Source: Gemmatimonadales bacterium (GTDB lineage Bacteria > Gemmatimonadota > Gemmatimonadetes > Gemmatimonadales > GWC2-71-9). Taken from it: 42,195 nucleotides of DNA. The notes beneath the pieces are model-generated. The model had not been told where the DNA came from. It made no database searches and saw nothing but the letters and a program-made list of their open reading frames with translations. Shown here piece by piece: positions 1 to 42,195 of the stretch (positions are counted from its first letter, which is position 1; every line of letters starts with the position of its first letter). Location: contig JAHBVU010000025.1 of assembly GCA_019637315.1 (NCBI GenBank), positions 1-42,195 of the forward strand. Direction: 5' to 3'. The position numbers and the translations under genes are program-made.

Positions 1-63
1 CCCAAACGCGGCGGCCCGGTCATGCTTCGCCATGTACCCGCCGAGGGTGATTACCGGATCCAT
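1..63 (-). CDS. Start of an unidentified protein, truncated by the window edge
   Basis: Reading leftwards, an ATG at 63-61 opens a frame of 21 codons that is still open at base 1. The peptide begins MDPVITLGGYMAKHDRAAAF. Seventeen of the 21 codons end in G or C, which fits real coding sequence in this genome, and a GGGGG tract sits about 4 bases before the ATG as a possible ribosome binding site. The upstream stretch 64-130 is unusually AT-rich for this window and could hold the promoter, though I cannot pick out convincing -35/-10 boxes. An internal ATG at codon 11 is an alternative start. I do not recognise the protein. It lies downstream of the sensor kinase gene, on the same strand, after a gap of about 100 bases. 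Confidence 0.4.
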   Translation of the reverse strand, partial: MDPVITLGGYMAKHDRAAAFG

Positions 64-166
64 ATCCCCCGAGCCCTAACCTTGTAAAGCATTAATACAC
101 AATGATTTAGCGATTCATTCATCGCCCGGCACAAGCTTCCAACCTACCGCACTGATCGGGATCCGG

Positions 167-1501
167 CTAGCTGTCCGTGGGCGGGCGTTTCGGCAGCGCG
201 ATCCGGGCCTCGGCGCCGGGGCGATCACTCCGATTGGCCAGGGTCAGGTGACCGCCATGGGCCTCGATCACCTGACGCGAGAACACCAGTCCGACCCCGG
301 TCCCACTCGGCTTTGTGGTATAGAACGGCACGAACAGGTTCGTGGTCGACGCCATTCCCGGCCCTTCGTCGCGGACCACCAGCTCGAACCAGGCGCCGTT
401 CTCGGTCCAGGTCACTTCGACGCCGCCATCCGGCCCGACCGCCTCGACGGCATTCTTGACCAGGTTGATCAGCACCTGGTCGAGCTGGTCGCCGTCGGCA
501 ACGATCGTCACATCAGGTCCCGGAATGATGCGGACCTGTCGATGCTGCTCGAGCAGCACCACCCGGTTGACCCAGTCCAGGACGCGCATCGGCCGAGGCG
601 TCGGCGGGGGGAGCTTGGCCAGCCGGGCATACGAGCCCATGAACCGATTGAGAGAATCGGATCGGGCCGCAACCACCTCGAGGCCGCGCCGCAGGTCCTC
701 TTCGTAGTCGGCCGGTCTCGGGTCGCGATCGAGCATTTGCGTCAGCGTGCCCGCGACCGACTTGATGGGCGCAAGCGAGTTGTTGATCTCGTGACTCAAG
801 ACGCGGACCAGACGCTGCCAGACCTGCCGTTCCTCGGAGCGCAGCACCCGGCTCAGGTCGGTGAGTACCACCAGTTCCAGCGGGAGGCCTCCCTGCCGGA
901 AACTTCGGCGCCTGAGCTCCCACCGTCCACCGCCGGCGCCACCGACTTCGAGGGGAACGATGCGGGGGGTCTCGCCGGTCAGGCAGGCATCGAGTCCCAG
1001 ATAACCTGCGCTGCGACCCAGCAGTCGCTCGATCGGCTGCCCCAGAAGTCGTTCGCCCGACTTATTGGCCACCCGGAGCATCCCGTCGGGATCAAAGGCA
1101 AAGACGGCGACGTCGATCTCCTCCATCAACCGCTTGAGCAACACGTCCGCCTCCAGCGCACCAAGCCTCTGTTCCTTGAGGGATTGCCCCAGCGCATTGA
1201 GCTCGCGCCGCACCGCGCCGAGCACGTCGTCGCCCTCTTCTTCCCGGGCGCGAATCGTAAAGTGCCCTTCCCTGAGGCCAGCCAGAATGTTCGCAATGAC
1301 TTGGAGGGGTCGAACGAAGCGCAGCTGCGCGGTACGAGCGGCCAGCAGCCAGAGACCGACGAGGCCGCCAAGAATCGTCCAGCGGGCCAGGCCATCCATC
1401 GGCGCGCGCCAGAGCAGGATCACCGCAACGATCAGAGCCGGCGCGCCCGCCGCCAGCGCCCAGAGCAGTATTCGCTGGTCGGGAGCGAGGCGGAGCTTCA
1501 T
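167..1501 (-). CDS. Membrane sensor histidine kinase, NtrY-like
   Basis: A 444-residue kinase that should autophosphorylate and pass phosphate to the NtrC-type regulator encoded just upstream. The N-terminus has two close hydrophobic segments (about residues 11-31 and 40-57) with almost no periplasmic loop, so the signal is likely sensed in or near the membrane. A HAMP-like linker (about 58-110) and a PAS-like domain (about 120-220) follow. The HisKA box has the phosphoacceptor His237 in SHEINNSLAPIK, and the ATPase domain shows the N box (INLVKNAVEA), DEGPGM and GTGVGL. The gene starts 15 bases after the regulator's stop codon; I see no strong Shine-Dalgarno in that gap, so translation may depend on reading of the upstream gene. 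It is the last gene of the HlyD/ABC operon. Family assignment is firm; the stimulus is unknown. Confidence 0.9.
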   Translation of the reverse strand: MKLRLAPDQRILLWALAAGAPALIVAVILLWRAPMDGLARWTILGGLVGLWLLAARTAQLRFVRPLQVIANILAGLREGHFTIRAREEEGDDVLGAVRRELNALGQSLKEQRLGALEADVLLKRLMEEIDVAVFAFDPDGMLRVANKSGERLLGQPIERLLGRSAGYLGLDACLTGETPRIVPLEVGGAGGGRWELRRRSFRQGGLPLELVVLTDLSRVLRSEERQVWQRLVRVLSHEINNSLAPIKSVAGTLTQMLDRDPRPADYEEDLRRGLEVVAARSDSLNRFMGSYARLAKLPPPTPRPMRVLDWVNRVVLLEQHRQVRIIPGPDVTIVADGDQLDQVLINLVKNAVEAVGPDGGVEVTWTENGAWFELVVRDEGPGMASTTNLFVPFYTTKPSGTGVGLVFSRQVIEAHGGHLTLANRSDRPGAEARIALPKRPPTDS

Positions 1502-1516
1502 CTGTGGCCGCAGGCG

Positions 1517-2890
1517 TCAGGAGGGGGACAAGCCAAAACGCTGTAACCGACGGTAGAGCGCCGATCGACTGACACCGAGGGACTTGGCGGCGAGGCTGAC
1601 ATTGCCGTCGAACCTGGCCAGGGCCTGCTTGATCGCATCCCGCTCGAGGTCGTCGAGACTTTGTGGCTCATCGATTCCCGCCGAGCGCTCGCCCCGGCGC
1701 GGAAGGCCGAGATCCCAGACCTCGATCCGCTCGCCCTGCGAGAGAAGGACCGCGCGCTCGATGGCGTGATCGAGTTCACGAATGTTGCCTGGCCAATCGT
1801 AGCTCAGCAGGGCCTGCATTGCGTCGTCCGAGAACCCGGTTCTCGGCCGCTGGTACCGCTGACCGTAGCGGCTCAGAAAATGGGCGGCCAGGGCCCGGAT
1901 ATCCTCACGGCGCTCCCGCAAGCCGGGCAGCTTGATCTCGATGGTATTGAGCCGGAACAGCAGATCTTCGCGGAAGCGGCCTGCGGCCACCTCGGCCTGC
2001 AGATTCGCGTTGGTCGCGGCCAGCACCCGGACATCGACCCTGCGGGTGACGGAGGAGCCGACCCGTTCGAGTTCACCGGTCTGCAGCACGCGCAGCAGGC
2101 GGGCTTGTTGGGCCATGCCGATGTTGGCAATCTCGTCCAGAAAGAGGGTGCCGCCGCTGGCCATCTCAAAGCGGCCGATTCGATCGGTCTTTGCGTCGGT
2201 AAAGGCCCCTTTGACATGCCCGAAGAGCTCGCTCTCGAACACCCCTTCCGGCAAGCCACCGGCGTTGACGATGACCAGCGGTTTGTCGGCGCGACGGGAG
2301 GCCGCGTGAATCCAGCGGGCCACCACTTCCTTCCCGGTGCCATGCTCCCCGGTGATCAGGATGTTGGCGTCGCTCGGCGCGATCCGCTCCATCACCTGCA
2401 GAATCGGACGCATCACGGCCGACTCGGCGATCAGTTCCGGCAGCCCGTCGTTGCGCAGCAGCCGGTTCTCCTGTTCGAGTCGAGTGGCCGCCCGCAGGGC
2501 GCGAGCGAGTTCGATCTGAGTTCGCAGGGTGGTCAGCAACCGGGCGTTGTCCCATGGCTTTTCGATGAAGTCACGGGCGCCGACCCGCATGGCTTCGACG
2601 GCTTTGTCGACGCTGCCCCAGGCGGTCATCACGATGACGGGCAGGGTTGGGTCGTGGGCGCGGATCCGCGACAGCAGATCGAGTCCTTCGCGGCCGGACG
2701 TCGTGTCGCGAGTGTAGTTGAGATCGATCAGCGCGGCATCGACGACACTCCGCTCGAGGATGGCCATCACACCTTCCGGCACGTGCGCCGTTTGGACCAG
2801 AAAGCCCTCGGCCTTGAGCAGCAGGCGGAGGGCCTCCAGCACGTCCGGCTGGTCGTCGGCAAGCAGGACGACCGGCGGGCCATCCTTCAT
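1517..2890 (-). CDS. NtrC-family sigma-54-dependent response regulator
   Basis: A 457-residue transcriptional activator with receiver, AAA+ and DNA-binding domains. The receiver has the acidic pair Asp12-Asp13 and phosphoacceptor Asp56. The AAA+ domain has Walker A GEHGTGKE (181-188), a sigma-54 contact loop that reads GAFTDA (228-233) instead of the usual GAFTGA, Walker B GTLFLDE, and the WPGNIREL motif. A Fis-type helix-turn-helix closes the protein (AAKSLGVSRSALYRRL). I chose the ATG at 2890 because it overlaps the stop of the preceding ABC ATPase gene as ATGA; an in-frame ATG at 2917 would add nine basic residues not seen in receivers. The natural targets would be sigma-54 promoters; a -24/-12-like site lies upstream of the first gene of the same operon (5673-5686), suggesting autoregulation. 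That link is inference. Confidence 0.92.
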   Translation of the reverse strand: MKDGPPVVLLADDQPDVLEALRLLLKAEGFLVQTAHVPEGVMAILERSVVDAALIDLNYTRDTTSGREGLDLLSRIRAHDPTLPVIVMTAWGSVDKAVEAMRVGARDFIEKPWDNARLLTTLRTQIELARALRAATRLEQENRLLRNDGLPELIAESAVMRPILQVMERIAPSDANILITGEHGTGKEVVARWIHAASRRADKPLVIVNAGGLPEGVFESELFGHVKGAFTDAKTDRIGRFEMASGGTLFLDEIANIGMAQQARLLRVLQTGELERVGSSVTRRVDVRVLAATNANLQAEVAAGRFREDLLFRLNTIEIKLPGLRERREDIRALAAHFLSRYGQRYQRPRTGFSDDAMQALLSYDWPGNIRELDHAIERAVLLSQGERIEVWDLGLPRRGERSAGIDEPQSLDDLERDAIKQALARFDGNVSLAAKSLGVSRSALYRRLQRFGLSPS

Positions 2891-3564
2891 CGCACCCGTT
2901 CCTCGCCGACGACCCAACCGTCTTTGAGCTGGACGATCCGGTTGCCGTACTGGGCGTTTTCGAGCGAGTGGGTCACCTGAATGATCGTGGTTCCCTCGCT
3001 GTTGAGCCGCGTGAACAGCTCCATGATCTCGCGCGCCTGGTCGGAATGGAGGTTACCAGTCGGCTCGTCGGCGAGGATCAGCTTGGGCTTGGCGACGACG
3101 GCGCGGGCCACGCCGACGAGCTGCTGCTGGCCGCCCGAGAGCTGGCTTGGGAAGAGATCCTTCTTGCCGACGATCTGAAAGCGGTCGAGGATGTCTGCCA
3201 CCATGGCCTGGCGCTCGGCGCGACCGTAGTCGCGGTAGGTGAGCGGCGTCTCGATGTTTTCGTAGACGGTCAGGCTGTCGATCAGGTGGTACTGCTGAAA
3301 GACGAAGCCGATGTACTGTTTGTTGAGCTCAGCCCGGTGCTTTGGCTTGATGGTGTGGACGGCATGGTCGAGAAAGAAAAAGTCGCCGCTCCAGTTGGCG
3401 TCCAGCATGCCCAGGATACCGAGCAGGGTCGACTTCCCGGCCCCGGACGGGCCCATCACGGTGACGAACTCACCGGCCCGGATGTCCAGGTTCACTTGCC
3501 GGAGAACGTAGGTCCGGGTCGGGCCGGTCTGGAAGAACTTCTCGATATTTGCGAGCTGAATCAT
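2887..3564 (-). CDS. ABC transporter ATP-binding protein, MacB/LolD type
   Basis: A 225-residue nucleotide-binding subunit. It has Walker A GPSGAGKST, a Q-loop region (FVFQQYHLIDSLTVYEN), the signature LSGGQQQLVGVARA, Walker B LILADEPTGNL and the switch histidine in VTHS. Two positions are slightly off the family norm: L instead of R after LSGGQQQ, and VTHS instead of VTHD. The start at 3564 (MIQLANIEKFF) matches the family; the frame stays open upstream to 3624 but that extension is basic and proline-rich and looks non-coding. The stop overlaps the regulator's ATG by 4 bases. It follows a second, more canonical ATPase gene after 75 bases. Such ATPases usually pair with FtsX/MacB-type permeases, and none is encoded in the window. 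Substrate unknown. Confidence 0.9.
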   Translation of the reverse strand: MIQLANIEKFFQTGPTRTYVLRQVNLDIRAGEFVTVMGPSGAGKSTLLGILGMLDANWSGDFFFLDHAVHTIKPKHRAELNKQYIGFVFQQYHLIDSLTVYENIETPLTYRDYGRAERQAMVADILDRFQIVGKKDLFPSQLSGGQQQLVGVARAVVAKPKLILADEPTGNLHSDQAREIMELFTRLNSEGTTIIQVTHSLENAQYGNRIVQLKDGWVVGEERVR

Positions 3565-3639
3565 GACGGAATGATACGTGGTTGGAAGAGGCCGCGCCCG
3601 CCGCCCCGCTAACCGGAGCGGCAAGCACGGCAGACGTGG

Positions 3640-4344
3640 CTACGCCTTGGCCAGTTCCTCTTCCTCGACCACCTTGCCGTCGAACAGATGAATCTCGCGG
3701 TCGGCCCACTTCGAGTAGCGGGCGTCGTGGGTCACCATGCAGATCGTGGCCCCGCCCTGGTGCAGCTCGCGGAGCAGCTCCATGACCGCCTCGCCGTTCT
3801 GCGAGTCGAGGTTACCGGTCGGCTCATCGGCGAGCAGGATGGCCGGGTCGCCGGCTACGGCGCGGGCGACCGCGACGCGCTGCTGCTGACCACCCGACAG
3901 CTGCGAAGGGTAGTGCTTCATCCGATGTGCCATCCCGACCCGCTCGAGCGCTGCCACGACGCGCTGATGGCGCTCGGCCGACGGCATGCCGCGGTAGGTG
4001 AGCGGCAGTTCGACGTTCTCGTAGACCGTGAGATCGCCGATCAGGTTGAAGGCCTGGAAGATGAAGCCGATCTGCCGGTTGCGGACCCGGGCCCGCTCCG
4101 AGGGCGTCAGGCTTTCCACCGAGTGCCCGGCCAGGGTGTACTTGCCCCCGGTCGGGGTGTCGAGCAGGCCCAGGAGCGACAGCAGCGTGGTTTTGCCGCA
4201 GCCGGACGGGCCCGAGATCGACACGAACTCACCCTTCTCGATGCCGAGATGAATATCGGCGAGCGCGTGGGTCTCGAGTTCGTCCGTCAAAAACACCTTC
4301 TTGATGCCTTCGAGCTTGATCAGCGTCTCACCAGGTCCGGTCAT
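3640..4344 (-). CDS. ABC transporter ATP-binding protein, MacB/LolD type (canonical copy)
   Basis: A 234-residue ATPase with all core motifs in standard form: Walker A GPSGCGKTT, signature LSGGQQQRVAVARA, Walker B ILLADEPTGNL, D-loop LDS and H-loop VTHD. It is full length for the LolD/MacB-ATPase group. The protein starts at an ATG (4344), 36 bases after the stop of the HlyD-type adaptor gene, and precedes the second ATPase gene. Having two adjacent, diverged ATPases suggests either a heterodimeric motor or two motors serving separate permeases encoded elsewhere. Role in tripartite export is inferred from the adaptor beside it; what is exported cannot be read from the sequence. Confidence 0.92.
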   Translation of the reverse strand: MTGPGETLIKLEGIKKVFLTDELETHALADIHLGIEKGEFVSISGPSGCGKTTLLSLLGLLDTPTGGKYTLAGHSVESLTPSERARVRNRQIGFIFQAFNLIGDLTVYENVELPLTYRGMPSAERHQRVVAALERVGMAHRMKHYPSQLSGGQQQRVAVARAVAGDPAILLADEPTGNLDSQNGEAVMELLRELHQGGATICMVTHDARYSKWADREIHLFDGKVVEEEELAKA

Positions 4345-4380
4345 TGGGGCTGCCAGGTTAGGGTGACAGATTCGTTGAAG

Positions 4381-5628
4381 TTACTTGATACGGACGCGGT
4401 CGACGTTGTCCCACTGGGACATGTCCGACATGATGATGACATCACCCGGATTGAGACCCTCCAGGATCTCGACCCGGCTCACCGACGTCCGGCCAAAACG
4501 CACCTGGACCCGCTCCGCGTGGGTCTTGTTATCGACCAGGCGGAACACGGTGCCAAGGCTGTTTGCCTGCGCCACGGTCGGGCGCCCGACGTGCATCACG
4601 TTGTCCAGCCGCTCCAGCTCGATCACGCCGTCGACGCTCAGGTCCGGACGCGAGCCGGCGGGCAGGTCGCCGTCCATGATCACATCGACCGTGACCGTGC
4701 CGTTAATCGAGGCCGGATCAATACGTATGATCCTTCCCGGGGCGATTCCGTTGCGTGTGTCGATCATTGCCTTCTGCCCCATTGCCAGGTCGCGGGCCTG
4801 GGTTTCCGGAATCCGGAGCACGGCTTTGAGCCGGATGGGGGTCGGGACGACCTTGGCCAGGGTTGCACCGGGGAGGGCATACTGGCCGACCTGGAACGGC
4901 ACCTCCTGGAGGATGCCCTTGGCGCCGGCTTTGACCGTCATCGAGCCGGCGAGCCCATGTTGAAACTTGGCAATCGACCGGAGGCGCTCGACCTGCTCCT
5001 CCTGCACCTTGATCTGGTCGGCGATCGTGTTCGAAAGGATCGCCAGACGCTGGTTCTCGAGCTCGAGGCGCTCGATCAGAGATGCCGATCGATCCTGAGC
5101 CTGCTGCTGGTCCAGCGGCACGATCAGGTTTCGTTTCAACAGTTCGGCTCCCGCCTCGGCACGCCGTTTGGCGTCGGCAGACTCCTGGCGCATCTGGGCC
5201 ACCAGCGAGGCCTGGTTGAGCCGATTGTTCTCCAGGTTGGTCTTGAGCTGCACCAGCGCCGCCTCGGCATCGGTCAGTTGCCGGTCGGCGTTGAGCGTCT
5301 GAATCTGAACGTCGGGATTGACCAGCTCCATCAGAACCGTGCCCGGCTCGACCTCGACCCCGGCCAGGTGATGGATCTTCTCGATCCGACCTGCGGTAAC
5401 GGCCGTAATCCAGCGAATGTCCTCGGGTACGAGGGTGCCTGGCCCGCGAACCTCTCGGACCATCTGCCCCTGCACCACGGAATCGAAATAGATCGTGCCA
5501 GCGTCGACCGATGGGGCCGCCGGCTTCAGGTTCGCCAGGGCCACCGAAACGGCCACGACGCTGGCGACGCCGACGATACCAAGGATGATCCGCTTCTTGT
5601 CACGCGGCTTGTCTCGGACGATATCCAC
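4381..5628 (-). CDS. HlyD/MacA-type periplasmic adaptor (membrane fusion protein)
   Basis: A 415-residue adaptor that would bridge an inner-membrane ABC pump to an outer-membrane channel. A positively charged N-terminus is followed by one transmembrane segment (about residues 14-34). Then come a first half of the barrel-sandwich (about 60-105), a long alpha-helical hairpin rich in Q, E, L and R (about 110-225) and the returning sandwich half (about 230-265), then beta-barrel and membrane-proximal regions ending in EGLNPGDVII, typical of this family. The start codon is GTG at 5628, supported by GGAG nine bases upstream. It is the first gene of the operon with two ATPases and a sigma-54-type two-component pair. 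A -24/-12-like promoter sits about 45-58 bases upstream. Confidence 0.9.
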   Translation of the reverse strand: MDIVRDKPRDKKRIILGIVGVASVVAVSVALANLKPAAPSVDAGTIYFDSVVQGQMVREVRGPGTLVPEDIRWITAVTAGRIEKIHHLAGVEVEPGTVLMELVNPDVQIQTLNADRQLTDAEAALVQLKTNLENNRLNQASLVAQMRQESADAKRRAEAGAELLKRNLIVPLDQQQAQDRSASLIERLELENQRLAILSNTIADQIKVQEEQVERLRSIAKFQHGLAGSMTVKAGAKGILQEVPFQVGQYALPGATLAKVVPTPIRLKAVLRIPETQARDLAMGQKAMIDTRNGIAPGRIIRIDPASINGTVTVDVIMDGDLPAGSRPDLSVDGVIELERLDNVMHVGRPTVAQANSLGTVFRLVDNKTHAERVQVRFGRTSVSRVEILEGLNPGDVIIMSDMSQWDNVDRVRIK

Positions 5629-5672
5629 GGTAATGCGCTCCAGAATCAGGGACGGTGCTCCCCAGGCTTAAA

Positions 5673-5686
5673 GGAACTTCCGTGCC
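5673..5686 (-). promoter_or_regulatory. Sigma-54-like -24/-12 promoter candidate upstream of the HlyD operon
   Basis: On the minus strand the stretch reads GGCACG, four bases, TTCC. The sigma-54 consensus is TGGCACG, four bases, TTGC. The invariant GG and the spacing match; the G of the -12 GC is replaced by C, and the base before GG is C rather than T. A start of transcription about 12 bases on would leave a short leader of roughly 30 bases before the GTG at 5628. The operon it precedes encodes an NtrC-type activator, which makes the site more likely to be real. No experimental support is available. Confidence 0.35.
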
Positions 5687-5798
5687 GCCAGAGCCTATGA
5701 CCTAGGCCATTGATCTGCAAGAACTTACCCATTCAACCAGGAGTCATGGCCGAGAGGCGGGTGTTCGTTCGTGGGACCGAGATGGCGGGGATGGGACG

Positions 5799-5831
5799 GC
5801 GGCCGACCGGACCTGGATCCAGTTCGGCCGC
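5799..5831 (-). terminator. Inverted repeat downstream of the M28 peptidase gene, possible terminator
   Basis: An 8-base inverted repeat (GCGGCCGA at 5799-5806, TCGGCCGC at 5824-5831) encloses a 17-base loop that itself contains the 10-base palindrome CTGGATCCAG (5813-5822). It begins about 20 bases after the peptidase stop codon in the direction of transcription. There is no T-run after it, so it would be an atypical intrinsic terminator or an mRNA 3' end stabiliser; it could equally be a protein-binding site. The rest of the gap 5629-5850 holds the sigma-54-like site and nothing else I recognise. Confidence 0.3.
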
Positions 5832-5850
5832 TATTCGGGGCGGTGGTCGG

Positions 5851-7413
5851 CTACCGGGTCGACTGGGTCGAATTGCGCGTTGCGGGTACGCAGGCCGGCC
5901 ACGTCCCGGTTCCGCCCCCGGGCCCGACCGGCATGATTCGCTGCTGGCGCGGAACGGTCCGGGTATCCTCAGCGGCCAGGTATGTGAGGATGGCGGTCAG
6001 CACCGCATTGTTCCGAATCTCGTCCGGAATGACCTTGTCGTAGGTGTCACGGTTGGTGTGCCAGGTGTACGTCCCATACTCCCAGTTGAGCGAGCCAAGG
6101 CTGAAGCCGGGTGCCGAGTGGCAGAGGAAGGAGGCGTGGTCTGAGCCGCCCCCGGCCGGGGTTCCGGGAAACTGAAAGGTGATATGCTGCGAAATCTCGT
6201 TGGGAACTTTGCTGAGCCATTCTGCCAGGAACGGGGCTGCGCCGATGAGACCGCCTGCTGACATGTTCACGATCCGTCCGGTCCCATTATCCTGATTGAA
6301 GAGGGCCTGGAGGCCGGCGACCACCTTGGGATTGTCTTCCACGAAGGCGCGGGATCCATTGAGCCCCTGTTCTTCGCCGTTCCAGTGACCGACCAGGATG
6401 GTCCGTTTCGGATTCGGGTACACCTGGCGGAGGATCCGAATGGCCTCGAGCATGACGACAGTGCCGGTGGCGTTGTCGGTGGCTCCGCTGGCGGCGTCCC
6501 ACGAGTCGAAGTGAGCTGACAACATCACGTACTCGTCAGGCCGCTCGGAGCCCCGGATCTCGGCAATCGTGTTGAAGACCGGGACCTCACCCTGGAATTC
6601 GGCATCGGCAAACGCGCGGACGACCGGCCCCTGGTTCTTTTCCGTGAGTCGGTACACGAGGCCGTAATCCTCGCAGCTCAGGTCCATCGAGGGAATGTCC
6701 CGGGTCCGGGACTGAAAGATCTTGGTCACTCCCCATCCCTGCGACCAGAGCGAGGTCAGCACACCAAGCGCCCCGGCTCGTTCCAGCGCGACTGGCAGAT
6801 CGCGGTTCGACAACCCGGTCCGTCGCAGCCGCTCGGCCCAATCATCGCGGGCCGCGTTCCGTTCGCGCGCCATGGTCTCGAGGGTCTGCGGCAAGGCAAA
6901 CTCTCGATAGCTGGCATCGGGACGGCAGGTCGGCATCGGCTGCGAGATCAGCACGAACTTGCCCCGCGCATTTGGCAGCCAGGCCTGGAAGGCGGCCGAG
7001 TCCTGCACCAGAGGCAGGATCACGGTCGACCCCTCGACCGGCTTGCCCTTGGTACCACCGCTCCAGGCCAGCATCGTCGCTTCGAGCGAACGGACCCGCG
7101 GTTTGACCAGATCCAGGTGCGACACGCCGCGACGCCACCCGAGCCAAGTGCCGTATCGCTGGTTTTGCGCCGTCACACCGTATCGGGCGTAGGTTCGCAC
7201 TAGCCATTCCTGCCCTGCCGCGGTGCCGGGACTTCCCGTCAGGCGAGGCCCGATCGAATCGGTCAGCACCTGAATCAGGTCCATGGCCTGGGAACGGTTC
7301 ATGCCCTCGTCCCAGATTCGCTGAATCACGGGGTCGGCTGTGGGAAAGGACTGGGCATGAACGGCTCCAGCGAAGCTGGCGATCAGACTGGTAAGCAGGA
7401 CAGAGCGGCGCAT
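5851..7413 (-). CDS. Secreted M28-family zinc metallopeptidase
   Basis: A 520-residue exported aminopeptidase/carboxypeptidase-like enzyme. The N-terminus (MRRSVLLTSLIASFAGAVHA) is a signal peptide with likely cleavage after AHA-like VHA near residue 20. The C-terminal half is the catalytic di-zinc domain: His301 in AHFDSWD, bridging Asp313 in GATDNATG, Glu347-Glu348 in NGEEQG, Asp375 in NQDNGTG, and His452 in TWHTNRDTYD. GGGSDHASF (421-429) is the usual family loop. A protease-associated-like insert probably lies at about 120-260. I chose the ATG at 7413 because GGAG lies nine bases upstream; an ATG at 7419 is the alternative, and the longer open frame to 7485 has no signal-peptide logic. 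It would release amino acids from peptides outside the cytoplasm. It stands alone, with its own promoter candidate. Confidence 0.9.
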   Translation of the reverse strand: MRRSVLLTSLIASFAGAVHAQSFPTADPVIQRIWDEGMNRSQAMDLIQVLTDSIGPRLTGSPGTAAGQEWLVRTYARYGVTAQNQRYGTWLGWRRGVSHLDLVKPRVRSLEATMLAWSGGTKGKPVEGSTVILPLVQDSAAFQAWLPNARGKFVLISQPMPTCRPDASYREFALPQTLETMARERNAARDDWAERLRRTGLSNRDLPVALERAGALGVLTSLWSQGWGVTKIFQSRTRDIPSMDLSCEDYGLVYRLTEKNQGPVVRAFADAEFQGEVPVFNTIAEIRGSERPDEYVMLSAHFDSWDAASGATDNATGTVVMLEAIRILRQVYPNPKRTILVGHWNGEEQGLNGSRAFVEDNPKVVAGLQALFNQDNGTGRIVNMSAGGLIGAAPFLAEWLSKVPNEISQHITFQFPGTPAGGGSDHASFLCHSAPGFSLGSLNWEYGTYTWHTNRDTYDKVIPDEIRNNAVLTAILTYLAAEDTRTVPRQQRIMPVGPGGGTGTWPACVPATRNSTQSTR

Positions 7414-7474
7414 CGGCATCGACTCCAGATCTGAGACGGGCACAGCGAGCTGCGCCCCGAGGATGAACTGGCGG

Positions 7475-7504
7475 ATACTAGACACCGGGGCGGGATACCG
7501 TCAA
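7475..7504 (-). promoter_or_regulatory. Housekeeping-type promoter candidate for the M28 peptidase
   Basis: On the minus strand TTGACG (7504-7499) is followed after 18 bases by TAGTAT (7480-7475). These match the sigma-70 consensus at five of six and four of six positions. The leader to the ATG at 7413 would be about 55 bases. The site is in the 140-base gap shared with the divergent kinase gene. On the opposite side of this gap lie the palindrome TTGCGCAA (7506-7513) and a second TGCGCA (7521-7526), which could be an operator for either gene. Confidence 0.4.
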
Positions 7505-7553
7505 CTTGCGCAACCGACACTGCGCATCGCTTCTCCTTCGCGAGGGCCCTTCG

Positions 7554-8591
7554 GTGCCGATGCAATCGCGAGACGCCACCCCGTTCCCGACCGACGCGAT
7601 CTGGCACGCCCTGGTCACCGGCACGAACTACTATGTCGCCTTGCTCGACCTGACCGGCACCGTTCGGTACACCAGCTGGGCCGGCGGCGGTGACCGCACC
7701 GGTTCCAATGTCGGCCAATCGGTGGATGAGCTGATGCCGGGGCTTGCTCCGGCCGTCATGGAAGCGATTCGCGCGGCTACCGAAACCGTCGGCAGGGTCG
7801 AACGCGACGTGCCAATGCCGGTCGACAACGTGTCCCGCTGGTTTCGCGCCTCGATCAGCGCCATCCGCGGTCCCTCGGGCGCACCGACGGGCGTGCTGGT
7901 GATCGGCCACGACGTAACCGGGACGAAGCAGTCAGCGGTCGAGCTGCGGATGAGCGTCAACGCGCTCCACCGCCTGCTCGAGGCGCGCGAGCAGCTCTCG
8001 GCCGACATGCACGACGGCATTCTGCAATCGCTCTACGGCCTTGGCCTCCGACTCTCGGCAGCCCGGGCCACGCTCAACACCGATCCCTCGGCCACCGGTC
8101 TGCATCTCGACCAGGCCGTGGCCCAGGTCAGCGATGCGATGGCCGAAGTCAGGCGCGTCATCCGCGATGAAGGGGCGCCCGGGTCGATGGGCCTCCAATG
8201 GAAGGATACGCTCGCTGGCGTGCTGCGGGGACTCGAGCAGGTCGATGGCCCCGGCCTCAGCATCGACATTCCTCCGCAGGTGGCCGACCGGATCCCCGAA
8301 CAGCACCGCCGCGAGATCGTCTACTTTGCGCGGGAAGCGGTCAGCAACGCGATGCGACACTCCAATGCAAGCCGCGTCGCGGTGCGTCTGTTCGACGATC
8401 ACGACGGTTTGTGCCTCGAGATCGAGGACGACGGACAGGGCATTTCGCCCGAGCGATCGGCCCAGGGCTTCGGACTCCTCAGCATGACGCGACGGGCAGC
8501 GCAGATGGGCGCCAGACTGACCCTCATGTCTGCACCGGGAGAAGGAACTCGGGTACGACTCGATCTTCCGATTCAAGGAGCCGCGACGTGA
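7554..8591 (+). CDS. Soluble PAS-domain sensor histidine kinase, NarL/DesK class
   Basis: A kinase of about 345 residues with no membrane segment, so it should sense a cytoplasmic cue. An N-terminal PAS domain (about residues 15-125) is followed by a HisKA_3 dimerisation helix with phosphoacceptor His153 in DMHDGILQSLYGLGL. The HATPase domain has EAVSNAMRHSNAS, EDDGQGI and GFGLLSM. I favour the GTG at 7554, which has GAGGG seven bases upstream; the ATG at 7560 is two codons later with poorer spacing, and the ATG at 7506 has no Shine-Dalgarno. The stop overlaps the start of the regulator gene as GTGA, so the pair is translationally coupled. Partner assignment is firm, signal unknown (a haem, flavin or other PAS ligand cannot be read from sequence alone). 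Confidence 0.9.
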   Translation: MPMQSRDATPFPTDAIWHALVTGTNYYVALLDLTGTVRYTSWAGGGDRTGSNVGQSVDELMPGLAPAVMEAIRAATETVGRVERDVPMPVDNVSRWFRASISAIRGPSGAPTGVLVIGHDVTGTKQSAVELRMSVNALHRLLEAREQLSADMHDGILQSLYGLGLRLSAARATLNTDPSATGLHLDQAVAQVSDAMAEVRRVIRDEGAPGSMGLQWKDTLAGVLRGLEQVDGPGLSIDIPPQVADRIPEQHRREIVYFAREAVSNAMRHSNASRVAVRLFDDHDGLCLEIEDDGQGISPERSAQGFGLLSMTRRAAQMGARLTLMSAPGEGTRVRLDLPIQGAAT

Positions 8592-9250
8592 GGATTCGTG
8601 TCCTGCTGGTCGACGACAGCGAGGTGGTTCGCGTCGGGCTTGCCGCCGTTCTGGGCCAGGACCCCGGTATCGAGATCGTCGGGATGGGGGCGACGTCGTA
8701 CGAGGCCGTTGCACAGGCTCAGGCCCTGGAGCCTGACGTCGCGCTACTGGATGTCCGCCTGCCCGATGAAGGCGGCATCGAGGCCGGCCGGCGGATTCTG
8801 GAACTGCTGCCGGACACCCGGGTCGTCTTCCTGAGCGCGTTTGCGGACGACGAGCTGGTCCGCGCGGCAATCGTGATCGGTGCACACGGATATCTGCTCA
8901 AGGAAGTCGATGTGCCCTCCCTGATCGACTCGATCAAACGGGTAGCTGGCGGCGAGCGGCTGCTCGACGCAGGGTTGCGAAGCAATATGCTGGAATGGGT
9001 GATGCAGAACGTGCCGGCCGGCACGGCCCTCGAGGCGCCCCCTTTGAGTGACAAGCAGCAGCAGATCGTCGCTTTGGTTGCTGCCGGCATGACCAACAAC
9101 GAGATCGCCGCCGCGCTCGACCTGTCACCGAAAACCGTGAAGAACTACCTGCACCGCATCTTCGAGAAACTGGGAATTCAGCGTCGATCTCAGGCAGCCG
9201 CGCACCATGCCCGATTGAGCGGCCCGAGCACGATCAGTCAGTCGGGATAG
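8588..9250 (+). CDS. NarL/FixJ-family response regulator
   Basis: A 220-residue DNA-binding regulator, partner of the kinase encoded immediately upstream. The receiver has Asp9-Asp10, phosphoacceptor Asp55 (ALLDVRLPD) and the conserved Lys in LLKEVD. The C-terminal LuxR-type helix-turn-helix runs LSDKQQQIVALVAAGMTNNE and on through SPKTVKNYLHRIFEKLG. The start is the GTG at 8588, which overlaps the kinase stop codon by four bases and gives the canonical beginning RIRVLLVDD; the open frame continues far upstream inside the kinase gene but that part is a shadow. The last four codons overlap the end of the convergent fadJ gene. Targets are unknown; the divergent peptidase gene and fadJ are the nearest candidates. 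Confidence 0.93.
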   Translation: MRIRVLLVDDSEVVRVGLAAVLGQDPGIEIVGMGATSYEAVAQAQALEPDVALLDVRLPDEGGIEAGRRILELLPDTRVVFLSAFADDELVRAAIVIGAHGYLLKEVDVPSLIDSIKRVAGGERLLDAGLRSNMLEWVMQNVPAGTALEAPPLSDKQQQIVALVAAGMTNNEIAAALDLSPKTVKNYLHRIFEKLGIQRRSQAAAHHARLSGPSTISQSG

Positions 9251-11373
9251 TACCGGGCGCCGGCGCGCGCGAGTGCGACCAGCGTGTCGGCTGGCGTGAA
9301 GCGGGGCCCGTGCCGCGAGGCGAGCCCTTCGAGGGTCTCGACAACCTGAGCAGGACCGATCGCATCGATGGTGCGGAGCGGGCCACCGAGAAACGGCGGG
9401 TAACCGATCCCGAAGATGGCGCCGATGTCGCCGTCGCGGGGCGAGCGCACCACGCCCTCACCGAAGGCACGCCCGGCCTCGTTGAGCAGGGGATACACCA
9501 GACGGCGTCGGATCTCCTCTTCGTCGACCGAGGCGAGTGGTGTGACGCCCAGCAACCGGTACATCTCGCTGTCGGGATCGGATTTCTTGCCGTCGTCATA
9601 ACGATAGAAGCCCTTGCCTGCCTTGCGACCCAGGCGCTTGGCATCGACCATCCGTCCGATGGCAGCAGCCGGCGCGAGCCGATCACCGAATGCCTCGCGC
9701 ATCACGACCCCGCCCTTGGCAGCTACGTCGATACCGACCTCATCGAGCAGAGCCACCGGCCCGACCGGGAATCCGTACTGCACCATGATCCGATCGATCG
9801 TCTCGACCGGAACGCCTTCCATCACCAGGTGCCCAGCTTCGACGAAGTAGGGTGACAGAATCCGGTTGACCCAGAATCCCGGGGTATCGGCGACCACGAT
9901 GACCGTCTTGCCCATCTTCTTGCCGAAGCGAACTGCCGTGGCAATCGTCTCCGGGCTGGTGCGCTCGGTCGGGATGACCTCAAGCAGCGGCATGCGATCG
10001 ACCGGCGAGAAGAAATGCATCCCCACCACGTTCTCGGGCCGCTCGGCGTGTTCCGCAATTCGAGCAATCGGAATGGTCGACGTGTTGCTGGCGAAGATCG
10101 CGTGCCGCGGCAGCACCGGTTCGAGGTCGGCCAGGACCGCTCGTTTGACGTTCAGGTCCTCGAAGACGGCCTCGATGACCAGGTCACACGCCTCGAAGCC
10201 GCGATTGTCGACCCCGCCCGAGACGAGCGCGGCGAGACGCTCGAACTCATACCGGGAAATCCGCTTTCGTTCGAGCTGACGGCGCGGGATACCGAGCGCC
10301 GCGCTGATTCCTTTGCCGACCCGGGCCAGCTCTGCGTCCTTGAGTCGAACGTCGACCTTGGCAGTGACGATGGCCGTGCCGGCAATGCCGGCCCCCATAA
10401 AGCCCGAACCGATCACACCCAATCGGCGAACCTCCCGCGGCGACGCGGAACCGGGCGGAACGCCGTCGTCCTTTTTGAGGGCCGTCGTTGCAAAGAAGAT
10501 GCGCACCAACTCGCGCGACACCGGCGTGACCGCCAGCCGGCCGAACTCCCGGGCCTCGAGCGGATACCCGACGCTCGGCCCCTGCTCCACGGCAGCTCTG
10601 ACGACATCGAGGGCTGCCAGCGGAGCCGGATAATGCCCTTTGGTCCGCGACATCACCTGCTTCCGCGCGGTTCGATACACCAGCCGCCGTCCCAGCGCGG
10701 TTCGGTCGAGAATCGCGGCTGCCAGTCCTTTCCCTCCCGGTACCCGCTTCGGTCGAGTGCCGCGCGCCAGGCGATCCGCAGCCGCGACCGCCGTGTCGAG
10801 CAGGATACTTTCGGGCACCAGCTCGTCGATCAACCCCAGGCGGAGCGCTTTGGGCGCACGCTCGCTCTTGCCCGCCAGGATGATGTCCAGAGCCGCCCGG
10901 ACGCCGATCAACTTCGGCAGGCGATTCGAGCCGCCGCTGCCGGGGAGTATGCCCAGCTGCACCTCAGGCAAGCCAAGCTGAGTCTTGGGATGATCGGTGG
11001 CGATACGATAGCTGGTGGCGAGCGCCAGTTCGAGACCGAGGCCCAGGCAGGCACCGTGAATGGCGGTGACGATCGGCTTGGGAAATCGCTCCACCTTGTC
11101 GAGGAAGGCGTGGCCTGCCCGGCTGGCTGCCTCGGCGTCTGCGGCGGACGAAAAGGCCACGAACTGGTTGATGTCCGCACCGGCAATGAAGCTGTCGGGC
11201 TTGCCCGAACGGATCACGACGGCGCGAACAGAGGAGTCCTGGCCGAGTCGTTCCAGAGCGCCCCAGAGCTCGTCGGTGTGCGAGAGATTGAAGGTGTTGA
11301 CCGGCTCGCCGGGCACGTCGAGGGTCACGACGGCGACGCTGTGCTCTGCCAGAGTCGTGGTGAGAATCGCCAT
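9238..11373 (-). CDS. fadJ: FadJ-type enoyl-CoA hydratase / 3-hydroxyacyl-CoA dehydrogenase
   Basis: A 711-residue bifunctional beta-oxidation enzyme, nearly the length of E. coli FadJ. The N-terminal crotonase domain has the oxyanion segment IAGADINQF (63-71) and the two catalytic glutamates Glu115 (LGLELA) and Glu137 (LPEVQLG). The second part is a 3-hydroxyacyl-CoA dehydrogenase with NAD motif GSGFMGAGIAG (about 317-327), SNTSTIPI, the catalytic histidine in GMHFFSPV, and the C-terminal helical domain repeated twice. It would hydrate enoyl-CoA and oxidise 3-hydroxyacyl-CoA to 3-ketoacyl-CoA, which the thiolase encoded just upstream cleaves. The ATG is three bases after the thiolase stop and has GGAGG six bases upstream. 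The 3' end overlaps the convergent regulator gene by 13 bases. Confidence 0.95.
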   Translation of the reverse strand: MAILTTTLAEHSVAVVTLDVPGEPVNTFNLSHTDELWGALERLGQDSSVRAVVIRSGKPDSFIAGADINQFVAFSSAADAEAASRAGHAFLDKVERFPKPIVTAIHGACLGLGLELALATSYRIATDHPKTQLGLPEVQLGILPGSGGSNRLPKLIGVRAALDIILAGKSERAPKALRLGLIDELVPESILLDTAVAAADRLARGTRPKRVPGGKGLAAAILDRTALGRRLVYRTARKQVMSRTKGHYPAPLAALDVVRAAVEQGPSVGYPLEAREFGRLAVTPVSRELVRIFFATTALKKDDGVPPGSASPREVRRLGVIGSGFMGAGIAGTAIVTAKVDVRLKDAELARVGKGISAALGIPRRQLERKRISRYEFERLAALVSGGVDNRGFEACDLVIEAVFEDLNVKRAVLADLEPVLPRHAIFASNTSTIPIARIAEHAERPENVVGMHFFSPVDRMPLLEVIPTERTSPETIATAVRFGKKMGKTVIVVADTPGFWVNRILSPYFVEAGHLVMEGVPVETIDRIMVQYGFPVGPVALLDEVGIDVAAKGGVVMREAFGDRLAPAAAIGRMVDAKRLGRKAGKGFYRYDDGKKSDPDSEMYRLLGVTPLASVDEEEIRRRLVYPLLNEAGRAFGEGVVRSPRDGDIGAIFGIGYPPFLGGPLRTIDAIGPAQVVETLEGLASRHGPRFTPADTLVALARAGARYYPD

Positions 11374-11376
11374 TCG

Positions 11377-12660
11377 CTACCTCCGCTCCAGCACCATGGC
11401 AAACCCCATCCCGCCCTGCGCACAAATCGAAATCAGGCCGAACTGAACATCCCGGCGGACCATCTCGTTTGCCAGGGAGGTCGCGATCCTGGCCCCGGTT
11501 GCTCCGAAGGGATGGCCGATGGCAATCGAGCCGCCCATCACGTTGGTTCGGTCCCAGTCGACGTCCCCCACCGGCGCCGACCGACCGGCCCGTTCGGCCC
11601 AGGCCTTCGAACCCCAGGCGCGCACGTTGGACAATACCTGCGCGGCAAACGCCTCGTGGATCTCGACCAGGCCCATATCCGCCAGGGACAATCCGGCCCG
11701 ATCGAGCGCCGTCGGCACCGCAAAGAGCGGTCCCATCAAGAGTTGCCAGCCCGGATCGACCGCTGCAACCGCATAACTCCGGATCGACACCAGCGAGCGG
11801 TACCCGAGGGCCAGCGCCTTGGCCCGCTCCATTACCAGCACGGCTGCGGCTCCGTCCGTGAGCGGGGAGGCGTTGCCCGCGGTGACCGAGCCATAGCGCC
11901 GATCGAAGACCGGCTTGAGCGCAGCAAGCGCTTCCAGACTGGCGTCGGCTCGGATCCCGTTGTCGCTCGTCACGACCTCGTCCATCCCTTTGCCACCAAA
12001 CCACGGGGCGATCTCCGCGGCAAGCCGCCCATCGGCCGTTGCGGCGGCGGCGCGCTGGTGACTCATCAGCGCCAGGGCATCCTGGTCGGCCCGCGAAATC
12101 CCGTTTTCCTTGGCCATCTTCTCGGCCGATTGCCCCATCGACTCGCCGGTCGACGGCTCGGCAATGGCCGGAGATACCGGTACCAAGTCCCGCGGTCGGA
12201 CCTTGGCGAAGGTGCCGAGCCGGGCCCCCAGGGTCTTGGCTTTGCTGGCGTCGACCAGTAGGCGGCTCATGCGCTTCGAGTGGAGAATCGGCACGTCCGA
12301 GAGCGACTCGACGCCACCGGCAATGACTGCATCCGCATGACCGAGAACGATTTGGTCATGAGCCGACGCAATGGCTTGCGCCGATGAGGCACAGGCCCGA
12401 TTGAGAGAATAGGCCGGAATGGTTCGCGGCAGCTGCGGAAGCAGGCTGACCTCACGCGCGACGTTGGGCGCCAGCACGCTCTGCACCACCTGGCCGAAGA
12501 TGACTTCGTCCACGTCGCGGCCGTCGACCCCGCTCCGGTAGATCAGCTCCCGGGCGGCGTGCCGCGCCATTGCGACGCCGCTGGCATCGCGCAGCTGAGT
12601 CCCGGCGCGGGCGAAGGGGGTCCTGACCCCGGCAACGATCACCGCTTCGCGCGCTGCCAT
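11377..12660 (-). CDS. fadI: Acetyl-CoA acyltransferase (thiolase), FadI-type
   Basis: A 427-residue thiolase that cleaves 3-ketoacyl-CoA to acetyl-CoA and a shortened acyl-CoA. The nucleophile is Cys90 in NRACASSAQAI; the second set of active-site residues is in GHPFGATGAR (His) and CAQGGMGFAMV (Cys), all intact. The length, slightly over the 390 residues of short-chain thiolases, and the pairing with FadJ point to the FadI (trifunctional beta) group. I place the start at the ATG at 12660 (MAAREAVIVAG); the frame is open to 12705 but that would run into the methyltransferase gene. Only two bases separate it from the methyltransferase stop codon, so methyltransferase, fadI and fadJ form one operon. 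Confidence 0.93.
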   Translation of the reverse strand: MAAREAVIVAGVRTPFARAGTQLRDASGVAMARHAARELIYRSGVDGRDVDEVIFGQVVQSVLAPNVAREVSLLPQLPRTIPAYSLNRACASSAQAIASAHDQIVLGHADAVIAGGVESLSDVPILHSKRMSRLLVDASKAKTLGARLGTFAKVRPRDLVPVSPAIAEPSTGESMGQSAEKMAKENGISRADQDALALMSHQRAAAATADGRLAAEIAPWFGGKGMDEVVTSDNGIRADASLEALAALKPVFDRRYGSVTAGNASPLTDGAAAVLVMERAKALALGYRSLVSIRSYAVAAVDPGWQLLMGPLFAVPTALDRAGLSLADMGLVEIHEAFAAQVLSNVRAWGSKAWAERAGRSAPVGDVDWDRTNVMGGSIAIGHPFGATGARIATSLANEMVRRDVQFGLISICAQGGMGFAMVLERR

Positions 12661-12662
12661 GG

Positions 12663-13199
12663 TTACTTTGTTCGCTGGGCGAGAATACTCGACACCGCCG
12701 CCCACTGCGCGTTGTCGGCGGGCTCGAACACTTCGCGCCCGTGCACCAGGGTCAGCGGGGCGATGAGCGCCGCAGCCTCGCCATATTTGAGCAGGTGGGC
12801 ATCGCTGGTCGGCCCCCAGCCGAGCTGACGCTGCACCTCGAGGAAGGTTTCGAAGAGAAGATAGCCGCCGGGCTTGAGCAATCGGGCCACGGCAGGCATC
12901 CGGGCCCGATCGAGGTAGTTGAACACCAGCACAACATCGAATTGGCCCAGGTCAGGCCATGGGCCCTCGAGGTCCGCCTGAACCCACTCGACGATCAGCT
13001 TCCGCCGTTCGGATTCGGCCCGGCCCTCCGCAAGTCGGCCCGCATCACGATCGACGGCAACCACAGTGGCGCCGAGGGCGGCCGCAGCCAAGGCGTGACG
13101 ACCCGGACCTGAGGCGAGGTCCAGAACCCGGACACCAGGTCGAAACAGTCCGGCATTTGCCGTGAACCAAAAGCTCGGACGCTGCTCAAAACCGAGCAC
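12663..13199 (-). CDS. Small class I SAM-dependent methyltransferase
   Basis: A protein of about 178 residues with the Rossmann-like SAM fold. Motif I is VLDLASGPGRHALAAAALG, followed by an acidic end of strand 2 (VAVDRD), QADLEGPW, and FDVVLVFNYLD as motif IV; LLKPGGYLLFET is the usual post-motif. It resembles TehB/UbiE-like small-molecule methyltransferases, but the substrate cannot be told. The start is uncertain: the frame is open well into the divergent glpD gene. I favour GTG at 13199 because it leaves 27 bases to the glpD start and fits the family's short N-terminus, though no clear Shine-Dalgarno is present. It is the first gene of the fadI-fadJ operon; why a methyltransferase leads a beta-oxidation operon is unknown. 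Confidence 0.75.
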   Translation of the reverse strand: MLGFEQRPSFWFTANAGLFRPGVRVLDLASGPGRHALAAAALGATVVAVDRDAGRLAEGRAESERRKLIVEWVQADLEGPWPDLGQFDVVLVFNYLDRARMPAVARLLKPGGYLLFETFLEVQRQLGWGPTSDAHLLKYGEAAALIAPLTLVHGREVFEPADNAQWAAVSSILAQRTK

Positions 13200-13226
13200 A
13201 GAGGTGCTTGAGTCGATGGACAGAGG

Positions 13227-14900
13227 ATGAACCCTTCCGCTCGTGCAACGATCTGGGATCTCTCGGCTCGCCGATTCGACCTGTTGGTCGTGGGCGGCGG
13301 CGCGACGGGCGCCGGCATTGCCCGCGAGGCAGCGCTTCGCGGGCTTTCGGTGGCAGTGGTCGAGCGGGGCGACATTGCCGCCGGAACGAGTTCCCGATCG
13401 AGCCGCCTGATCCACGGCGGGCTTCGGTACCTCGAGCACCGGCAGTGGTCCCTGGTTCGAGAATCGCTCACCGAACGCGGGGTTCTGCTCCGAATCGCCC
13501 CCCACCTGGTCCGACCCCTGGGCTTCCTGTTTCCCAACTTCGACACCGACCGGGTGCCCCGGTGGAAGCTCGAGCTCGGCCTGACAGTCTATGACATCCT
13601 GGCGCTGGGCGGAAATGTGCGCCGGCATCGGGCCTTGAGCAAGCGAGCGGTGCTCGACCAGGAGCCATTGCTGCGTGAGCGGGGGCTCCGGGGAGGGGCC
13701 CTGTACTGGGATGCCCAGTGCGATGATGCCCGGCTGACCCTTGCCACCCTGCAGTCAGCGGCCCAACACGGGGCTCTCGTCGCCAACTACACCTGTGTTA
13801 CCGCCCTGGAGTTCGACCAGGGGCGGGTTGCCGGGGCGATCATCGAAGACCAGCTGACGGGTGCCCAGGGCACCGTCCGCGCGACCGTGACCGTCAACGC
13901 CACCGGACCCTGGACCGATCACCTCCGCCACCTTGAGGACCCGACGCAACCCGCGCTGCTGCGTGCCAGCCGGGGCGCGCATGTGATGGTTCCGCGGTCC
14001 CGGATCGGTCATCACCATGCCATCACGTTTCTGAGCCCGGTCGATGGCCGGGTGATGTTCGTGCTGCCGTGGGGCGACCGGTCCTATATCGGCACGACAG
14101 ACACCGATTCGACCGAGCATCCGGACGATACGGTCGCCACCGAAACCGACATGCTGTACTTGCTTCGATCGGCCAATGCACTGTTTCCGGGTGCGCGGCT
14201 CGGCCTCGAAGACATCTCCCTCTCTTGGGCCGGGCTCAGGCCTTTGATCCGATCGGACCAACTTTCCCCCTCCGCGCGTTCCCGAGAGCATCTGATCGAA
14301 AGTGGTTCACGCGGCCTGGTCACCATTACCGGGGGCAAGCTCACCACCTATCGCCGGATGGCCATCGACCTGGTCGAGACTGTTGCTCCGCAGCTCGGCA
14401 CTGGGCGGATCGTGCCGACCGACCCGATGAAAACTCGAAGCGCCAGGGAGACCCTCCCGGGGGGCTCTGCCTACCGCGCGGAGGCGTACCGAGCCGAAGG
14501 CGCCTCCCTCGGGCTCACGGAACCGACCGTGGCGCATCTGATCGGCCAGTATGGCTCCGACCTGCCGCTGATCACCGACCTGGTCCGGGAGCGGCCCGAG
14601 CTTGCCGCACCGGTCCACCCGCCACACGGCGCCATCGGTGCCCAGGTCGTCCATGCGGTCCGCCGGGAGTTCGCCCGCCGCCTCGATGACGTGCTCTTCC
14701 GGCGCCTGTCGATCGGCTCGGAGACACCCGATGCTGGAGCAGGAGCGGCCGAGCCGGTTGCCACGCTGATGGGGCTCGAACTGGGGTGGGACGAGACGCG
14801 ACGACAGGAGGAGATTCAGCGTTATCTGCAGCTCGCTCGTGCGATTCCCCGTGGCACCGAACACGGCGGGGAGTATGCATCCGGCTCGGCGGCACCGTGA
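13227..14900 (+). CDS. glpD: Aerobic glycerol-3-phosphate dehydrogenase
   Basis: A 557-residue FAD enzyme that oxidises glycerol-3-phosphate to dihydroxyacetone phosphate and feeds electrons to the quinone pool at the inner membrane. The FAD-binding motif VVGGGATGAGIARE lies near residues 20-33 and is followed by GTSSRSSRLIHGGLRYLEH, a GlpD/GlpA hallmark. Further conserved segments are NATGPWTD, the RGAHVMVP region, LPWGDRSYIGTTDTD, and TGGKLTTYR before the C-terminal DAO_C domain. Length is typical (500-580). The start at 13227 has only AGAGG directly adjoining it, so initiation strength is unclear. No glpF or glpK is adjacent. With the fad genes it fits use of membrane or storage lipids as carbon source, but this is inference. 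Confidence 0.95.
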   Translation: MNPSARATIWDLSARRFDLLVVGGGATGAGIAREAALRGLSVAVVERGDIAAGTSSRSSRLIHGGLRYLEHRQWSLVRESLTERGVLLRIAPHLVRPLGFLFPNFDTDRVPRWKLELGLTVYDILALGGNVRRHRALSKRAVLDQEPLLRERGLRGGALYWDAQCDDARLTLATLQSAAQHGALVANYTCVTALEFDQGRVAGAIIEDQLTGAQGTVRATVTVNATGPWTDHLRHLEDPTQPALLRASRGAHVMVPRSRIGHHHAITFLSPVDGRVMFVLPWGDRSYIGTTDTDSTEHPDDTVATETDMLYLLRSANALFPGARLGLEDISLSWAGLRPLIRSDQLSPSARSREHLIESGSRGLVTITGGKLTTYRRMAIDLVETVAPQLGTGRIVPTDPMKTRSARETLPGGSAYRAEAYRAEGASLGLTEPTVAHLIGQYGSDLPLITDLVRERPELAAPVHPPHGAIGAQVVHAVRREFARRLDDVLFRRLSIGSETPDAGAGAAEPVATLMGLELGWDETRRQEEIQRYLQLARAIPRGTEHGGEYASGSAAP

Positions 14901-14970
14901 TCGCGAGCGCCAGCCGAGCCAGGCCCAGACTGATCGACCGGACCGCTCGGAATCCGGAGTGATCGCTGTC

Positions 14971-15000
14971 ACGACATTCCTGGCCGACGCAGGTTATTAT
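14971..15000 (+). promoter_or_regulatory. Sigma-70-like promoter candidate for kgd
   Basis: ACGACA (14971-14976) and TATTAT (14995-15000) are separated by 18 bases. TATTAT matches the -10 consensus at five of six positions and lies in the only AT-rich patch of the 260-base gap between glpD and kgd. The -35 match is four of six. A transcript starting near 15007 would have a leader of about 150 bases, which is where the hairpin series lies. Confidence 0.35.
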
Positions 15001-15036
15001 TCAACGTCATTACGACCGGTCCCTGCATGGGCGGGG

Positions 15037-15160
15037 GTGCGACACGCACACCTCGCGGCGTTGCCACGTCCGCGAGGTCCGAGGCCCGCTGATCGCGGGA
15101 GTGACGCGGAATCGGGGGGCACCCCGGTCCTGACGCTGGAGGAGACCCCGTTTTTCGGGG
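15037..15160 (+). promoter_or_regulatory. Structured 5' leader of kgd with five successive hairpins
   Basis: Five short hairpins can be drawn one after another. P1: GTGCG/CGCAC (15037-15049). P2: ACCTCGCGG/CCGCGAGGT, nine perfect pairs with an 11-base loop (15050-15078). P3: CCCGC/GCGGG (15085-15099). P4: ATCGGGG/CCCCGGT with one G-T pair (15111-15128), flanked by the direct repeat TGACGC at 15102 and 15131. P5: CCCCG/CGGGG with a five-T loop (15146-15160), directly before the ATG. The CGGGG and CCCCG arms of P4 and P5 are interchangeable, so two exclusive folds exist around the Shine-Dalgarno GGAGGAG (15138-15144). P2 is unlikely by chance; the 5-base stems alone would be weak evidence in GC-rich DNA. 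It does not resemble any riboswitch class I can name. Confidence 0.4.
15138..15160 (+). promoter_or_regulatory. Ribosome binding site with a hairpin inserted before the kgd start
   Basis: GGAGGAG (15138-15144) is an almost perfect Shine-Dalgarno but lies 16 bases from the ATG at 15161, too far for normal use. The intervening bases form CCCCG, TTTTT, CGGGG, a hairpin ending exactly at the ATG. Folded, it would bring the Shine-Dalgarno within about one base plus the stem width of the start codon; unfolded, the spacing is poor. An ATG at 15179 is the fallback start but has only a weak GAGAG eleven bases upstream. Confidence 0.45.
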
Positions 15161-18100
15161 ATGAGAGATCACGACATCATGGCCGAACGGTTCGTCGACC
15201 CTAACGTATTCGAGACTGCAAACGCCGGCTTCGCGCAGGCGATCTACGAGGAGTACCTCAAGAACCCGGCGGGCGTAGCGCCCGAGTGGCGGGTTCTTTT
15301 CGAAAACGGGCGCGTCGGTGAGCAGCCGCCCGTCGCCGCCGTCAATGGAGCCAAGCCCGCATCCGACGCTCCTGCTGCGCAGTCGACGGCCCCGAACAAC
15401 GCCCAAATCATCAAAGGCCCGGCGGCCCGCCTCGTCGCCAACATGAACGAGAGCCTCACGGTTCCGACGGCGACGACGTTCCGGGAAATTTCGGTGCGTG
15501 CCCTGGAGCAGAACCGGACGGCCCTGAATAACGAGCTCAAGGCGGCCGGCCGCGATATCAAGATCTCCTTCACGCATCTGATCGGGTATGCCCTGGTGCG
15601 GGCGGCAGCGACGCATCCGGTGATGACCCATACCTTCGCTTCGGTCGATGGCGCGCCGCATCGGATCGATCCGGCCGGGGTCAACCTGGGCATCGCGGTC
15701 GATGCGCAGCGAAAGGACGGCAGCCGCGGACTGGTGGTGCCGGTCATCAAACATGCCGAGCAGGCCGACTTTGCCGGCTTCCACTCGGCCTACGAAGCGC
15801 TGGTCGAAAAGGCACGCACCAGCAAGCTGATGCCGGACGACTTCGCCGGCGCGACGATGTCGCTCACCAACCCCGGCGGTATCGGGACGGTGGCCTCGGT
15901 GCCGCGACTGATGGCGGGCCAGGGCAGCATCATTGCGGTCGGCGCCATCGGGTACCCGCCCGAGTACAGCAACCTCTCGGCCGAGGCAATCAAGGCGCTG
16001 GGCGTGTCGAAGGTGATGATGATCACCAGCACCTACGACCATCGCATCATCCAGGGCGCCGAGTCCGGCGAGTTCCTGCGCACGATGGAGCAGCTGCTGC
16101 AGGGCAACGACGGCTTCTACCAGGCCGTGGCCGCATCGCTCGGTGTGCAGCTCGGCGCGGTCCCGGTCGTCGAATCCGCAACCTCGGCACCACCTTCACC
16201 GGTGGCTCGCACCGGGCGGCCGAGCGCTGCTTATGGTGCTGCCGCGACCCTGGACGACCTGGAAGCAGTGTCCGCCGCCATGAGCCTGCTAAAGGGCTTC
16301 CGGACTCACGGTCATCTGGCGGCTCGGCTCGACCCACTGAGCGGCACTCCCATCGGCGATTCGGCGATGGATCCGACCTCGCTCGGACTCGATGAAGCGC
16401 GGATGGCACGGATCCCGTCGAGCATACTTCGCACCGCCGTACCTGGCGCGACGCTGGCGGAGGCGCTGCCGAATCTGCACGCGACCTACTGCGGTACCCT
16501 TGCCTATGAGGTGGAGCACCTGGCGAGCCACGACCAGCGGGTCTGGCTCCGGCAGCAGATCGAATCGGGCTCCCACCGGACCCCACTCGACCGGGACGCC
16601 AAGCTGGCCCTGCTCGATCGCCTGATTCAGGTCGAGACTTTCGAGCGCTTCCTGCACAAAGCCTACCTTGGCCAGAAGCGGTTCTCGATCGAGGGTGTCG
16701 ACCTGCTGGTCCCGATGCTCGACACCGTCATCGAGATGGCGGCCGAGCAGGGGGCGCGGGACGTTGGGCTCGGCATGGCCCATCGCGGCCGCCTCAACGT
16801 GCTGGTGCACACGCTGGGTCGTCCCTATGTCACGGTCTTCGCGCAGTTCGAAGGCCAGAAGCCCGGCAAGGAAGGCGAGGACATCGGGACTGGCGACGTC
16901 AAGTACCATCATGGTGCCGAGGGCGCGTTCGTCACCAAAACGGGACGGTCGATTGCCGTCTCGCTGGCTCACAATCCGAGCCACCTCGAGTTCGTCGGTC
17001 CGGTGGTCGACGGCCAGGCCCGCGCCAAGCAGACGCAGCGAAAGAGCGGTGCCGGCTATCATGACCCGACGGCCGCATTGCCGGTCGTGATTCATGGCGA
17101 CGCCGCCTTTGCCGGACAAGGCGTGGTGCAGGAGACGCTCAATCTCGGCGTGCTGCGCGGCTATGCGACGGGTGGTACCATTCACATCATCGCGAACAAC
17201 CAGGTCGGCTTTACCACCGACGCGCTCGATTCGCGGTCGACCCAGCACGCCAGCGATCTGGCCAAGGGCTTCGACATTCCGATCATCCACGTCAACGCCG
17301 ACGATGCGGAGGCCTGCCTGGCTGCCGTGCGTCTCGCCATGATGTATCGGGAACGCTTCCGCGAGGATGTCGTGATCGACCTGGTCGGCTATCGCCGGCA
17401 TGGGCACAACGAGGGTGACGAGCCAGGTTACACCCAGCCGACCATGTACGAGCGGATCAAGAATCATCCGACCGCTCGGGCCCGGTATGCCTCACAGCTG
17501 GTGAGCGACGGCACCATCTCCGCCGACGACGCCGAGCGGCGTTACGAGGCCTCATACCAGCACCTGGTCGACCTGCAGCAGGGATTCAAAGCCTCGCAGG
17601 CCCAGCCCGCGCCGACCGAGCCGGCGCCCGCCAAGATCACCCGTGAGGAACCGGTGACTGCGGTGGCTGCGGATACGTTGATTGCGCTCAACGACCAGCT
17701 GCTCAGCTATCCTGAAGGTTTCACGGTGCACCCGAAGCTGGTCCGGCAGCTCGAGCGTCGTCGCACCACTATGGGCGCCGATGGCGGCATCGACTGGGGC
17801 CACGCTGAGGCGCTGGCCTTCGCGTCGCTGGTTAGTGAGGGAGTGCCGATTCGGCTGACCGGTCAGGATACCGAGCGCGGCACCTTCAGCCATCGCCATC
17901 TCGTGTTGCACGATGCCGTCAACGGCGCCAGGACCTGTCCGATGCAGCGGTTGCCGGGCGCGATGGCCTCCTTCGAGGTCCATAACAGCCCCCTTTCGGA
18001 GCTGGCGACGCTGGGCTTCGAGTACGGCTACAGCATCGCGGCCCGCGAGTCGCTGGTGGTGTGGGAAGCCCAATTTGGCGACTTCATCAACGGCGCCCAG

Positions 18101-18817
18101 GTCATTGTCGATCAGTTCATGGCGGCAGGCCTGTCGAAGTGGGGTGTCACCTCGCGGCTGACGCTGTTGTTGCCGCACGGATACGAAGGCCAGGGCCCCG
18201 AGCACTCGAGCGCCCGGATGGAGCGCTTCCTCCAGCTGGCGGCCGAGGGCAATATCCGGCTCCGCAACTGCACCACGTCGGCGCAGTACTTCCACGCACT
18301 GCGCCAGCAGGCCCGCCGCAATCGGCAGCGGCCGATGGTGATCTTTACGCCCAAGAGCCTGCTGCGTCTGCCTCAGGCGTCGTCGACGTTGCGTGACCTC
18401 GCGGAGGGCAGGTTCCACCCGGTCCTCAACGATCCAACCGCACAGCAGCAGGCCGAGGCGGTCTCGCGTGTGGTGCTGTGCTCTGGCAAGGTCTACTACG
18501 ATCTGCTGACGGCGGCGGAGAAGGCGGGGGGCGCGCGTCCGGCGCTGGTTCGGCTGGAACAGCTCTACACCTTCCCGGAACCGGAGATCAGCGAGGTACT
18601 GGCCTCCTATCCCAGCGCGACCGAACTGGTCTGGTGCCAGGAAGAGCCGCGCAACATGGGGGCCTGGACCTTCGTCGAGCCCCGGCTGCGCAGGCTACTG
18701 CCCGAACGGATGACGCTTCGATATGTTGGTCGGCCGGATCGGGCCAGCCCGGCCGAGGGCTATACCTACGCTCATACGATCGAGCAGGAACGGATCGTCG
18801 GAGAAGCCCTGAGCTGA
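15161..18817 (+). CDS. kgd: Kgd-type multifunctional 2-oxoglutarate decarboxylase/dehydrogenase (E2-E1 fusion)
   Basis: A 1218-residue TCA-cycle enzyme combining a succinyltransferase (E2-like) domain and a thiamine diphosphate-dependent E1 domain, as in mycobacterial Kgd/OdhA. An E1-type N-terminal helix (about 16-50) precedes a linker, then the E2 core (about 80-320) with TYDHRIIQGAESG (291-303). There is no lipoyl domain, so the lipoyl carrier must come from another protein. E1 follows (about 365-1218): GMAHRGRLNVL (538-548), SLAHNPSHLEFV (601-612), the thiamine motif GDAAFAGQG (646-654) with NNQVGF (679-684), and RRHGHNEGDEP. In E2 enzymes the motif is DHRxxDG; here the Asp is Gln298, as I recall for Kgd of Actinobacteria. 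The start is ATG 15161 or 15179. A strong terminator follows the gene. Confidence 0.95.
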   Translation: MRDHDIMAERFVDPNVFETANAGFAQAIYEEYLKNPAGVAPEWRVLFENGRVGEQPPVAAVNGAKPASDAPAAQSTAPNNAQIIKGPAARLVANMNESLTVPTATTFREISVRALEQNRTALNNELKAAGRDIKISFTHLIGYALVRAAATHPVMTHTFASVDGAPHRIDPAGVNLGIAVDAQRKDGSRGLVVPVIKHAEQADFAGFHSAYEALVEKARTSKLMPDDFAGATMSLTNPGGIGTVASVPRLMAGQGSIIAVGAIGYPPEYSNLSAEAIKALGVSKVMMITSTYDHRIIQGAESGEFLRTMEQLLQGNDGFYQAVAASLGVQLGAVPVVESATSAPPSPVARTGRPSAAYGAAATLDDLEAVSAAMSLLKGFRTHGHLAARLDPLSGTPIGDSAMDPTSLGLDEARMARIPSSILRTAVPGATLAEALPNLHATYCGTLAYEVEHLASHDQRVWLRQQIESGSHRTPLDRDAKLALLDRLIQVETFERFLHKAYLGQKRFSIEGVDLLVPMLDTVIEMAAEQGARDVGLGMAHRGRLNVLVHTLGRPYVTVFAQFEGQKPGKEGEDIGTGDVKYHHGAEGAFVTKTGRSIAVSLAHNPSHLEFVGPVVDGQARAKQTQRKSGAGYHDPTAALPVVIHGDAAFAGQGVVQETLNLGVLRGYATGGTIHIIANNQVGFTTDALDSRSTQHASDLAKGFDIPIIHVNADDAEACLAAVRLAMMYRERFREDVVIDLVGYRRHGHNEGDEPGYTQPTMYERIKNHPTARARYASQLVSDGTISADDAERRYEASYQHLVDLQQGFKASQAQPAPTEPAPAKITREEPVTAVAADTLIALNDQLLSYPEGFTVHPKLVRQLERRRTTMGADGGIDWGHAEALAFASLVSEGVPIRLTGQDTERGTFSHRHLVLHDAVNGARTCPMQRLPGAMASFEVHNSPLSELATLGFEYGYSIAARESLVVWEAQFGDFINGAQVIVDQFMAAGLSKWGVTSRLTLLLPHGYEGQGPEHSSARMERFLQLAAEGNIRLRNCTTSAQYFHALRQQARRNRQRPMVIFTPKSLLRLPQASSTLRDLAEGRFHPVLNDPTAQQQAEAVSRVVLCSGKVYYDLLTAAEKAGGARPALVRLEQLYTFPEPEISEVLASYPSATELVWCQEEPRNMGAWTFVEPRLRRLLPERMTLRYVGRPDRASPAEGYTYAHTIEQERIVGEALS

Positions 18818-18825
18818 ACTACTCC

Positions 18826-18856
18826 CGCGGGGGGCCACTGGCCCCCCGCGTTTCTT
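18826..18856 (+). terminator. Intrinsic terminator after kgd
   Basis: An 11-base perfect stem, CGCGGGGGGCC (18826-18836) and GGCCCCCCGCG (18840-18850), closes a three-base loop ACT and is followed by TTTCTT. It starts nine bases after the kgd stop codon. The stem is long and all G-C, so this should end kgd transcription and separate it from the amidohydrolase gene. Confidence 0.9.
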
Positions 18857-18899
18857 GCTACCCTGCAGTCCCAGATCGATCGCCCCTTCGGAGGAATCC

Positions 18900-20186
18900 A
18901 TGCGTCTGTTCGCAGTCGCCCTGTCGGTCGTCGTCGTTACCAGCGCAGCAGGCGGCGGTCAGCCGCTCAGCGCCCAGCAACCTGCTACCCCGATCGTGGT
19001 CCGGGCCGCCCGGATGGTCGACGTGGTCAGCGGTCAGCTGCTGCGCAACCCCGTCCTGGTGGTCGAGGGCGACAGGATCACCGCCGTCAACCCGGCCGCG
19101 GCACCCCGGGGCGCGCGCACCATCGACCTGGGCGATGTCACGCTGCTGCCTGGCTTGATCGACCTGCACACCCACCTGTCGATGGAAATCGGCGCGAGTT
19201 CCTTTACGGCGGCAGCCACGACCACTCCGGCCGCGGAGGCGTTCAACACGGTCCAGTATGCCCTCCGAACCATCCATGCCGGTGTTACAACGGTTCGCGA
19301 TTTTGGCGGCGACAACACCGTCGCACTCGGACACGCGATCGAGAAAGGGATCATCACGGGCCCCCATGTGATTCCGTCGCGCAACCCGCTCGGCATTACC
19401 GGCGGGCACTGCGATCTGACCGGCTTCGCGCCCGGGGTGCTCGAGCAGCGCATCGAGGACGGTGTTGCCGACGGCCCGTGGGATGTGGTCCGGGCGGTTC
19501 GCTATCAGATCAAGCACGGCGCCCAGGTCATCAAGACCTGCGCGACCGCCGGCGTGTTGTCGCTCGAAGGACCGGTTGGCGCGCAACAGTATACCTACGA
19601 AGAACTCAAGGCCATGGTGGACGAGGCCGCCCGGCACGGGGTGCGGGTAGCGGCCCATGCGCATGGCAACGCCGGTATCAAAGCGGCCGTCCGCGCGGGC
19701 GTCACCTCGATCGAGCATGGTTCCGAGCTCGATGATGAGGCCATCGCCCTGATGAAGCAGCACGGCACCTATCTCGTCCCCACGACCTATCTCGTTGGTC
19801 GAATCAACCTGGCGGTGCTGCCGGCGCAGGTCCGGCGGAAGGCGGAGGCGATTCTGCCGATCGCGCAGGCCAGCCTTCGGAAGGCGATCGCTTCCGGAGT
19901 AAAGATCGGGTTTGGCACGGACGCGGGGGTCTATCCGCACGGGGAGAACGCCAGGGAGCTGGCGCTCTATGTCAAATACGGGCTTTCATCGATCGATGCC
20001 CTGCGCAGCGCGACGGTCCACGCGGCCGACGCGCTCGGCAAGACTGATCGGGGCGTAATCGAGGCGGGGCGCCTGGCCGACCTGATTGCGGTGCCGGGTA
20101 ACCCGCTCGAGGACATTACGGCCACCGAGCGGGTCAGCTGGGTGATGCATGCCGGGAAGGTGATCAAGGGCAGCGGCGCAAGCTAA
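18900..20186 (+). CDS. Exported metal-dependent amidohydrolase, imidazolonepropionase-like
   Basis: A 428-residue hydrolase of the amidohydrolase superfamily. The N-terminus is a signal peptide (hydrophobic residues 3-16, likely cleavage near LSAQ at 23-26), so it acts outside the cytoplasm. Metal ligands are visible: His90 and His92 (DLHTH), Lys212 (VIKTCATAG, probably carboxylated), His253 (AAHAHG), His273 (IEHGSE) and Asp341 (FGTDAG). This set matches the binuclear peptidase-like branch (prolidase or Xaa-Arg dipeptidase type) rather than true HutI. The ATG at 18900 has GGAGG seven bases upstream. It lies 50 bases after the kgd terminator. The stop codon overlaps the convergent transporter gene by four bases. 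The substrate is probably a small peptide or N-acyl amino acid, which is inference. Confidence 0.88.
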   Translation: MRLFAVALSVVVVTSAAGGGQPLSAQQPATPIVVRAARMVDVVSGQLLRNPVLVVEGDRITAVNPAAAPRGARTIDLGDVTLLPGLIDLHTHLSMEIGASSFTAAATTTPAAEAFNTVQYALRTIHAGVTTVRDFGGDNTVALGHAIEKGIITGPHVIPSRNPLGITGGHCDLTGFAPGVLEQRIEDGVADGPWDVVRAVRYQIKHGAQVIKTCATAGVLSLEGPVGAQQYTYEELKAMVDEAARHGVRVAAHAHGNAGIKAAVRAGVTSIEHGSELDDEAIALMKQHGTYLVPTTYLVGRINLAVLPAQVRRKAEAILPIAQASLRKAIASGVKIGFGTDAGVYPHGENARELALYVKYGLSSIDALRSATVHAADALGKTDRGVIEAGRLADLIAVPGNPLEDITATERVSWVMHAGKVIKGSGAS

Positions 20187-21061
20187 GCAGCTCGGACGGG
20201 AGCCGCTTCCTCGCGGCTGCCGCGCTCCTCCCGCCCGAAGAACGCCGGCAAGACGGCCAAGACGATCAACCCCATCCCGATAAGCCCCAAGCGACTCGGT
20301 GCCATGTCGCGGAGCCCCCAGCGGAACAGCACCTCGTACACGACCTGGAGATAGAGCACGGGCGCCAGCGCCGCCCAGCGGTCCGTATCGACCGCCCGGT
20401 CGAGCAGGTAGAGGCCGAACAGTCCGATGCTCCCGATCGCGACCAGCGAACCGACGCCGGCGAGACTCGGCGTCCTCCATACGGCCGGCATCAGCAAGCT
20501 GAGCGCGAGGAAGACCCAGAGCGCCGTGTGCACCAGTTTGGGCAGGATGGCCTCGTCGCGCATCTGCGCCGTCATGTGAATGTACAGCGCAAAGCACAAC
20601 GCCATGCCGATCGGGAGCAGCGCGGGAAGGGTCAGTGCGTCCGAGTCGGGACGCAGCACGAGCCAGACGCCCAGAAGCCCCGTTCCCGCCGCGACCAGCG
20701 TCCGTACACCGCCGAAGGAGGCGCGGCTGAGCGCAGCGAGCGCGATGATCATGAGCGGCGCGATCCAGAAGACGCCCAGCATGTTGCCGGGGCGCAGCAT
20801 CCGCACGCCGAAGATGAAGCAGAGGGGCATGCCGAGCATCAGGAGCGAGCGCAGGATCTGCCAGCCGGGCCGAGGGGTGCGTACCAGCGCCGTGACACCG
20901 CGGCGCGGTGCGAACAGCAGCAACAGCACGGCCAGATGGACGGCGTACCGGCTCCAGACGATCTGGTAGAGCGAGACGCCGCTTGCCGGCACGACGGTCT
21001 CCGCGATCGACCAGAAGAACGAGAACCCAGCCAGCAGCAGCGCCGAGCGGTTCAGCCTCAT
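20183..21061 (-). CDS. EamA/DMT-family membrane transporter, last gene of the PKS operon
   Basis: A 292-residue very hydrophobic protein with about ten transmembrane helices, arranged as two five-helix halves in the manner of drug/metabolite transporters (EamA, RhaT, YdcZ relatives). Visible helices include those around SALLLAGFSFFWSIAE, LAVLLLLFAP, LLMLGMPLCFIFGV and LGLIGMGLIVLAVLPAFF. It ends in a charged cytoplasmic tail. Its ATG overlaps the stop of PKS-C as ATGA, the same four-base coupling that joins the PKS genes, so it is made with the synthase and may export the product, an intermediate or a side product, or import a precursor. That role is inference from position only. Its stop codon overlaps the end of the convergent amidohydrolase gene by four bases. 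Confidence 0.85.
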   Translation of the reverse strand: MRLNRSALLLAGFSFFWSIAETVVPASGVSLYQIVWSRYAVHLAVLLLLFAPRRGVTALVRTPRPGWQILRSLLMLGMPLCFIFGVRMLRPGNMLGVFWIAPLMIIALAALSRASFGGVRTLVAAGTGLLGVWLVLRPDSDALTLPALLPIGMALCFALYIHMTAQMRDEAILPKLVHTALWVFLALSLLMPAVWRTPSLAGVGSLVAIGSIGLFGLYLLDRAVDTDRWAALAPVLYLQVVYEVLFRWGLRDMAPSRLGLIGMGLIVLAVLPAFFGREERGSREEAAPVRAA

Positions 21062-24000
21062 GGGCTGCTCGCGCCGCCGCGCTCGGCCAGCAACTTGCTC
21101 AGCTGAGCGTCGAGGTCTTCTTCCGACAGCGTATCGATGCTCTCGAGTAGTGCCGCGTTCTCCGCACCCGCACCGTCCGCTGTGAGCGCGAGCTGCGCCT
21201 CGATGGTGGAGGCGAGTTCATTGGTGCTCGGCCCGAGCAGCAGATCAGCCACCGCAACCGTCACCTGGAAATTGGCTTCGAGTCGGTTGCGGAGTTCCAT
21301 CGCCATCAGCGAGTCGAGCCCCATGTCCATGATGGAGCGGTCGGGGTCGACCCGATATGACGAACTCAGCGCCAGCACGCGAATCAGCTGGCCCTGAAGG
21401 AACTCGACGATCAGCCCACGCCGGTCATCGGGCGCCGCGGCGGCGAGAACGGCCCGCATGTCGACCGCCGGCTCCGCAACGGAACCCGTGGTCGTGACCG
21501 TAGCCAGCAGCTCCCGGAAGAACGGACCCGCCGCATCCGTGAGCTTTGACAGCCGAAGCGGCAGCACGGCCACACGAGGCGAGACGGCGCCGGCCATGAC
21601 CTCGCCCAGGGCGCGGACGCCGTCCTCCGGCGTGATCATCTCGAGGCCGAGCGCGGCCCAGCGGCGGCGGTGCTGTTGGCTGACGCTGGCGGCCATGCCC
21701 ACCTCGGACCAGCTGCCCCAGTTGATGCTGAGCGCGGGAAGCCCCTTGGCCTGGCGATGGTGGGCCAGCATGTCGAGGAACAGATTGGCGGCGGCGTAGT
21801 TGCCCTGCCCCGGTGAGCCCAGCAAAGCGGCCCCCGAGGAGAACATCACGAAGAAGTCGAGCGGGACGCGCTCGGTGAGCTGGTGCAGATGCCAGCTGCC
21901 CGCCACCTTGGGCGCCATCACGCGCCGGAAACTCTCGACGTCCTGGTCCGGCAGCATCCGGTCCTCGACGATACCCGCGGCGTGAATGATGCCGCGAAGC
22001 GGGGCGTGGTCGCGGCGTGCGGCCTCGAGGATGCGGACCACGTCGTCCCGTTCCGCCACGTCACCCTGAGTTACGGTGACGCGCGCACCGGCTGCCTCGA
22101 GCTCCGCCACGGCCGCACGAGCCGCATCGGTCGGGGGCCGGCGAGCCGTGAGAATCAGGTCGCGCGCGCCCTGCGCCACCAGCCACCCGGCCACCGCGAG
22201 GCCCAAGCCGCCCACACCACCCGTAACCAGGTAGCTGCCGTCGGGCCGCACGGTGGGGCCATGCCGCTGCGTGATGACGACCTTGCCCATGTGCTTGGCT
22301 TGCGCCATGAAGCGGAACGCCTCGACCGATTGCTCCAACGGGAAGAGATGGTTCGGCAGCGGCGTCAGCGCGCCACGCTCGAAATCCGCCAGGAGGTCGA
22401 GGAACATCCGCCGGATCAGAGCCGGATCGGCCGCGGCGATTTCACCCAGGTACAGCAGGTAGTATTCGAGCCCGGTATACTGCGCGTCGACGACTGCCTG
22501 GTTCCACGCGTCCGTCTTGCCGATTTCGATGAAGCGACCGCCCGGACGCAACAGTTCGAGCGTCTTGGGGATGAATTCGCCGGCCAGCGAGTTGAGCGCG
22601 ATGTCGACGCCCTCTCCGTTGGTGGCAGCGCGCACGTCATCCACGAAGGAGAGGGAGCGCGAATCGCTCACGTGATGCGCGCCGAGCTGCTTCGCCACTG
22701 CCCGCTTGGTCGGGTTGCCGGCGGTTCCGAAGATCTCGGCACCCGCCCGCTTGGCGAGCTGAATGGCAGCCATGCCGACGCCGCCGGTGGCCGCGTGGAT
22801 CAACACCCGGTCGCCCGCCTTCATCCGACCCAGGTGGTTGAGGGCATAATCGGCCGTGAGGAAGGTGACCGGGATCGTGGCCGCCTCGGCGAACGTCAGA
22901 TTGGCCGGCTTCCGCACCGTGAGGACGGCCGGCGCGAGCACATAGGTGGCAAAACTCTGATCCACCATGGTGATGACTTCGTCGCCCACGGCCAGATCCT
23001 CGACGCCCGCGCCAACGGCGCTAACCACGCCGGCACACTCGTTGCCCAAGGGACCGGGATCGCCGGGGTACATGCCCAGGGCATTCAAGACGTCACGGAA
23101 ATTGAGGCCGGTGGCATGCACGCGGATCTCCACCTCTCCGGGCCCCGGAGGGGTGCGACGCATCGGCTGGAGCGCGAGATAGTCGAGCTGGCCCCGGGTC
23201 GGGATCTCCAGCCGGATCGGTTGCTCGGCAACGGGACTGACGACCTGTGCTGGCACCAGCCGCGCGACGAAACGATGACCACCGCGATAGGCAACCTGGG
23301 TTTCGTCATCGGGTCGCAGCAGCGCATCGAGCAGCGCGTCGAGATGGGCCGCCGGGTCGGGGGCGAGATCGAGGCGCACCAGCATCATCGACGGATACTC
23401 GGCCGCTACCACCGCGCCCAGCCCCCAGAGCGGCGCCTGGGCGGGGTCAGAGATGGAGCCGTCCACCGGCTGGCCGCCCGCCGTGACGAGCCAGAGCCGC
23501 GCCCCGGTTTCGGCCGAGGCGTTGGCCAGATGGAGCGCGCCGAGGGTAGCTCGATCGGGCTGCCGGGCAACCTCGAACGCGTCCGGCGGGCCGTCGAGCG
23601 CGGCAAGGTAGACGATCCCATGCAACGGACTGTCGCCGGCCGTGCCGAGGGCAGCCATCAGGCGGTCGACCTGGGCCCGATCCGTCAGATCGAGCTGCCA
23701 GGTCTCGCCCTGGTGCGACCATGCGGCGCCGTCGCGGGCGAGATCGACCCGATGACCGTCGGCACGCAGCCGTTCGGCCAGGCGATCTGCTACCCCGCGG
23801 CCCTCGCCGACGATGAGCCAGCGCGCCGCGGCGGTTGCTGCGGACGAGCTCGGCACCTGCCGCCAGGCCACCTCGAAGACGCCGTCGCCCGGCGCCCGCT
23901 TTCGGAAGAGACGTTCGAGCGTCTGGCGCGACACGCGGCGGAGCGTCAAACTGGCGACCCGTGCCACCATGTGCCCCTCCGCATCAACCAGGACGAGATC

Positions 24001-27000
24001 GGCAGCCACGCTGTCACCCGACTGTCCGTCGGAGGTCAGGGTCACGTGACACCAGATGTCGCTCGCGCCCGGACGGAACATCTCGACCGCGCCGATACCC
24101 ACCGGGACGTAGACGTCACGGTCTGAAGCCTCGCCCTCGGCATCGGGCAGCGCCGCGCCGGTCAGCTGGAAGCAAGCATCGAGCAGCGCCGGATGCAGTC
24201 CGTAGCGTCCCGGGGCCGCTGCGCCCGGAAGCACGACTCGGCCCACCACCTCGCCGACGCCGCGATGAATCTCGGTGATACCACGAAACACCGGCCCGTA
24301 CTCCGCACCAACCGCGGCGAGCTTCTCGTAGTAGGTCGGCAAATCGACTGTGTCGCGCGTCCGGCTTCGGATCGCGTCGAGCGGGTACGGTTCACTGGGG
24401 GCGTCCGCCGCCGCGGCCACGGTTCCCGAGGCGTGGAGCTTCCACACCGGCGCCTTGGGATCGTCACCTGTCGAGCTGAAGATCTGGAAGGTGTGGGCCT
24501 GGCCCGTCGGCGCCAGGATGACCTGGACGGTCACCGTCCCGCTATCCGGCACCTCCATGGCCTCCTGGATGGTGACCTGCTCGAGGGTCACGTCGCCGCC
24601 GCGCACTTCCGCTGCGGCGGCGCGTGCCAGCTCGAGATACCCGGTGCCCGGAAACAGCGTCAGACCAGCGATGCGATGGTCCGCCAGAAATGGAAATTCC
24701 GCGAGCCCGATGGACGTCTCGAAGATGTCGAGCGGGCTCAGCACCTTGCCGCCGAGCAGGGGGTGGCCGCTTGCAGTGGGCGCGAGCGCCTGCCGGTGTG
24801 ACGACTCGAGCTCCAGCCAGTACCGCTCGCGCTGGAACGGATAGGTGGGCAGCACCACGCGGCGGCGCGCCGAGGCGTAGTCGCGCTCGAAGCCCGCCCA
24901 GTCGACCTTGAGGCCGTTGACGTAGAGCTGACCCAGATTCTCCAGCATCGCGCTCCAGTCGGAGCGGCCCTTGCGGAGCGAGGCAAGCCAGGTTGCCCGG
25001 CCTTCAGGCAGGCACCGCCGCGCCATGCCGGTGAGCGTCGGATGGGGCCCGACCTCGAGGAACAGCCGGTAGCCGTCCTGATCCAGCGTCGCAATCGAGT
25101 CGGCAAAGCGGACAGCGGCGCGCAGATGTTCGCGCCAGTACCGCGCGGTCAGGATCTCGGGACCCGCCATGCGGCCCGTCACATTGGACACGAGGCCGAT
25201 CTGCGGGCTGGCAAACCGAACCTTCTGGGCGACGCTCTCGAACTCATCGAGGATCGGGTCCATGAGCGGCGAATGGAAGGCATGCGACACGTTGAGCCGC
25301 TGCGTCTCGACGCCAGCCGCCGCAAATTGCTGGACGGCGCGATCGACGAGATCGTTCCGCCCCGAGATGACCACGTTGGTCGGACCGTTCACACCCGCAA
25401 TCGCAATCGGTCCGCCGATCTCGGCCAGCACCCGCGCCACGTCGGCTTCGGCGGCGAACACTGCGGCCATTCCTCCGTTACGCGGCAACGCACCCATCAG
25501 GCGGCCCCGTACCGCGATCAACTGCAGCGCATCCTCGAGGCTGAACACGCCCGCCACACACGCGGCGACGTATTCGCCCACGCTGTGGCCCAGCACCACC
25601 GCGGGTTCGGCACCCCAGGAGCGCCACAGCTCGGCCAGCGCATACTCGATCACGAACAGGGCCGGCTGCGTATAAGTGGTCTGATCGACTAGCGGCTCGG
25701 CACCCTGGTCGGCAAAGAGCACGCTCAGGAGTGGCCGGTCGAGATGCTGATCCACGATGGCGGCGCAGCGATCGACCGTCCGACGGAAGGTTGGCTGCGT
25801 CTCGTAGAGTTCCCGGGCCATGCCGGGATACTGTGCCCCCTGCCCCGTAAACATGAACACGATGTCGGGCGATACGTTGCCGCCCGCCCGACCGCGCGCA
25901 ACGCCCGCGACGATCTCGCCGGCCGCTGCTGCGCGCAGCCGATCGCGGGCTTCCTCCGCGGAGCTCGCCGTGACGGCCAGGCGCTCGCTGAAGTGCGACC
26001 GACCGCTCGCTGCAGTAGCCGCCACGTCCGCAAGAAGCGCCGCATCCGTGCGGTCGAAGTATGCCGCGAAGTCCCGGGCCAGCGTCGTCAACGCATCCGG
26101 CGTCTGGGCCGACAGTACGAGCAGCTGGGTCGATCGGTCGACCGGGCACGCCGTCGGTTCGACCGGCGGCGCTTCCTCCAGAATCACGTGCGCGTTCGTG
26201 CCGCTGAACCCGAAGGAGCTGATGCCGACCCGGCGGCGCTGATCCGGCGCCACGGTCCAGTCGGTCAGCACCGTCGGCACCGCGATGGGATACTTGTCCC
26301 AGGGAATCAGCGGATTCGGCGTGTGGAAATGCAGGTGCGGTGGAAGCTGCTTGTGCTGCAGTGCCACGATTGCCTTGGCGAGCCCAGCCACGCCGGCGGC
26401 ACCCTCCAGATGGCCGACATTGGTCTTGATCGACCCGACCATGAGCGGTCGATCCGCAGGACGACCCCGTCCATAAACCTCACCGAGCGCCTTGATCTCG
26501 ATCGGGTCGCCGAGCGAGGTGCCGGTGCCGTGAGCTTCGACGTATCCGACGTCGGTCGGAGTAAGCCGCGCATTGGCGAGCGCCGCCTCGATTACCGCTT
26601 CCTGCGCCGGGCCGTACGGCGCGGTCAGGCCGCTGCTCCGTCCGTCCTGGTTGATGGCGGACCCGCGGATCACGGCCATGACTCGATCACCGTCGCGCCG
26701 TGCATCCGACAGCCGCTTGAGCACCAGCACGGCACACCCCTCGCCGCGGACATAACCGTCGGCCGCTGCGTCGAAGGTGTGGCATCGACCGGTCGGCGAG
26801 GTCATCCGTCCACGGGACGTGAGAATGGAGCCATTCGGCGTCAGGGTCAGATTCACCCCGGCCGCGAGCGCCAGGTCCGCTTCCCGATTCCGCAAGCTGA
26901 GCATTGCCAGATGGGTCGCCACCAGCGACGACGAGCATGCCGTGTCGAGCGCCACGTTGGGCCCGTGCAGCCCCAGCACATAGGAAATCCGCCCGGCAGC

Positions 27001-27557
27001 CATGCTGTCGGCTGTCCCCGATGACGCGTACGCATCGGAGCGGCTCGGACCCTGGGCCTCGAGAATCCGATTCGAATAATCCTGCGTCGACACACCCAGG
27101 TAGACGGCCGTCTGGCTGCCCGCCAGGCGCGCCGGCCCGATTCCCGCATGCTCCAGCGATTCCCAGACGACTTCGAGCAGGAGGCGCTGCTGCGGATCCA
27201 TGCTGACCGCTTCACGCGGTGAAATGCCGAAGAAATGAGCGTCGAACCGATCGACGTTATCGAGGAAGGCGCCCCATCGGCTGTAGGTCTTGCCCAGGGC
27301 ATCCGGGTCCGGATCGAAATAAGCGTCGACGTCCCAGCGGTCCGCCGGTACCTCGGTCACCGCGTCGACCCCGGAGGCCAGCAGCTGCCAGAGAGACTCC
27401 GGATCCTTGACGCCACCCGGCATCCGACAACCCAGCCCGATGACCGCGATCGGCTCCGACTGCGCCTGCTCCAACTCGGCGACCCGGGCCTTGAGTTCGT
27501 CGATCGCCACCAGGGAGCGCTTGAGCAGCGCGCGATAGTCCTGCGGCGGCTTGGCCG

Positions 27558-27561
<4 letters not shown>
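21058..27561 (-). CDS. Type I polyketide synthase PKS-C (KS-AT-DH-ER-KR-ACP)
   Basis: A 2167-residue single-module synthase, last PKS in transcription order. An N-terminal docking coiled coil (about 8-35) precedes KS (36-460; Cys209, His344, His384). AT (about 567-880) has Ser660 in GHSVGE and HAFH (760-763), predicting malonyl-CoA. DH (about 932-1215) has His962 in [10 protein letters not shown] and Asp1128/Gln1132. A structural KR half (about 1240-1435) is followed by ER (about 1460-1765; [11 protein letters not shown]) and KR (1775-1955; TGGVGGLG, Lys1885, Ser1909, Tyr1922, all intact; B-type VED). ACP has Ser2084 in GLDSLMA. No C-methyltransferase domain is present. All reductive domains look active, so it should add an unbranched, fully saturated two-carbon unit. 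It ends in a docking-like helix (2143-2161, [14 protein letters not shown]) and has no thioesterase. Confidence 0.95.
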
Positions 27562-34276
<6,715 letters not shown>

Positions 34277-34280
<4 letters not shown>

Positions 34281-37200
34281 GACCCCTGCATCTTGCGGGC
34301 AAACAGCGCCTCCACCTCGGCATCGGAAAGATCCTCGATCGCACCCACGGCATCGGTGCCTTCCTGGGCAGGCTCGGCGGGCGCGGTAGTTCCCGTCGCC
34401 CCAACAGCCTCCGCGAGGACCCCGGTCTCCAGGAATGCCGCCAGCGCATCCAGCGTCGGATGGTCGAAGACCAGCGTCGCCGGCAGACTCCGAGTCAGGC
34501 CAAGTGCGGTACCCAGCCGGTTCCTGAGCTCGACCGCCATCAGCGAATCGAGCCCCAGTTCGTTGAGAGGCTGCCGCTGATCGATGGCCCGACCATCCTG
34601 CACCCCCAATACGCGCGCCACCTGGTCGCCCACGAAGTCGACCAGGAGTTCACGCCGCCGGCCCGGGACGGCCTCGGCCCATCGCTGGATGAATCCGGTC
34701 CCCGCGGTTCCCTGGTCGGCCGGGCGAATGGATGATTTTGCGACCGACACGGTACGATGCAGGTCTTGGACCACCTCGGAGACCCAGCCAGGCCGCTGCC
34801 CGGCCTCGAACCGCCGAGCAAACAGATTCCAATCGATCGGCAGCACGCCGAGGTGCGGGGGCGCCCCCTCCATGGCAGCTTCGAGCAGGGCGAGACCATC
34901 GGCCGGGGGAATCACCCCAACCCCCTGGGCTTCGATCCGGCGGTCAACCCCGTGTTCCACCGCCGCGCCGACTTCCGACCACGCCCCCCAGCTGATGCTG
35001 AGCGCCGGCAGACCGCAGGCCCGACGGTAGTAAGCGAGCCCGTCCATGAAGGCGTTGGCCGCCGCGTGGTTGCCCTGACCGGCCGAGCCCAGCAGGGACG
35101 CCACCGACGAATACAGCACGAAGAAATCGAGCGGCCGATGGCAGGTCCCCCGGTGCAATGCCCAGGCGCCGGCCACCTTCGGACCAAGCGGGATCCGGAA
35201 TCGGTCCCAACTCTGCTGCAGCAAGGCGCCGTCCTCGAGGACCCCGGCCGAGTGCACGATCCCGCGCAGCGGCGGCAGCGTCGTATCGATCTCGGCGAGC
35301 AGCTCGGCAATCGCTTCGGGTCGAGACACGTCAACCCGCCGTACCGCGACTTGCGCACCCGCCTGCTCCATTCCGGCGATGGTCTGTTGCGCAGCCTCCG
35401 ATGGCCCGCGCCGGCCCACCAGCACGAGGTGACGCGCACCCCGCTCGACCAGTCGCTCCGCCGTCAGGAGCCCGAGCCCCGTGAGGCCGCCCGTCACGAG
35501 GTAGCTGGCATGACACGAGAGCGACCCGAGCCCCGCTCGATCCGGCGCCGTCACCGTCAGCACCACCTTGCCGACATGCCTGGCTTGCGCCATGTATCGG
35601 AAGCCTTCGGCAGCGCGTTCCAGGGGGAAGGTCCATCGCGGCAACGGGGTGATCTCGCCGCGCGCCAGCGTAGCCATGATGTCGGCAAATGCCGCGGAGG
35701 ATCCGACTGGATCGTCCAGGTGCCGCCGGGCGAGGTCGATCGCATGGTAGCGGCCATCCGGCCGGACGCGGCGGAAATCGTCGTCGGTCCAGATCTCCCG
35801 CTTGCCGATTTCGAGGAACCGGCCGCGTGGCGACAACACACTCGCCGTGGCCGGGATGAACTCGCCGGCAAGCGAGTTGAGTGCCACGTCGACGCCCCGT
35901 CCATGCGTGACCGCACGGATCTCCTCGGCGAACCGAAGGCTGCGCGAGTCGAAGACGTGCGCGATGCCAAGAGAACGGAGATAGCTGCGCTTTTCCTCGC
36001 TGCCGGCCGTTGCGAAGATCTCGGCACCGATCCGCTGCGCAATCTGGATTGCCGCCATCCCGACGCCGCCGGCGCCCGCGTGGATCAGTACCCGCTCCCC
36101 GCGCTGGAGCCCGGCCAAGGTGACCAGCGCGTAATGTGCGGTCATGAATGCAAAGGGCACCGTAGCTGCCGCCTCGTGCCCGATCGTTGGCGGCAGCAGC
36201 ACGACGAACCGTGCGTCTACCGTGACGTAGGTCCCGAAGCACCCCTGGCCCGTCGCGACGACATCATCGCCGGGAGCCAGGTGCTCAACGCCCGGTCCCA
36301 CCGCCACGACGCGGCCCGCGCATTCGCCGCCCAGCGGCTCCGGATCGGCCCGCATGGCGACCGCGTTCATCACGTCGCGGAAGTTGAGCCCCGCGGCGTA
36401 GACCCGAATCTCCACCTCGCCCGGGCCGGGCACTCGGCGGGCCGTCGGTACGAGTCGGATCTCATCGAGGATACCGGTCGCCGACGGTGCGAGGCGGACC
36501 GGATCCGGCGCTGTGCTGCGCACCGAGACCGGGACGATTCGTGCCCAATGCCGGCGCCCGCCCCGCACCGCGATCTGATCCTCCGTTTCAGGCGCGCCGA
36601 GCGCTCGGAACAGGTCGCGCGCCTGATCGACCATGCTCGCGCGCGGATCGAGGTCGACGCGTGTAGCCCCAAGCTCGGGATGCTCCAGCGCCACGACGCG
36701 TCCCAAACCCCAGACCGGTGCTTGTGCCACCGCAACGGGCTCCGCGCCCTCCACCGGTACGGCGCCCCGCGTCACGAGCCAGAGGCGCGGCACGGCCCCG
36801 TGCTCGAAGGAATGGGTACCAAGGGACTGCACGACGGCTACGATACTGCCCAGGGTTGCCTGCTGCGCCTCAAGCACCGACTCCGTCGCGTCGATCGCGG
36901 AATCGTCGTGCGCCAGCGCGCCCAGGTGGATCACGCCGCGCAAGGTCGCGGACCGCGCCGCGACGAGCCGGCCGAACCCATCGTGGTCGCCTTCCCGAAC
37001 CTCGACCGTGCGGTGCCCGGCTGCAGTCAGATGCCGGGCCAGTCCAGCAGTGACATCACCTCCGTCGCCGACGAGGAGCCAGTCTCCTGGGTCGCCCAGG
37101 ATGGGCAGCGCATCGACCGGCTTCCGTCCGATGACGAGCGCTTCACGGGAGAGCGGCGATTCGGGCGGCGCGATGACCGCTTCATAGCCCAGGTCCTCGA

Positions 37201-40200
37201 AGAGCCGCTGCCAGGCAGCCCGATCGAGCAGCGGATAGTCGGGCCGAATCGCCCGATCGGTGAAACGCCACCAGCCTTCGGTCAGGCCGAAGGTGACATC
37301 GATCCACCGTTCCGGCGCCGCCACCTCGAGCATCAGGAGCGTGCCGCCCGGTGCCAGCGCACGATGGATCCGGCCCAGTGTGGCCCGGAGGTCGGCGGTG
37401 GCGTGGATCACATTGACGGCGATGATCAGATCGAAGCCTTCGGCGCCGACGCCCTGGGCGGCGAGCTCACGCTCGAGATCCAGCGTCTGACACTGCACGA
37501 ATCGATGCGCAGCGAACTTCTCCCGCGCTCGGGCTACGAGTGTGGGGCTCAGGTCGGTAAACAGGTACTCGGTCCGGTCCGCCGGCAGCTCCGGCACCAC
37601 CCACGACGTCGTAGCGCCCGTGCCGCCCCCAACTTCGAGCACGCGCAGCCGACGATCCAGCGGCAACCCGGAAACGAGCTCCGCCACGGACGCGCGCACC
37701 AGCCCGTTGTAGACCAACGCCTCCGGCGCATGCTGATAGAGCGACTCCGCCAGCTCCGCGGAGCCGCCGGGAAAGAGGTATTGGAGCGGATCGGCCCTGC
37801 CCCGCAATACCTCGGCGAGCACGCTGCCACAGGACGCGGTCAGCGTAATCTGCGCCGCCGACGCCGGCCGACGCGCCAGGAGCGACTGGGTCGATGCCGC
37901 AGCGTCTACCACCGGCGGCAGCGCCCTCACGGCCCAGCGATCGCCGTTGCGCCCAAGGATTCCGTCTTCGGCAAGGATCACGAGATACCGGATCAGGAGA
38001 CCCCGATACCTCGGCACGATCCCGAGCCGATCGAGCAATCCATCAGTGGTGACCTCCTCCCCGACTGCGAAGGTCCAGCCGAGTTCCGCGAAGGATCGGA
38101 GGATGAAGGCAGTCGCGAGCGCTTCGACCTCGAGGTAGGTCTCGTGATAGGTCGGCAGGCCGTGTTGCTCGGCAAGTATCGGCAGCTCGGTTGCGGTGCG
38201 TCGCTCCAGCGCGGCTGGTGCCGGAAATCCCTCAGCGGCCGAGGCCGGCTCAGCCCGCCAGGCAAGCTCGTAGGTCCAGCCATCGCGTCCGCTCACGACG
38301 GAGGGCGCGGGCCGCAGGGTGACTCCCCCAAGCTCCGCGACCACCCCGTCCGCATCCGCGATGACGATGTCCGCGGTAAGCGAACCGCTCGCCGCCTGGG
38401 GCAGGAGCACCGTGGCCACGCTGGTGACTCGATTGCCCGGCGTCCGATGGATCGCCACCCGATCGACGGCCAGCGGCAGGTACGCACCGCGCGCGGCGAT
38501 GCTCTCGGGGATTGCGGCGGCCAGCCCCTGAAGGCAGGCATCCAGCAACGCCGGATGAATCCGGTAACCCGCGGCGCTGCCGGCCGCCTCCGGCAGCACA
38601 ATGTCCGCGACGGCCTCGCCATCGCAACGCCAAACCGCTTCCACACCGCGTAAGCTCGGCCCGAAATCGAGGCCGCGCGCCGCCAACGCCCCGTAATGGT
38701 CGACGGCGGTCAGTGGTTCGAGGCAACGCGCGCGCACGGCCGCCAGATCTGTCGCGCCGGACGATTCCGGACGCGCCGAGGCGAGCCGCGCCGTTGCATG
38801 GAGCCGCCAGGCGGTGCCGTCTCCTGATTCGGCGGTGCTGGAAACCTCGACCTCCGCACCGCCACCCTCCGAATGCCGGAGCACCGTCTGCACCAGGCGC
38901 CGCTCGTCGGGCGCAAAAGCGAGCGGCTCGCGGATCACGAGGTCTTCGATTGCCCGCATCTCGCCGAAGACGGCAGCCGATCCAGCTGCCAGCATCTCGA
39001 TAAACCCCGTGGCGGGCAGGATCGGACGCCCGTCGACCCGATGGTCTGCCAGGAAGGGGACCCCGCCCGCGGCAATCGTCGACTCGAACTGGACCACATC
39101 GCGCAGCGCCGACCGGATCCGGGCTCCCAGCAGCGGATGCTCCGCCGAACCGGCCCGCCGGCCGGCGGGTGCGGGCCGAGTCCAATACGATGACCGCTGG
39201 AAGGGATAGGTCGGCAAGCTGACACGACGGCGCGGAGCGCCGGCATCGAGACCGTACAAGTCGGTTTCGACCCCGTGCGTCCAGAGCTCACCAAGCGTTG
39301 CGAGCAGCGTCGTCCAATCGTCTTTCCCGCGGCGCAATGTGGGCAGCCAGACGCGCCCATCCCCTGGCGCCGAGTCCCGAGCCATGCTGATCAGCGTCGG
39401 ATGCGGCCCGACCTCGATGAACACCTCGTGGCCCTGCGCGGCAAGCGACGCCATCGCGGCCGAGAAGCGGACCGGCTCGCGGAGATGGCGCCGCCAGTAG
39501 CGCGCCGTCGTCACCTCAGCCGGGTCGGCCGGCCCACCCGAAAGATTGGAGAGCAGTCGCCCGCTCGGCGCAGTGTACTGCACCGTCGCCGCGATCGCCT
39601 CGAATTCGTCGAGGATCGGATCCATCAGCGCCGAATGAAAGGCATGTGATACGACGAGAGGACGGGTCGTGATGCCCCGTGCGCCGAGCGCAGTGCAGAC
39701 GGCGTCGACCTCCACACCGGCCCCCGAGATCACGGTGTTGGCGGGGCCGTTGTAGGCCGCGATCGCGAGTCGCGTCCCGGCAATCGCCTCCTCCACCACC
39801 GCCCGGTCGGCCAGAACAGCGGCCATGGCACCTCCCGCCGGAAGGCCCCCCATCAGCCGGCCACGGGCCGCGATCAGCCGGAGCCCGTCCTCCAGGCCGA
39901 AGACGCCAGCTCGGCAGGCGGCAGCATACTCGCCCACGCTGTGTCCCAAGACCGTCGTCGCGTGGATCCCGAGACTCGCCAGCAACTCGGCCAGCGCATA
40001 CTCGATCGCAAACAGACCGGGCTGCGTATAGGTCGTATCATGGATTCGCGCCTCGGCCGCCGCGTCGTCGGGAAACAACACGGAGAGCAGCGGATGCGGG
40101 AGAATCGGCCGGAGCAGTTCGTCGCAACGGTCGATCGCGGCGCGGAAGACCGGTTGCGTCCGGTAGAGCGACCGACCCATCGCCGGATACTGGGCACCTT

Positions 40201-41893
40201 GCCCCGAGAACAGGAATGCGATCCTGGGCTGGTCGTGGAAGGTCGCGCGCCGCACCATCGCACCGGCAGCCTCCCGGCCTTGCGCGACTTCATGCAGTGC
40301 CGCTCGCGCCTCCGCCGTCGACTCGGCAACGAGCGCGCACCGATACGGCAGCGCGGCGCGGCCCGTGTTTGCCGTGAAGGCGATATCGGCGAGGGGTGTG
40401 GCATCATCCAGCCCATCGGCGAAGCGTCTTGCCAGCTCATGCAATGGCGATTCGCCAGCTGCAGAGAGCGTGAGCAGGTGCCGCGGCCGATCCGGCTCGG
40501 CGGCCGACCCCGCCGGCAGGTCCGGTGGCGGGCCGACCACGAGGTGCGCATTGGTACCGCTGAAACCGAACGAGCTGACGCCCGCCAGGAGCCCCGTCTC
40601 GAGCGGCCACGGCGTCAGTGTCGTCGGCACCCGTACCGGTAGCTGGGCCCATGGAATGAACGGGCTCGGCGTCACGAAATGCAGGTGTGGCGGGATGGCG
40701 CGATGCTGAATGCACAGAACCGCCTTGATCAGGCCTGCGACCCCCGCCGATGCCTCCATGTGGCCAACGTTCGTCTTGAGCGACCCGATCCAGAGCGGAC
40801 GATCGGCGGGGCGACCCTCGCCCAGCGCCGTGCCCAACGCCTGGACCTCGATCGGATCGCCCAGCGAGGTGCCAGTGCCGTGCGTTTCGACATAACTGAC
40901 CTCGGCGGGCCGGACGCCGCCGTTGGCCAGCGCATCCCGGATCACCATCACCTGCGCTGGACCGTTCGGCGCCGTGAGGCCGCTGCTCGGACCATCCTGA
41001 TTGACGGCGGAGCCGCGGATCACCGCCAGTACGGTGTCGCCCGCGGCCACCGCGTCCGCGAGGCGCTTGAGCACCACGACGCCGACGCCCTCGCCTCGCA
41101 CGAACCCATCGGCCGCCGCATCGAATGCTTTGCAACGGCCGTCGGGCGCCAACATCCGATACTTCGCCAGGGCAATCATCGTCTCCGGCGCCAGGATCGC
41201 ATTGGTGCCCCCGGCCAGCGCCATCGAACACTCGCCGGACCGCAAGCTCTGTACGGCCAGATGCACGGCTACCAGCGACGAGGAGCAGGCCGTGTCGATG
41301 GACACGCTCGGCCCCTGCAGGCCGAGCACATACGAGATCCGCCCCGACGCGACGCTGTGTCCGACCCCCGAGCCGTAGTAGGTATCGCTGCCGATGGCCC
41401 CGTTCTCGAGTTGCAGCTGCGCATAGTCGGTGCCGGCGATGCCGACGAACACGCCGGTCCGGGTGCCCGAGAGCCGGTCAGGAGCCTGCCCGGCATGCTC
41501 CAGTGCCTCCCAGACGACTTCGAGCAGGAGCCGTTGCTGTGGATCCATACTCGCCGCCTCACGGGGCGAGATGCCAAAGAACGCCGGGTCGAACCGGTCG
41601 ATGTCCCGCAGAAAGGCGCCGTACCGTGTGTTCATCTTGCCCGGCGCCTCGACATCCGGGTCATAGTACGCATCGACGTCCCAGCGATCAGGCGGGATTT
41701 CCGTGACTGCGTTGTCCCCGCGCGCGAGCAGGTTCCAGAACACGGCCGGACTGTCGACTCCACCGGGGAATCGGCACCCCATGCCGACGATCGCGATGGG
41801 CTGCCGGTTGGCGCGCTCGGCCTGCTCCGCGCGTGCCGTCAGCTTCTCGATCGCCAGCAGGGCCTGCTTGGCAGAGGAGAGGGGGGAGGTCAT
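34277..41893 (-). CDS. Type I polyketide synthase PKS-A (KS-AT-DH-cMT-ER-KR-ACP)
   Basis: A 2538-residue single-module synthase with the full set of modifying domains, in the order known from highly reducing synthases. Short docking helix (about 5-28); KS (30-455; Cys203, His338 in VETHGTGT, His378); AT (about 557-870; Ser652, HAFH 750-753, so malonyl-CoA); DH (about 918-1205; His951 in [10 protein letters not shown], Asp1118/Gln1122); C-methyltransferase (about 1225-1590; [11 protein letters not shown] 1419-1429, NVIHATADL); structural KR half (about 1603-1785); ER (about 1805-2115; [11 protein letters not shown]); KR (2130-2310; TGGLTGLG, B-type LED) with His2276 (codon 35066-35068) at the usual catalytic Tyr; ACP Ser2450. 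If all are active it adds an alpha-methyl, fully saturated unit. The C-terminal helix [14 protein letters not shown] is a class 2-like docking element. Start ATG overlaps the upstream PKS stop by four bases. Confidence 0.95.
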
Positions 41894-42195
41894 GACAGCT
41901 CGCTCAGACGGCTGCGCAACAGGGCGTCGGCATCTTCTTCCGTCATTTCGGCCAGCGTCGCTTCAGAAATCGATGACCGGGACGGCGCGGCAGGTGTCGC
42001 GGGCGCATCGCCCGCCTGCGACGTCGATGGATCCAGATGCTCGAGCAGATGCCGGGCGATCGCCTCGATGGTCGGATAATCGAACATCAGGGTGGCCGAG
42101 AGGACCTCACCCAGGCCAAGACCCGTGGCCAGTCGGTTCCGGAGCTGCACGGCCATCAACGAGTCGAGGCCGAGATCCATGAGCCGGTGACGCCG
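41890..42195 (-). CDS. C-terminal end of an upstream type I PKS (ACP and docking tail), truncated
   Basis: The frame is open at the right window edge; the last 101 codons of a larger gene are visible. It contains the phosphopantetheine site [14 protein letters not shown] (the Ser carries the arm) preceded by an open frame that reads RRHRLMD, so the ATG at 42180 is internal, not a start. The ACP continues with [20 protein letters not shown], the ordinary modular type. An Ala/Pro-rich linker leads to a docking-like helix, [14 protein letters not shown]. The stop codon overlaps the ATG of PKS-A as ATGA. This gene should hand its acyl chain to PKS-A through the docking pair, which is inference from order and tail type. 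Confidence 0.9.

What the first reader, a model, noticed from the sequence alone, without database searches (positions are those of the whole stretch)
20183..42195. Five-gene polyketide operon joined throughout by four-base stop/start overlaps, ending in a transporter
Each junction (41890-41893, 34277-34280, 27558-27561, 21058-21061) is ATGA or GTGA. Such uniform coupling over more than 20 kb would fix the ratio of three single-module synthases and of the EamA-type transporter. One module per gene with cis-AT and cMT domains in a probable Gemmatimonadota is little described as far as I know.
Basis: partly seen in the sequence, partly recalled or inferred. Interest (0 to 1): 0.6.

Follow-up and report, generated by a model that had tools for sequence, protein, structure and literature searches.

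The report
Half of a cross-phylum polyketide–peptide cluster
The window holds the second half of a genetic assembly line that probably makes a methyl-branched polyketide joined to an amino acid; the short gene overlaps that drew attention are ordinary, but the same line, with the same order of parts and a transporter beside it, recurs in at least six bacterial phyla and I found no known product for it.

Summary
The block is real but incomplete and somewhat misdescribed. The window is one whole contig. Its minus strand carries three complete one-module cis-AT synthases, KS-AT-DH-cMT-ER-KR-ACP, KS-AT-DH-cMT-KR-ACP and KS-AT-DH-ER-KR-ACP (two of three have cMT), a DMT/EamA transporter, and at the right edge only the ACP tail of a further synthase. 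The four-base overlaps are ordinary: 26.5% of co-directional neighbours in this genome have one. The GTGA junction at 34277 is probably not the true start. The upstream half lies at the end of contig C1: type II thioesterase, module M0, a truncated M1, and, divergently, a C-A-T-TE NRPS, a cyclic-peptide exporter and a phosphopantetheinyl transferase. KS trees, AT motifs and docking peptides place these genes position by position on one conserved line, M0–M5 plus EamA, found in Hydrogenophaga, Heliomarina, Polyangiaceae, Anaerolineae and Acidobacteriota. It is best read as a hybrid PKS–NRPS line whose chain is handed to the NRPS, explaining the absent thioesterase in the window. In passing: the ketoreductase catalytic Tyr is His in both cMT modules, a swap confined to cMT modules among 66 compared. 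No characterised counterpart was found; MIBiG was unavailable.

The parts
41890..42195 (-). C-terminal 101 residues of the upstream synthase (module M2): ACP with DSL serine plus class-2-like docking tail; cut by the contig end
   Evidence: Translation; best matches are ACPs of KS-AT-cMT-ACP (M2) modules in orthologous clusters of other phyla
34277..41893 (-). PKS A (module M3), 2538 aa: KS-AT-DH-cMT-ER-KR-ACP, malonyl-type AT motif HAFHS, KR catalytic Tyr replaced by His
   Evidence: Pfam; motifs; KS and cMT trees
27558..34274 (-). PKS B (module M4), about 2238 aa: KS-AT-DH-cMT-KR-ACP, malonyl-type AT; start more likely the ATG whose first base is 34274 than the GTG whose first base is 34280; KR Tyr replaced by His
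   Evidence: Pfam; N-terminus conserved with M4 orthologues; KS tree UFBoot 96-99; KR
21058..27561 (-). PKS C (module M5), 2167 aa: KS-AT-DH-ER-KR-ACP, no cMT, no thioesterase; C-terminal docking tail
   Evidence: Pfam; motifs; KS tree UFBoot 97-99 with M5 of other clusters
20183..21061 (-). DMT-superfamily (EamA) transporter, 292 aa; beside the PKS genes in most orthologous clusters
   Evidence: model pLDDT 90.1 matching 5i20, LicB and SLC35 structures
21058..21061 (-). ATGA overlap PKS C / EamA
27558..27561 (-). ATGA overlap PKS B / PKS C
34277..34280 (-). GTGA at the PKS A / PKS B junction; probably not the used start
41890..41893 (-). ATGA overlap M2 / PKS A

Best explanation
The block is the downstream half of a hybrid type I cis-AT PKS-NRPS assembly line split by the assembly. 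The upstream half is at the right end of contig C1 of the same genome: type II TE, M0 (KS-AT-DH-ER-KR-ACP) and M1 (KS-AT-cMT-, truncated), with a divergent C-A-T-TE NRPS, TIGR01194 ABC exporter and Sfp-type PPTase. About 4.5-7 kb is missing between the contigs (rest of M1 and most of M2, estimated from relatives). Proposed working: the chain starts on M0 and passes M0>M1>M2>M3 (PKS A)>M4 (PKS B)>M5 (PKS C) through position-specific docking peptides. M2, by its relatives, leaves a beta-ketone with a gem-dimethyl carbon (AT motif YASHS, cMT, no KR). M3 adds an alpha-methyl saturated unit, M4 an alpha-methyl alkene unit, M5 a CH2-CH2 unit. M5 hands the acyl chain to the NRPS, which adds one amino or amino-like acid, and its TE releases the product. 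The DMT protein and the ABC exporter move product or a precursor across the membrane. Shown: gene content, domain order, module orthology, genomic places. Inferred: contig join, chemistry, hand-over to the NRPS, transporter substrate.
For: Domains. Only five PKS-type KS domains exist in the genome: three here and two in a PKS pair at the end of C1, whose second gene runs off the contig. Position by position: PKS1 KS groups with M0 (UFBoot 99), PKS2 with M1 (100), PKS B with M4 (96-99), PKS C with M5 (97-99); AT motifs agree, VDVASHS for M0 and PVxY(A/G)FHS for M1; the edge ACP is M2-type; docking N-termini of PKS B and PKS C closely match M4 and M5. The same series is present in Hydrogenophaga borbori and H. 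intermedia, Heliomarina, Polyangiaceae and Anaerolineae, with NRPS modules in the same neighbourhood in four of the five. TEII followed by M0 and M1 recurs in another genus of the family, G014. Exporter passes TIGR01194.
Against: The contig join is not seen in sequence; the missing M2 and end of M1 are not in the assembly. The position of PKS A rests on weak KS support (47) plus a cMT tree (0.98). M0 and M1 here differ in reductive and methyl domains from M0 and M1 in most relatives although KS and AT group with them. The Anaerolineae line has an extra module and its early KS domains do not follow the same positions. The NRPS is divergently transcribed and nothing here shows that M5 docks to it.
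Confidence: 0.82

Rival explanations
1. C25 and the C1 end are two separate clusters: C25 encodes a stand-alone polyketide line whose loading and release parts are lost in the assembly.
For: No sequence bridges the contigs; M1 remainder and M2 are missing.
Against: The two halves are complementary without overlap in module type (M0, M1 versus M2 tail to M5), and in relatives they form one continuous run behind a TEII.
Confidence: 0.12
2. The synthases act iteratively like mycocerosic acid synthase or fungal highly reducing PKSs and make methyl-branched fatty acids rather than working as a relay.
For: PKS A and C have Mas- or HR-PKS-like domain sets; Mas is the top solved homologue; PKS C scores 1355 bits to NCBIfam's Pks2 model, below its cut-off of 2400.
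Against: Docking peptides at both ends of each protein, specific to position and conserved across phyla, and co-conserved module order.
Confidence: 0.06
3. The four-base overlaps are a selected translational-coupling device that fixes subunit stoichiometry.
For: ATGA/GTGA at all four junctions, and GTGA also between the two PKS genes at the C1 end.
Against: 26.5% of co-directional neighbours in the genome have the same overlap; orthologous junctions vary freely; the 34277 start is doubtful.
Confidence: 0.08

Closest known systems
Orthologous uncharacterised clusters in Hydrogenophaga borbori LA-38 and H. intermedia S1
   Same: TEII, M0 to M5 in order, EamA beside M4 or M5; M3, M4 and M5 architectures as in the window, and (H. 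borbori) KS grouping with PKS B and PKS C
   Different: Two EamA genes; M0 is KR-only-type and M1 DH-ER-KR-type; followed by more NRPS and PKS modules (C-A-T, KS-AT-KR, C-A-T); overlaps not uniform; product unknown to me
Gemmatimonadota NRPS/PKS BGC2 of PMC8692599 (six PKS and two NRPS modules)
   Same: Same phylum and a similar module count
   Different: Module architecture not given in the text read, sequence not compared; those authors suggest a siderophore because of a TonB receptor gene
Epothilone-type modules with a methylmalonyl AT plus cMT that give gem-dimethyl carbons (from memory)
   Same: M2 in relatives pairs a YASH-type AT with a cMT
   Different: No other shared architecture; M2 here is seen only as its ACP
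Mycocerosic acid synthase / Pks2
   Same: PKS C has the same KS-AT-DH-ER-KR-ACP set; Mas is the best solved homologue of PKS A
   Different: Mas is iterative (established knowledge) and lacks cMT; here there are docking peptides and a relay of different modules
CurL of curacin (cyanobacterial single-module PKS with class 2 docking domains)
   Same: KS-AT region and N-terminal helix including the docking region (4mz0)
   Different: Different cluster and module complement
YddG, LicB and SLC35 (DMT superfamily)
   Same: Fold of the EamA protein, TM 0.75-0.78 to 5i20 and 7paf
   Different: Substrate unknown; only 13-20% identity

Membership tests
Modular cis-AT type I PKS | KS, AT and ACP in each module with intact catalytic motifs | tested here: met
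   Pfam; KS Cys and AT GHSxG in all three, ACP DSL in all three
Modular cis-AT type I PKS | One module passes the chain to the next through docking elements | tested here: inconclusive
   Docking-like termini present and conserved by position; interaction itself not testable
Hybrid PKS-NRPS cluster | NRPS module and PKS modules in one locus | tested here: inconclusive
   C-A-T-TE NRPS beside M0 and M1 on C1; join to C25 inferred from orthology, not from sequence
Hybrid PKS-NRPS cluster | Terminal release domain | tested here: met
   TE domain in the NRPS (Pfam 83 bits), on the C1 half; motif GGCMG has Cys instead of Ser at the nucleophile, so activity is uncertain
cMT-containing PKS module | cMT domain with SAM-binding motif between DH and KR/ER | tested here: met
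   [13 protein letters not shown] and [13 protein letters not shown]; absent in PKS C
DMT/EamA transporter | Pfam EamA above cut-off | tested here: not met
   21.1 bits against 28.2; 9 of 10 aligned family members match EamA
DMT/EamA transporter | DMT membrane fold | tested here: met
   Predicted helical membrane protein, pLDDT 90.1; E 3e-7 to 5i20
Iterative Mas/Pks2-type synthase | Above family cut-off | tested here: not met
   Pks2 model 1355 bits against 2400
Known characterised cluster (MIBiG) | Same order and a described product | not testable with these tools
   MIBiG not held; literature searches found none

The most novel reading that the evidence does not exclude
A so far uncharacterised gene cluster family, conserved module by module across at least six phyla, makes a gem-dimethyl-ketone, methyl-branched polyketide-amino acid product with a dedicated DMT transporter; and within such lines the ketoreductase catalytic Tyr switches to His together with the presence of a C-methyltransferase in the module.
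Probability: 0.45. Interest if true: 0.6.

Novelty: new member of a known kind. Interest (0 to 1): 0.42.

Why it matters
A polyketide–peptide line whose module order and docking peptides are kept in Pseudomonadota, Chloroflexota, Myxococcota, Acidobacteriota and Gemmatimonadota (with a related, shorter-sampled locus in Verrucomicrobiota) suggests a useful and mobile product, and culturable carriers (Hydrogenophaga, Heliomarina) make it accessible. The Tyr/His swap in ketoreductases of methylating modules, if it holds in a wider set, is a directly testable question about how such modules time methylation and reduction.

Tried and rejected
Joining PKS2 of C1 directly to the ACP tail on C25 as one KS-AT-cMT-ACP protein: rejected because PKS2's KS and AT are M1-type while the tail is M2-type. 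Missing ketoreductase of PKS2 elsewhere in the genome: none found. Exact overlap of the contig ends: none. Close plasmid relatives: none by DNA; protein hits all under 60% identity, scattered over cyanobacteria, Streptomyces and others. EamA homologue in G014: its contig shows no neighbouring PKS, so not counted as cluster evidence. Searches for a named product or a described EamA–PKS cluster: nothing relevant. A-domain specificity: the core motif (AHDP) resembles aminoadipate reductase Lys2 (from memory; TIGR03443 478.9 bits, below its cut-off), so no amino acid is assigned.

Full report
WHAT THE WINDOW IS. The window is the whole of contig C25 (42,195 bases) of a 36-contig genome, 95% complete. 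The phylum is supported by an M28 peptidase (5851-7485) 56.5% identical to Gemmatirosa kalamazoonensis and at most 27% to the next listed hits. On the minus strand, in transcription order from the right edge: a 101-residue ACP tail; PKS A (34277-41893), KS-AT-DH-cMT-ER-KR-ACP; PKS B (27558 to about 34274), KS-AT-DH-cMT-KR-ACP; PKS C (21058-27561), KS-AT-DH-ER-KR-ACP; and a 292-residue membrane protein (20183-21061). So two of three synthases have cMT, not all, and the 'fifth gene' is a fragment. To the left lie unrelated genes: a convergent amidohydrolase, a 2-oxoglutarate decarboxylase/dehydrogenase, FadJ/FadI, regulators.

[15 protein letters not shown] or GTGA stands at all four places. With a simple gene caller of mine, 87 of 328 co-directional neighbour pairs in 424 kb of the same genome (26.5%) overlap by exactly four bases, 42% of those at most 20 bases apart. 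At 34277 an ATG six bases after the GTG fits the conserved N-terminus of orthologues (own [24 protein letters not shown]. borbori [24 protein letters not shown]. intermedia [23 protein letters not shown]), so that junction is probably a 2-base gap. In clusters with the same gene order the junctions are sometimes -4, sometimes positive. The overlaps are ordinary operon packing, and nothing here supports a ratio-fixing role.

THE OTHER HALF. The genome has only five PKS-type KS domains; the two outside the window are a pair at the right end of contig C1. There I find (C1 coordinates) PPTase 422861-423619 (-), ABC exporter 423561-425207 (-), NRPS C-A-T-TE 425204-429526 (-), type II TE 430113-430913 (+), PKS1 about 430913-437296 (+) and PKS2 from 437293 to the contig end (+), KS-AT-cMT then cut. 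The exporter passes NCBIfam's cyclic-peptide exporter TIGR01194. PKS1 and PKS2 are also joined by GTGA.

ORTHOLOGY. A scan of 84,980 species genomes with PKS A gave 77 loci. In several the neighbours match in order: KS-AT-DH-ER-KR-ACP, KS-AT-cMT-ACP, KS-AT-DH-cMT-ER-KR-ACP, KS-AT-DH-cMT-KR-ACP, EamA and a further KS-AT-DH module. Extending five records shows TEII followed by M0, M1, M2, M3, M4, M5 with EamA beside M4 or M5 in Hydrogenophaga borbori, H. intermedia and Heliomarina; a Polyangiaceae line M0-M4 plus EamA behind C-A-T, KS-AT-KR, C-A-T-TE; and an Anaerolineae line with one extra module. An Acidobacteria MAG (L060) shows M1-M5, and a Verrucomicrobiota MAG (L069) a related run in which M3 lacks cMT. 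A KS tree with ultrafast bootstrap places own PKS1 with M0 (99), PKS2 with M1 (100), PKS B with M4 (96-99), PKS C with M5 (97-99); PKS A with M3 only weakly (47; its cMT groups with M3 at 0.98). AT motifs agree: VDVASHS in M0 and own PKS1, PVxY(A/G)FHS in M1 and own PKS2. The ACP tail at the window's right edge is M2-type. C1 therefore supplies M0 and part of M1, C25 the end of M2 through M5, and about 4.5-7 kb is missing between them (estimate). Another genus of the family (G014) has TEII, M0, M1 in the same order, and G399 has EamA followed by two modules.

HOW IT LIKELY WORKS. Shown: domain content, order, orthology, intact KS and AT motifs, cMT SAM motifs. Inferred: the chain is relayed through docking peptides; M2 (in relatives AT motif YASHS, cMT, no KR) leaves a gem-dimethyl ketone; M3, M4 and M5 add CH2-CH(CH3), CH=C(CH3) and CH2-CH2 units, giving ...C(=O)-C(CH3)2-CH2-CH(CH3)-CH=C(CH3)-CH2-CH2-CO-; the NRPS adds one unit and releases it. 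This explains why the window has no thioesterase. The NRPS TE has Cys in the nucleophile motif (GGCMG), which leaves hydrolysis or cyclisation open. The transporter belongs to the DMT superfamily by fold, and homologues adjoin the orthologous lines. Export of product is the simplest role; precursor import is not excluded, since the same fold includes importers such as LicB.

INCIDENTAL: KETOREDUCTASE Tyr TO His. PKS A and B carry [14 protein letters not shown] where KRs have the catalytic Tyr; PKS C and PKS1 have Tyr. Among 66 KR modules in the fetched loci, His occurs in 17 of 28 modules with a cMT and in none of 38 without. On a KR tree this needs about four changes. Two neighbouring KRs of Westiellopsis prolifica, 182 of 195 residues identical, differ at this residue in step with cMT presence; an M3 without cMT (L084) has Tyr while the related M3 with cMT (L108) has His. 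The set is small and its members related; I do not know whether this has been described (search was uninformative).

KNOWN OR NEW. As a kind this is a modular cis-AT PKS–NRPS system: known. As a cluster family I found no described counterpart in the papers searched; MIBiG could not be consulted. Gemmatimonadota NRPS/PKS clusters are on record, one with six PKS and two NRPS modules (PMC8692599), possibly the same family; its sequence was not compared.

Noticed in passing
window 34277-41893 and 27558-34274; loci L048-L124: The KR catalytic Tyr is His in both cMT modules of the window. In 66 fetched KR modules His occurs in 17 of 28 with cMT and 0 of 38 without; a 93% identical KR pair in Westiellopsis (L051/L081) switches Tyr/His with cMT presence.
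   Followed up: partly
window 20183-20186: The EamA gene (-) and the amidohydrolase gene 18855-20186 (+) overlap tail to tail by four bases.
   Followed up: no
contig C1:425204-429526 (L032:10205-14527, minus): The NRPS adenylation domain has a Lys2-like core motif (AHDP) in place of the usual Asp-led motif, and its TE has Cys in the nucleophile motif (GGCMG); substrate probably atypical.
   Followed up: partly
contig C1:430913-437296 (PKS1): The DH of PKS1 has HVVRRSVLWP in place of HxxxGxxxxP (Gly to Arg); M0 carries DH-ER-KR here and in G014, but KR without ER in H. borbori, Heliomarina and Polyangiaceae, although KS and AT group together.
   Followed up: no
L137-L144 (Hydrogenophaga borbori and H. 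intermedia): Position of EamA differs between closely related clusters (between M4 and M5, or after M5) and it is doubled in Hydrogenophaga, suggesting the transporter moves within the cluster.
   Followed up: no
window 15161-18817: Fused 2-oxoglutarate decarboxylase/dehydrogenase E1-E2 protein (NF008907 equivalog, 1520 bits), a form I know mainly from Actinomycetota, in a Gemmatimonadota genome.
   Followed up: no
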